A stretch of 64,000 nucleotides of DNA from Panagrolaimus kolymaensis (lineage: Eukaryota; Nematoda; Chromadorea; Rhabditida; Panagrolaimidae): the NCBI GenBank assembly GCA_028622995.1, contig JAJQJQ010000021.1:62001-126000 (forward strand), in the 5' to 3' direction. Shown one piece after another: positions 1 through 64,000 of this stretch (the stretch's first letter is position 1; each line of letters begins with the position of its first letter). The translations under genes were made by a program, and so were the position numbers. Under the pieces are notes generated by a model, which saw only the letters and a program-made list of their open reading frames with translations, was not told the DNA's origin and ran no database searches.

Positions 1-888
1 GGTGTTGGAATGATCCATCAAGATGTTGCAAACAACATTTACCATCAACTTCAATTCGAAGTTAATGACAATCGATGGGTCATAAAAACTTTATCATCAT
101 TCAAGAACACCACCGTTGAATTTGATCTTGATTAAGAATTTGAAGAAATTACTGGTGATGGTCGCAAAGTTATGGTGAGTACTTTTTTGAAGTTAATAGC
201 TTTGAACGTAAGATGAGATTAAGCCGCTTAGTTCGTCATTTTGTATCTTTGTTAAATTTTGAGCATTTGTTACGTTAAAACGTCGAGTTTTTCTAACTAT
301 CATAGCTTCTTTTGCTAAAAATTGAGACTATTGCTTGTTGTAATAATAAACCATATTTTCGTAAATAACTAATACTCCTTTTTTTCAGAGCACTTTCAAC
401 CTCGAAAATGGCAAACTTCATCAAATTCAAAAAGGTACTGATGGCGCAAAGGACTCAACTTTCGATCGGTTCGTTAAAGGTGGCAAATTGATCATTGATA
501 TGGAATGCGATGGAGTCAAAGCTCGTCTAGTTTACAATTCATCGAAATGTGGTCAAGAATTTGCAGGCAAATGGAACTATAAAGAATCTATTTCTTATAA
601 TGAATTTTTGGAAACTTCTGGTTCTATTATCCATCAATGTAAAGTTGCAAACAACTTGAAACCTCACCTTGTTTTCGAAGTCAATGGCGTTCACTGGGTC
701 ATGAAAACTTTTCATTCTATTGGAAAACTAAATATTGCATTGCCTTTTTTGAATTTTGTTTTTGGTGGTGAGCCATCGGATGTTGATACACTTCATTTTA
801 CAAAGCTTGTTAAAGCAGTAAGTTTTTCCATTTTTTGTTTTAATACTTATTCTCATTCTTTCAGACTCAAGGCTTACGTGCTCAATAA
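1..888 (+). CDS. Fatty-acid-binding protein (FABP/lipocalin-like), 5' partial, with in-frame stop
   Basis: Exons by eye: 1-174, 389-817, 865-888 (TAA at 886-888); the gene starts before the window. The translation carries FABP hallmarks: QFEVNDNRWVIKTLSSFKNT, then EFEEITGDGRKV across the first intron into STFNLENGKL, as in the beta-barrel of intracellular lipid-binding proteins. After about residue 110 a second, shorter FABP-like unit starts (EFAGKWNYKES, then FEVNGVHWVMKTF), so the product looks like a tandem FABP with an incomplete second barrel. Such proteins carry fatty acids or retinoids. A TAA at 133-135 lies in the reading frame where the family has an acidic or Gln residue (FDLD-stop-EFEE). 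The gene is therefore a recent pseudogene, carries a base error, or is translated only in part. The family call is firm; the functional state is not. Confidence 0.75.
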
Positions 889-1356
889 GAACATCAGAAA
901 GAAGGAGCAGCTATGGATAGCTTTCGCATATCACTTCATTTATCATTTGATAACTTCTCTCCTATTTTCTCTCTTTGTCATAATTGCTTAATTTTATTTA
1001 TTATATTTATATTGTTCATGTAAAAGGTTAAAATAAATTTGTTACATTATTTACTTGTTTTCGTACTTGTTTTTTTGGTTGGGGAAAACTTTTTGATGGA
1101 TTTTTTGGTGACATCGGGAGATTCAAAAATTAGTCTCGTATTTCATGTTCAGATTGATAACTATCACACAAACATATTAGCATAAGCAATTCGACCAGTT
1201 TGAGACTTTTGTTTGAACGTATCAATCAAATTTTGAAAATGCTGCGCTAACATTCATTCTCATCGCGTTTTTTGCATGCTTCATTCTCATTTTTAGGCGA
1301 GCAAACATTTTCTCGTCTTTCATTTTTTCATTCTCTGTCTTTGCATTTTCAAGACG
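889..1356. other. Intergenic gap between the FABP gene and ETF-QO
   Basis: AT-rich spacer with the FABP poly(A) region (AATAAA-like sequence near 1033). The promoter of the next gene presumably lies in its right half. No RNA gene or coding exon seen. Confidence 0.6.
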
Positions 1357-3381
1357 ATGAAGTTAACGGCTAAACAATTTCTTCAAACATCTCGTATTTG
1401 TCATCATGTTGTTAATGGAAAATGGACAACAACACATTATACTCAAAAGTGTCGAAGAAAGGATGAACGATGGAAGAATGTGGATATGTCTCGTGATTCG
1501 GAAGAATATGATGTTGTTATAGTTGGTGGTGGTCCTGCTGGTTTATCTGCAGCTATTCGATTGAAGCAACTTGCTAATGAACACAATAAAGGTATGTAAG
1601 CTTTTGTTTTTTACAGCGCTTCGAGGAGTTTATTCTTGCTATTTATCTGCTTATGACTAATGTGTTTCTTGTTTCAGAAGTCAAAGTTTGTTTGGTTGAG
1701 AAAGCTCCTGAATTAGGTGCTCATACTTTTTCTGGTGCTGTTATTCAAACTGATGGTCTTGATAAATTGATTCCAAACTGGCGAGAACAAGAATCACCTA
1801 TCTTTCAAAAAGTCACTGTATGTTTGTATAACTCATGCTTCTTATTCTTCTTTATCCACTTGTTTTTCAGTCAGAAAAGATTTACATTATGACATCCAAA
1901 GGTCGCATTCCTGTTCCAATGTTTCCATTGCTTCCTTTGTATAACAAAGGCAATTATGTTGTTCGTCTTGGTCATGTTGTTAAATGGCTTGGTGAAAAAG
2001 CAGAAGAGCTTGGAGTTGAAATATTTCCTGGTTATGCTGGACAAGAAATTCTTTATGATGAAAATGGAACTGTTAAAGGTATTGCAACAAATGATGTTGG
2101 AATAAACAAAGATGGTTCACCAAAAGATAGCTTTCAACGTGGAATGGAACTTCATGCAAAATGTACCATCTTTGCTGAAGGTTGTCGTGGACATCTTACT
2201 AAACAAATTATTAACAAATTTGACCTTGAAACTCATCCCATGTCTTATGGTATTGGATTCAAAGAACTATGGGAAGTTGAACCATCTAAGCATCAACCTG
2301 GTTATGTTGAACATTCACTTGGATGGCCATTGGTGAGTCTTGTTTCGTTTTTACTCCTTTCATTGTTTTTACTTTTCAGACTTATGATCATTATGGAGGC
2401 GCATTCATCTATCATATCGAAGACAAAGGACAACCTCTTGTTGCTATTGGACATATTTCAGCTCTTGATTACAAAAATCCTTATCTCAATCCATTCAAAG
2501 AATTTCAAAAGTACAAAACTCATCCCAAGGTTTCTGAACTGCTTGAAGGTGGAACTCGTATATCTTATGGTGCTCGAGCTATCAATGAAGGAGGATTTCA
2601 AACCATTCCAAAACTTTCATTTCCTGGTGGATGTCTCGTTGGTTGTGCTGCAAGCACTTTGAATGTCGCAAAACTCAAAGGAACTCATCCAGCTATGATT
2701 AGTGCTCAAATTGCTGCAGAAAGTATCTTTCCTGAACTTGAAACTTCTCAACGTTTAACTCCTGAAAATTATCAAAAGAATTTTGAAAGCTCTCATCTTT
2801 ACAAAGAATTGAAGAAATCACGAAATGTTCGTCCATCATTCAATTCAAAACTTGGATATTATGGTGGTTTACTTTATACTGGATTATTCTATGTTTTTGG
2901 TCGCGGTATTGAACCATGGACTTTGCATCATGGTAAACCAGATAATGAAAAGCTTGAACCTAAAGAAAATCATCATCACAAAGAAATTGAATATCCCAAA
3001 CCTGATGGAAAGATTACGTTTGATTTGCTTAGTTCTGTTGCTCTTACTGGTACCAATCATGAAGAAAACCAGCCTTCACATTTAACTCTTAAAAATGATG
3101 ATGTTCCAGAAGAAGTTAATATGAAGAAATATGATGGTCCTGAATCACGATTTTGTCCTGCTGGTATGTGACTTTCTTCAACATTTTGATAGCAACGATT
3201 ATTCGTGGTTTTAGGCGTTTATGAATTTGTTCCCAAAAATGAAAACTCCAATGAACTTCGCTTACAAATCAATGCTCAAAATTGTATTCATTGTAAAACC
3301 TGTGATATCAAGGATCCAACACAAAATATCAATTGGGTTGCTCCTGAAGGTGGTGGTGGACCTAAATATGATGGATGTTAA
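1357..3381 (+). CDS. ETFDH: Electron transfer flavoprotein-ubiquinone oxidoreductase (mitochondrial)
   Basis: Five exons: 1357-1591, 1678-1817, 1871-2332, 2380-3163, 3215-3381 (TAA). The protein of about 595 residues matches the family's usual length. It starts with a basic, Ser/Thr-rich mitochondrial presequence, followed at about residue 50 by the FAD-binding Rossmann motif [20 protein letters not shown]. The middle has the FAD/ubiquinone-binding part ([49 protein letters not shown]). The C-terminus has the [4Fe-4S] cysteines (FCPAGVYEF, then [12 protein letters not shown]) and the usual ending around [15 protein letters not shown]. It passes electrons from ETF, loaded by acyl-CoA and amino-acid dehydrogenases, to ubiquinone in the inner membrane. 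C. elegans let-721 is the expected orthologue. The frame is intact over all junctions. It is the one conserved housekeeping gene here and a good anchor for species placement. Confidence 0.97.
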
Positions 3382-4452
3382 TTTCTACAGCTGAATATGC
3401 TTTATTGTCGTCGCCTGATTGGTGTTATTTATCAATGTACCTCAAATGTATTTTTTGTATTGTATGTAATCCTAGCTATGTATTTTGATGATTGTAACTT
3501 TTTTGTATGTAAATGAAAAATAATTTGAATAAATTGTGATACTTTTTTTGTTGCTGTTTTGGTAGTTCTAGTTTTTGATTGTTGTTATTATTATTATTAT
3601 TTTGGTGTTTTTGTTTCACATTTGTTGTTTTTGAATAGCCATAGGGAAGAGAATAGAGGGACACTTGAACATTGGCGTGAAAAAGTCAATCATCCATCGA
3701 AAATGAAAAAAAAGGAAAAAATGCATCGTTAGTTTTGAATTGGATTGGATGAAGGAAGGAAGAATCCTGTTTTGATGCATGCAAAACTAACTAACTTTTT
3801 TCTCTCACTCATTTTTTTTTTGATTTTGAAGTGCGGCGTAGGAACAAAAAAAAGGAGAAACCCGCCAAAACAAAATTGGCTTTTTTTTTCAACTACCTAA
3901 CTTTCTGCTTTGTTTTGTTATAACGATTATTTAATTTGTTGAATGGTTTGAATCAATTTTATTATATTTCGATTGAACTTACAAGGTTGAACAACAGCTT
4001 TGTGGAAATTTCCGGTTAATTTTTAAAAGTGTATTTTGATGATTGGAATGGAAGTAAGTCTTACTACCGCTTTTTTTTTATTTGTTTGTTAATGTTTGGC
4101 GTTTACTAAAACCTGGAATCCATGAATCGTTTTTTTTTCTCACTGTGATTCAAGAAAGCAATTAGTTAACCTTTTTTGCATTTTTTAAGTAGGAATTGTC
4201 AAACGTTAGCAAAGCTTATACGTGTGAACCTTTTTTTGGATGCAGCAAATAATAACAAAGTGAAGCAAGCCACCTTTTTGGTTTTTTTTTCTTAAACTTT
4301 TATTCGAAATGACTTGGCTTGGTTTAAGCGGAAGTCATAGGCTGTTTCAAAAAAGTAATTTAGATAAAACTAAAAAAAATGTTGAATAAGGGATTTTACG
4401 GTTATTTTTTTAAAATCTATGTAACTTTTTAATATTCTAACTTCCTTTTTTA
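3382..4452. other. Intergenic, AT-rich with homopolymer runs
   Basis: Holds the ETF-QO 3' UTR and poly(A) signal (AATAAA near 3528), a TTA/TTG-type microsatellite at about 3578-3602, and many A and T runs. No conserved coding exon or structural RNA recognised. Confidence 0.6.
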
Positions 4453-6556
4453 ATGCTCTGTGAAAGCTCATCTTATTTTCCAGTGATATTCCTTTTAATT
4501 CTTTATTTGTTTCTTCCATTTTTCATTGATGGCAAGAAATCACATTCACTTGAACCCGATCCTTTATTGGAAGCATGGAATGATTTCGCGGAATTACAAA
4601 AACTTCAAAGTGTTGAAGTTAATCGACATTTCCCAGTCGATGATCGGCTTTATTCAAGTCTCAAAAAATGTGGACACTTTAATGTTTTGGGTAATCGAAT
4701 GAGTGAAAATTTACAACCATCCGATATTGAAATATATTCTGAAATTGGACATTTAACAACTTTTTGCCGCGTGGATTTAACTTTAGCTTCACAAATTTCA
4801 AATTTAACAAACTTAAATATGCATGAAATTATTGGAATTTTTAAGAAAAATTGTTTGGAATCCATGCAAATTAAATCCAATAATCCTACTATTCCCAAAA
4901 TTTTAGCGGTGATGGGAGCCAATTTAAGAGTAATCGAAAGCAATGTGGTTCATAAAAATTTAGCTTCATGGACTAAAAGTATTATACATATGATAGAAAA
5001 AATAGAAAATTATCATCATAAATGGAAATTTATTGTTATTGCACCAAGTGTATTTGTAAGTATGTTTAATTTTTTCTAAAACGGAATAAATGTGTAACAA
5101 AAAATAATCTAAGAATAGCTTGCTTGTTCTCGCAGAGAAAAAAAAGTGTTACGGTTATTATTTTTTTTTGAGATTTATGTTAGTAAATTATTACTTGAAT
5201 AATTTTTTTAACGAAAAAAAATAAATTCATAAGTTTGCCAAATTTTCTAATTCTTGGCGGGGGAAAGCAATTAGAATCTTGAGTCCTAAAAAGCGATAAG
5301 GTAGCTTACTTATTCGATAGCCATGTTAGTTAACCATTTTTTCGTAGCTTCATTTTTTGAAAAGATTAATTATAAAATAAATTTAATGAAAATAATAATC
5401 ATTTTTTTTCTTTCAGGACATTGATATTGGCTCCCATACCCATCACATAGCTCACAGAGTTTTGCAAAGCATTCAACTCATAAATCATCGACTTCCATTT
5501 AATACTTTAATAATAATAATTCGAAATTCAAAATTAACTTTTTGGAAGCATTTAGCTGATCATTACACATTTTGTCAAAAAATCCATTTAATGTGGCAAA
5601 CTCATGAAGGCAAAAATGAAGATGTTTGGAATGTTGTAAGTCTTTTTTCAACGGTTTTTTTTGAAGAAAAATAAAAAGAAATTCTTTTATGTAAGTTATA
5701 AAAAGATTTTTTTAGCTGGAAGAAAGAATAAAAAAGAATTTTCAATCTGAACATTTTTATACTCATATTATGCCATTGATAGAAGAAACTCGACCAATAA
5801 AAGAAGGAAAAACGTAAGGCATTTTTTTTAAATTTTGAGGGAACCACAAAAATGAAAACTTTTTAATCCAAAATCTTTGAAGGGTTTTTTTCTTCATTGA
5901 ACTTTTAAAAATAAAAATCGGTTTTACGTGTTTCAAAGCCACCTTTTTATTTTGAGCTGAATTTTTTTTTCTGGTCGGGTTTTTTGATATTTGATTGTTT
6001 CCCTCCAGATATCCAAAAATCGACAATTTTTTTTGTTTTTTGATATCTTTTTGCTATTTTTTAAAATAAAGAATTCTTAAAGCTAAAAATTAATATTCAG
6101 GAAAATATGCCAAAAAAATTTCCCATAAAAAAAGCTTCCAAAAATATGCTTAATTTCAGCTATGATATTTCTCCAATTAGTCCAGATTGTGTCCATTTTT
6201 CTAATCGAGGCCTTTCCCTTCTTCATATTTCAATTTGGAATTGGTTGGTTCAACCCGCGAGACAAATCGAATGGACGCCTCTCGTTCGACCTTTGTATTG
6301 TCCAAGGCCGGGTTGTCCATTTTTTGTTACCAAAACAAATACATATTTTTGTCCTCAAACTAAGCGAAAAGATCCTCAGGTAATTATGTTATTTTTTTTT
6401 CGTCTCGAGACTCCGTGGAAAAATTTTTTTTAAATAATAAATAAATTTTTTTTGTAGGAAAAATCAAATGATTTTACAGATGTTTTAATTCTTGGAATGT
6501 TATTATTAACTATAATTTTATATAGTTTATTACTTGTTTATATTGCTTTTTATTAA
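4453..6556 (+). CDS. Phospholipase-B1/SGNH-like single-pass membrane protein, predicted catalytically dead
   Basis: Exons: 4453-5055, 5417-5635, 5716-5813, 6160-6379, 6458-6556. N-terminal signal peptide (VIFLLILYLFLPFFI); C-terminal transmembrane helix (LILGMLLLTIILYSLLLVYI) ending at the stop. The layout copies phospholipase B1: the block I neighbourhood reads ENLQPSDIEIYSEIGHLTTF where PLB1 enzymes have a PADI..ALGDSLT-like sequence. The nucleophile triplet Gly-Asp-Ser is replaced by Gly-His-Leu. The block III Gly-Asn-Asp is replaced by a segment reading VIAPSVF. Block V keeps Asp and His (SPDCVHFSNRGLSLLHISIWN). Seen: loss of Ser and Asn, with the frame and membrane anchor kept. Inferred: a non-enzymatic PLB-like ectodomain (pseudoenzyme), perhaps lipid binding. 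The fold assignment rests on motif order, not on a search. Confidence 0.72.
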
Positions 6557-7541
6557 ACAGAAAAATATTATTTTTAGTAATAAAAAAAACTTTGTGAATT
6601 CTAAAACACATTTTACTAGAAATTACTCACATTAATTTCTTTTAAATATTTTTAATGCAAAAAGTAAAGAATTATTAATTTTAAATTTTTTAACTTTCTG
6701 AGATTTTATCCTTTTTTTTGTAATAGCTTTCATTTAAATGGCAATGTTTTTGCATGTTTAAGCTAATCTCAAACAAATTTACTAAATATTTTGTAATTTT
6801 TTATAAACAATCAAAATTTGGCTTTGTAAATTTTGGTAATAATAAAAACTATAGCTTTGAGCATAAAATATTTATTTTGTTTGAAAAAAAGAAAGAAAAT
6901 GAAATTTAAAATATTCAAAAGTTAAACCAAATTAAATTACAAAATGGCTGAGCGAGCATTATATAGAAATGGAAGAAACTTTTTTCTATAGTTTTTTTAG
7001 CGCAGACACACAACAAAAATTTTCGCATCTTTGGCTGATCTTTTGATATTTTTTAGCGCTCGTGGGAACAAAAATAATATAGTCATTTTGAAAATCGAAT
7101 GGCTTTAAAGGTGCATAAAAAAACATTGCCCTTTTGCAAAATATTATGTAACAAAAAAACTGAAGAAGGAACAGAAAACAAATTTTTTACGACAACAAAA
7201 AATGAAAAAACTAAAATAAGAAAATAAGCCGCCTACTGTTTTTAAATCCAAAAAGTGATGAGCAGTAAAAAAAGTTACTTTTTTTTTAAAGATGTAAGAA
7301 ATTTATATATGTAACTTTATTTTATATTTTCTCTGCAAGTTGAAGTTGAAAACTTTTCTTTCTTATTTTATGTGTGAATGCGACGTTTTTTCTTTTTGAA
7401 TTAAAATTACATTGTTTAAAATTAATATATTTGCAAAAAGAAAAATACGTTTATCAAATGCTTCAAATTTTTGAGTGAGATTCCAAAACTGATATTAATA
7501 TATCCAGAATGATGTTAGCCGCCTCATCGCATTTTTCTACT

Positions 7542-7749
7542 ATATAAAGCGAGGAAAAACAAAAAGTTTTTGCCAAAAATTTTTTTTTTCAAAACACCCT
7601 GTTTTTTTGTAAATTTTGGCTAAATTTACACAAAATGCACTGCTATTTTTGTAAACTTGTGGGGCAGTTTTTTTGCATTTACAAAAAAACAGGGTGTTTT
7701 GAAAAATTTTTTTTTTGGCAAAAACTTTTTGTTTTTCCTAGCTTTATAT
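7542..7749. repeat. Foldback (inverted repeat) element, arms about 70 bp
   Basis: The left arm (7542-7612, including ACACCCTGTTTTTTTG) is nearly the exact reverse complement of 7679-7749, around a loop of about 66 bp. The outer end pairs ATATAAAGC with GCTTTATAT. Looks like a small MITE or hairpin element; no target duplication could be defined. Confidence 0.7.
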
Positions 7750-8510
7750 GTTTTCTATCTTCTCGTTCAATGATGCTAAATGTTTGCTGTTGTCATATTT
7801 TTTTTAAACATAAATTGTATTTATTCCGAACAAAATGCTTTTATATCTTTTAAGTGAAAAAAAAAACTGATCTTCTATGATACTTTTCCTTTCATCACTA
7901 TCTCTATTTTGACCACCATCAAAATAAAAATTTCTAAAAACTATTAACAAAAAAATTTAAATATTCTTTCACAAAAACAAAATAAATAATTTTAGCTCAA
8001 AATATTCAAAAATAATTTAATTGCAAAAAGAAACCAAACTAAAAAATGGCGATTTATATTCGAAAATAAAAATATTCTTTTTTTCTTTACATTTTTGTTT
8101 GGCAAAAATCGCGTGAAGCTAGTTCGAACATTGCCTATTTGTTGAATTTTCTTTTTGCACTCTCTGAAAAAAAACAAGCAACACACATACGCGCAAAAAA
8201 TCGATATGTTTAAAGTTAAATATCATTTCAAATTGTTGCCCTTTGTGATTTTTGGAAGGAAGGAAAAAAAGATGCGAAGGCAAAATTTTGCTATAACAAA
8301 AACCTGTCAAAATGGATCAGAATATTCGTAATTATTTAATTCAAAGAATCGCGTAAATTATGAATCAAAAATTAAAAAAAGCAGTTAAAAATAATGTAAA
8401 GGAAAAAGAAATAAGTATTTTTAAATCTTTGAAAAACTTTGTATTTCATCCTTTCATATTAATTAAATTTCATTTTATTGTATGCAAACAATATAATTTA
8501 AAATAATTCT

Positions 8511-8638
8511 GAGCGACCGTTTATTGAAGATTTTAGTAACTTTACTATTGTTACCAATCAGAAAATCCAATTTTTATTTTATCTTCAATACTTTGTTTGT
8601 GTTACTTAGTACTCGGCTTGAACGGTCTAAGCTCTTTT
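8511..8638. repeat. Weak foldback, ends GAGCGACCGTT / AACGGTCTAAGCTC
   Basis: The two ends are imperfect inverted repeats, and inner TTGAAGAT/ATCTTCAA pairs as well. Probably a decayed MITE of about 125 bp. Confidence 0.4.
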
Positions 8639-8964
8639 GATTTGGGAGAGAATTTAGACAAATATTTAAAGTTCCATTTTTACAAAATTTACAAAACCCC
8701 TGCGGGCAACAGTGTGGTTCATGCATTTGATCGCTAATCGAAAACCTCTAATAATTTTGCGGTAATTTTCACATAAGATTGGCTATTTATTTTTAAAGCT
8801 ATTTTACAACATAAAAAAAGAAAAATTAAACTTAAAAATATTCAAAAAATAAAATAAAGCACTTTAAAAAATTTTTTTTTACATTTTTCTTCAGCGCCAA
8901 AAAAAACAACCAATACAAATTTTTTTTGTCTTTTGTTATGACTTTTTTTGGGGTCTCAATATTT

Positions 8965-9026
8965 GGGGCCAGCGTGAGCGAGGAGCACGATCGCGAAGCG
9001 ATCGTGCGACCAGCGAAACGCTGGCC
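8965..9026. repeat. GC-rich nested palindrome
   Basis: A GC island in DNA otherwise near 25% GC. GCACGATCGC (8985-8994) pairs with GCGATCGTGC (8998-9007) around GAA. CCAGCG (9010-9015) pairs with CGCTGG (9019-9024) around AAA. GGCCAGCG (8967-8974) can also pair with CGCTGGCC (9019-9026), so two alternative folds exist. It could be a transposon end, a structured RNA or a protein-binding palindrome; no family recognised. Confidence 0.7.
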
Positions 9027-9701
9027 CAAGTTGAGTCGGGGAAGGGAGCGCGCGATCTCTTTTTTTTTATCGGTTGATATATTCATAGGTTTAATCATAA
9101 CTTCTGGGGATGAAATTTTGCAGGCTTGTTAATGGCCACCTATAGATTATATCTGTAAAGGAATCCAGCAAAAAAACCGTAAAAACCGAGAGTAATTAAA
9201 TAATTAATGTCCAAAAAAATAATGTCTGTCATTCTGTATGTCACAAATCCTAACACGAAAAGGTTACAAACGAAAGCTTTACTTCCTCTGAGTGTTTTTT
9301 TTTTTGATAGCTCTTTGTAATTTTTATGATTTTTTCCATTGAAATTGGTTTTGATAAATTAAATAATTGATTGAGTAATCCTAACTAATGCAAAAAATAC
9401 TTTAAAATTTGTTTTCCATTTACACCGAGGAATGCAAATGCATATATAACACAAATATTTACTATTTTTTCTCCCAGTCAAGCTCGCGATTCCCAAATAT
9501 TTTTTACTAATAATTTTCCATTATTTTAAACGTTATATTTTTTAAAGTTTTATTTCTAAATCTTAATAAGTAAACCATTAAATTTTATTTTTGTAAAACA
9601 AAGTTATAATAAAGCTTGTACAAACATTTTAAATAATTAAAAAATGCAAAAGCTTATGACCTTTTTGATAAAGAAACATCCGACAATCAGTGATATATGT
9701 T

Positions 9702-9745
9702 AAAGTACTTCGGCGATGTTCGATTCGATTATCGTCGAGTACTTT
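9702..9745. repeat. Short hairpin, AAAGTACT...AGTACTTT
   Basis: An 8-bp outer stem continues, after a short interruption, into CGGCGAT/ATCGTCG with one mismatch, around GTTCGATTCG. Less AT-rich than its surroundings. Nature unknown. Confidence 0.5.
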
Positions 9746-9780
9746 CCACCCATTTTGATTTCTTGCTTCGTATTTTTATC

Positions 9781-9990
9781 TCAAAACTTAACTAATTGAT
9801 AATGGATGTTAAGAAAATAAATTTGTCCTATCGGAATAATATTTTTCAACTCCTCCAATGGGGCATTTAGTGCCGTCAGGTACTTATTATAACGATGTTT
9901 TATGCATAAAGCACTTTTTTCCAAAGTTTTTTCCTTCAGGTCTTTTTCCCGTTTTTTTACTAAGCAAAACTTAAACGAATAAAGATGCAA
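9781..9990 (-). CDS. Weak hypothetical ORF (69 aa), possibly a coding relic
   Basis: Uninterrupted frame with mixed, non-low-complexity composition (for example KHRYNKYLTALNAPLEELKN). No start context, intron partner or homology was recognised. It may be a fragment of a mobile-element protein. Listed only because its base composition differs from the surrounding intergenic DNA. Confidence 0.15.
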   Translation of the reverse strand: MHLYSFKFCLVKKREKDLKEKTLEKSALCIKHRYNKYLTALNAPLEELKNIIPIGQIYFLNIHYQLVKF

Positions 9991-10204
9991 TTACCTTTCT
10001 TTTTTTAATGCAAAATCATAAAAAGTTAGTGTATGTGTGAGCTAAATATTGTTATCTTCCCAATTGAGTAATCGGTCATTGAGAGAAGCTAGATGTTAGA
10101 AATTTACTAATAAATATATATTCATCGCGCCATTTTTTTTTATGGTATCGAGATTGTCACATCATTGGTAACAATCTCTTCGAGCTCAATAAAAGAATAG
10201 AAAT

Positions 10205-10930
10205 CATTACTATTACAAGGCTAAAAGCCAAAAAAGGTTGAAGTTGAGTCTTGAGTCAATAAAAGCAGGGCAATCAATACAAGTCCAAGTCAATAAAAGC
10301 AGGGCAATCTCAAAGATTCTAACCGACTCAACTTCGTGGCCCAAAAAAAATTTTTACTCTCTAACTTTTTATATATTTCTTTGATAAATATTTACTATAC
10401 CTATTAATTTAAATAAATCATCAAAATTAGTTAATTCAAACAAAGCTAATTGTTTCTTACCAGTTCATCTTTTATGTGTTCTTCCATTATATTTTAAATT
10501 AATATTTTTCAAAGATAATAAAACTCTAGATAAATAAATGCCTTTAAGAAATTTTATTAAAGCTTGCTAGTTACCTATTTTTAAATATTTTTCAAATAAT
10601 GTACCTTCGTAAACATATTAACACATCTAAAACTTAATCTTGCTTATGTTTTCAAGCTTTATTTAAAATCCGAATATCGCTTTATTTCACCGTTAACTTA
10701 GCACGAAGTTTATAAATGACAAATCTCCTCATTGAAATGGAAGCGAATAAAATTTATTCAAACTTACAACATTTTTTTTTTCAATTTTTTTTGGGCCACG
10801 AAGTTGAGTCGGTTAGAATCTTTGAGATTGCCCTGCTTTTATTGACTTGGACTTGTATTGATTGCCCTGCTTTTATTGACTCAAGACTCAACTTCAACCT
10901 TTTTTGGCTTTTAGCCTTGTAATAGTAATG
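10205..10930. mobile_element. Non-autonomous DNA transposon / MITE with 148-bp terminal inverted repeats
   Basis: 10205-10352 and 10783-10930 are near-perfect inverted repeats beginning CATTACTATTACAAGGC and ending GCCTTGTAATAGTAATG. Each arm holds a direct duplication of a GTCAATAAAAGCAGGGCAAT-type unit. The ~430-bp centre has no transposase. No clean target-site duplication was seen, so the superfamily is undetermined. Confidence 0.85.
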
Positions 10931-10932
10931 TT

Positions 10933-11142
10933 ACCGCTCCGATCCAAATTCCGATCCGATCCAGTAAAAACCGATCCGATCCTTTTCAGTGCAAAAAAAG
11001 TTTTCTTTCGTTCTCTGGCGAACAATTTGAATTCACTTTTTTTGATTTTTTTAAAAATTATTTATAAAAAAAGCGATCGGATCGGTTTTTACTGGATCGG
11101 ATCGGTTTTTACTGGATCGGATCGGAATTTGGATCGGAGCGG
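10933..11142. repeat. GATCC/GGATC foldback repeat
   Basis: The left arm (about 10933-10982: CCGCTCCGATCCAAATTCC, then CCGATCCGATCC units) is repeated inverted and partly duplicated at about 11073-11142 (units GGATCGGATCGG and TTTTTACT). It directly abuts the TIR element to its left, so the two may form one composite element. Confidence 0.7.
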
Positions 11143-11645
11143 TTTTTACTGGATCCCCTTTTTTTGCGCTCTAAAATGTCATCAGAATTGGTTGTAAAAA
11201 AATGTGTATACATCTGTTTGATTTTTTAATGCATTAAAAAAGCCATAACTTTTTCGATCAACAAATCGATTTCTTAACCCAAATATGCAATCGAAGCAAA
11301 AATGGCGTCTTGTTATTTGTCCTTTAATTGGCCCTATAAATCACGAAAACAAAACAAAAAAAAGCATATTTTTTGTTTTCTTTTTGTAGTCTTATCAACA
11401 AAAAATGATGGTAGTAATAAAAAATTTTATTAGAACAAACAACAACAACAAAAAATAAAGAAACAAAAAAGAAGCTCGCTCGGTTGTCAAAAACATTCTC
11501 AATTTTTGATACAACAAAAAAAATAATCAAAGAAAGAGCATTGATCGATTTTTAATTTGCTCTGAATTTTCACTTTTTTTCATGGAATATTTTTATTTAT
11601 TTTTTTAAGCTGCTTTTTAGTGATCATTCTGAATCCGAACGAATA

Positions 11646-12185
11646 ATGTCAAATTTCCTCGATTTTTTGTCTGAAACCAATAATATTTCTGAAGGGGCTC
11701 ATTGTTGTCTTGAACGAATGCACATTTTTAATTTAACTTCAGAAGATGCTCATAGTATTAATTTGCATATTGCAAGCGTGATTGAAACTTTAAATAAACT
11801 TCTTCAAATTATTGCTAATCCACCTTCGGATTATAAAGATAAAGAAAACTTTAAAATTTTATGCGAAGAAAAACGATTTATTCTTATGGATGCTTTAATG
11901 CTTTTAAAAGAATATAAAAATGCGTATGAAACTCGATGCAAAGAAGCAAGAAAAATGGCAAAATATATTCCAATTTTTGATGGAACAAAAACATTTGATT
12001 GGAAAGAATTTTGGGATCGATTTCAATTTTATGTTGGAAATTCACCTTTAAAAAGTTATGAAAAATTTGATATTTTATTCAAGCATTTGGGTGGAAAACC
12101 AAAGGATGCGATATCTCATTTGGCTTTTAAAGATGATGAATCTTATGATCAAGCTGTCAAGTTGCTATCAAATTTAAAACTTTAA
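11646..12185 (+). CDS. BEL/Pao gag-like DUF1759 protein, free-standing (179 aa)
   Basis: Single intact exon, ATG to TAA. The N-terminal half is helical with no recognised domain (residues 1-110). The C-terminal part reads IPIFDGTKTFDWKEFWDRFQ ... SYEKFDILFKHLGGKPKDAI. This matches the DUF1759 pattern of BEL/Pao retrotransposon gag regions (P.F.G....W..FWD.F...V......S...KF..L...L.G.A). The ORF ends just after this domain. No zinc knuckle, protease, reverse transcriptase or LTR was seen on either side. Seen: a complete, undamaged reading frame without the rest of an element. Inferred: either a domesticated gag-derived gene or a young fragment. A poly(A) signal follows (AATAAA-type near 12308). 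Confidence 0.65.
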   Translation: MSNFLDFLSETNNISEGAHCCLERMHIFNLTSEDAHSINLHIASVIETLNKLLQIIANPPSDYKDKENFKILCEEKRFILMDALMLLKEYKNAYETRCKEARKMAKYIPIFDGTKTFDWKEFWDRFQFYVGNSPLKSYEKFDILFKHLGGKPKDAISHLAFKDDESYDQAVKLLSNLKL

Positions 12186-12473
12186 TTAAATTTTTTTTAT
12201 TAAATGTATCTAATGCTTTGTTTTAAGCGACACTTACATAAAATAATATCACGTTTTTTTCGAGATTATATTTTTTTTTATTTCTTTATTTATTAGCACA
12301 AAGATAAATAAATTTTACACCCAAGAGGTAGTATACTCAAAAATTATAATTTTTTCTAAACAGTTACATTTTTTAATAGTGAAAAGCATTACTTAAACAA
12401 GGAAACTTATATGGAGTATAACGAAAAAAGGAGATGTTTAAAAATTGGGATTAACGGAAAAATGTTAGATTGC

Positions 12474-13893
12474 TTATGGAGGCCATGCGGAATCAATGCA
12501 AACATTTTCGTTGATTTTGGTTCCATCGTAAATTTCCATTTGTAAAATAGCATTTGTAACTTTATCAACAAGTTGAGGGTCGTTGTATTTTATATACCAT
12601 TCGGGATTAGATGCTAAAGCTTGATTAACGTTTGCATACTCTGCATTTATTTCTATGATGCCAACATTTCCAGGTGAAATGCAATTATTTCGATAAATCA
12701 GTGCGTTTTGGAAAGCTGTGCCATCATCATTAAATTGGTTTGTTGTTCCATTCCTTAAAGTAAAAAGGTAAGCTTTTGAAAAGCAACAAAGATTTACATT
12801 TCCAAAAATACGATAAATGCAAGTGCATTGGCTCTATTGCTACGAGGATTCAAATATGCAAATGAAATACCTTCTCTAAGTGCTCTGTAAAAAATAATTT
12901 TGCAATAACTTTGACAAAAAAAAAGGAAACTACTTGTCAAGTGTATTGGTTGCATCAGGAACATAAATTTGGCAATTAATTAGCAAACTTCGAAGAGTCG
13001 TTCCAGTAAAAGAGCCAAAATTGGTGGAATACATATTATTTATACTCATAACACTCATACTTGTTCCACGTGGAGCTCCGACTCGAACACCATTGTCCCT
13101 CAAAGTATAATTTTGCAATATCTGTGTTGCAACATTAATTTGCTAAATTTACAAATAATTTTAATTTTTTTACATTTGAATTTTAAACATACGTTATTAA
13201 ATCCGTTTGTATTTGGGCAAACACTTCCATCCAAAATGAAGACAATATCAACTGCTCTTGGATAACGTGGAAACGTTGTCGTTGTTGTTGGAACAGTGGT
13301 TGTTGTTGTAGTGGAAGTAGTAGTAATTGGTGCTGCTTTAGTTGTTGTTAGGGTTTGATCTAAATTGGGAACTTTGCAAACAAAAGGTTTATTTTTATAG
13401 CAATCATCTGAGTTCCATCGACCATCACTCAAAGCAATCGAACCGCAACTATTTTCTCCATTTCTTAGTTTTTTATATTGCTTTTCTCTCCAATTATTAT
13501 AATCAAAAACACTTGTATCAGTCCAAGTCCAATTTGGAGGATTAATCATATTTGTTAAACCAATCCAAAAATCACCAATCGGGCCTCCACCAAAGATTTT
13601 ATTAGCTTGCTCTACAAAAAAATCCATTAGAGGCTTCCTTTTCATTTCAATTGAAAAAATTTCAAAAACTCACGTGCTAAAAAAGTATTTGTAAAGCCAT
13701 CATGAACCGAAACAAGATCTCCATTTTTGCCGCTGCAAATCATTTCAGCACCAGTAAGTTGTGTAAGTTCAGAATGAAATGTGTAGCAACTAATCATTGG
13801 CCCAACTTTCCAAGGAATGCTTCCTTCTGGGCAAATTCCGAAAGTCATTGGCAATAAAAATAAAAGAATCACCGAAGCAACCAGTCGATGCAT
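12474..13893 (-). CDS. Secreted C-type lectin-like protein with C-terminal vWA domain (clec family)
   Basis: Exons in transcript order: 13893-13674, 13611-13193, 13142-12934, 12884-12798, 12753-12474 (TAA). Signal peptide (LVASVILLFLLPMTFG) chosen by comparison with the neighbouring paralogues. CTLD at about residues 20-150 with the WIG core (DFWIGLTNMINPP), WTW, and paired cysteines (SCGSIALSDGRWNSDDCY, FVCKVP). No EPN or QPD sugar-binding triplet is visible. A Thr-rich linker follows, then a vWA domain opening VDIVFILDGSV and running on through LREGISYLNPRSNRANALAF. The MIDAS DxSxS is altered to DGSVC. This layout matches nematode CTLD-vWA clec proteins of gut and secretion. The fourth intron uses an unusual TTTAAG acceptor. 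GATA-type CTTATCA lies upstream near 13975. Confidence 0.88.
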
Positions 13894-14204
13894 TTTAAAA
13901 AAGGAAATAAAGAACATATATTTCCTTTCGTCAAACAATTTATTTACGCTTATATAATTCACAAAAATATATTATCTTATCAACAATGCTTTTAAAAATA
14001 AAATTAATCTCTTTCATAAGCTTGGGAAAGTTGATAAAAGGTTTTTTTGGTTAAAAAATTTTTACCATTTTTTATTGTATATTATCTTCTTTTTTTGACT
14101 TTAGATTTTATTCATCAAAAGAAATTTTGCAAAAAGGATTTTTATTTAATAAGCAAGTTTTTATTTTTAAAATAATTTATGAAATTGTGAAAGTGTACTT
14201 TCAT

Positions 14205-14712
14205 TTAAGCTGATTTCTTACAAACTCCTAAAAGTTTATTGAGACAATTAGCTTCATTATGAAATTTGCTGTCATAAACATGTACGCAGGTGCTATTATT
14301 TCCTTGGGACATGTTTAAATCCCATGGTGCATAATCAAAAATTGTATTATCAGTATATTTCCATGTTGATTTATTATTATTGGATGAAAGTCCAATCCAT
14401 ACCAGAACAAAAGGACTATTCAAACCTAAAAAATAATTTTTTTGTTGGAGAAGAAAAAAATTCTAAAAACTTACGAGCCAAAAAAGTATTTGTAAATCCT
14501 TCATGAACCGAAGCAAGCTCCCCTTTTTCGTTGATGCAAATCATTTCTGTGGCGATGAATGCTGAATTCTCAGGATGAAAAGTATAGCAATTTGGTGTTC
14601 CAAAAAGTGGCCATTGCATGCTTCCATCTGGACAAGCAGCGGCAGCAAAAGCCAATTGTAAAAAGAGAGGAAGAAGATCACAACAACAGCAACAAAGTGA
14701 TGCATTTTTCAT
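14205..14712 (-). CDS. Chimeric single-CTLD secreted protein
   Basis: Exons 14712-14475 and 14425-14205. Signal peptide with a run of cysteines, then one CTLD. Its N-terminal half (CPDGSMQWPLFGTPNCYTFH ... SVHEGFTNTFLAR) matches the first CTLD of the neighbouring genes. Its C-terminal half (STWKYTDNTIFDYAPWDLNM ... LLGVCKKSA) matches the second CTLD of the two-CTLD paralogue at 16134-17236. Both halves are split at the same intron phase. The simplest account is that an internal deletion removed the end of CTLD1, the linker and the start of CTLD2, joining two half-domains into one. The frame is open, so the product may fold and be secreted. Confidence 0.8.
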
Positions 14713-16133
14713 GAATAAAATTTTTATGTTTTTGGTTTCTTTTTATATCCATGATTTTGAGTACAGAGAAAAGATATGTTTATTTAATAATAAAATCTTG
14801 TCTTTTTTGTTGCAAAAACCTTTGACCCCAAAAATACAGTCGTCCGTTCACGCCCAGTTTAATAAAAAAATAATGCAAGAGGAGGAGGAGTGCCCAGGCG
14901 AGTCCATTTTTTACTTTTTAATATTTCTATTTATAATTTTTTTCAATTCATTGCTAACCATTCTTGCCTAGAAAAATTTTATATCTTTTTCTCTCTCGTT
15001 ATTACGTGATTTTTGTAACAAAAATTTTGTTACATTTTTTTAAATATATTTATTTCATACAATAAAAAATGCAAAAAGAAATTTATTTTTATTATTTTTA
15101 TTGTCATAAAAAATATGGCAAATATTTAATTTGATTCAACAACTTTACCACCAAATTCGCTTACAAAAATTTTATTATTTATTGTTTGCCATGTTTAAAA
15201 AATCCGATTTTATTACACATTTTTTATTTCTTTAAAAATGTAAAAAACCTTTTTTTATATTTATAAAGATTACGCCTATGACGTGTACATAATTACACAA
15301 AAGATAAATATTATTGTTTGAAACATACTACAAATTTTTTTTAACGTTGTTTATTTGATTTCTTTAAACTTTGTATTTAGAAATTATAGTAACCAAAAGA
15401 AAATTACTTGTGTTACGCTAATAGAATGGAGGGTGGCTTATAAATTTGATATAAGCAGATTAGCTTTTTTACCGGGGTATTGAAAAATCGATACAATTGT
15501 TTATTAGATCTACGCGACTTGGATCGTAAATACCTTTTTGTAAAATAACATTTGTAACTTGATCCACAAATTGAGGATGGGTGTATTTTATATAAAATTC
15601 GGGATTTGATGCTAAAGCTTAATTTATGTTTGCATTCTCTAAACCTTTTTTGTTCGACTGCTGCTCACGTTGATAAATCTAAAAGAGGTATCCTACATTC
15701 TGAACGCTTTTTTGGTTTCTCAAATATCGCTATTTTCAAAACTAAAATAATATTTTTGAAAGCAAAATGAAATCACTAAAATCTTATCATTATGAAATAT
15801 TCTCTCCTAAAAACATAACCAAATCGTTTGTATGCCGCCGCCTCAATTTAAATCTTTGAAATTGATAAGAATCTTCCTTCCTTTTTTTATTGATATGATC
15901 GCACACATTAAAACTTTTTTTTCTCAATTTTTATGTCAAATTTTGGGATGATTGGGCACGAAAAGAAAAAAGTTATTATCAACCAAGACACACATATTTT
16001 GTTTTTAAAAAACATAAATATTTATTACAGTATCAATTTTTTAGGAGTGCTTTTTAGTCAGTAAATTTTCTTTACACCTTTATTTATAAATTATACCACC
16101 TTTTATTCATCACATTAAACTTCTATTTTTCAT
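14713..16133. other. Intergenic with one pseudogene relic
   Basis: AT-rich DNA upstream of the chimeric CTLD gene and downstream of the double-CTLD gene. Apart from the vWA-exon relic (listed separately), nothing coding or structural was recognised. Confidence 0.6.
15505..15650 (-). pseudogene. Relic of a CTLD-vWA last exon
   Basis: The reverse complement reads ALASNPEFYIKYTHPQFVDQ, then VTNVILQKGIYDP. This aligns with the last exon of the CTLD-vWA gene at 12474-13893 (ALASNPEWYIKYNDPQLVDK, then VTNAILQMEIYDG). A TAA stands where the intact gene has Gln (N-stop-ALAS versus NQALAS). No CTLD precedes it. Confidence 0.8.
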
Positions 16134-17236
16134 CTATGGAAACATTTTACAAACCCCTTTAAACTCAGTCGTACAATTTAAATCATTATGAAATACACTT
16201 AGAGCATGAACGCAAGGATTCATAAAACCTTGAGGCATTCCATTTGCCCATGGCGCATAATCGACCAGTGAATTATCCGTGTATTTCCAAGTTAATGTTG
16301 CATCAGTGGAAAACATACCAGTCCATTTCCAGTTATTTTCCAAACCTATAAATAAGTAAAGTTTTAAAAAAATAAAAAAATGATTTAAAGATTTACTATT
16401 AAAAAAGTTTAGTTCCTCTGAGCTATGAATTGAGGTTAAATGTGCGCTTCGATTTGTACAGTATTGTTCGGCAGAATTCCAATCAAAAGCTGGGGTTAAT
16501 AGATAGCAAGCATTGGTGATATTTGAATATCTCCATCCACTGGAACAATTTCCGGGTTTACGAGTGGTAGCAGCAACTTGAGCAGTGGTGGCTTTTGTGG
16601 TGGTAGTAATAGGTTTTGGCGTGGTGGTAGTCGTTGTAGCTACAGTAGGAGGAGCTGGAGGTGTAGCTTTCATAGTAGTTGTTACTGGTGCTGCTTCATT
16701 AGAATTAGGAACTTTGCATGCATATGGCTTTTGTTTATAACAATTATCTGCATTCCACAATCCATCACTCAACGCAATTGATCCACAACTTTGTCCATCT
16801 TTTGTTGGTTTTTTATTTGGATTATCCCTCCAATTTGTATAATCCCATGGACTTCCATCGGTCCAACTCCAATTACCACCAGCTAAATTTGATGCACCAT
16901 CCCAGAAATCAACGATAAGACCTCCACCAAAAGTGTTATTTCCTAGTTCTTAAAAAAAATTACGAAATCATTAAAAAAAATACGATGCAAAAAACAAAAA
17001 TACTCACGAGATAGAAAAGTATTTGTAAATCCATCATGAACTGAAGTGAGGTGACCATTTTCATTATTACATGAAATTTCAGCAGAGATAAATGTTAAAG
17101 TATCCGTATGAAATGTATAACAATTTGGTATTCCCATTGGTGGCCATGGTTTAGCTCCAGTCGGGCATGAAGAACCAAAAACCAATGGAAATATAAATAA
17201 AGGAATCACAAGAGCAACAACCAACAACCGATTCAT
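16134..17236 (-). CDS. Secreted protein with two CTLDs and a Thr/Pro linker
   Basis: Exons 17236-17008, 16948-16397, 16345-16134. Signal peptide MNRLLVVALVIPLFIFPLVF. CTLD1 runs from SSCPTGAKPW to YACKVPNSNE, with WSWTDGSPWDYTNWRDN; the WIG core reads DFWDG here, a divergence from the paralogues. A linker of TTT, PAPP and KATT repeats follows. CTLD2 runs from CSSGWRYSN to FKGVCKMFP, with NWKWTG and TWKYTDNSLVDYAPW. No EPN/QPD motif in either, so classical calcium-dependent sugar binding is doubtful. It shares its N-terminus and upstream GACGTCA + CTTATCA motifs with the gene at 17637-18289. Likely secreted, possibly intestinal (inferred from the GATA-type site). Confidence 0.87.
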
Positions 17237-17334
17237 TTTTTTGCTTGGTTTGGAAGTAAAAAATGATAATAAACAGTTTTTCCTTTTCGTTTTTCTCTAA
17301 TTTTTATATAAAAACTAAAAGCATATGAAAAAAA

Positions 17335-17363
17335 GACGTCATGTCAATGGGATTGTCTTATCA
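17335..17363 (-). promoter_or_regulatory. GACGTCA and CTTATCA upstream of the double-CTLD gene
   Basis: A CRE/bZIP-like GACGTCA (17335-17341) is followed by a GATA-factor type CTTATCA (17357-17363; TGATAAG on the coding strand), about 100-130 bp before the start codon. The same pair recurs before the paralogue at 18289. Confidence 0.5.
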
Positions 17364-17636
17364 ATAAATGCGTATTATAGCTTTTTTCTAAAAAGACAAA
17401 GAATCTTTGTTTTAACCTTTGTATATGAAAATGGAAAAAAATTGATAAGAAAAATAATATGAGTCCTTAAATAAAGCGTGTACTTGAAAACAAAAAAAGT
17501 ATTAGTACTTCCGTTTTTTTTTTTCAAGAGTATTGTCTTCAAAAAAAGCTTGTATTTTGAAATTAAAATTTTTATAAAAACGAAACTGGTGATAAGAAAA
17601 ATATGAAATTTAAAAAAAATTTTATTTGATCCCACA

Positions 17637-18289
17637 CTAGTGTTGTGCTGGCATCGTCGTTGGCGCTTTTGTGGTAGTGGGTGCACGTATTGGGGTTGTA
17701 GTAATCAAAGGCGCAGGTTTAGTTGTATCTACTTGAGGCTGTTGATCTGAATTTGGAACTTTACAAACATATGGTTTAGATTTGAAACAATCATCTGCAT
17801 TCCATCGACCATCGCTGATGGCAATGGCTCCACAACTGCTCCCACTGTTTCTTGGTTTTTTAGGATTTTCTCTCCAATTATTAAAATCAAAAACACTTGA
17901 ATCACTCCAAGTCCAATTTGGTGGATTCATCATATTTGTTAAACCAATCCAAAAATCAACTATTGGCCCATTATTAAATGCATGTTTACCTTGTTCTAAA
18001 AAAAATATTTTCACTAATAAATATTAAAGCTAATTTTCTAAAATTCTAAAAACTTACGAGCCAAAAAAGTATTTGTAAATCCTTCATGTACAGAGACGAG
18101 ATCCCCATTTTCATTCCAACAAGTTCCCAAAGCAGTTGTAAAATCTGTGTCATTAGCATGAAAAGTATAACAACTAATTATTTTTCCAACTTTCCATGGT
18201 TTAGCTCCTGTAGGGCATGAAGAACCAAAAACCAATGGCAATAAAAATAAAGGAATCAAAAGAGCAACAAAAACCAACAACCGATTCAT
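17637..18289 (-). CDS. Secreted single-CTLD protein with short Thr/Pro tail (truncated paralogue)
   Basis: Exons 18289-18058 and 17995-17637 (TAG). Signal peptide (LVFVALLIPLFLLPLVFG). One CTLD very close to that of the CTLD-vWA gene: DFWIGLTNMMNPPNWTWSDS against DFWIGLTNMINPPNWTWTDT, and SCGAIAISDGRWNADDCF. It then enters a Thr/Pro linker (KPAPLITTTPIRAPTTTKAP) and stops at MPAQH, where the relative continues into vWA. The downstream domain has been lost, and the gene ends in the linker with a rare TAG stop. Probably still secreted as a lone lectin-like domain. Confidence 0.85.
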
Positions 18290-18397
18290 TTTTTTTGTTT
18301 GAAAGTAAAAAATGATAATAAACAGTTTTTTTCGTTTCGTTTTCTCTAATTTTTATATTAAAAAAAACTTATTAGAACATAAAAAAAAAGAAGAGAA

Positions 18398-18425
18398 GAC
18401 GTCAACGTAAGTAAGTGCCTTATCA
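18398..18425 (-). promoter_or_regulatory. GACGTCA and CTTATCA upstream of the truncated CTLD gene
   Basis: GACGTCA (18398-18404) and CTTATCA (18419-18425) in the same order and strand as before the paralogue at 17236. Either inherited by duplication or kept by selection. Confidence 0.5.
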
Positions 18426-18879
18426 TTTGAGTAGTTTTTAAAAAAAGAAAAGGAAAAGAAAAAAGCGTTTTTCAGTCTTTGTATCTTTAAATGAAGAAGA
18501 TACAGAACCAAATTGAGAAAAAGCTGATAACAAAATAAAGTTAAAGCCTTCACACAAAAAAATCAAGTTATTAGTACCTCTGCGTTATTTTTAAGAGTCC
18601 TTTCTAAAAAATTATTTTAAATTTAATGGCTTTTATTATAATGAGGAATTTTTGCGATAATAAAAAAATCAGTAAATAATAAGTTGATATCATATTTAAA
18701 AATGGAAATTATTAGAATTTTTTTCTTTTGCAAAATGGAAAAAGCCGATTTATTGAATTCGATGAACACTTACAAAATAATTTAATATTAGTTTTGTTGA
18801 TAGATTTTTTCTTTGAAGTTTAAGAAATTAATAATAAAAGTTTTTTGTATACCAACTTTTTCTTCATTCAAAATTTGGT

Positions 18880-19210
18880 TAAAAAGACTGATCATGATCT
18901 TTAGAAAAAAATAAAGAAACAAACAAAAAAGATGGCTGATTTTTTCTAAAAATTTTTTTTTACAAAGTTAAACGAACAAAAAGTTTTTGTACATTATTTT
19001 TTTTTCTTCATTTATTTTTTGGTTGTGATTGAAGATTCATCATGATGATCTTTAAAAAAATAAAATGAAGAAACAACGAAGATGGCTGTATTTTTCTTAA
19101 TTTTAGAAAGTTTAAGGAAAAAAGTGTTTTTCTTCAATTTTCAACAAACAATAATAAAGATTCATCAATTTGTGTTTAAAAAAAAAATAAAGAAACGTTG
19201 TTTAAAAAAA
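18880..19210. repeat. Short diverged tandem repeat (about 130-bp unit)
   Basis: A unit with CATGATCTTTA, AATAAAGAAAC and GATGGCTG occurs near 18892-18945, again near 19038-19092, and partially near 19150-19210. It lies in the shared upstream region of the minus-strand CTLD genes and the plus-strand six-gene array. Confidence 0.5.
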
Positions 19211-19302
19211 CGATGATGTTATCGGATTATTCATCTTCCATCTTTTTTGTTTTTGCTTTAGAGAAACTATATTTTCTAAGTTTTGGAAGCAACAAAAAAT
19301 CA

Positions 19303-19310
19303 TATAAAAA
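19303..19310 (+). promoter_or_regulatory. TATA box, secreted-family gene 1
   Basis: TATAAAAA 75 bp before the ATG, preceded by GAAGCAACAAAAAA, an element also found before paralogues 4 and 5. Confidence 0.6.
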
Positions 19311-19377
19311 GCAGGCGTCGTAGGTTTAAAAAATTTGTAATTCAATCGAAAAACATAGAAACTTTGAAAACTGAAAA

Positions 19378-20237
19378 ATGGAATATTATTACTTGCTCCT
19401 CATTTTGGCTATTGGCTGCTATGGTGCAGTTTCCGCCGCTCCTCCACCTAAGGAAAAACTTCAATTCGCTTTCGATGCCGATCATCACAAAGAACGAGCT
19501 GAAAATATGCTTGATCCCATTTTTGATAATTTTACCAACTTTTTACAAGATCGTGATCCAAGGTTCGTAGCTTCCCCATATAAATTTTTAAACGAGGGTT
19601 AAGAATGATTGTTTTTTTTAGCATCAGTGTCCCTGTAAAAGAAATCACCACTTGTATCGAAGACGGTGGAGCCAAAGAAATCCTTAAAAATTTCCTCGTT
19701 GAAGCTATTCTTGAACTCGATGATCATTCTGATGTTCAAAATCGAAGTGAACTTTGCAGGTAAAATCTTTTATCCATAAAAAAAAGTTTTTCCTTTTTAA
19801 TTTCAATTTTTTATAGCAAAAATCGACAAATTATCGCTGGATTTATGCATTGCACCATGAAAGCCGAAAATTCTCCATTTATTAATACTCTCGTTAAAAC
19901 CGCTGATTTTATGATTATGGAATTTTGTCATTCTCCATATCTTCAACGACTTGGTGAACTTTTTGAAGATGGACAAGAAGGTGAAGCGATAAGAAATAAA
20001 TTGCCTGAAGAATTCCGAAAACCCATCCAACGATTTATTCAAATCATTCACAGTGGCCGAAAGCCAACTGAAAAAGATTTTTGTTTACCCATTCGCGTTG
20101 CTGAAAGTTATGAAGTTGCAGCAATTCAAAGTCGAATGTTTCAATTTGAATTACATGGCGCCATTGGAAATTTGGCTCATCTCGTTTTAACCATCAATGG
20201 AAATTATCCATTTAAAAGTTATGAAGATTGCGCATAA
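19378..20237 (+). CDS. Secreted six-cysteine helical protein, tandem family member 1
   Basis: Exons 19378-19562, 19622-19759, 19817-20237. Signal peptide ending about AVSAAP. The mature chain has a conserved block at residues 40-62 (MLDPIFDNFTNFLQDRDP), then ISVPVKEITTCIE and a central LCSKN. A long helical second half follows: FMIMEFCHSPYLQRLGELFE, PIQRFIQIIHSGRKPTEKDF, CLPIRVAESYEVAAIQSRMF, ending YPFKSYEDCA. Cysteines kept in the family lie in TTC, LC, HC, FC, FCLP and DC, enough for three disulfides. An N-glycosylation site (NFT) lies near residue 52. I do not recognise the family. Six copies stand head to tail to 28.0 kb with the same exon phases, so they arose by tandem duplication. Secreted or luminal role inferred. 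Confidence 0.85.
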
Positions 20238-20782
20238 TTAATTTAACAATTGATATCCTTCGCTTTAAAATTATGCATATATTGTAATTCATAAAATAAA
20301 TTTACATTTTTAATAAATCAATCGAAAACTAAACCATAAATTTGAAATAAACAAAGTTGATAAAGATAGATAATGAAAGACCAAAATAAACATAACAAAA
20401 AATAAGAAAAATTCTTAACGAAACAAGAACATGTGAAATTTTTTCTTCAATTATGCAAATTAAAAAAACAATTTTAACTTAAGAAAAATTTTTTTTAGTT
20501 TTATGGCTGCTTTTTATTTTTCGATAGAATTTCGAATTTAAAGTTTGATCTTTTTCTTTAAAATTAAAAATAATCTTTAACATTTGTTTTTGTAGCAGAA
20601 AAAAAGTTTCCTTTAAGTTTTGTTTCGATGAACCAAAATCATATGAGTCAAATGTGTTTATTTATAAACTTTACAGATGGTTGATTAATCATTATGATGG
20701 GCTGATTATTATTCATTTTGCCTCTTTTTCCTTCTTTTTTTTGCTTCATCGGAAATACATTTCGTGAGCGACCAAAAAAACA

Positions 20783-20790
20783 TATAAAAA
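20783..20790 (+). promoter_or_regulatory. TATA box, secreted-family gene 2
   Basis: TATAAAAA 69 bp before the ATG, followed by CCAGGCAGC, close to the GCAGGCGTC after the TATA of gene 1. Confidence 0.6.
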
Positions 20791-20851
20791 CCAGGCAGCT
20801 TCGTAATTTTAAAAATTGTAAAAAAAATCAAAAGAAAATTGTTTTTGAAAA

Positions 20852-21685
20852 ATGAAATATTGTTTCTTGATTTTCATTTTGGCTATTGTCGGAGCTTTAG
20901 CCGCTCCTAATAGAGGACAACCATGGGAAACGCCTGAATTTTATAAAAAGAAGACAGAACGATGGTTAAGTCCTCCATTTGAAAATTTTACAAACTTTTT
21001 ACAAGATCGAGATCCAAGGTTTGTCATTTAATTTTCCCTTTTCAAATATCATCATCCGTTGTTATTTTAGTATCAGTGTCCCAGCAAAAAAATTTACAAC
21101 TTGCATTGAAGAAAATAATGCCACCGAAGCCCTTGAAAACTTACTTGTTGATGCCGTCGTTCAACTCAAACTCAATTCGGATATCCAAAATCAAACTGAA
21201 CTTTGCGAGTAAATTTTATTTCATTTTCTAAAAAGATTTTACTTTTATTTTATTTTCCAAATTTTAGTAAAAATAGCAAAGTTATCAATAATTTTATGCA
21301 ATGTGTCGTTGACATCGGAGAATCACCCTTCAGCATTGCTTTATTGCGAGCAGCCGATTTTATTGCTCTCGAATTTTGCCTTTCTACCGATGTTCAACGA
21401 GTTGGAGAACTTTTTGAAGATTTAAATTTTGAAATTTTACCTGAACAATTTCAAAAACCATTCCAACGATTTCGAGAAATCCGTCAAAGTGGTAAAAAAC
21501 CAAGTGGAGAAGATTTGTGTTTGCCCATTCGCATTGCAGAAAGCTTTGAAGTTGCAGCAATTCAAACTCGAAGATTTGAATTTGAAACTCATGGCCTCAT
21601 CGGACATTTCGCTCACGTTCTTTATAGCATAATTGGAAATTATCCATTCAAAAGTTATGAAGATTGTGCACAATTTAAAAATTAA
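20852..21685 (+). CDS. Secreted six-cysteine helical protein, tandem family member 2
   Basis: Exons 20852-21018, 21071-21208, 21268-21685. Signal peptide MKYCFLIFILAIVGALAAP, then WETPEFYKKKTERWLSPPFE, NFTNFLQDRDP, FTTCIEENNATEALENLLVD, and the helical half (FIALEFCLSTDVQRVGELFE; PFQRFREIRQSGKKPSGEDL; CLPIRIAESFEVAAIQTRRF). It ends YPFKSYEDCAQFKN, four residues longer than its sisters. All six family cysteines are present. Introns sit at the same places as in member 1. Closest by eye to members 1 and 3. Confidence 0.85.
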
Positions 21686-22209
21686 AATTAATAAACATTG
21701 CGTTCTTTGATAATTTTGAATTTATAATAAAAATACAATTTTTTTACTGAAAATTTGATAACAAAAAAAGCGGTTAAAATAATACTCAATTAATATATTC
21801 ATCCAAACATTTCAATTTTAGAAAAAGCAATTATGGTATTTAAAATTTCTGAAAGTTATTCAAAAATAAAAATGTTGATAAAACTAATGTTTTTAATAAA
21901 ACATTTTTATAAGCAAAAAAACCTTGGATAATTATTTTTTGTATCGTTATTATCTTTCTTCTTTGTTGCTACAATTTTTGCGTTCTTTATTTTTTTCTTT
22001 CAAAAAATAAAAATCATCATTTTTTAAAACATTTTCCAGTCATATTTGAGAAGCTTATAAAAACTGTAACATTTACATTAAAAAATTAATTTCGATAGAA
22101 TTAAGAACGGAAAAAATGAATATATTCTTTAATTATTATTCACCAAATAACCTTTAGCCCTTTTTTTCTTTTAAACTTTATCATTTTTAAACAGCGTCGA
22201 AAAAAAGAA

Positions 22210-22217
22210 TATAAAAG
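22210..22217 (+). promoter_or_regulatory. TATA box, secreted-family gene 3
   Basis: TATAAAAG 56 bp before the ATG, followed by CAGCAAC. Confidence 0.55.
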
Positions 22218-22265
22218 CAGCAACAATATGCTTTTAAAAAAATTGTACATTTTTAAATTCAGAAA

Positions 22266-23104
22266 ATGTTTTGTTGGTTCTTATTTACCTTGGCTGCTTT
22301 AAGCTGGTATTCTGCGGTTTCCGCTGCTCCTCACAGACTTTCATATGGCACTCCCGAATATTATAAATCAAGAGCTTTTGAAAAGTTTGATCCTATTTTT
22401 AATAATTTTACGAATTATTTGCAAGATCGAAATCCAAGGTTTGTATTTCCCTTAAAAAAAAAATTTCGAGGATTTAATTATTTGCTTATTTTTTTAGCAT
22501 CAGTGTCCCGGTTAAAGAAATCACCACTTGCATCGAAGAAAATAATGCGACTGAAGCCCTTGAAAACTTCCTCATCGATGCCTTCGTTCAACTCAAACTC
22601 GAATCAGATGTTAATGATCGAAGTGAACTTTGTAGGCGAGTTATATCCCAAAAACCTTTTTTTAAAGATTTTAATTTTTTTTTATTATAATTTTTAAGAA
22701 AAAATATGATAACTCTAAGTCGCTGTATGGGTTGCATCGTGAATGCAGAAAAAACGCCTTTTATTGACACTCTAATCAAATCAGCTCATTTTATCATCAT
22801 TCAATATTGTCATTCCCCCTCGCTTGAACGTTTTAAATCTTTAAAATCGGGTCCAGATATGAAAATTTTCCCTGAAGAATTCGATAAACCCATTCAACGA
22901 TTCCGAGAACTTCTTGCAACTGGAAAAAAACCCACTGAAAAAGATTTTTGTTTACCCATTCGAGTTGCTGAAAGTTATGAAGTTGCTGTAATTCAAAGTC
23001 GAATGTTTCAATTTGAGCTCCATGGTTTTTTTGGACATGTTGTTCATCTTGTCATTAGCATCGTTGGAAATTATCCATTCAAAAGTTATGAAGATTGCGC
23101 ATAA
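22266..23104 (+). CDS. Secreted six-cysteine helical protein, tandem family member 3 (GC-AG intron)
   Basis: Exons 22266-22438, 22498-22635, 22699-23104. Signal peptide LFTLAALSWYSAVSAAP, then EKFDPIFNNFTNYLQDRNP, ISVPVKEITTCIEENNATEA, and the helical half (HSPSLERFKSLKSG; PIQRFRELLATGKKPTEKDF; CLPIRVAESYEVAVIQSRMF; ending YPFKSYEDCA). The second intron has a GC donor: LC codons read TGT-AG|GCGAGT, where all sister genes have GT at the same spot. The acceptor TTTTTAAG restores the frame to KNMITL. The gene is otherwise intact. Confidence 0.83.
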
Positions 23105-23254
23105 ACATTGTAAACTACCACTTAATTTGCTAATAATTTAAATTCCCAATAAATTAATTATAATTTCTTTCAATAAGGAAAATTGTTTTCAAAAAAAATA
23201 TTCAAACAACACATTTAAATTCTTAAGGAAAAAACACTGATGTGAACAAAAAAA

Positions 23255-23527
23255 TTGCCTACCAAAATAAAAAAAAGATCCCTTCTTAAAATGTTGAGAA
23301 ATTTAATGAAGTGTTTTACATCTAAAAACTCAATTTTGGGATACGGTAAAAAAAAATTTATTGATGAAAAAAATGTTTGTAAAAAAAGAAGAGATTATTA
23401 TTTTTTATTGTTATTCATCGTATTCGTTTTAAGCTTTGCCTTCATTATTTTCTTCTTTTTCTTCTTCGATAATTCATCATTAATTAAAATAGCTTCAATT
23501 CAAAATATTTATAAATTTTTGATATAA
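23255..23527 (+). CDS. Hypothetical small basic protein with one membrane segment
   Basis: Open frame with a basic N-terminus (MLRNLMKCFTSKNSILGYGK from an internal ATG at 23291, then CKKRRDYY) followed by a strongly hydrophobic stretch LLLFIVFVLSFAFIIFFFF and a short tail. T-rich codons alone could give this hydrophobicity, no homologue was recognised and no intron is evident. It lies between members 3 and 4 of the secreted array. Confidence 0.2.
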   Translation: MPTKIKKRSLLKMLRNLMKCFTSKNSILGYGKKKFIDEKNVCKKRRDYYFLLLFIVFVLSFAFIIFFFFFFDNSSLIKIASIQNIYKFLI

Positions 23528-23739
23528 ACATACTGTAATTTCTTCGTTCCTAAAAACTTAATCATGAGGCAGCGAATTTATTTTTTTTATCGTTTGGAAT
23601 CTGTATCATCTTCAATTTTAACGAGAGAGAAAAATTTTATTGTACTTTTTGAAATATTTAACAATTATGATGATGTTCTCTGATTACTCATTTTCATTTT
23701 TGCTTCTAGAAGAAATTTTTTTGAAGCAACAAAAAATTG

Positions 23740-23747
23740 TATAAAAG
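23740..23747 (+). promoter_or_regulatory. TATA box, secreted-family gene 4
   Basis: TATAAAAG 72 bp before the ATG, preceded by TGAAGCAACAAAAAAT as before genes 1 and 5. Confidence 0.6.
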
Positions 23748-23811
23748 CAAACGAATTTGGTTTAAAAAATTGCAATTCAATCAAAAAAACATTGAAACTT
23801 TAAAGCTGAAA

Positions 23812-24675
23812 ATGGAATATTTTTTTTTGATTGTCTTTTTGGCTGTTGGCTGTTATGGTGCAGTTTTAGCCGCTCCAATCGAAACATCAACAACCCCTGA
23901 AGTTCCATTATCTCAAGAAGCCGAAGAATCTTACAAACAAAAAGCTGAAGCAAAACTTAATCCAATTTTTGAAAATTTTGAATACTTTCAACAACGTCCA
24001 GATATTGATCCAAGGTTCGTATCTTTTTTTTTCGTGGATTAAAGCTAAAGTTTGTTATTCTGTTTTTTAGTATCAGCGCCTCAATAAAAGAAATCACAAC
24101 TTGCATCATTGAAAAGAAAGCCACTGAAGCTCTTAAAAATTTCCTTGTTCAAGCCTATGTTGAATTTCATAAACCTCAAAATATTGAAAATCGAACCAAT
24201 TTTTGCGGGTAAAATTTTAATTTTAATTTTTTCTTTGATATTTGTGAAAAATTTCAGAAATAATCGAGAAGCCCTTGAAATTAGCATTGATTGCATCGAA
24301 AAAGCTGGAAAAACCCATGCATTTGGAAAAGAATTATTTTCCGCTTCAAAATTCTTGAGTTCCCAATTTTGCGAATCCCCCGAAAATTTTGTGAACATTA
24401 TGAATTTATTTGATGCTAAAGTTGCGGCGCCATTATTAAATGATTTACCCATAGAATTTCGAAATCCTACTCTCGCTCAACTAAATATGATTATCAAATT
24501 TGGTGAAAAACAAAATGAAAAAAATTTATGTTTACCTCGACGCATGGCAGAACTTTATGAAATGATTGCAATTCAATCACAAAAATTTCCATTAGAAATT
24601 CATGGTTCCATCGCTCAACTTTTCCATATTTTTTACACCGGCATGTTGGACTTTCCTTTCAATCGATGCTATTAA
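23812..24675 (+). CDS. Secreted six-cysteine helical protein, tandem family member 4
   Basis: Exons 23812-24014, 24071-24208, 24258-24675. Start taken at the ATG preceding MEYFFLIVFLAVGCYGAVLA, matching member 1. A Thr/Pro/Glu-rich insert (ETSTTPEVPLSQEAEESYKQ) extends the N-terminal region. The conserved block reads KLNPIFENFEYFQQRPDIDP, so the NFT glycosylation site is lost. Then ISASIKEITTCI, the helical half (LSSQFCESPENFVNIMNLFD; CLPRRMAELYEMIAIQSQKF), and a shorter end FPFNRCY. It groups with member 5 (CLPRR/K, MNLFDA/MNLLDA). No function recognised. Confidence 0.83.
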
Positions 24676-25077
24676 TTTTTCTTTAATAAACATGCATGTT
24701 TACTGCTTTTCTGTGACATTTAAAAAATTTAAAATTGTTTTTTTTTTGATATATAAATAAATAATAACCACAAAAAAGTAAATTAATATTTTTTGAAATC
24801 CAAAAAAACAAGGTTCATTTAAAAAAATTGTCAAAACTCAATTATTTTCGGTAGAAAAATCTTTAACAAACAAGCGAATAGAATTTGCATGCTACATTTT
24901 TTCTTTTGTGATTTTTGATTTCAAAGCTCCATCATCATTTTTATTTTTAAAAAAAGTTTAACAACATGAACGAATTCGAAGATAGGCGCTGTCGATTACT
25001 AATTTTTCTTTCTCTTTTTTTCGATTCTTCCAATGCAAATGATTTACCAAATTTTTTTTGAAGCAACAAAAAAATAG

Positions 25078-25085
25078 TATAAAAA
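25078..25085 (+). promoter_or_regulatory. TATA box, secreted-family gene 5
   Basis: TATAAAAA 65 bp before the ATG, preceded by GAAGCAACAAAAAAA. Confidence 0.6.
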
Positions 25086-25142
25086 GCAAAAGTATTGCGT
25101 TTATAAATTTGTAATACAATCGAAAAAAACATTGATTGAAAA

Positions 25143-26094
25143 ATGAAGACTTATCATTTTTGGGTTCTCTTCCTTATGGCGACGGCTATCGGCTGCTATG
25201 AAGCTGCAGCAAAAATCCAACCCACAACCTCTGAAACTCCTCCAACTCTTCCTCCCCTTCCTACAATGGTACCAAGTAAATCACCGAAGAAAGCTTTTAA
25301 AAATCCTTCTTCATCAAATTTTGATGTTCCTCAAATTGATGATGATCGAAATAGACAATTATTTGAAAAATCACTTAATAGAATTTTTGATAACTTTACA
25401 GAATTCTTACAAGATCATGATCCAAGGTTCGAAGTAATATTTTTTTTCTTGGGTTATTATTATTTGCTTATTTTTTTAGCGTCTGTGTCCCAATAAAAGA
25501 AATCACCACATGCATCGAAGAAAATGGTCCCACTGAAGCTCTTAAAAATTTCCTTCTTCAAGCCTATGATGAATTTCATAAACCTATCAACCGTGAAAGA
25601 AGAATCAATTTTTGCTCGTAAGTTTTAAATATATTTTTTTATTCTAAAAACTAAATTATAAAAAATTCAGAAACACTGGTCCCCCACTCGGAATTGTTTT
25701 TAAATGTGCGATGAATGATCATACTTTAAAAAATCATACTTTTTTTTCTCGCGAATTTTATGATGCTTTTATGTTTGGTGCTTTACAATTTTGTCATTCG
25801 CCAGATAATTTTGCTGAACTTATGAATCTTTTGGATGCTGGAAATATTAAGGATTCATTGCCTAAAGAATTTCATCAACCCCTCATAGATTTTGATAATT
25901 TTTATCGAAATGGAAAAAAACAACAACCTATTTCTGAAAGTGAAATATGTTTGCCACGAAAAATTGCAGAAAGTTTTGAAGTTGCAGCAATTCAAACTAG
26001 AAAATTTCCATCCGAAATTCATGGTTCCATCGTTCAACTTGTTCATGTTATTTTTACAATTGCTTTAAAAACTCCTTTTAAATTATGCTTTTAA
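25143..26094 (+). CDS. Secreted six-cysteine helical protein, tandem family member 5
   Basis: Exons 25143-25426, 25480-25617, 25671-26094. Signal peptide WVLFLMATAIGCYEAAA. It has the longest N-terminal insert of the family, rich in Pro/Thr/Ser (QPTTSETPPTLPPLPTMVPS). The family core follows: LNRIFDNFTEFLQDHDP; VCVPIKEITTCIEENGPTEA, with an extra Cys (VCVP); GALQFCHSPDNFAELMNLLD; CLPRKIAESFEVAAIQTRKF; and end TPFKLCF. The extra cysteine may allow a new disulfide or a dimer (inference). Confidence 0.83.
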
Positions 26095-26709
26095 ATATAA
26101 ACTTTTTGAATGAATTTTTTTTTTGTCGCTAAAATTATAAATGCCAAATGCTTTTCTAAAATAAATAAATAATTTTATATTCTCACAAAAAGGTGTCAAA
26201 CATTTAAAAATTTTCAAAAATGAATTTATATTTGCATATATTTTTTCTCTCAAAAGCTAAATTGAACAAGTTTTAAAAAAAATTACTGTTTTTATCACCA
26301 AAATTTCTGGATAGAAAACAATTTGCATAAAAAATCATTAAGAATTAACAATTTTTGAAGAAAAAACAGCAGAGTTAAAAGACAAAGAAAAATATTTTTC
26401 TTCCATGAAATGATAAACTTTGGTTCTTTTAATTTATGTATACTCTGTAAAAAAACTTTGTTCTTTTTTTCATCAACATTTAAAATTTTTATTGTTGAAA
26501 GAAATTTTTTTAAAGCAAATAACAAAAAATAAAGAAATTTTAAAAGAAGAGGGTGAATAAAAAAAGGTGAAGCATCTTCTTCTTCCAACTTCGAAGAAGA
26601 AGATGATTACTAATTATTTTCTTTTATTATTTTTCACGAACAAAAAAACTTTGGCCTTTTTACAATTTTTTTTTGGAAATTAAAAAATAAAAAACATAAA
26701 AAATGTGTA

Positions 26710-26717
26710 TATAAAAA
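26710..26717 (+). promoter_or_regulatory. TATA box, secreted-family gene 6
   Basis: TATAAAAA 66 bp before the ATG. The flanking sequence is not similar to the other five. Confidence 0.5.
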
Positions 26718-26775
26718 GTAATAAATTTTTCTTTATCATCTGAAAAACAGCAGCGGACTGGAACTTCGAAAAAAA

Positions 26776-28044
26776 ATGGTGAAATATACTTGGTTGCTTC
26801 TTTTAGCTTTGGCTTTTGCAGTTTTTGGAGTTTATGGTGGAAAATTTCAACATCGCGTCGAAGTTTCTCCTCCTCGTCGCCCAACTAAAATTCCCGTCGA
26901 TGTTGTTGAAGAAAAATCAAATGAAACTCAAACTTTCGGTCAAGACCCAACTCAACTATTTAATAATGTCCTCGACAAAGTTTTTGATAATTTTACCAAT
27001 TTTTTGCAAGATCGTCATCCAAGGTTTGTTGTTATTCCCATAAATTTTTTTCTTTGAAAGATTAAAATTTCTAAATTTGGTTTTATTTAGCATCAGTGTC
27101 CCAGTTAAAAAATTTACCACTTGCATCGTTGATAGGTTTGAAATCAATGAACAAATTAAAAATCTTTTGATTGAAATTTACACCCATGTTGTCGTTAACA
27201 AATCTGATATTAAAACTCGAGCCAAATTTTGCAAGTAAGCTACATTTTTTAAATTTATATATTTAAAGCAGAAATTAATTTTTATTCTTAATTTTTAGGC
27301 AAAATGTTATTTTTTCCTCAATGATCATGTACTGTGTCGCCTCTACAGTAAGTTTGTTGAAAGTTTAAAAAAATTTCATAAAGTAGAGTTTGGCGCTTTT
27401 TTCGAATAAGAAAGTCAAATTCTATCGAAACTTTTTATCTTGGAAAAAAATTAAATATTTTCGCGATGAGAAACATAAATTAATTAAAAAAAGAGTTTTC
27501 TTTAATTTTTTAACCGAAAAAAATTTCTCTATAAAAATAATTTGTTTGTAAAAAAAAGAACTTCCTTAAATATTTTTTGGATCAAGACTTTGAAAACATT
27601 AAATTCAATTTTTACTTCAAATAAATAGTTTAATTTTTTTTATATCTGAATATCTTTAAGAATGATGGCGCTGGAAACGAAGCCTTCTTTTCATCATTCA
27701 TGAGTGCCATAGCTTTGGTTAAAAATGAATTTTGTAATGATCCATTCCTTCAAGAACGAATTATTGATCCACTTTCAAAAAGATTCGATTATTTAATCGC
27801 TCCACTTCCAAAAGAATATAAACAACCCATTCTTCGTTTCCAAGAATTAGTAAATTATGGAAAAAAACCAACAAACAAAAAAGATGAATGTTTGCCCGTT
27901 CGAGTTGGAGAAAGTTTTGAAATTTTGGCAATTCAAACTCACAAATTTGATTTCACCCTTCATGGACAAATTGGAAGTTTTATGCATTTCATCTCAACCA
28001 TGGTTGGAAATTTCCCATTCAAATCTTATGGAGAATGTGCTTAA
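26776..28044 (+). CDS. Secreted six-cysteine helical protein, tandem family member 6 (extra intron)
   Basis: Exons 26776-27023, 27091-27234, 27299-27347, 27661-28044. Signal peptide WLLLLALAFAVFGVYGG, then a basic/proline segment (VSPPRRPTKIPVDVV). The core reads LDKVFDNFTNFLQDRHP; ISVPVKKFTTCI; FCKQNVIFSSMIMYCVAST; then, after a 313-bp intron absent from the sisters, NDGAGNEAFFSSFM, LVKNEFCNDPFLQERIIDPL, CLPVRVGESFEILAIQTHKF, ending FPFKSYGECA. It is the most divergent member. The added intron splits what is exon 3 elsewhere, so it was gained here or lost in the ancestor of the others. Confidence 0.82.
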
Positions 28045-28570
28045 ATTTGTTTTTTTTTAATTTGCTTTAGCTTTTTTAAAATTTTTATTGTTTTGTATTA
28101 AATAAATTTTTTTCTGCTTTATTTCGAGATCAAAGTTTTACAAAAAAACAAAAAAAAGAATATTTTGTTTTTGGAAAAAAGTTCCATGACTTAATTATTC
28201 ACCTTTTCTTTTTTCCAATAAACATTTTCTTTAAAAAAATCTTTTATAAAAGCGACAGAAAAAAAGAAAAAGTATCAAAAAAATAACAAAACTGCCACAG
28301 AAAATTAGAGGAAAATAAAAAGTTCTAGAAAATTACAAAAATTTAAAAAAAAAATCCTTTGAAATAAAATTGATGACAACAAAAGTTTTTGACGAAATAA
28401 TGAACTTGAGAACATTGGCTGAAAAAATGCTTCGGTTTTTTCCCTTAATTTTTGTAAGTCATTAAGAGAATGTGTAAATTACAGCATTAAATAATTAAGT
28501 TTCTTTTTATTTCAATGGGATAAAAATAAATAGAAAATATCAATGCGAACAATAAAACAAACAAATACCT
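28045..28570. other. Intergenic, AT-rich
   Basis: 3' region of the sixth array gene followed by A/T-run sequence; no feature recognised. Confidence 0.6.
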
Positions 28571-29015
28571 AAAAAAAATTTAAACAAAATTTGCTTTAAT
28601 TTTAACAAGATTTGCTGCTTCTTTCAATGTTTCCAATAATACAGGGTGTCCCAAGAAATCGTACCGATTTGAATCACCTAGCATATTTTTTTTTTCAATT
28701 AGACTTGGAAAACTGAATACAACGTTTTTCTTAGAATTTTTTAGGAATTTTTTTAGTGCAAAGTTGTAAAAATCAAATTTTTCCTTGGTCCCCCCTATTA
28801 TGCAAATTTTCGACCTACAGGGGGGACCAAGGAAAAATCTGATTTTTACAACTTTGCACTAAAAAAATTCCTAAAAAATTCTAAGAAAAACGTTGTATTC
28901 AGTTTTCCAAGTCTAATTGAAAAAAAAAATATGCCAGGTGGTTCAAATCGGTACGATTTCTTGGGACACCCTGTACATTTTTTGGTTATATTCAATCCAA
29001 ATTTGATTTATTTAT
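28571..29015 (-). pseudogene. Relic copy of the unknown gene at 31283-32041, split by a MITE
   Basis: The reverse complement of 28571-28641 reads LLETLKEAANLVKIKANFV then stop. This aligns with LLESLKEVAILVKIKTNFV, the C-terminus encoded at 31283. Homology continues on the far side of the MITE (from 28974: CATTTTTTGGTTATATTCAA against CATTTTTTGGTTTTATTCCA near 31345). The rest of the copy has decayed. Confidence 0.75.
28642..28973. mobile_element. Mariner/Tc1-type palindromic MITE (332 bp) at a TA target
   Basis: Starts CAGGGTGTCCCAAGAAATCG and ends with its reverse complement, flanked by TA on both sides. The two arms of about 150 bp are almost perfect inverted repeats around a short centre, and no transposase is present. 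CAGGGTGTCCC-type ends with TA duplication are typical of mariner-family MITEs. The related sequence near 31336-31350 preserves the unoccupied site and fixes the borders. Confidence 0.9.
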
Positions 29016-29135
29016 GGCCTACGATAACTCTTATTATTCCTTAGAACCCAAACAAGCGAGTTAATAAACTTCATTGATTTACGCAAAAATATTTTTATTC
29101 ATTCAATTACATAAATAATTTGGTTATTGGTGTTA

Positions 29136-30814
29136 TCAACAAATTCTACATGAGTTACAACAGCTTTTATTTCTTTTTTGAACTTGAGTTTTAGATGCAT
29201 TAAAAATTTCATTATCATTAGAGTTGATGTTGTGTTCGGATTGATCATCAGGAGTCATATCAGCAGATTTAATTTTAGCAATACCATCATTCAACCATGG
29301 ATGACAAAGCAATTCAGCAGCAGATTTTCTTTCATTTGGAACAGTGTTAAGCATTCCAAGCAAAAAATCAATAAGTTCTTTTCGATCATCTTCATCCATT
29401 TGTAATTCACTTAATTTGTTTTGTAAAACTTCTTTAAGATTCTTTTTTGCATTTTCATCAGAATAATTTCGCGTTGTTGAATTCGCTTTAAGATGATGAG
29501 GATCTTTGAACTTTTTAAAATGACGTCAGAAAACTTTCCAAACATATATTTTAATTCTCTGTTTTCGTTAACAGCCCCTCTTCCAAATTTAAGAAACGTT
29601 TGGTTTGTCAGTAATACAACGATCTAAATAATTGACAAAGAAAAGATTTTTAGAAAGTAAAAATAAACTTACTGTAGCGCCAAGAGACCAAATATCATGT
29701 GAAGGAAGTAAAGGTGCGCGAAAAGAATATTCCGGAGGACGAAAACCATAAGTGCCTGTCTCATCTTTTGCACCTTTTTTCTAAAAATAGGTAAAATATG
29801 TAAATAAAAGATATTAATATATAAGAAACTTACGAGAACATTTCCAAAATCAATTAATTTAAAGGTCAATTCTTTCTCATCTTTAATTTTCAGCTTTAAT
29901 ACTTCGTCAAGTTCTTTTTGGAAATTTTTTCTCTTTTTTTTAACATTGAATTTTGACTTGATACACCCCATTCGAAATGTTGAGAGGTTTTTACCCGATT
30001 TCACAAATTTCACAAATTTTTCCAATTGGCGGCATAAACTTAGTTGAGATACACATGGAGCAATGTTTTCAGGTTTGATATCACTGTGAATCACATTGAG
30101 ATCATGAAGAGTTTTGAGCGCCATTAGAACATCCATTGCAACTTTTTTGACGAAGTAAATTGATAAACCACCATATTTTGAAGCTTCTTTCATCAACATA
30201 TCAAGATCTTTCCCCACTGGTTCATAAATAGCAACATGACCAAAACGTTACCAATCACAAGTTTTTCATAAAAGTGCAAGATATTAGGATGGTTTGCAGT
30301 TTGTTGAAGAGTCTATAACAAAGTAATTAATGACATTTATATTTTGAATTATGGAAGAAAAACAATTCCTAATTCTTCAAAAGCTGATTCACAGTAAAAA
30401 TAAATCAAATTCAAGGTATTAAGAAAGGCGAAATATTTGACTGGTTAAGCCATTTTATTTAAAAATTAAACTTACATCCATTTCTAATTGTGAAATACGA
30501 TATTCATATTTGAAAACTTTTGCAATTTTGAATTCTTTAGTTTTCATATCTAATACTAAACAAACCATGGAAGAAGCACCATGTCCAAGTTTGCATATAA
30601 TACGGTATTTATTCTTCGATCTAAAAGATATATTCTTAGTAATAATAATATTAAGAACTTACTTTTTCTTTGTCATTGAGCCACCAACATCAAGCACATA
30701 TATTGTTCTTTCATTAAATTCATTTTGATTTTCTTGAAAATTTTGTGTAAAAACGTCCACATTATGATTGATATCTCCTAGCTCATTTGTAATTGAACTT
30801 TTTGTAATAACCAT
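29136..30814 (-). pseudogene. SRPK/CLK-like protein kinase, frameshifted
   Basis: Exon-like blocks: 30814-30663, 30620-30476, 30312-29834, 29780-29673, 29623-29136. Kinase landmarks in order: glycine loop KLGHGASSMVCL, lysine IAKVFK, NHPNILHFYEKL, the hinge EPVGKDLDML, catalytic HSDIKPEN, LIDFGN, GTYGFRPPEYSF, HDIWSLGAT, and the C-lobe end PNERKSAAELLCHPWL. The HSD loop and YxxxEPxG hinge resemble SRPK/CLK kinases. The frame breaks between LVIG and HVAIYEP (about 30240-30250; one base short) and again near 29520 (between GKFSDV and FKKFKDPHHL). A 35-bp GT-AG intron could bypass the first break but would delete the hinge. Best read as a pseudogene, or as a gene with two base errors. Confidence 0.75.
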
Positions 30815-31282
30815 AGTAGTCGATTCACTAAAATAATTTTCCAATTACAAAAAATAAATCAAATTAAAAATTAAATCAAAACAAATATGAAAAATGATAA
30901 AAACAAAGCGCGCGCGCAACAACAACAAAAAAAATTCCAAATCGAGTGGAAATTTAATACTTTTTAGCTTTTCAAGAACATATGCAAATTTTACTTTAAA
31001 ATTTTTTTTGACCATTTTCTGATTTTTTATTCATAACTTTATCATCACTTAAATTAAAATGGCTGAAATTAACATTTTCGCATTATTACAAACACATAAT
31101 TTTGAAAAGTTTGGCTCAGCCAGATTTTATTCAAGCTGCTATTCCGATTTTTGGCAGGACGAAGGTTAATGAATGAGACATTTGTGAAATAAGAATTTAC
31201 ACTAAAAAACCAAGTTTAATAACTTTTCTTTTATTGCAAATATTTTTTATTTAAACAAAAAATAAAACAAATACATAAATTT

Positions 31283-32041
31283 TCAAACAAAATTTGTTTT
31301 AATTTTTACAAGAATTGCAACTTCTTTCAAACTTTCCAATAATTCATTTTTTGGTTTTATTCCATCAAATTCAAATTCAATTTCAATTTCAGTAATTTTG
31401 ATTTTTGTTTCTTTTTTGATTCGATTCAAACAATCACGAAAAATTAAAGCCATTAAAAAAGCTGGCGATGTAGCATTTTTTCCTTTGTTTGTTTCAAAAT
31501 GAATAATAATTCCGCCATCACACTTTTTCATTATTACTTTTTAATTCAAAAAAACCCATTTTGGATTAACAACATTTGGATCTTTGATAGTGCAACAAAG
31601 TTTAATTAAATCTAAAAATAACAAAATTATTGGGACTATAAAAACAACTTTAAAACAAATCATAAACAACTAAAAATGGTTTTTCTTTAAATATTTTCTT
31701 TGCATCTTCTCCAATTTTTTTGGATTTATCTTCCGTGAAACTTATAAATAATAATGGAGTTTTTTCAAGGCCTAAAAATAATGAAAATAAATCAAAACCA
31801 ACCGTTGGAATCCATTAAAACTTTAGTTTTTTCATTTTCACTGAGCAAAATTGAGAAATCTGTATTCGTCAAAATAATTTTTGCTTTCATCGCTGATGTA
31901 AATTTCAAAGCTTTATCGAAAGTTTCTTCCAAGGTTTCGGAGTTTTTCAAAAGTTTGGCGGTTTCAACGTTCAAAGGTTTTTCAGTTTCAACTTTTTTCA
32001 AAGGCTTTGCAGTCTCAAATTTTAAAGGCGCGATGGATAAA
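31283..32041 (-). pseudogene. Unknown gene with an in-frame stop before its last exon segment
   Basis: Fragments in order: a repeat-like Glu/Thr-rich start (TAKPLKKVETEKPLNVETAK) through ALKFTSAMKAKIILTNTDFS and TKVLMDSN (about 32041-31806); after a short intron LEKTPLLFISFTEDKSKKIG (about 31773-31680); LIKLCCTIKDPNVVNPKWVF (about 31615-31555). TAA then stands in the same frame as the following KKCDGGIIIHFETNKGKN ... VKIKTNFV (to 31283). No start codon and no fully consistent splice path were found. I do not recognise the family. A second, decayed copy of its end lies at 28571-29015, so it belongs to a small duplicated family. 31283-31531 alone could encode an 82-residue protein. Confidence 0.45.
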
Positions 32042-34402
32042 TTTTAAAAGAGATTTTCATTAATTTTCATTATAACTTCCACCCCTAGATTTAAATATTC
32101 CTTTAAACAGATCGTTTTAATAACATTGCCATCAACGCAAGTTGCTTCTGTTGGAACCACATTTAACCGGGATTAAGCCTCTCTCACTCGGGAAGCATGA
32201 AAACTTGTATACAGCAAAAAAAGTGAACCAATTAAATTTTTGTTTTCTTCAGCAATCCTATTTCAGTATTTATTCTTGCCTTTGCCTTAATAAAAGCTTG
32301 GGTATTGTTTATTTAAAAAGAAAATGTTCAGTTTTTTGCTTAATCAAAAAACAAAAAGTTGCACCAAAGCTTGTAAACGGTGAGCTACAGTTTAATTTTA
32401 AATGAGTCCAAAAGCGAACTTCACAATTTTAACAGTTTTTTTTAAATATTAAATTTATTTTTTCGTGTTTCTTTTGAAGCTTTTTTCATCGTTCTTTTGA
32501 TCATGACAGTTAAAAACTTTGGATTTTAAATATTTATCAATCGCCATTGCTGCATTTTTGTAATATGTAAATTTGAATTTTTTTGCCTCGGTTGAAAATT
32601 ATTGACAAACGAAATAAAAATTTCTACAGTTTATGAATTAAAGAAATAATATTTAAAAAATGCAATCATTTTTATATTTGTTTTTTTTATTTTACGTTTT
32701 ATGTTTTATTTTTTTTTACATTCATTTTGAGTGCTTTTTTGAATAATTTTATTTTAAAATTCATTTCTACGACGTCACGATTGGATTATTATTTTTCTCA
32801 GTTATGTAACAAAAAAAAGCGGAAGTTTAACCATCATTCATAAATTTGAAACAAATGGAAAAAGTGCATTAATTGCATTAACAAAAAAAGAGAGGGTTTA
32901 GTCACATAAAAATATGTAGGTAATAATCCGCTTTTTTATGGGTTTTTTTACCCCTCTTTTTCCGAAAATAAAATAATGTAAGAATATTTTCAAAAAATAT
33001 ATCCAAATTTCCCAAAATCAGTTTTTTTTGCTAATTTTTTATTTTTTTTCAATCATAAAAAACAAAAACCAACCCAACATCTCAGTTTTTAAATTTTTTA
33101 TTGCTTTATTATTTTACTCCTTGTCAGTTTATTAATATCAAAACTATAAATCGTATCAATCAGTTTTAATCTCTTTTTTTAATTTCCTTGATTTTATGCA
33201 AATTTACTACCACCAAAATAATTTGTAATCAAATTTTGAATTATGTAACAGTTAATTAAAAAACCTTTTTTATAATAACTTTTTTTTCACTTCCCTCCCA
33301 ATAAAAAGCGCTGACAGTTGTTTTTTCTCGACCTTCTTTTAGAGTATCTAAAAATTCAACTTGTTTCTTTATCGTCAGTTTAAAAATTAATGATATCCAA
33401 ACTCAGTTTTTTGTTAAATAATTTAAAAATAATAAAGCAAGTTTAATAAAAAGAAAATGAAAAAACAAACATTCATGCCGCCACATTATTTACAGTTTAA
33501 TTTGTTTTTATTTTTTTCCTGGGCGCAACGCAACCTATTAAGCAGTTTCTTACCTTTGTCTGATATATTTTTTTGAATCAGTTTTTTAGAAAATAAATTT
33601 TCAGCCTGTAATTTTTTTAATCCCCCGATATTTTCATTTGACAGTTACAATAAAATAAACATCTGGAAAAAATCACTGTTGCTAAGGCAGTTTTTAAAAA
33701 TAAAAATAAAAAGGCACTTTTTATTTCAAAGGAAATTCTGTTTAATAAACAATAAAAAAATTAAATAAACAATTTATATATAACCGTATTACTTGAAAAC
33801 AAAAAAAAACTTTAGCCATTATTTCTTTAAAAGGTTTAAGTTGAAAAATTAATAAAAATTTGGAAAACAGTTACACAAAAAAAGAGTAATGAATAATTCA
33901 TTTTTTTCCCCTTTATTGGTTTAGTTTTAAGTTTAATTTTATCATTTGCGCCTTTACAAAAAAGAACTCAGTTTAATTTTTAGTTTATTAAAATTATGTT
34001 CCAAAAATATGAATTAAAAAAAAAAAAAGATAATTTTTAAATTTCTGTGGAAAAAAGCGCTAATACTTATTTTTTTTTTGCAGTTTAACAAAAATTCAAC
34101 AACTTTCAATACCAGTTTTTAAATTTTTTTAAAAGAAATAATGGTTATCGACAATTCAGTTATTTAAACCAAACTACAACTACGACTACTACTATACATT
34201 TGACAAAAAGATACAAAGTGAAGGTTTTTTTTCAAATAAGTTTTTTTATTCCACGTATTTGTGAAATCGTTGAATAAATTTAAATAATAATAAAAATGAA
34301 ATTGGAATAATAATGGAATAATATTTTTCGAGTGGAACAAGTCAAAAAAGATTTATGTTTGAAAACCGGATTTTTTATTTTGATATATTGCATGCATTTT
34401 AT

Positions 34403-37400
34403 TTATTCATCATCGTCGTTACATAATAATGGCTGATATCGAGCCCGTTTACTATCATTTGCTTCTTTAGCCATTAAACCCACAATGAAACCAAATCCTG
34501 CACCAACGGTTGCACCAACAGCTGTACCAAAACCGGGAATAATTGCTGAAAAAAAAAATAATTTTGAAAAATTTAATTCAAAAATTTCACTACTCAGTTT
34601 TAATAATATTAAATTCTTTTTTGTTTGAAAAGGCAAAACTTTTATTTTGCAATTTCTTGATGAAACAGTGTTCTATGACAGTTTATACAAATTTTTCTAA
34701 TTTTCTTTGAATTCAGTTTAAAATTTTAGTAAAAAATGAATATAAAAAATGGCTTGGGTTAAAACAGTTTAATAAAAAAAATTTAATGATTTTCAGCAGA
34801 AGACCACTAACCAGTAAAACAACTTGCAGTTTTATAAAAAATAAATTAAGTGAAAAAAAACTCTCAAAGAGTGTTTGTTTTTTCAAAATTTACCAAAACA
34901 AGTTCAAAGATAAAAATAAAAATAAAAAATCTTTTTGCGAATGGAATAACCGATCTCGCCAAAGCACAGTTTTCTTAATACCTTATAAATTTAAATAAAG
35001 CTATAAAAAACTATTTGTTTTAATGTTTTTTTTATTTGTCCGTTACAAATTAAAGTCGGATCCTTCAGTTTTATAAAAGGAAAATAAAAGTCTTAAAAAA
35101 ACGACGAATTTGTAAGATTAATCAGAAGCCAGTTTAAATTTTTAAAAATATTTAATTTGTCAGTTGAAGACAATCAAACGCCTTTAAGTATACACAGTTT
35201 TGTAAGTATTTTTTGAAAAAAATTCTCGCTAATGTTAAATTTAAACAGTTTCTTAAACGTTTATAAATTTCAAAAAAAAGTTTTAATGTTTTTTTCATGG
35301 TGATTGAGACCAGCGCAGTTTAAAAAAAAAAAAATATATATATATACAATCAACAAGGTGAATTGGCAGTTTTTTTCAAAATATTTTATAGCCATAATTA
35401 ATGTGGCAAAAAGTTTCATAAAATTTCTTTATTTCCTTGTCGCTATCATTTTTGTTCCCCAAAAATTGCAACCTCCAGTTTTTTAAATAAAAAGAAAAAA
35501 TAGAAAAAAATATGAATTTTTCGTTTTCTTCAGAGATGAGATAACTTTTTGTCTGTAGGGTCAGAACTCAGTTTTATATTGAAATTTAAATTATTAAAAA
35601 ATGCAGCACACAGTTTTTCAAACTCATTCTCGAAATAAAAATTTTGCTTGTTTTCTTACCCTTTTAACTCTACCTACAATAAGGATTCCCAGTTTAAAAA
35701 TAGTCCCTTTAAAAACAACCGCCTCGATGTTCGCAGTTAATAAAAGTTCTTTTTGTTGATGATTTTTTTGTTTGTACACCTTTTCATCTTTTTAATGATT
35801 TTTTTTTTCTAACCAAAAATTAAAAGAGCATCAAACATTTTATTTTATTTTATTTTTTGTTGTTGTTGAAAATGGGAAATGAAGAAACAACAAAAAATAA
35901 ATTCGCTTTCCAGTTTTTAATGTCATTAGTTTAATTTTTTTTGTTAATAAAAGTGAAGGATAAAAACTTTGTAAAAAATATTACGTTCAAAGGAGAACTC
36001 AGTTTTCAAAAATATGCAAAAAAAAACCACAAAAATGTCTCTTAAAAAATTTCACTAGCAAAGGAAACAGTTTTTCAAAACTTTCTGCAGTTTAAAATTT
36101 TTCTGGATTAATAAGAAATTTTGTATAAAAATTTCTATGCTAGCACTTTAAAAAGAAATACAGTTAAAATAAAAATTTAATTATAATTAATATTTTATCC
36201 TTAGCAAATACCTTCTCCGCTGTTAACGCACTTAATCAGTTTTTAAATTCCTATTATATTGGCTTTAGATCGTAGAGAAAGAATAATAAAAAAATTGATA
36301 TTTTCGACATCAGTTTTAGAAAAATTTGGATTGAATATAGTTAATTTATGAGTTAAAATCTAATGAAAATAAAGGAAACAGTTTTAAAAATCTTATTAAT
36401 TTTTTGAAAATACAAAACAAATGTTTTTTTAAGAGTAAACTATTTTTTTACAAACAAAAACCTAAAAATAACTTTAACCTCAAGGAAAAAATTACTGCAG
36501 TTTTTAAAAAATGTTATACTCATAGAATTTGCTTTTAATTCTGATTATGAAATACAGTTTTTACTATCCCCCAAAAATTATTTTCTAAAGTAAACAAACA
36601 TGTGATAGATGATACCCAGTTTATACAACCTGCTTTTAGACTCGCTTCTCAGTTATCAGCAAAAAATATTGAACATAATGAATTTCGAAAAGTCGCAATC
36701 CAAGAAAACCTCAAATGCAGTTTAATTTTTCTTGTAAAATATTCTTATTTTTTGTTTGTTTGAAATATTTCGATTTGACAAATCAAAAAACTATCAAAAT
36801 GTTATTCAGTTTTTATATAAATTAATTTTGCATGAAGGATTATAAAGTATCGATTTTTTTTTTGACGGAACATTAAATGAAACAGTTTTTAGGAGTTAGA
36901 AATTACTCAAATATGACAAGTGCAATCCAGTTTATTTAAAATAAATTTTTATTTAAGTGACATGATACTATAAATAATTTTTGCTTTGTACAGTTTTTAG
37001 ACAAACAAAATTATAAGCAAATAATCATGTGATGGATGCTTCAACTTACAACTTGCTTTTTGGCTTCTCAATCTTATCAGCAAAATAAAATAAAAACCGA
37101 TTGTTTTTTATTTTTATGCTTTTTTTGTCCCTAATTGCTTGCAAATGATTTTCAGGAGAAGAATAGAAATTATGGAACTCCATTAAAAAAACAATGGTTT
37201 TGGAAATTTCGTACAAGCATGTGATTGTAAAGAAATTGACAGTTTAATTCTCAATGTGAAACTTTGCAAAAGGCATAAAATTACTATTTGCAAATCTTGA
37301 AAATTTATTTGATTTAACAGTTTTAAAAATTTGGATAAAACTAATATTATCGACTATAAAAAAAACTAATTTTGGAAAAAAAATTGTAACCTAAAATAAA

Positions 37401-37621
37401 ATTAAAATCTGCACAGTTTAATCCTCCTCAAACAATAATAAATAAAAAGATTCGCTTTTCTCGATAAAATTCCTGAGCTCAGTTAAAAAAAATTTTTAAA
37501 AATTAATGAACTTACTTCCTACTGTAGCTCCAGTAATAGCGCCCGCTGCAATGGCAGTAGTTCCAAATTCGGTATCTTCACTTAATTCCTTTCTTATTGG
37601 AGCAGGTTGAGGGGATTCCAT
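34403..37621 (-). CDS. Small glycine-zipper membrane protein with a ~3 kb intron
   Basis: Exon 1 37621-37516 (MESPQPAPIRKELSEDTEFG, then TTAIAAGAITGATVG), exon 2 34545-34403 (IIPGFGTAVGATVGAGFGFI, then VGLMAKEANDSKRARYQPLL and an acidic end). The 82-residue product has a Pro/charged N-terminus and a Gly/Ala-rich hydrophobic hairpin with GxxxG repeats, typical of glycine-zipper membrane segments. The C-terminus is basic, then acidic (NDDDE). The exact family is not recognised. Intron 34546-37515 (2970 bp) has normal GTAAGT and TTTCAG ends and is filled with the CAGTTT array, which here runs antisense to the gene. All other introns in the window are short except those of the CHK gene in the same array. 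Confidence 0.75.
36595..37085. repeat. Diverged local duplication inside the motif array
   Basis: 36595-36665 (CATGTGATAGATG, CAACCTGCTTTTAG, CTTCTCAGTTATCAGCAAAA) is repeated at 37003-37085 (CATGTGATGGATG, CAACTTGCTTTTTGG, CTTCTCAATCTTATCAGCAA). It shows that the array DNA duplicates locally. Confidence 0.6.
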
Positions 37622-40600
37622 TTTTATATATTTTTTTATTATTAACCGTATTTCACAAAAAAAACACGCAAATTACCAGTTAATTTTTATTTTAAATAAG
37701 CTTTTTCAAATTTTTTCAGTTTTTTTACCAAATTTAAGAAATAAACTATTTTTCTTAAGAAAAAGTGTTAGCGAATTTGAGAATATAAAATTTAAAAAAA
37801 ATTGAAAAGCAGGTCGTCGATGGTGGTGGGTTCTTTTCTTTTTATTTCTGAAAAGTGACACGCACTTTATTTCCTTTCGTTTCCTTTTTTTCTTTCTTTA
37901 TTTGGGAAATAGAAACAACAAACACGCAGAAACGTTGAAAAAAAAAAAGAAGAATTGAAAGCGAGCACTATTTAGGCGAAAGAAAAGAGAGTGAAGAGGG
38001 CAAAAGAGTCGTTTCGATGTTGCTCACTTTTTTTTTATTTGGTGTGTGTTACCTGACTGACTGAAACAACGTGAAATGAAAGAAAAAAAATATAAGTACA
38101 CAAAAGAAAAGAAAGAAAAAAAGGTAGAGGATAAAAACGTTATATTTTTTATTGTCGTTGTTGTAGGTAGTTGTTGTTCCGCCCTTATTTGAACATCGAA
38201 AAAAATAAAGGTGAAAAAGTGAGATAAAGAGAGAGAAATTTTTAGGAGAAAGAAATTAAAAAAAAGAAGTGGAGAGAGTGAAAAGTTATAAAAGCTTTAT
38301 TTTCTCCAGTATTCAAGAGTGCACAGTTTCAAAATAATGTAAGAAATTTCCATAATGAAAAACGCGGCTACAGTTTCAAAAAAAAATCATGCAAAAAAAT
38401 AAAAAGTTTTTCGACAGAAAAAAATGTCAGTCGATTTCTATGTTGTTTGTTGCTGCTATCAGTTTGAAGGAAAGACAAAAAATATAAAGCAGAGACCACG
38501 AAAATGAGATAAAAAAAAGTGGAAGGAGAGGGAGAAGGAAATGTAAACTTTATTTTTGTGCTTTTTTATTGTTTGTTGAAAGGTATGATGAATAAAAAGT
38601 GTTACATAATAAAAGCAAATAAAAAAAGTTTTTAAGAAGAAAAAAAGTTTAGGGAAGAAGAAAGGAAATTATTGATTTGACCTCTAAAATTTGTTATCCA
38701 AAATCAAAAAACAGTTTTTTCTCGAAATAAAAAAGTAAACAAAAAAATACATATGTGTGAATGGGAATTAATATTTTTTTACATTTGCTTTTGTTAACCA
38801 ATGACAGTTTTGAACAATTAAATTTAATAAAAAATGCACCAAAATTTTGAATTTAAAAAATATCTTGCAGTTTTATAGACAAAATTAAACTAAAAAGTAT
38901 TTCCACTTCCCGGCAGTTTTCATTTTGTTGTTGTTGTTGATTTCAGTATTAAGCGTCACAAGGCAGTTTTTAATATTTATATAAAAATTAAAGGAAAAAA
39001 GCTATTATTAAGTTTGGATTTAAAAAAATTAAACAAACCATCACAGTTCTTAAAATCCTCAAAAAGATTTTTCATTCCCTTTAATTAATATAAAAATCTC
39101 TATAAATATTAGATTGTACAGTTAAACCACCAAAATTTATATAATAAATTTCAAATATTTTTTGATTTTAATAAAATGAAGTGAAGTTTGCGTGAAAATA
39201 ACGATGTGAAAAGTTTTATCTAACAAAATTTTAAGTCCCCAAATTAATTATTTTCCAGTTATGCTAATTTTAATTCCCGTCCAATCTCGTCAACCCAGTT
39301 TTAAATTTTAAATTTTTAAAGTTTTTAATAGGAAAAGCTAATACTCTCCAACTTGACCATTAATAACGAAAAAAAGACTTCAAACAGTTTTTTAAATACT
39401 CGAGAGTTTGCATTTGCTCTATGCAAACTCTATTATTTTGCTTGTAATGACAGTTTTATTTTTGAATTTAAAAAGTGTTTTAAAATTCACAAAAGTTTCC
39501 ATTCCCTTCATAAAATAAAAATTCATATCCTTGACATAGTTTTTGTTAAAATTAACTCTGAATTTAATAACCTTTATGAAATCTCATAAGCAGCATAGAA
39601 ATATCAGTTTAAAAAACCACGTGAAAATTAAAACATAAAACACAAAAATGCGACAAATAAAACATTTTAAAATTTCTAAGCAGCCACAATATTTTTTTGT
39701 TGTTGCGTCACTTAGCAACTTAAATACATATGTCTCATATCTTTCATAGAAATAAAACCTTTTGAAGTTTAAAAAATGTGGTTTGTTCCACAACAAATAA
39801 AGCCCAAACTACAACAAAAAAATTTATAAGCAGTTTCATTCGTTTCAGTTTCAAAAAAAACATTATCAACAATGAACAGTTTTTAAAAAAAAAAATAAAG
39901 GCAAAAACATGGGTTTTATTTTTTTGCAAATGATTCGAATACGGAGTTTTCCGAAGGCAGCGAATAACTTTTTATCATTATCAGTTCTTAGAAATTTTTT
40001 AATTAAAAATCATTTTTAATCCTTTTTTTATTTATTGTATTAATATGCTTGTAATTATGTGAATATATTACACCTGCCTACTATTCAACTGATAAGTTTA
40101 AAAGTTTTGTAAAAATATGTCTTTTAAAACAAAAAAAATCCCCTACAGTTAAAATAAAAATAATAATAAAAAGGTTGCTTTTTAAAATCCGCTCCTTTTT
40201 TGGGCGATAGTGGAACTCGTCAGTTTTATTTGACACAAACCAGTGTGTCCAACTAACCAAATAGCTTTTCAGTTTAATGTAAATTCTACTGAATTTAAAA
40301 CACATTTACAGTTTAAAGAACACAGTTTCAAAATTTAAAAAAATAAAGAGTAAAATAAAAATTAATTTTGCTTTTATAAATTATTGAAATAGCAATTCAT
40401 ATTTTTTTGTGTTAAAAAACACAACGAATTACAGTTTGAATAAATAATTGCCATTAGGCTTCAAAATCGAGCAAAAAACTATGCAGTTTAAAAAAGTGAT
40501 GTGGAAGAAATTAATTCAAAAAATATTCATTTCTAAATGGAAAAAGAATAGTGCCAGTTAAAAAAATTTGAAAATAATATAATAGTTCAAAATAAAAATA

Positions 40601-41421
40601 TAATAAAACAATTTATATTATTAAAAAAATCGATTACTTGATGATTACAGTTATTAATATATAAAAAATAAACGTTTTAAAGAAAAGTCTTCATGTATCA
40701 ATAATTTCTTCAAATCACCATAAATAATTTTTTGAAGATTCCATGCGACAGTTTCCACAAATTAAATAATATGCTAATTTTAATTTACAGTTTAAAAAAA
40801 TTATAAAAGCATTTTGCACTTTCTGATTGATACAAATATCGATATCAGTTTTAATATAAAATATTAAAAATAAGCATAAAATAGCCATGTGTCGATTAAA
40901 GTTTGCAATTTCCTCACATTATTTATTTAAAAGTTTTTGCAAAAAGCAATACAGTTAATAGAAACAAAAAAATAGGAAAGCCAGTTTTAAAAAAAGTTAA
41001 ATTAAATATAATTAGCAGTTTTTTTGATCCATTGAAGATCTCAATTTATAAATTAAAAAAAATAATTAACAATATCAACAGTTTTTTTTTTGTAAAATAC
41101 ACAAAGCGAACATAAAGAAGTCAGTTTTAAATTTTAACAAACATAAATTTTCAATGTTTGAAATGTTTCAGTTTTGCCTCATAATTTTTTTTAATGCGAC
41201 ATCAGTTTAAAAAGAAAAAACTAGAAAAACATGTGAAATAACAAAAAGGAAGAATCTTGAAAAAAAAGTAAGCATAAAATCCAAAAAATCAACAAAAGGA
41301 AAAATGCAGCAAAAGAAAAAACCAGGAAGGCAGTTAAAAAAACAATATATGTATTTTTTATTTTTTCATTTGCAGTTTATTAGTTCTCACAAAAAAAGTA
41401 AAGTAAAGTTGCGTTTGATGG
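37622..41421. other. Intergenic part of the motif array
   Basis: 3.8 kb between the glycine-zipper gene start and the first copy of the CHK first exon. 37.7-38.7 kb is purine-rich (GAAAGAAAA, GAGAGAAAG runs), resembling nematode upstream or 5' UTR DNA. From 38.6 kb it is copy A of the tandem duplication. No other exon recognised. Confidence 0.55.
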
Positions 41422-44400
41422 ATGGCGTTGTCATCATCGAATGCTGCAATTTCTTCATGGAAAATAGAAAATACAAATTTTAGCAGTTTTTTTATATTAA
41501 AAATTTTAAATCGCCATCATCCTGAATGGAATCATGGAGAAGATATTCGAGCGGTATGTATTTTTCTTTAGAACTTGAAAAGTTTGCAAAAAGATGGATA
41601 TAATCATCCTATGACAGTTTATAATTACTAACTTATTTTCTCTTGCCATTAAGAACGTCTATCATCAGTTTTAAATAATTAAATTATTTGTTGTGCAGCT
41701 AAATTGGGAAAGGTTATTTTTCCCCATGGCCATTACCTGTTGCAGTTTTTTAAAAAAAGTTTTTTCTCATGCCATTAACTTTCTTTCGTCATAAAAAAAG
41801 CTTTCTTTTTATAATATCGAAATGGGAAACAAATGAATTTATAAAATTTCGAATTTTTTCGTTAATTGTGGAGATTTGTTTTTGAATTTTAATAATTTTC
41901 ATTGAGTTGCCAATTATGAACTTTCTATTCCATTCTTCCACCACCCCAAAAATGAAACGCAGTTTGAAAAAAAATTATTAACTTCTTTTTATCAGTTTCT
42001 TAAATTTTTAAATTTTATGTTGTTAGAATCGATGATTTTTTTCTTTTTTCATCGGCATCAATTCGTTACAGTTTTAATAATCATTTTTGCTTTATAATCA
42101 GTTAAACTTTCCCTTCTTTTTTCTAGCTAACAAGAAGGCGCCCAATTAAAAAATAAGAAAATATATTTCAAAAGTTAGAGCTTATCGTCAGTTTAAAAAA
42201 TTCTATTAATAATTTTTTCCTTTTTTTAAAATGCAAGCGACAAATTTTTTTTCTTAAGCTTTATTCAAAGTACTCAGTTTTTTTAATGTTATCTTTTCAT
42301 TTGTTCCCCTTTCCTCCAAAAAAACCTTCCTTTTTAGGAAGATCTTTTTACATATCTATAATTTTATTCATTTATGCCAGTTTTATACAACACCAAAACT
42401 GATCACAGTTTTATCGAATTTATTAACATCAAAAAAGAGTAATTTTTTTGTTCCCCGTAGGGTGTGTTTGTTCATCGACAATTAAATATAAGTTTTTAAA
42501 GAGCTTTTTTTTAACGTAAAATTATTTATAGTTTTTTTTATTATTAAAAAACGAATTATACTTTTTTTTTATTATCCACAAGAGTTATAAATTTGTGACA
42601 GTTTTAAAAAAATATTTTCTTTCTCCTTTTCCTTACAAACAACAATTTCACTTTTCTTTATATATTTTTATGATTAAAAAATGATGCAATAAGAAAAGCA
42701 GTTTATTAAAATTACTTGTCGCCTCTTTTAGACAAAAAAACGTAAAACGTATCTCCTCAGTTTTACTAATTTCTACAAAAAATAATTGGTCTTTTTAATA
42801 TGTCCCTTCGATAACATTCACGAGCAGTTAGTTAATGAGGAAAAAATGTTATTTTTGGTGCTAAATCATTTCTATGAATTTTGATAGAATAAACAAACTC
42901 TCACAAATCTTGACAGTTAAAAAAAATTTATGAATAATTAATAGGTTGATCAATTTTTCAAAAATATTTGATGATAGTTATTTTCTAGAAATATTAAATG
43001 TGTTGTTACATAATAAAAACAAATAAAAAAATTGAAGGAGAAAAGTATGAAGGAAAATTTGGGAAAAATAACATTATTGATTTGACCTCGGAAATCGTAA
43101 CATCACAATTTTTATCTAAATAAAAAAGTAAATAAAAAATATGTGAATGAGAACTACCATATTTTCTTTTAACCATGTCTTCAGTTTTAAAAAAATTTGT
43201 AGTTTTAATTAAAACCTCCAAAATAGGTTTATTAACTTAATTTTCAGTTTAAAAATGTCAAATTAAATAAATAAAAAAAACCTCTTTGAAATTTAAACAT
43301 AGAGCACAAAAGTGGGAAATACACTATTTTAAAGTTTCAAGCCACAAAAGCTATTTGCGCCACTTAGCAACTTATGTACATAAGTCACATATTTTTTTTT
43401 CATTGAAAAGACTCTTTTTTTAAAGTATGAAATATATGGTTATACAAAAACAAGAATTAAACCAATTAAACAAATTAAAATTCAGTTTAAAAAAAATTAT
43501 TAAAATATAATCCAACTTTTTTTGTGGAACAACTCGAAGAAGTAAACAGTTTAAAAATTTAGAAATAAAAAAAAGATGTCCATGTTTCGATAAATCTATG
43601 TGATTTTTTTGATCCTAATTTTTCTGAAACTTTGCAAAAACATGAAAACTTTTTATACAGTTTAAAAAAAAAATTAAACATTTCCACCTTTTTTTGTTTA
43701 GTCTCGATGGTCGCAGTTTAAAATTTATAGAAAAAAAATTAATAACAAAAAATGAATTATTTTCCATTTAGCATTAAGTTTACACAGTTTTAGCACATTT
43801 TTAAAGCCTATAATGCAACACCAGTTTAAAAGAAGAAGAAAAACTAGAAGCCAGTGAAATATCAAGGAAGCATAAGTAAAAAAAAGTAAGGCTAAAATCC
43901 AAAAAATCAACAAAGAAAAAATCAAGTAACAAAAAAAGTAAAAAAGAATATAACTTTTTTTCTTTTTTGCAATTTTTTGTTCTCACAAAAAAGTAAAGTT
44001 GGGATTGATGAATGGCGTTGTCATCAGCATCGAATGCTGCAATATTTTCATGGAAAATAGAAAATACAAATTTTAGCAGTTTTTTTATATTAAAAATTTT
44101 AAATCGCCATCATCCTGAATGGAATCATGGAGAAGATATTCGAGCGGTTTGTATTCTTATTTTTTTCTTCTTGTAATTATTGTAGCATAACCAATTTTGG
44201 TTTTTTTTGTACAGTTAAATTTTTTTTCATCATTTCTGTTAGAAATAACTTTTGTTTTTTAAATCGCTAGGTTTTTATTTACAGTTTGCATTGTTTTTTC
44301 TGACAGTTAGAGTTAAAGAATTTTTCCGTGCTGCAACATGTACCTCAGTTTTCTAAATTTATTTTTGACGTTTTCCTTCTGCCTTTCCTCTTTCCAAAAA

Positions 44401-45400
44401 AAAAAAACTTCCCTTTAATTTATATAAGTAAAAACAAAACAGTGCAATTTTTATTAATTCAAATGCGCGACAATTAGCGCATATTTCCCTTCAGTATTAA
44501 TAATTTTCTTTCTTTAACTGCCTAGTTTATTAAGAACTTCTCTTCCTCCTTTCCACGCCATAAAAACAATGTGAAAAAATATATATAATTTCGCAGTTTA
44601 TAATTTTTTTTATTTGTAGCTAGAATGGCAGATTTTTTTCTTTTTTCACCCCTCTTTGTGATGTTTCAGTTTTTAAGAAATAAATCTTTTTGTCTCTCTT
44701 TCGTTCCTCTTTTCCGAAAAAGCTCCTAATTTTTAAATAAAAAAATCGGGATCAGTAGAGTTATTAGAATTCAAACAACTTACAGCATTGAATTGCATTT
44801 TCGTTTCAGTTTTATTTCCTATTTTTCAAATGATAGTCAGTTAAGGGATTTTCCATTTTCAGCAAGAAATTGCAGTTTAAAAAAATAAAAAAATAAAAAA
44901 AGTCATCTTTAAAGATTTAAATACCCCGGACATTTTATAAATTATTTTCATTTTTTTATGTAATGTCAATAAGAGAAACCTTTCCTTTTTCACACCTCAT
45001 TAACCTTACTACTCAGTTTAAAAAAATATCTATTTTTCCTTCCCATTTCCTTACAAAAAATTAATATTTCCCATACATTTTTTCTAAAATCAAAAACAGT
45101 TACAATTAGCCAGTTTAATAAAATTATTTAAGTTGATGTGGAACGAAAAAAACACCTTAACTTTTCCAAACAGTTTTTATAATTTATACAAAAAATGGGA
45201 CTTTTTTATGTATCCCACCGGTAAAGAAGTTCAGTCACAGTTAAAGAAAAAAAAATGTTTTTGGTGCAAAGTTATTTCTAAAAATTTTCGATAGAATAAG
45301 CTACTCACATGCATGACAGTTTTAAATTTTTTTTAACAAAAATTAATCGTTTGATCAATATTTCAAAAATAATTTGATAAAAGTTGTTGCAAGAAATCAT
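38580..45400. repeat. Tandem duplication: copy A about 38.58-42.99 kb, copy B about 42.99-45.40 kb
   Basis: Collinear matches: 38598-38760 with 43000-43170 (GTTACATAATAAAA, ATTGATTTGACCTC); 39620-39780 with 43290-43440 (GCCACTTAGCAACTTA in B; GTCACTTAGCAACTTA in A); 41230-41553 with 43870-44146 (first exon); 42770-42990 with 45185-45400 (TGATAGAATAA in A, CGATAGAATAA in B; TTGATCAAT). Copy B is shorter through deletions. Non-coding parts are strongly diverged, while the exon is almost identical. Confidence 0.75.
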
Positions 45401-47577
45401 TTAAACGCAGTTTTTTTAGTTAACAAAGCCACCCGAAGCTAAATGGATTAGTGAGGGAAAGGGATTTTCTTCCAAAATTTATTCCATCAAAGTTACAGTC
45501 GCAGAAAATACTTACCAGTTTTGTGTAAAAGTATGTTTTTATTTTCAAAAAACAAATTTAAATAATAAAATTTACCAAAAAAAGACAGTTTCAAACAATT
45601 TAAATTTATCAAATCCAGTTTAAAAATTTTTTTGAAAAGTTTATACAGTTTAAAAAAAAATAAATGTTTTTAGATTCCAAGCATTTTTCATTTGGAGTCA
45701 AGCATTGTGGCAGACACTCAAAATGAAGCCCATATCAATGGTAATTGTTTTACGTCAGCTCAAATTACTACAGTTTTAATTTTTTTAGACCAAAAATCTG
45801 CTGCTCGTCGAATTATTTCTCAAACGCATTCGCGAGAATTGGCTTTTTATAAGCTTGTTTCTACAACAACAACTCAGTTTAAAGATTTAAAAGTTCCTAA
45901 ATTTTTTTATGGTCGTGAATGGAATAAAGATCAAGAAGTAAGCAAGTCTTTTACTGTGATATACAGTTTATATATAAAAATATCACAGAAAATTTTTTTT
46001 GATTTTTTTCACCCAAAAAGAAATTGCGAGACAGTTAAATTATAAAAGTTTTTTCCCCAGTTTTCAAAAAGGTTGGCAGTTTCAAAAAAATGTATAATAA
46101 TAAAGTTTTTCGACAATAAAATATTCTATTGTCCGATTGATGGCAGTTTTTTTTTGGTTGCTGCATCGGGCTTTGATAACTTAGAGTAAATTTCCGACAG
46201 TTTCATTATAAATTTTCAAAAATTTACTTTTGTTTTATGCATTCTTCCACCTTTCTCAATTATAAACAGTTTAATTAATGTTTCGAAAATTCTTTTTATT
46301 TCTAAAAATTTGCATTTTCTCCTTTCAAACTTCGGTCCTTAGCGAGAAATGACAGTTTTATATTTTGAGTTATTTTAAATTTCCAAAAATAGTTCACAGT
46401 TTGGGAGTTGTTCTCTCACCATCCACCGCAGTTTATAAATCGCTTGCGTACCTAGGAACACAGTTTAATAATTTTTAAAAATCAAATAATTTTTTTAAGG
46501 GAATAATTTTTATGGAAGATTTTACAAATCGATGCAATCCTAATTTTTGTGCTCGGCAACAATTTACTCATGAACAAATTTTGGCCTTGATAGATCAAAT
46601 CTGCATTTTACAAACTTCAACAATGTTTATTGATAATCTTGAAAATGGTTTTCCAGTTTTACCAAACACCGTAAATTCCATGGCGAAATATGCTCAAATG
46701 AGTGTTGAAATATTAATGGAAAGAAATTTAGATTTTTTCACGGTGGAAGTTGCACGAAAAATTCGTGATTTGGCTCAACCAGAAACTTTAGCTCAAATTC
46801 TTGTTCGATGCGGTAAGAATTTGATTATTTTATTATCAAAAAAAATTTAAAGCATATTTTTTGAGAGTAAATTTTTCTTCGATGCAAATTCCAAAAAGTT
46901 TTTTTATTTTTTTAAATCAATAATATCTTTATTTTTCAGTTTTTTAAAACTATTTCGAAGTAATTTCAATTTTTGATCCATGAAAATTATTTATAAAACC
47001 CATCAAAAAATCAAATATTTTCTGTTTTTATTATGCAAAGCTAAAACTTAAAATTTTGTTTTATTTTTTTAGTTCTAATAACTCAAATTTAATTTATGAC
47101 TTTTGTAAATTTTCCATTACAAATCGAAAAAAAAATTTTTTAGACGACTTATTTCACGTTTTGGTTCATGGCGCAATTTGGCCTGGAAATGTTCTTTGGT
47201 CCATTCACGATAACTCCCAACTTCTTTCAATTGTGGATTGGCAAGGTTGCTTTTGTGGTTCACCCACCGCTGATTTGGCTGCAGTTTTAGCAATTTCCGT
47301 TGACCCTGAAGATCGTCGAAATCGAGAGGATGAATATTTAAAATATTACATCCAAAAATATGATGAATTTCGTGATAAATCTAAAACTTCGCCAACTCCC
47401 CTTGAATTTGAAGCCATTCGAGAATCTTATGGTCGGTCACTTCTTTATAACATGATTGAATTGATTGTTGTAATTATTACAAATCCATTGGATGATATTA
47501 TTGAAGAAGAAGGAGAAACTTTGGGAGTTATGACTAAACGATTAAAAGCTTTGATTGAAGATTTATTAATGGAATAA
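41422..47577 (+). CDS. CHK kinase-like (DUF1679/EcKinase-type) protein with duplicated first exon
   Basis: Two candidate first exons: A 41422-41553 (44 codons, donor GCG|GTATGT) and B 44012-44146 (45 codons, donor GCG|GTTTGT), both MALSS...SFFILKILNRHHPEWNHGED. Shared exons: 45674-45937, 46500-46812, 47144-47577. Family features: SRELAFYKLVSTTTTQFKDL, VPKFFYGREW, GIIFMEDFTNRC, the catalytic-loop-like HGAIWPGNVLW (the family usually has HGDxWxxNxL, so Asp is Ala here), and the metal-binding-like IVDWQGCFCGSPTADLAAVL. The Asp-to-Ala change in the HGD motif suggests weak or no kinase activity; the DWQ motif is kept. CHK-like enzymes phosphorylate small hydroxyl compounds such as ecdysteroids. 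The introns of 4.1 kb or 1.5 kb carry the CAGTTT array. Family call fairly firm; N-terminal exon choice inferred. Confidence 0.75.
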
Positions 47578-47799
47578 AAAAAATTTTTTGTGTGAAAAAT
47601 GTTTATTTTTTTTGTTGGAAAAATAGATAGAAGCTTTTGAAGGATTTTTATTTCTAATTTTAAAGCATTTTTAAAATCAAACTTAATTCACAGAAATCGA
47701 TCAGAATATTTTGTTAAAAATAAAAAAATCAGTTTTAAATGTGTTTATTCAAAACTTAAAAATAAATATAATTTAATTATTTAAAATAAAATAAAAATT

Positions 47800-47892
47800 T
47801 TAAAAATCAGAAGTTGTAATAAACGTTTGTGAAGTTGGTGAAGAAGAATAATGATTATCATAATTAGGATATTCTCTAGGTCGCAAATACAT
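47800..47892 (-). pseudogene. Displaced C-terminal coding tail of the VWD/fibrinogen-like gene
   Basis: Reading the minus strand from the hAT insertion, the frame of the gene at 48722-51637 continues as MYLRPREYPNYDNHYSSSPT, then SQTFITTSDF and TAA at 47800-47802. The frame joins exactly if the element and one target duplicate are left out. It is now cut off by the stop within the element. Confidence 0.85.
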
Positions 47893-47900
47893 GTAAGCAT

Positions 47901-48730
47901 CAGGGATGAGCGGAATTCCGCTTCCGTTTCCGTTTCCGCGGAATTCCGTAGTTTTTTTGCTTCCGTTTCCGTTTCCGCTTCCGTAAAAAAATATTTAAAT
48001 TTCCGTTTCCGTTTCCGCTTCCGCTGTAAAAATAGCGTAAATCTTAAACGGAAGTGCTTTATTTTTTCACAGAAATATTACAGAAAACTTCACCTTTTGG
48101 TGTGAATTTTTTTATTTACCAACTTTTTTATACCTAATTTTTATACTTACACGGTTTAAATGTTGCTAAAAAAGCCGCAAACATGCTTGTTTGAGTGTTA
48201 ATTGTTATCAATTATTATTCTTTGAAGTCAAAAAACTTCGAAAATCTCTTTCATTCAAATTAATCAGAAATAATTAACCAATATCTCATAAGCATTCAAA
48301 GAGCAACCACATGTATATTTTTCGTTTCTATGATACATTGCAAATAGGAGTGAGCATAAAACTATACTAATTACAATAACATGATATCAAAAAGTTTAAA
48401 AACATTTGTGAATTTTTTATTAAAAGCTTTTAGCCTATTCATTTTAACTAAAAGTTAAATTTTTTTAAAGAGAAAACAATATATTAAACTCTTAGCATTA
48501 AGAAGTCAATTTCAAAAGAAAAATTTTAGAAAGCAAATTTTAAAAAATAAAAAAATTTTCGCTTCCGTTTCCGTTTCCGCGGAATTCCTCCCTTTTTTCA
48601 CTTCCGTTTCCGTTTCCGCTTCCGTAGAAAATAATTTATATTTCCGCTTCCGTTTCCGCTTTTACGGAACTGCCTCAGTTCCGTTTCCGCTTCCTTCCGT
48701 TTAAGGAATAGTTACTTCCGCTCATCCCTG
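47901..48730. mobile_element. hAT-type MITE, 830 bp, with 8-bp target duplication GTAAGCAT
   Basis: Terminal inverted repeats CAGGGATGAGCGGAA (47901-47915) and TTCCGCTCATCCCTG (48716-48730). GTAAGCAT is duplicated exactly at 47893-47900 and 48731-48738. Ends CAGGGATG plus an 8-bp duplication are the hAT signature. Subterminal clusters of TTCCGTTTCCG/TTCCGCTTCCG lie at 47910-48030 and 48558-48720. The AT-rich centre has no transposase. A perfect duplication and insertion into a coding exon point to recent movement. Confidence 0.93.
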
Positions 48731-51637
48731 GTAAGCATCTTCCACGGGATAATTAGCCCATTCAAGATATTGTCCCATATATGGAGTTTCATCTCCACCA
48801 CGAGCATATCTCAAACCATTTAAATTTGCGCTACCACATGGTGCACCAATCGTGATATAATTAAACCACCAACCAGTATTATGAAAATGAGAACTACAAT
48901 TATGAATATCGCCATTATCAAAAGTAACAAATTTAGGTCCTTGTTTATTTGTATTCCATGTTACCCATCCATCATGTCGATTAGTTTCATTTCCTCCACT
49001 GCAACTGCTATTAAGGAAAATTGAATATTGATCAGATGAATCAGAAACTGCAAAATAATTATAAGTGCATTCTGTAGTTTCATCAGCATATATAGGAGTT
49101 GCACATCGTTCAATTACAATTCGAAGAGAAGTTGGAGTGGTTTGAGTTAATTCATTAATATTATCTAAACCAAGCCATGTATTTTTGGAATTTGCATCAC
49201 CAAAACCCGCGACATATTCTTCGAATGTTTTGCCACTGGTAGCATTTCCATGTGACATAAGAGTCCATCCTCCACCATTGTCATCCATATCGCAATAAAC
49301 CAAAGTCCAATTAAGTTCTGAATTAGTTAAACCAGAAGTATAATCGGCTCCAATGGAAACGTTATAAGCTCCACTTTGGGTGACACCATGGAAAAGCTGT
49401 AAATCAGCACAATGTCTACTTGGAGTGTAATCTTGGCATTGATTACCAGAATATGGAGCTAGACAGGTACATGTGTAAGTTCCAGGAAGATTTGTACAAA
49501 CACCTTGACCAATATTTGAATTACATACAGTGGGATTTTGACATTCATCGATGTCAGTACAATTAAAGCCATCCCCCGAATATCCGTTGATACATTGGCA
49601 GGTTGGAAATCCATTTACATTATTACATTGTCCATCAATGGAACATGCAGTGGGTTGAGAGCTTATTATGCCATCATTGCATTCAGTTTCAACCGAGCAA
49701 TTAGCATTAAGCCAATGAGTATTTGCTAAAAAAATTCAATTCTTAAATTTTAAACTAAAAATTTGTTTATGACTCACGAAGATCATAATTTCCATTTGTA
49801 TCAACGCACCCACATTCGTCAATCAATCTACAAGCAAATGGAAAACCATTTGTATTTCCATTAGAATCAAAATAATAATTTGGATCACAAATGCATCCTT
49901 CTTCATAGCTATCTTGACAAGAGCTGGAGTTGCTATAATTATGATCAGAGCAAGTATTTTGACATCTTGGAGTTTTCATGCTGTAATGAGAATGTGGAGG
50001 ACAAGTGTAAGGGCAATTAACGCTATCACGCCAATGATCAATATCAGCAAATGGGCGTTGATTAATACAAAGTGTGGCAAAGGTATCTAAGGCGTCACAT
50101 TGAGGAACACCATTACATACATCAAAAGTACAATCATGAAAATATTGAGTTACAACATCTGCTCCCAAACTAACACATTGTCCAAAAGGTCCTTGTCCAG
50201 TTATAGCTTGGCGGATTAAATCACATTGATTTTGAGATGTTGGAGTGTCCTAAAATAAAATAATTTAGTTATATGTAAATATGTTTTAGATTTAAACACT
50301 TACACAAGAAGTCATATTGCTTACAACTTCACCAGCTTGGCAATTATTAACTGTATTATCAACAATCCAAGTATCTTGGAAATGAAGCACATTCAAATTA
50401 GTTCCTAGGTTGCAAGTTGAGGTTGTTAAACCATCGCCATTTTTAGCTTTAACATCATCAGTACATACGTCATCGATATTTCCCATAAGTCCGCACATTT
50501 TATCCGCACCAAAAAAGAATGGAGTCAAAGGCACATCAATGCAAAGGGATGATTGAGGATAAAAGGTTATAGTTGCGCTATGAACATTATCTTGAATGAT
50601 GACTTGAGTGCTGGGTTTTGTTGCAACTACTCGAGGATCATCCTGAGATGGCCAATAATTAGGATAATAAGCTCGAATACCATCAATAAAATAATTTGAA
50701 GCTGAATCAACTTTAAAAACATGCCCTTGGGTTGTTAATGACATTTCAAGGATTACTGATACACTAAAAAAATTAATTAGCATAAATTTTGTTTTAAGCT
50801 GCCTATCTTACGGTGAATTAGGAGAAGTTAAAACATTAGTTCCAATGATGCCGAATTCATCAGAAGAATTACAAGATGTCATAACATAATATGGGCATGT
50901 TCCTTGATAATCAAAAGTAGTTCCATCAAATGTTGTAAAATGTGGATCCCCGCTTAAGCATGCACTTTTACTTCGAATATCACAAGAAACCAATGGATTT
51001 CCAGATGTGCCTATAAAGAAAAATTATTTGAAATTCTTTTTTTGTGTATTTTATGGAACATAAGTACCTGGAGGACAAGTACAAACTTTTTTGTGATTAA
51101 ATACAGTACAAATAGCTCCATGTCCGCAAGGATTGCTTTCATCACAAGATAACAAATCTTCACAATGATCTCCCGCAGTATTATCAGGGCAATCGCAACT
51201 AAAAATTTAAAAAAAATTAAAAAGGCTAAATTTTAAAAAAAGTTTTTGGAGAAAGCTTACATGTATTGATATGGGTCAGTGACAATACAAGTACCATTAT
51301 TATAACATGGAATTGTACCTTCAACATTACAAATGGAACAACTTGATTCTTGAAGGGTTTGTTTATATTTTGAGAGTTCTTTGCGATATTCATTTACTTC
51401 TTCCATTAACATCGAATGACGTCGTTGGGTTTTACATTCTGAAGAAGTACAGTACTCTTCAGTTGCAGCGAATGCTCCCCTAAAATGGCTGATTTTTAAT
51501 ATGGAAATTTAATAAAAGGTGAGCTCTGAGGATTCATGGTTTGGTCATAATTGAGGCCAAATATCTGCAAGAGCTAATGAGTAAACTTACGTTATAACTA
51601 CCAGCAACCCAAAAACAGAAACCAATTTTGCTTGCAT
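48722..51637 (-). CDS. Secreted multidomain protein: EGF - VWD - C8/TIL - EGF - fibrinogen-like
   Basis: Exons: 51637-51591, 51479-51261, 51198-51068, 51010-50812, 50763-50304, 50249-49778, 49726-48722. Signal peptide MQAKLVSVFGLLVVIT. A coiled charged stretch (MEEVNEYRKELSKYKQTLQE) precedes EGF-like cysteines (CYNNGTC, CDCPDNTAGDHC, CGHGAICTV). VWD domain: CLSGDPHFTTFDGTTFDYQG ... CGLMGNIDDVCTDD. C8/TIL part: CPYTCPPHSHYSMKTPRCQN. EGF and calcium-binding EGF: DIDECQNPTVC, CTCLAPYSGNQC. Fibrinogen-like C-terminal domain: YCDMDDNGGGWTLMSHG, HDGWVTWNTN, GGDETPYMGQYLEW. The reading frame now ends EDAYQG-stop, the last codons coming from the hAT element; about 36 native residues are lost, just past the fibrinogen-like core. 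An extracellular matrix or gut/mucus glycoprotein is likely. Confidence 0.87.
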
Positions 51638-52940
51638 AATTTTTCTCACAAAAAAAATTTGAAAGCAAATATAATTTCTTTAGGTTATTTCAAATTTCTT
51701 TTATACCCAGAAATTTGTGCATCAAAAGGCAAAAAGCCATGGTTGTTAATTCCCAAAAACTTTTTTTTTGATAAACAACGAAAAAAAGGTGGAACTCCAT
51801 CCATTTCCGCCCAAAAATCTTATGTTTTAAAATTGACAAAACTTCCCACTTCTGTATATACGCCTTTATTGGAATCTAAATGTGTTTTGATTTTATCAAC
51901 AAAAAAATATTGTATTCACATTTTTTATATTTTTGCTTTCTAATTCTTCTCTTAATTAGGAGCTGATAACCCAACCTTTGGTGAAGAAAAAAGGAAATAA
52001 TTTTGTTTCTTTTTTTTCTTTGGTGCTCTTATCAATTTTTATGCTTGATTTTTAGTTTGTTACTTTCACCCTTGACGTGAGAAGTAAAAGAAAAAAAAGC
52101 TTATCATTTACTCAGCTTGTCGTCGTCGTTAACAAAATTAATTGCCAGAAATAAAAAAGGGAGTGGTGCTTCTGTTGCTGTTGCTTTGTTATCAAAAAAA
52201 AAAATTTGAAAATCATTAATTTTACATTCCTTTTTGGGAATTAAAAAAAAGTACTTTTTCCAATTTGAAGAAAAAGCGTTCGATTAGAATAAGAAAATTG
52301 GAAGAAGAAGAAAAAATAAATATACTTTATTCTTAAATAAGTCAGTTTATGGTTTTGAGTCAGAGGAATACTGTAGTCTAAAAATATATTTTTATTATAT
52401 AAAAAAACGTGGCAAATTGCAAATATTTTTGTTAAAAAAGAATTCAACCTGCCACTCCTAAACCGTTAATGTTTTTAGGGTGTTTCTCATATGAATGCGT
52501 AGGCAAAAAAAATTATTGCCAATTTTATTTTAAAATTCGGAACACCTAATTTTTAAACTGTAAGTAAATATTTTGTTTTTTATTTTTACATCTTACATCT
52601 GAAAAACAAACTTTGAAGTAAGAATAAACACATTTTTCAGAATTTTTCTTTATTTTTTTTTTCTCAATAACACACAGATGCTTCAAAGCACCTTGATCAG
52701 CCTGCTACAAAATGGAGTTCGCGTGGGCCACAAAGAATGCATCTTTTTAAATATAGCTTTTAAAAATCTTTTGTTTGGTTGTAAAGTTTATTTTCATTAA
52801 TGCGAAAATTTGAAAAAAAAAGAAACAATAAAATTAAACTAATATGTATTTTACCAGGTGTCTCACAAGTATAAAATAAAATGTTATTCACAAACTTTTC
52901 TAACATTTTTTGGAAATATTTTTTTCTCCTTCAAAAAATA
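51638..52940. other. Intergenic between divergent genes
   Basis: 1.3 kb shared upstream region of the minus-strand VWD gene and the plus-strand CTLD array. It has GATA-type sites (CTTATCA near 52027 and 52100), a CGTCGTCGT run near 52120, and no coding signal I trust. Confidence 0.55.
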
Positions 52941-54180
52941 ATGTTTCAGCTTTTATTTCTTTCATTTTTCTTCTTTTCTTCGGTTTTTGCATTTGGAACC
53001 AATTCCACCACTACCATCGAATGGCGATCAAAATTTTACACATTTGTTTTTAATCCTCCTCTTCCATTTATTGATGCGGAAATTGCATGCATAAATTTGG
53101 GAGGTCATTTAGCTTCAATTCATAATGGATATACGAATGCTTTTTTGATTTGTAAGACGCTTATTAAAAATTTGAAGAAAACAAAATTTATTATAAAAAA
53201 TTTTTTTCATTTTTTAGTGGAAGCTAGACTTTTCAATGAAACTTTTAATCCTGGAAGTTATTCAGCCTTTAATTATTCAAATAATAATAATAATTCAAAC
53301 TATTATTATTTAAATAATAATTTTATGGATGAAATTTGGATTGGCGCCACAAATATGATTTATCTATATCTTTGGGGTTGGATTGATGGAAGCGCATTTG
53401 ATTATGGAATGGGTTTCAATGTAACCACTTCTTCTTTATCGAATAATTATTCTTTGTGTGCATATTTGAACTTTGAGAATGGATTATGGAAAAGTGAAAA
53501 TTGTGACAATCCAAAACCATATGTTTGTGTGAGCAGCGGCAAAGTTCCTGATGATAATTTTAACACCACAACAGCTAAACCTTCTTCAATAACAACAAAT
53601 TTTCCATTTTCTTCGAAAACTTCTACAAAAACATCGATTACATCTCAATCTCAATCTTCAGTCTTTCCAATAAATATCCGAACAACTCAAAAATTAACAA
53701 CAACTCCAAATAATTGTACCGATTATTGCCCTTTTCAATGGAGATATTATCCAGTGACATCTTCATGTTATTACATTAATAGAGATAAGCTTAGTTGGTA
53801 CCAAGCTGAAAAGTATTGTGTTCATAAAGGGGCACATTTGTTATCAATTCATAATTCTGTTGAATTTCAATTTGTTAATGGTAAGTACAAAAAAAAAAAT
53901 TGATCGAATGATAATAATAAGAAAAAGTTCAGAATTTAGAGTATATTTGAATGGAGCCCTTATCGGCTTTGACACATCATGGATTGGACTTCATAAAATC
54001 AATAGTAGCGAAGTATTTAAATGGACAGATGAAACACCATTTGATTATTTTCAATGGCAACTTGGTAATTCAACAATCAACAGTGGTTATGAATGTGTTA
54101 ATATAGGAATAACATTTAAAAATGATTATCCTTGCGAAACTACTTTACAATCTCTTTGTAAAAAACCAGCATTATGTTAA
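52941..54180 (+). CDS. Secreted protein with two CTLDs
   Basis: Exons 52941-53151, 53218-53880, 53933-54180. Start chosen at MFQLLFLSFFFFSSVFAFG, the best signal peptide; an upstream in-frame ATG at 52881 is less likely. CTLD1: RSKFYTFVFNPPLPFIDAEI, CINLGGHLASIHNGYTNAFL, an Asn/Tyr-rich insert (NNNNNSNYYYLNNN), DEIWIGATNM, YVCVSSG; its first cysteine is missing (RSKFYTF where paralogues have KCYYF). A Ser/Thr linker follows. CTLD2: CPFQWRYYPVTSSCYYINRD, KGAHLLSIHN, TSWIGLHKI, FKWTDETPFDYFQW, SLCKKPALC. No EPN/QPD triplet in either. First of six CTLD genes in tandem on this strand. Confidence 0.87.
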
Positions 54181-54624
54181 ATAATCAATAACAAACTTTA
54201 TTCATATTTATGTTTATTTTTAACATAAATTTTTTGCACGTCACAGACTTTAAAAATTTCATGATTATCTCCATTTTTATTTAAGGAGCAAATGGCAATT
54301 GCACTTTAATAAATTTGTTTACAATTTGAAACAATTTTTTTAATTTAATCTAAAGTTTTCATTTTTGCAGTGAAGTCAACCCTTTTAAAAATTCTTAGTG
54401 GTTGGTAATTGATAACCACGAAAATTATTAATTACAATAATTGTAATGAGGGCATGTTTTCTAAAAAGGTTTCAATGATTTTTTTAAATTTTCTTTTAAA
54501 AAAACAGAAAGAATCATTTTTGCAAACATTTTTTTTTCTTCAACATCATATTCAACAATGACACATTTAACACAATTATTCATAGCTTCAAATCAAACCA
54601 AGCAAGCCACGGCGTCTTTTTTTA

Positions 54625-54634
54625 TGCATAAAAG
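54625..54634 (+). promoter_or_regulatory. TATA-like box before the mucin-CTLD gene
   Basis: TGCATAAAAG about 120 bp before the ATG at 54755, in a short GC-richer patch (GGCGTC, GGCGGCGG). Confidence 0.4.
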
Positions 54635-54754
54635 GCGGCGGTTTGCTACTTTCTTGATCATCAAAATTTTTTTTTGTTGTTTAAAAAAAAGTTTCAACAA
54701 AATTTTATTTCATTTGAAACTTTTTTGAAAATTGTTTTTTTTTTTCAAACGAAA

Positions 54755-56985
54755 ATGTTTTTATTTCGTTTAATAATTTTCTTAAGTTTTTTAACAACAA
54801 CTTTTGCTTCGAAAAATTGTTTTGGAGACGGTATACAATGGGAATCAAAATGTTATTATTTTGTTAAACAACCTGAAATGTTTGTTAATGCGGAAATGAA
54901 TTGCACTGAAAAAGGTGGACATCTTGCATCCATTTCTAATGGTTTTGTAAATACTTTTTTGGCTCGTAAGTGGCAGACGATTTAGAGTAAACTAAAAGTA
55001 AAGCTATTTTTCAGAGGAATGCGCTGCTCCATATACGATGGATATGGAAGTTTGGATTGGCGCAAACAGTCTTGTAAATATGGATGTTTGGCAATGGACA
55101 GATCAAAGTGTTTTTAATTATTCAAATTGGCAAAATTTAAATATTTCTTCGACAATAAAACTAAGATGTGGTGCTTTAAATTTAACTAATGGAATTTGGA
55201 ATACCGATGATTGTTATAAACTTAAATCATATGTTTGTGCCACAAATTCTTCGAGTGTCATCCCATCAACTTTAACTCCACTTCCTTGGACCACTACTTC
55301 TCCAACTTTGCCTCCATATCCTTGGACAACAACTACCACTGCTTCAACAACAACTGAGCAACCAACAACTTCAGGTGTACCAACAACGACGACCACTATG
55401 GAATTTCAAAGCACGACTACAAGTGGCTACCAAAATAGCACTACTACAGCTTCAACAACTTGGACACCACCAACTGAACCCCCAACAGTTTCTTCCACAA
55501 TTTTGCCGATTTTTTCAACCACAAATGAGCCAACAACTTCGAGTTCCCCAACAACTGAAACTCCAACATCAAGCTCATCCACAACATTTTCTTCTACCAC
55601 TGAAATTCCAACCACCGTCTCATCAACAACAACAAATGAGCCAATCCATACAACATCAAATACACCAGAATCAACAACTTTTTTTTCAAACTCTACAACC
55701 ATAGGAACAACTGAAACAACTTCAAGTTCAACAACCTCTTCTCAACTAACTACAACTGGATTGCCAACTATTCCCACAACAACAAATTGGGAAACAACAA
55801 CAACTCCAATAACTGATTTACCAACAACAGCATCAACAAATCCAAGTTCAACTACCACAGAAGAAGGAACCACCACAGCTTTTAGCACGACAACAACAAC
55901 TTCAAGCTATCCTTTAACTACAAGTACAGATGCTTCAACAACCGCTGAAACTCCAACTTCAGAAGCACCAGAGCTTACAACAGAAAAAACAACTAGGGAA
56001 TGGACAACTTCATCATCTACTCATAAACTTATTCCTTCTTTAACAAGTTCATCAGCTCCTTCATCATCCACAAGTCCATCTCCCATTACAACATTCACGC
56101 CTGTTACTACAGAACCACCTTCATCGATTACTCCAACAACTCAAATTCCTTTAACTTCAACAACTGAAGTAACCTCGGAAACCTCCACCGCAACTCAAGA
56201 GTCATCAACTACAACAGTCGGAGATTTTACAGCTTCCAGTATTTTAACTACAATTTTGACAACTACTCCCCTAACTCCAACAACATCTTCAGAACCTACA
56301 TCCGCGACATCACCATCTGAACCTTCATCATCTTCAACAACTGAAGCTGCCATTACTACTACAACTTTATTCACATTTTCACCAACTACATCAACAACTA
56401 TTTCTAGTACCACTGAACCAACTACCACAGAAATTCCAGCTATTCCAACTTCGACAATTGAGGGAGTTACAGCAACAACTCCTCCAATGCCAACAACGAC
56501 AACCGAAAATTCCATTAGCAGTACAATCGAAGCTCAAACTACCACATCAACTTCACCACCAACTTCTCCTTGTAAAACCTCAAATGGATCATGCTATTTT
56601 TTGACTGAAGGACAAATGAATTGGACCTTTGCTGAAAATTATTGCATTGAAAAAGGAGGACATTTAGCGTCTATTCATAGTCAAGAAGAAATGGATTTTG
56701 TTTACACGAGTAAGATTTTCTTCAAAAAAACGGAATAAATAAATAATAAAATAAAATTTTATAGATTTAATTAAAAGCAAACATTGGGCATGGATTGGAT
56801 TACACACCCAAAATCCTCATTCTACTGAAGGTTGGCAATGGACGGATAACACTCCATATGATTATAGTAAATGGGAAGGAGGAGATTTAAACGACTCAAC
56901 ATGTGCTAATGCAAAGCATAAATTTATGAATGATTATTTATGTCAAACCACAACAATTTGGGGAGTTTGCAAAAAAACCGCATAA
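54755..56985 (+). CDS. Secreted mucin-like protein, two CTLDs joined by a ~430-residue Thr/Ser domain
   Basis: Exons 54755-54965, 55015-56709, 56765-56985. Signal peptide FLFRLIIFLSFLTTTFA. CTLD1: WESKCYYFVKQPEMFVNAEM, GGHLASISNGFVNTFLAR, EVWIGANSLVNMDVWQWTDQ, GIWNTDDCYKLKSYVCA. A continuous Thr/Ser/Pro domain at about residues 150-580 lacks cysteines and should be densely O-glycosylated. CTLD2: SNGSCYFLTEGQMNWTFAEN, GGHLASIHS, WAWIGLHTQNPHSTEGWQWT, CLEFT-type acidic residues absent, IWGVCKKTA. The linker is degenerate rather than a strict tandem repeat. It resembles a secreted mucin with lectin-like ends, fit for gut lining or surface coat. Confidence 0.9.
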
Positions 56986-57408
56986 TAATTGAATGGGTTT
57001 TAAAAATATGTAATGCGTTTAATAAAAATGTTTCTTTACGTTTCAAATAAATATTTGTTAAAAATTAAATTTGTTGAAAGTTATAACTTTTTGTAAATTG
57101 CATCGAAAATAACTTCAAAAAGAAAAGTAATAGAAAAATAAACCAATTTTATTCCCTTTTTTAATGCTTATAAAATTTTTTATTTAATCTTTCAAAATGC
57201 TTTTAACAAGCTTTTTATTTTTGTTTAAATTAGACAAGTTTCTTAAAAGCAGTAAGCAAAAAACACAATTAAAAATAAAGAAAAACTTATTAATCGTATT
57301 TTTACAATATTCATGAGTTTTTGGTTTTGTATAAAAATAGTTTTGAAAAACTTTTTTCTTACATCATTTTTTTTTATTATTAAAAAAATCCAGCGTCATC
57401 TAACGAAC

Positions 57409-57984
57409 ATGAAAATGATGATTCGCCTCTTAACTTTTTTTTATTATTTCATTTTTCGCCGTCATAATTCTTGCAACATCAACAGCAACAACATGTTCAA
57501 AAAACAATAATGGTGTAAAATGGCAAGGAAAATGTTATATTTTGATTTCAAATGAAATCATTCCATTTATTTTAGCTGAAAGCAAATGTGTTGAAATTGG
57601 AGGGCATTTGGCTTCAATTGAAAATGGATACATGAATTATTTTATTGGAGGTGAGTTTTCTGAATAACCGCAAAATAACAGAAACCAAAACATTAGTAAA
57701 TTTAACAAAATTAAAATCAAAAATTTTATAATTCTAAACCTTTAAAATAAATACTAGGAATTTCCAAACCAAATGACACTCAGACTGTTTGGATTGGTGC
57801 AAATAATCTAATTAATTTTGATGTTTGGCAATGGACGGATGGAAGTTTATTTGCTTATTCAAATTGGCAAACTTTAGATCATACACGGCAACAACGTTGC
57901 GCATCCATTCAACTTGGAGATGGAATATGGAAAGCTGATGATTGCTATAACAAAAAACCATTTGTTTGTGAAATTGATGAATAA
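57409..57984 (+). CDS. Single-CTLD secreted protein with a frame slip in the signal peptide
   Basis: Exons 57409-57650 and 57758-57984. CTLD: VKWQGKCYILISNEIIPFIL, GGHLASIENGYMNYF, TVWIGANNLINFDVWQWTDG, FAYSNWQTLD, GIWKADDCYNKKPFVCEIDE. It matches the first CTLD of the flanking genes. Upstream, the signal peptide is in two frames: MKMMIRLLTFF in one, then IISFFAVIILATSTATTC in the CTLD frame. A T8 homopolymer at 57435-57442 lies at the joint; seven Ts would give one open frame. Either a sequencing error or an inactivating slip. It has no linker or second CTLD. Confidence 0.7.
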
Positions 57985-58263
57985 AATGAAGAAAATAAAG
58001 AAAATAATAAAACTTTTTTTAAATTTGCATAATTTTATTTTTCAACCTTTTTTCCACGGGTCTTCAGAATTTTATATAGTTTTTTGAAATTTGTTCTCTC
58101 TTCAATTTAGTAATATCAAACAAAGCAAAAAATAGCGCGTTTGACTCAGAAAATTAAATGAACAAATTTGAAAGCAAATAAATTTTGTAGCTGCGAGCAA
58201 GCATGATCATCAAATTTATTAATCATCATGTTCATTTATTTTTGTTTTGAAAACTAACAAAAC

Positions 58264-58335
58264 GATGGTTTCTTCTATCTTTCTTGATTAATATAAAAGT
58301 TTCTTTGCAAACATTGTAAATTAGTTTTTCTGTAG
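58264..58335 (+). promoter_or_regulatory. Shared CTLD-gene promoter block with TATA, copy 1
   Basis: GATGGTTTC, then TTTCTTGATTAATATAAAAG (TATA at 58292-58299, 62 bp before the ATG) and TTTGCAAACATTG. The same order recurs at 61642-61715 and, without a good TATA, near 62470-62520. Confidence 0.6.
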
Positions 58336-58353
58336 CATCTTTGAAAAAGCACG

Positions 58354-61076
58354 ATGAAGCTTCAATTTTTATTATTTTTCTTCTCTGCTTTTTTCGTCTT
58401 AATTTTTGCATCTAAATGTCCAGAAGATAATTCTGTAGAATGGAAAAATAAATGTTACTTTTTTGTTAATAAATTGGATGTATTTTGTGATGCCGAGTTA
58501 AATTGCATGAATAATTTTGGTGGACATCTTGTATCCATTGAAGAAGGTTTTACAAATGCTTTCGTTGCTCGTAAGCTTTTTTTTCAATTAAAAAACAACT
58601 ACAGTACCTTTAAATTATTTTAGAAATTGGTGAACCAAGAATTAATGTATCTTTGGATGTTTGGATTGGGGCTAATAATCTAATGAATATGGATGTTTGG
58701 CAATGGACTGATGGAAATTTTTTTAATTATTCAAATTGGCAAACTTTAAATATTTCTTCTGTGTCACAAAGATGTGGTGCTTTAAGTTTAACTAATGGAA
58801 TTTGGAATGTTGAAGATTGTTATAAACTTAAACCATATGTTTGTGCCAAAAATGCTGGTGGCGCTGTTACTCCAACTCCGCTTCCTTTGCCAACAACATT
58901 GCCACCATTTCCATGGACGACGACAACCGGGAATCCCACAACTTCAGGTATTGAAACTACAACAGGTAATAGTTCTCTTCCAACATCTCAAACTTCTACC
59001 ACCGTAACAAATCCACCAACATCAGAAACGCCAACTTCAATTATTCCAACATCTGAGCATCCAACAAATCCTCCAACATCAGAAACGCTAATTCCCGGCA
59101 GTCCAACAACAGAAATTCCTTCCACTTCTGGAACATCAGAACCAACAACCGAAGGTTCTTCAACTCCTCATTATACAGTAACAACGACCACCGTCACAAC
59201 TCCTCCAACATCTGAGTCAACACCAGCTACAAGTATTTTGACAAGTGAATATCCGTCGACTTCTGGAACTACCATCAATACTTTTTCGCCAACATCAGAA
59301 TCACCAATCTCCAGTAGTCCAACAACTGAAATTCCAACTACTCCATCGACTGAAAGGACAAGTAGTAACCCAACTTCCCCAACCATACCAACAACACTTG
59401 ACCATTTCACCACAAATTCACCAACATCAGTGGCTACCACTCATTCAACACCACCTGAAATAACTCTTTGCCCTGTTGGATGGAAACATTTTGATTCATT
59501 CTGTTATTCACTAACCAAAGATAAAGAAAATTGGTATGATGCTAAAGCAGAATGTTTTACACAAGGAGGAATTTTAGCATCCATTCATAGTCAATATGAA
59601 TTGAATTTTATTTATGGTATTTTTAAAAAATAAAGTTTTAGTTTTAACGCTACAGTAATTTTTTATAGAGTTAATGGAAACAAATGAAAAATGGATTGGA
59701 CTTTATATTACCCCAACTCATGATTCATTTGCATGGATAGATAACACAACTTATGATTTTCATTCTTTGAATGCCCCTAGTGTTGATGATGAAAAATGTG
59801 TTTATGCTTTACATCAATTTTACAATGATCTTGATTGTGATGAAGATAAACTTTTTGGTGTATGTAAAAAACATTCTACCTACCTTCCAACAACCATTGA
59901 ACCTGAGCCATCTGATACCCCAACAACTCCAGAAATAATTAGTTCAATTTCATATCCACCGATGTATTGCCCTTCTAATTGGAGCCTTTATGAACCATCA
60001 TCTTCATGTTATTCACAAACACCAAATAAAATGACTTGGCTTGCTTCAGAACAATATTGCGTCGAACAAGGAGGACATTTAGCATCCATTCATAGTGAAA
60101 ATGAATTAAATTTCACCGATGGTAAGCTAGACATTTTGAGAAGATGATATTAATTTATTTATAAATCAAAAAAGATTTTTTTAGAATTAATACCACACTT
60201 TAAATGGATTGGATTTAATTTTGTTGATGAAACATGGAAATGGACTGATGATTCAATTGTTGATTATACTAGATGGTATCAGACTTATCCTAACAAAAAT
60301 TTTAGTAAATGTGTTAATTCCTTATATGCTTTTATAAATGATTATGATTGTGATAAAAAATTAATTTACGGTCTATGCAAAAAACCTTCCATTCAAATTT
60401 CAACAGCTACTTTTCTCCCAACAACCTTAGAACCCTCGACTTCAGAATCTACAATTCAAATTCAAACCACCACCACCTATCTTTCAACAACCATTGAACC
60501 TGAGCCTTCAACTGTCCAAACAACAAATACTCCAACACCAATTTACTCACCAACAACTCCTCTTGAACCCATGACAAACCTTCCACAAAAAAAGTCTTGT
60601 GAATCAGATTGGACTCAATCTGGTGTAACATCATTTTGTTATAAACGAACTCCAGATAAAATGAGTTGGTTCCATGCTGAACAATATTGTAAGAATATTG
60701 GAGGACATTTAGCTTCCATTCACACTCCACATGAACTTGAAATAATTGACAGTAATATAATTTTTACAAACAAATGAAAAAATATTAATTTTTTATTTTA
60801 TAATTTTTAGCATTAGAAGAATATTGGAAATGGATTGGTCTCCATCAAAATGAAGAAAATTTAGAATGGGAATGGACGGATGGATCAGTTACAGATTTTA
60901 TGCCATGGTGGACCGGAAATGCAACATTAAAAAATGATTATGAATGCGCTGTCGCTTTTGAAGGACATTTTCTCAAAGTTGTTGATTGTCTTAGTGGGGA
61001 TTCAATTTATGGAATATGCAAAAAAGCTCCCACTCCAGAAACCAACCATATTCCGGATTTTATTAGCTACAACTAA
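58354..61076 (+). CDS. Secreted protein with four CTLDs and Thr/Ser linkers
   Basis: Exons 58354-58570, 58624-59616, 59669-60121, 60185-60751, 60811-61076. Signal peptide FLLFFFSAFFVLIFASK. CTLD1 (WKNKCYFFVNK; DVWIGANNLMNMDVWQWTDG; PYVCAKNAG) is close to that of the gene at 54755. A ~200-residue Thr/Ser/Pro linker follows. CTLD2: CPVGWKHFDSFCYSLTKDKE ... KWIGLYITPTH ... FGVCKKHS. CTLD3: CPSNWSLYEPSSSCYSQTPN ... FKWIGFNFVDETWKWTDDS ... YGLCKKPS. CTLD4: CESDWTQSGVTSFCYKRTPD ... WKWIGLHQN ... YGICKKAP. Introns split each CTLD at the same phase after the HLASIHS segment, so domains were added as exon pairs. No EPN/QPD motifs. The longest CTLD chain in the window. Confidence 0.9.
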
Positions 61077-61641
61077 AAGTGAAAATATTCACCACATAAA
61101 CTGGCGATTTTTTTTTCAAGTTCGTCATAATATCTTTTTTTCCTTATGTTTTGTTTTAAATAAATATTATTATTATAATCGCTAAAATGAAAAAGATAAA
61201 GAAGGGCACTTTTATTAATTTCTTTGAAATGCTGAAAAAGAAACTTTATTTACGGTTAATTTAGTACTGTAGAAACAGAAATAATGCATTAGAAGAGTTT
61301 TCGAGAAAAAACGAAACATTTTAATTAAAAAATCTGTTAAATTTTTTTTGTTGCTTGTGTGCTATTTTCAACCATCAAAAAAATTCAAATAGTATTAGAG
61401 AAATTTTTTAGAGCTACAGGAAGCTTGATTTGGATCAAAGTTTTTGATGTTAAATTTTTGGATTTTTATATGTTTTTTCCTTCACTTTACATTCAAAAAA
61501 AAATTAACAAAATAGAAGCATTAGTGAATCAGAAAATTAACGAACAAGCTTGAAAACATCATTAAAATGTGTTTCATCAAGCCTCATCATTACCAAAATA
61601 AAATTAATCATTTTTATTCTTTCTTTTTTCTTCTTCAAGAA

Positions 61642-61715
61642 ATGATGGTTTCTATCTTTCTTGATTAATATAAAAGTTTATTTTGCAAACATTGAAAATT
61701 TAGTTTTCCTTCTTA
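61642..61715 (+). promoter_or_regulatory. Shared CTLD-gene promoter block with TATA, copy 2
   Basis: GATGGTTTC, TTTCTTGATTAATATAAAAG (TATA at 61669-61676, 74 bp before the ATG), TTTTGCAAACATTG. Nearly identical to 58264-58335. Confidence 0.6.
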
Positions 61716-61742
61716 ACATCGCTCTAAAATACTAAAAAGAAG

Positions 61743-62283
61743 ATGCTTCAATTTTTCTTTTTCTTTTGTGCTTTTTCTTTTGCTTTAATTGTTGCGGAAC
61801 AATCCCCAGAAAATTCTTCTGTAACTCCAGAAATTACATTTTCAACAACAACCATTCAACCAATGATGAATTGTCCTTCAACATGGACTCATTTTGAACC
61901 CACATCATCATGTTATTCATTGACTCCATACTTAACTTGGGGCAATGCTGAAAAATATTGTGTTTTACAAGGCGGACATTTAGCTTCAATTCATAGTCAA
62001 GCTGAACTCGATTTCGCAGACGGTAATAATTTTATTGTTAAAAAAAATTCATATTGCTCTTTTTTTAGCATTACTTAACTCTACAACAAAATGGATTGGA
62101 TTTAATAAAGTTGATAAAACTTGGGAATGGACCGATGGTTCATTCGTTGATTCTACTTATTGGTTTCCAAGTTTTCCTAAACGAAATGGTGGAAATTGTG
62201 CGAGTTCTTGGCAATATTTTATCAACATCCTCGATTGCGATAACTTCAATCTTATTGGTGTATGCAAAAAACCAGCCATTTAA
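61743..62283 (+). CDS. Short single-CTLD secreted protein
   Basis: Exons 61743-62022 and 62069-62283. Signal peptide FFFFFCAFSFALIVAEQ, short Thr stalk (TPEITFSTTTIQP), then one CTLD: CPSTWTHFEPTSSCYSLTPY, GGHLASIHSQAELDF, TKWIGFNKVDKTWEWTDGS, CASSWQYFINILDCDNFNLI, GVCKKPAI. The domain matches CTLD3 of the four-CTLD gene, not CTLD1. It therefore probably arose by duplicating the 3' part of that gene with its promoter. Confidence 0.88.
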
Positions 62284-62548
62284 ACAACAATCATTTGAGC
62301 CGAGTTCATCATCTTTATACTGAAAACTATTAATTCTTTTTGTAAATTTTTTTATTAAATAAAATTATATTTAAACAATCTTTTTTTGAATATACCAATT
62401 TGATTTCGTCATCAATATTTAATTAATCATCTTTCCTTTTTGCTTTTTTTTCTTCGAAAACTAAAAACAACCGTTTCTATTTTCTTGTTAAAAGGTTTTT
62501 TGCAAACATTGAAAAATTAGTTTTTCTAGCATCACTGAAATAAAAACG

Positions 62549-63116
62549 ATGATGCTTCGATTTTTCTTTTGTGCTTTTTGTTTTGGTTTAATTTTTGCGG
62601 AAAAATCTATAGAAATTTCTGTAACTCCAGAAATTACATCTTCAACAACAACCTATCCACCGATGGATTGTCCTTCCGACTGGTTCCTATATAAACCAAC
62701 GTCGTCATGCTATTTACAAACCCCACAAATGAGCTGGTATGAGGCAGAAAAATATTGTGTTGAACAAGGAGGTCATTTAGCTTCCATTCATAGTCAAAAT
62801 GAATTGGATTTTATTAATGGTAACAATATTTATTTAAAAAAATATTAAAAGTTTTGGTAAAAATTAACGGAATATTTATTTAGATTTACCAAAAAAATGG
62901 GGATGGATTGGACTCAACAAATCCAATAATAATGGAACATGGAAATGGACTGATGGATCAGCTACTAATTTTATGCCTTGGAACAATAATGATGGTGTGA
63001 AAGATATAAAAGATGGCAGTAATTGTACTGTCGTAGGATCCAGTAATTTTTATAATTTTTGGAATTGTAATTATGTTGAATTATTTGGTATATGCAAGAA
63101 ACCTTCAACCCGATAA
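62549..63116 (+). CDS. Short single-CTLD secreted protein, paralogue of the gene at 61743
   Basis: Exons 62549-62819 and 62884-63116. Signal peptide LRFFFCAFCFGLIFAEK, stalk (SVTPEITSSTTTYPPMD), CTLD: CPSDWFLYKPTSSCYLQTPQ, GGHLASIHSQNELDF, WGWIGLNKSNNNGTWKWTDG, NCTVVGSSNFYNFWNCNYVE, FGICKKPSTR. Several N-glycosylation sites (NGT, NCT). Its upstream DNA keeps TTTTTTGCAAACATTG but has TTAAAAGG in place of the TATA seen before its two relatives, so expression may differ. Confidence 0.87.
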
Positions 63117-64000
63117 ATATCTGCCATCGCATTTCATCCATAACTCTAAAAGCGACAATTCCCATTATTTTAACATTTTTTGTAACGGAAAAATAAATAC
63201 ATACTTCAATAAATAAAGGTGGTTTTTTTTGTGTGGCAAATTGCTTTTTTAATTGTGTTTATAATCTTGCTTTACATTATATTTATTTTTTAACAAAAGT
63301 TTTTAAATAAAATAATTTATCAATGTTCTTTCTTTTCATTAACAATGTGGTGAAGCAAAAAAAAAAACACGCTAAACGTTTTCGAATTTGTGTTTATTTT
63401 CTTTTATTTTTAAAATAGTTAAAACAAATTCAACCCTGTTTAGTTTTAAAAAATATTTTAGTTATCTTTAATTTTCAAATTCAAATGTCCAACGATCCTT
63501 TTAAGCTTTTTTTGTTGAAAAAATCCATCGAACAAAAAAAGGCATAAAATACCACTAAAAAATAGCTTTATCAAAATTTGCCATTTTTTCTTTGGCGCAA
63601 GTTTGTAATTTTTGAGTTGAAAAAAGAAAAAAGTACATAACTGCGCGGTTTTTTGATTTCTCACTTTTTCTCTCATCATCATCACCCTCAGCATCAGCAT
63701 TAACCTCGGCCGCAGCAGTGGACTGACTATCTATGACTTTTGAAATATTTTTTTTGTTGTCTTTCTTTAGAAATAAAAAAATAAAAATTGTTCTTCCTCC
63801 TCTCTTTTTTTTCTTTTCCTTACAAATATACAAAAAAAGAGACACTTTTTTTTTATTTTCTTCCTTGCTTCTTTTTTTTCCTTTTGCAAAAAAAAAAAGT
63901 AAGTATGCGTTTGTCCGAAACATACATACTCTTGATTCGCAATTTTTTTTTATTGTGGTGGTGGCGCTTTTTTTGTTGTTGCTTAGGTTTGTTTGCTGCT
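63117..64000. other. Window end: AT-rich, possible exon of a minus-strand gene
   Basis: Mostly A/T runs. On the minus strand around 63660-63760 a short GC-richer stretch encodes VIDSQSTAAAEVNADAEGDD, then DERKSEKSKN, which looks like coding for a charged, disordered segment. No start or firm splice sites were set, and the gene would lie to the left or beyond. Low confidence. Confidence 0.25.

Follow-up and report, generated by a model that had tools for sequence, protein, structure and literature searches.

Our analyses indicate that a 14-kb block of Panagrolaimus kolymaensis DNA is probably a dense array of putative small-RNA genes, each with a guide of ~20 to 21 nt beside a conserved cis signal. 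The block lies within a 64-kb stretch (hereafter, the window). On our best reading, such arrays would be piRNA-like in layout and in cluster scale, but with a different, abutting motif and with fast-evolving guides. It remains an open question how transposons are silenced after the loss of Piwi in nematodes outside clade V. In the present case, genome sequence by itself pinpoints candidate loci almost to single-base precision and predicts the RNA ends, and the candidate guide portion changes fast while its signal stays fixed. The species is triploid, and the three diverged copies of each array permit a unit-by-unit test of selection on guide sequences. If true, our reading would make the guide library of a parthenogenetic and cryptobiotic animal identifiable. 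The features discussed below are as follows (window positions):

32386 to 46466, plus strand: one-directional array of ~160 units, from count, spacing, composition and homeolog comparison
46333 to 46359, plus strand: example unit, a 20-bp element (−20 to −1) followed by CAGTTTT, with the motif starting at 46353
37517 to 37621, minus strand: exon 1 of a short glycine-rich protein gene (MESPQPAP...), unit-free, in our reading
34403 to 34543, minus strand: exon 2 of the same glycine-rich protein gene, unit-free, in our reading
45674 to 47577, plus strand: APH/ecdysteroid-kinase-like gene, from a DUF1679/EcKL match in the frame 46984 to 47577

Within the block, CAGTT occurs 163 times on the plus strand and 3 times on the minus strand; the corresponding counts for the whole window are 192 and 38. 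Base composition predicts 11.2 copies in the block and a first-order Markov model predicts 18.5, giving a 9- to 15-fold excess that depends on the expectation model. These values bear out the original prediction of about 160 one-directional motifs at ~15-fold enrichment, and the limits that it placed near 32.39 and 46.47 kb agree with a first copy at 32388 and a last copy at 46461. CAGTT is also the top strand-asymmetric 5-mer in the block by the asymmetry score used. Outside the block, CAGTT is found at 0.58/kb and its reverse complement, AACTG, at 0.70/kb. Spacing had been described as 28 to 120 bp; its irregularity and a floor near 28 bp were evident, but the real range is wider (14 to 607 bp, median 68 bp, 162 spacings). 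In the pooled data, 8 of 512 CAGTT[TA] spacings were shorter than 28 bp, compared to ~95 expected from a geometric law. The sequence between copies was unique, as proposed, except for one internal duplication (41192 to 41569 with 43811 to 44162, 82%). GC content in the block is 22 to 28% per kb. The six CAGTTTCAAA variants were located within one base of the positions claimed for them, and CAGTTTCA accounts for 8 of the 163 copies.

The block does run across two genes of opposite strand, namely an intron of the minus-strand gene and the plus-strand kinase-like gene. The intron (34550 to 37505) of the glycine-rich gene contains 38 plus-strand units, and its exons, as read, contain none. The frames 45674 to 46045 and 46479 to 46850 have no Pfam match, and we infer that they belong to the APH/ecdysteroid-kinase-like gene. 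One CAGTT, at 45875, falls within the open frame 45674 to 46045, which may be an exon of this gene, and the array ends with a unit at 46461, just upstream of the frame 46479 to 46850. An Rfam search of the window produced no match at the gathering score.

Similar one-directional blocks are present on C3, C5 and their homeologs, and the blocks recur across multi-Mb domains. Among the matches listed, 56 of 57 hits on C3 lie beyond 6.78 Mb, and C5 carries at least 35 hits, from 0.25 Mb onward. Clustering of loci in Mb domains, as in type I piRNA loci, is thus a property of these units. Orientation is uniform within each block and unit density is ~7 to 12 per kb, the motif density being a selected figure because the stretches were chosen by motif: six of the pooled stretches were picked around motif hits and the seventh, the window block, by the original prediction. 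The homeolog tests described below compare position with position inside the stretches. A total on the order of 10^4 units per haplotype would follow from 2 of 420 units, which is only an extrapolation. Inside blocks, AACTG was depleted, with 35 copies observed and 68.7 expected (nine sequences, 102.6 kb, homeologs being non-independent); sequence B showed no depletion (10 versus 9.7 expected). The recurring blocks, this depletion and the abutting variable element lay beyond the view of the original prediction.

The units share a common layout, with a C-biased base at −20, a hypervariable element of ~19 nt at −19 to −1, CAGTT[T/A] at 0 to +5 and an AT-rich stretch at +6 to +23. The extended motif is CAGTT[T/A]AA on the plus strand of the window block, and TTWAACTG on the opposite strand. 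Across 506 units from the seven stretches, position −20 is C in 31%, A in 35%, T in 29% and G in 5%, position −21 is near background and slightly AT-richer, and GC is raised from −20 to −1. The elements are nearly all distinct (509 of 510). The sole identical pair, 41484/44077, reflects the internal duplication, and three further pairs lie within 4 of 19 mismatches; guides shared among units were rejected on this basis. A separate promoter element, sought 5′ and 3′ of the units by composition and substitution ratios, was not seen.

Comparison of homeologs revealed a kept motif beside a fast element. At one locus, the motif was intact in 536 of 637 aligned observations, compared to 1001 of 2128 for permuted 5-mers, where the 637 comprise six ordered pairs, so that each pair is counted twice. 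Among motif-kept units, the base-corrected substitution ratio at −19 to −1 was 2.04 to 2.13, 3.23 to 3.56 and 2.38 to 2.59 at the three loci, and acceleration was found in nine of nine pairs, with lower 95% bootstrap limits of at least 1.71. Flanking positions were slower, with ratios of 1.08 to 1.40 at −40 to −21 (at the second locus 1.27 to 1.40, with limits just above 1) and 0.91 to 1.42 at +6 to +12. Ratios at +13 to +30 were 1.13 to 1.60 before removal of neighboring units, and per-position ratios at +30 to +45 were 0.90 to 1.45, with no acceleration comparable to that of the element. The ratio of zero at 0 to +4 holds by construction, because only kept motifs entered. In a permuted-word control at the first two loci, using the same 19 positions and excluding real-unit positions for the controls, the 33 of 59 5-mers with enough conserved copies gave ratios of 0.33 to 1.35, compared to 2.47 for CAGTT. 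A MAFFT alignment of 72 triple-shared units at one locus gave a variable fraction of 0.25 to 0.45 at −19 to −1 and 0.11 to 0.26 at −50 to −20; noncoding DNA beside the block, its coding limits being rough, shows 9.0% substitutions. In the example unit at 46333 to 46359, both homeologs carry a strongly divergent element, and the sequence directly 3′ of the motif agrees.

The 5′ edge of the element is gradual, with pooled ratios of 1.24 at −21, 1.32 at −20, 1.68 at −19 and 2.56 at −18, which allows an element length of either 18 or 19 nt. Isolated outer positions reach 1.67 (at −35). At the first locus, 88% retained the C at −20, and the ratios for −20 at the second locus were 0.93, 1.95 and 3.00, from 4, 9 and 10 changes, respectively. 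Change peaks at −8 to −1 (pooled ratio 2.82, versus 2.20 to 2.31 over the rest of the element), an excess that does not show in every pair (B–C, 2.06 versus 2.03). The acceleration is not accounted for by GC content, since the ratios are base-corrected. The substitution spectrum of the element equals that of the flanks and is without a deaminase-type signature; the faster change could be mutational instead of selective, and the spectrum does not discriminate between these. Spread of units by insertion was rejected: among 204 unit absences, 118 had a changed motif with the sequence present, 77 a missing region and 9 a deleted unit, all of these counts being alignment-dependent.

In the mechanism that we propose, the ~19-nt element would be transcribed and would serve as an Argonaute guide. 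We consider it somewhat likely that the RNA comes from the strand opposite CAGTT, because it would then read 5′-U G N19, an RNA of ~21 nt in which the 5′ U is constant, and because the AT-rich stretch would then lie just upstream and the fastest positions near the 5′ end. Read in this direction, A+U is ~81 to 90% from g−12 to g−4, and the constant U belongs to the motif itself. The invariant G that this reading places at the second guide position would be atypical. A hairpin analysis around 250 units gave no support for such structures: mean pairing was 0.47 to 0.54 on the CAGTT strand and 0.49 to 0.58 on the opposite strand, compared to 0.48 for random sequence, the opposite strand being slightly more paired.

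It is possible, if rather doubtful, that the guides lie instead on the CAGTT strand, as the 20 nt preceding the motif, and derive from long one-directional precursors for which CAGTTTWAAA and the AT valley would form a 3′ end signal, whether a pause, an Integrator-type cleavage or an endonuclease site. The motif is, we presume, similar to the snRNA 3′ box (GTTT N0–3 AAA), with which, as an Integrator signal, it would share the word GTTT N AAA. Strand-coherent blocks, a hard 28-bp spacing floor and conservation seen only 3′ of the element are all consistent with such precursors, as is the raised GC followed immediately by an AT-rich valley, a layout that resembles the Pol II pausing signal of other nematode piRNAs. 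Arguing against them, the 5′ base of the guide, at −20, would be only weakly biased, the fastest change (−8 to −1) would fall in the 3′ part of the guide, and no start signal was found 5′ of the element in 506 units; moreover, most blocks avoid the reverse motif, which an RNA-level signal does not predict. Mutation can be locally faster where proteins are bound and at start sites, and short, conserved, oriented words in Mb domains would suit a protein-binding array (pairing-centre-like or architectural) or transcription-linked mutation, with the adjoining DNA mutating faster without a guide role. We regard this as unlikely: the effect is one-sided, spans ~19 nt and is absent at +6 to +12 in most pairs, mutation leaves the raised GC and the biased edge base on the same bases unexplained, and neither zinc-finger pairing sites nor An/Tn clusters by themselves predict an accelerated, one-sided element of ~19 nt. 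The matching spectra of element and flanks are neutral on this question. Periodic An/Tn clusters or ordinary AT-rich intron composition, which would account for the AT-rich setting, are scarcely credible given the 163:3 strand ratio and a conservation of CAGTT between homeologs far above that of words of the same composition.

It is very unlikely that the block is a canonical type I (Ruby-motif) piRNA cluster whose motif has diverged and whose 21U RNA lies ~40 bp downstream, even though cluster scale, the AT-rich intronic and intergenic setting and the GTTT in the motif would fit. The GTTTC core of type I loci was not found, as C occupies +6 in only 6% of the 506 units; no position from +25 to +139 passed the chi-square mark in these units; YRNT at +35 to +44 reached 0.080 to 0.085 versus 0.076 for random sequence, which leaves room for a smeared, weak signal; and the acceleration abuts the motif on the opposite side. 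The original prediction is supported in its core proposal, a piRNA-like cluster in which a fixed motif is paired with an unconserved partner, by the fixed place of the variable element, its fast evolution and the Mb-scale domains. Its Ruby-like core, with a second fixed signal and an RNA start ~35 to 45 bp downstream, is not supported by the same data, the variable partner instead abutting the motif 5′. In addition, clade IV nematodes, which include the P. kolymaensis lineage, are reported to have neither PRG-1/Piwi nor piRNAs. The genome contains 143 PIWI-domain matches, and when pieces of six sampled Argonaute loci were compared with the PDB, five matched AGO above Piwi and one matched AGO only.

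The loading protein would be one of many Argonautes, and probably not Piwi. Fast change of the element would reflect selection favoring novel specificities, directed at transposons or other selfish RNA. When 889 elements were compared with one transposon and the window flanks, no excess of matches was seen apart from a slight one over shuffled elements, and matching stayed below that of AT-richer spacer DNA. Taken further, though tentatively, a clade IV lineage may, after losing Piwi and its Ruby-type piRNAs, have evolved a new genome-encoded guide repertoire of perhaps ~10^4 units per haplotype, in which ~19-nt elements, each set against a new cis motif, stand in one-directional blocks above a minimum spacing and change faster than neighboring DNA under selection for new targets; this would be a convergent piRNA system with non-Piwi Argonautes.

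C. elegans type I piRNA loci likewise consist of numerous very small units within multi-Mb AT-rich domains, both intronic and intergenic, and combine a fixed motif with a free guide that turns over fast while the signals stay (PMC6436959, PMC9683057). The units described here differ in that their motif departs from GTTTC and directly adjoins the element instead of standing ~40 bp from it, YRNT is not clear, spacing has a 28-bp floor, the element is faster than neighboring DNA and the host lineage is reportedly without Piwi. C. briggsae piRNA clusters occupy both strands, unlike the one-directional blocks here, and that study reportedly found piRNA sequences to be under little selection (PMC9683057). 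Bipartite SNAPc/Ruby promoters in Plectus also depart from the C. elegans form of piRNA cis signal, but they are described as Piwi-linked and as retaining the Ruby motif (PMC6436959). In S. ratti, a clade IV nematode without Piwi, 21–22U RNAs preceded by AT-rich sequence are reported, with clusters that cover 1 and 2.7 Mb (PMC9203780). Those RNAs were sequenced, whereas the present units are known from genome sequence; their clusters lie across both strands, and no motif was reported for them. Clade IV and a reported absence of Piwi are common to both, and the opposite-strand reading would predict RNAs of ~21 nt with a 5′ U here as well.

The array at window positions 32386–46466 carries 163 copies of CAGTT on the plus strand and three on the minus strand, a 9–15-fold excess over expectation, with the first copy at 32388 and the last at 46461. 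This bears out the one-directional enrichment and the limits given in the original prediction, as well as its statement that the array crosses two genes of opposite strand. Specifically, the array passes through an intron of a minus-strand gene, the two exons of which (in our reading) are free of units, and its other end enters a plus-strand kinase-like gene, where the copy at 45875 falls in an open reading frame, perhaps one of the exons of this gene. The largest gap in the array (607 bp) coincides with a stretch that is purine-rich on the plus strand (37722–38700), upstream of the start of the minus-strand gene.

We numbered each unit from its motif, CAGTT[T/A], at 0 to +5, and pooled 506 units to obtain a composition profile. 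Through −21, the bases barely depart from background apart from a slight AT increase next to −20; position −20 itself is enriched in C (31%) and depleted of G (5%). Raised GC extends from −20 through −1, the motif follows, and +6 to +23 is AT-rich. No position past +23 stands out as far as +139, so the second fixed signal expected 35–45 bp downstream of the motif does not appear in this profile. Neighboring motifs are closer than 28 bp in 8 of 512 spacings, compared with ~95 expected. This floor equals a 20-bp element plus an 8-bp motif, indicating that units can abut but hardly overlap. The block also contains an internal duplication (41192–41569 and 43811–44162, 82% identical), which carries a copied unit with identical element sequence (41484 and 44077).

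The window block has two homeologs, on contigs C5 and C23, which are ~87% identical over the query used. Across the three copies, 536 of 637 aligned CAGTT observations keep the motif unchanged (ordered pairs were used, which counts every comparison twice), compared with 1001 of 2128 observations of permuted words. At −19 to −1, 17–29% of bases are substituted, except at −10 (13.5%); outside this interval the figure is mostly 7–14%. Noncoding DNA adjoining the block shows 9.0% difference, and coding DNA, with rough limits, 5.7%. The base-corrected ratio over −19 to −1 is 2.13, 2.10 and 2.04 at this locus, in agreement with a separate MAFFT alignment, 3.56, 3.33 and 3.23 at a second locus (C5 at 1.03 Mb, C20 and C23), and 2.56, 2.59 and 2.38 at a third, from another homeology group (C3 at 7.99 Mb, C18 and C42). 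In the permuted-word control, run on the first two loci, the 33 of 59 words with enough conserved copies gave ratios of 0.33–1.35. The pooled ratio climbs from 1.24 (−21) and 1.32 (−20) to 1.68 (−19) and 2.56 (−18), is 2.31 at −19 to −14 and 2.20 at −13 to −9, peaks at 2.82 at −8 to −1, is zero by construction at 0 to +4, and drops to 1.18 at +6. Against a clean picture, the ratio is 1.27–1.40 at −40 to −21 of the second locus and 1.13–1.60 at +13 to +30 of the first two loci, where neighboring units are still included; position −20 shows no clear constraint at the second locus. The substitution spectrum of the element is that of its flanks. The fast change therefore does not look like relaxed constraint, which leaves selection favoring change or a mutational effect confined to a very short stretch.

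The genome-wide look for further blocks that had been proposed, in an assembly of 265,843,910 bases and 807 contigs, revealed similar one-directional stretches on C3 and C5. Exact matches to CAGTTTAAATTTT number 177+182, compared with 82+107 for its mirror. Among the 100 matches listed, 57 are on C3 and 35 on C5, and 56 of the 57 on C3 lie beyond 6.78 Mb (including the hit at 6,779,665). Three 10-kb stretches on these contigs hold 79–105 CAGTT[TA] one way and 0–5 the opposite way, with orientation varying between stretches. Spot checks of 1 kb were positive in two of eight cases from 6.9 Mb onward on C3 and in none of four earlier; on C5 two of eight were clear and one weak. None of 30 Argonaute loci fetched for comparison had more than four motifs on a strand. 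Very rough extrapolation, based on 2 of 420 units carrying CAGTTTAAATTTT exactly and on ~170 surplus occurrences in the genome, gives 3–4 × 10^4 units over three haplotypes.

From the fixed signal, the fast-changing free element of nearly fixed length, the spacing floor and the megabase-scale domains, we infer that the arrays are probably a guide-RNA gene bank. The original prediction had favored a diverged form of the Ruby-type promoter of Caenorhabditis elegans piRNA loci; on the composition, YRNT and substitution-ratio tests that we ran, the array does not qualify as a Ruby-motif cluster. We favor, with modest confidence, an RNA from the strand opposite CAGTT. In this reading the sequence is AAAC-UG-N19, and the RNA would have a constant 5′ U, run ~21 nt to where the variable zone ends, have AT-rich DNA upstream and, in the pooled profile, change fastest toward its 5′ end. 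Its 5′ U, length and AT-rich upstream DNA would resemble features published for the 21–22U RNAs of Strongyloides ratti, as described in excerpts of PMC9203780. An RNA along the CAGTT strand would instead comprise the GC-raised element with the AT valley just 3′ of it, a layout matching that of nematode piRNA pausing signals in the excerpted literature, and would have no clear 5′ base rule. AACTG inside blocks numbers 35, compared with 68.7 expected, although sequence B, one of the nine sequences counted (102.6 kb in all), lacks such avoidance; the avoidance favors a DNA-level, orientation-sensitive signal. Among the literature matches listed (titles and abstract openings, with most subscription papers and all preprints outside the scope), none concerned a CAGTT motif or guide arrays in Panagrolaimus.

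P. kolymaensis is placed in nematode clade IV. Its genome is triploid, of 266 Mb, according to excerpts of PMC10374039, and excerpts of two papers state that neither Piwi nor piRNAs were found in clade IV nematodes (PMC4323106, PMC6436959). The genome yielded 143 PIWI-domain matches, in which one gene may match exon by exon. The Argonaute repertoire is large, and many of these matches apparently fall in homeologous sets. When pieces of six sampled loci were compared with solved structures, AGO scored above Piwi in five (448.3 vs. 60.0, 78.3 vs. 54.4, 89.6 vs. 62.5, 92.6 vs. 60.4 and, with a small margin, 64.8 vs. 59.1 bits), and the remaining locus matched AGO only.

The C23 copy of the block contains a 1.75-kb element (C23:2751784–2753533; L048:5785–7534 in the stretch taken from this contig) with long terminal inverted repeats, judged by eye from the printed ends, which is missing from the window copy. 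This stretch is nearly unit-free, which suggests that a DNA transposon inserted recently into the array. Other features of the window are as follows:

11556–12185, a frame matching DUF1759
12474–18352, a run of many C-type-lectin-like open frames (by eye)
19764–28044, a local family of similar secreted-looking frames, e.g. ...CLPIRVAESYEVAAIQSRMFQFELHG...
52875–62848, a second run of many C-type-lectin-like open frames (by eye)

The one secreted-looking frame tested had no Pfam match. A Lectin_C match was confirmed in the single lectin-like frame tested, and some of the lectin-like frames have very long Thr/Ser-rich linkers. DUF1759 is a domain common in BEL/Pao-type retroelements.
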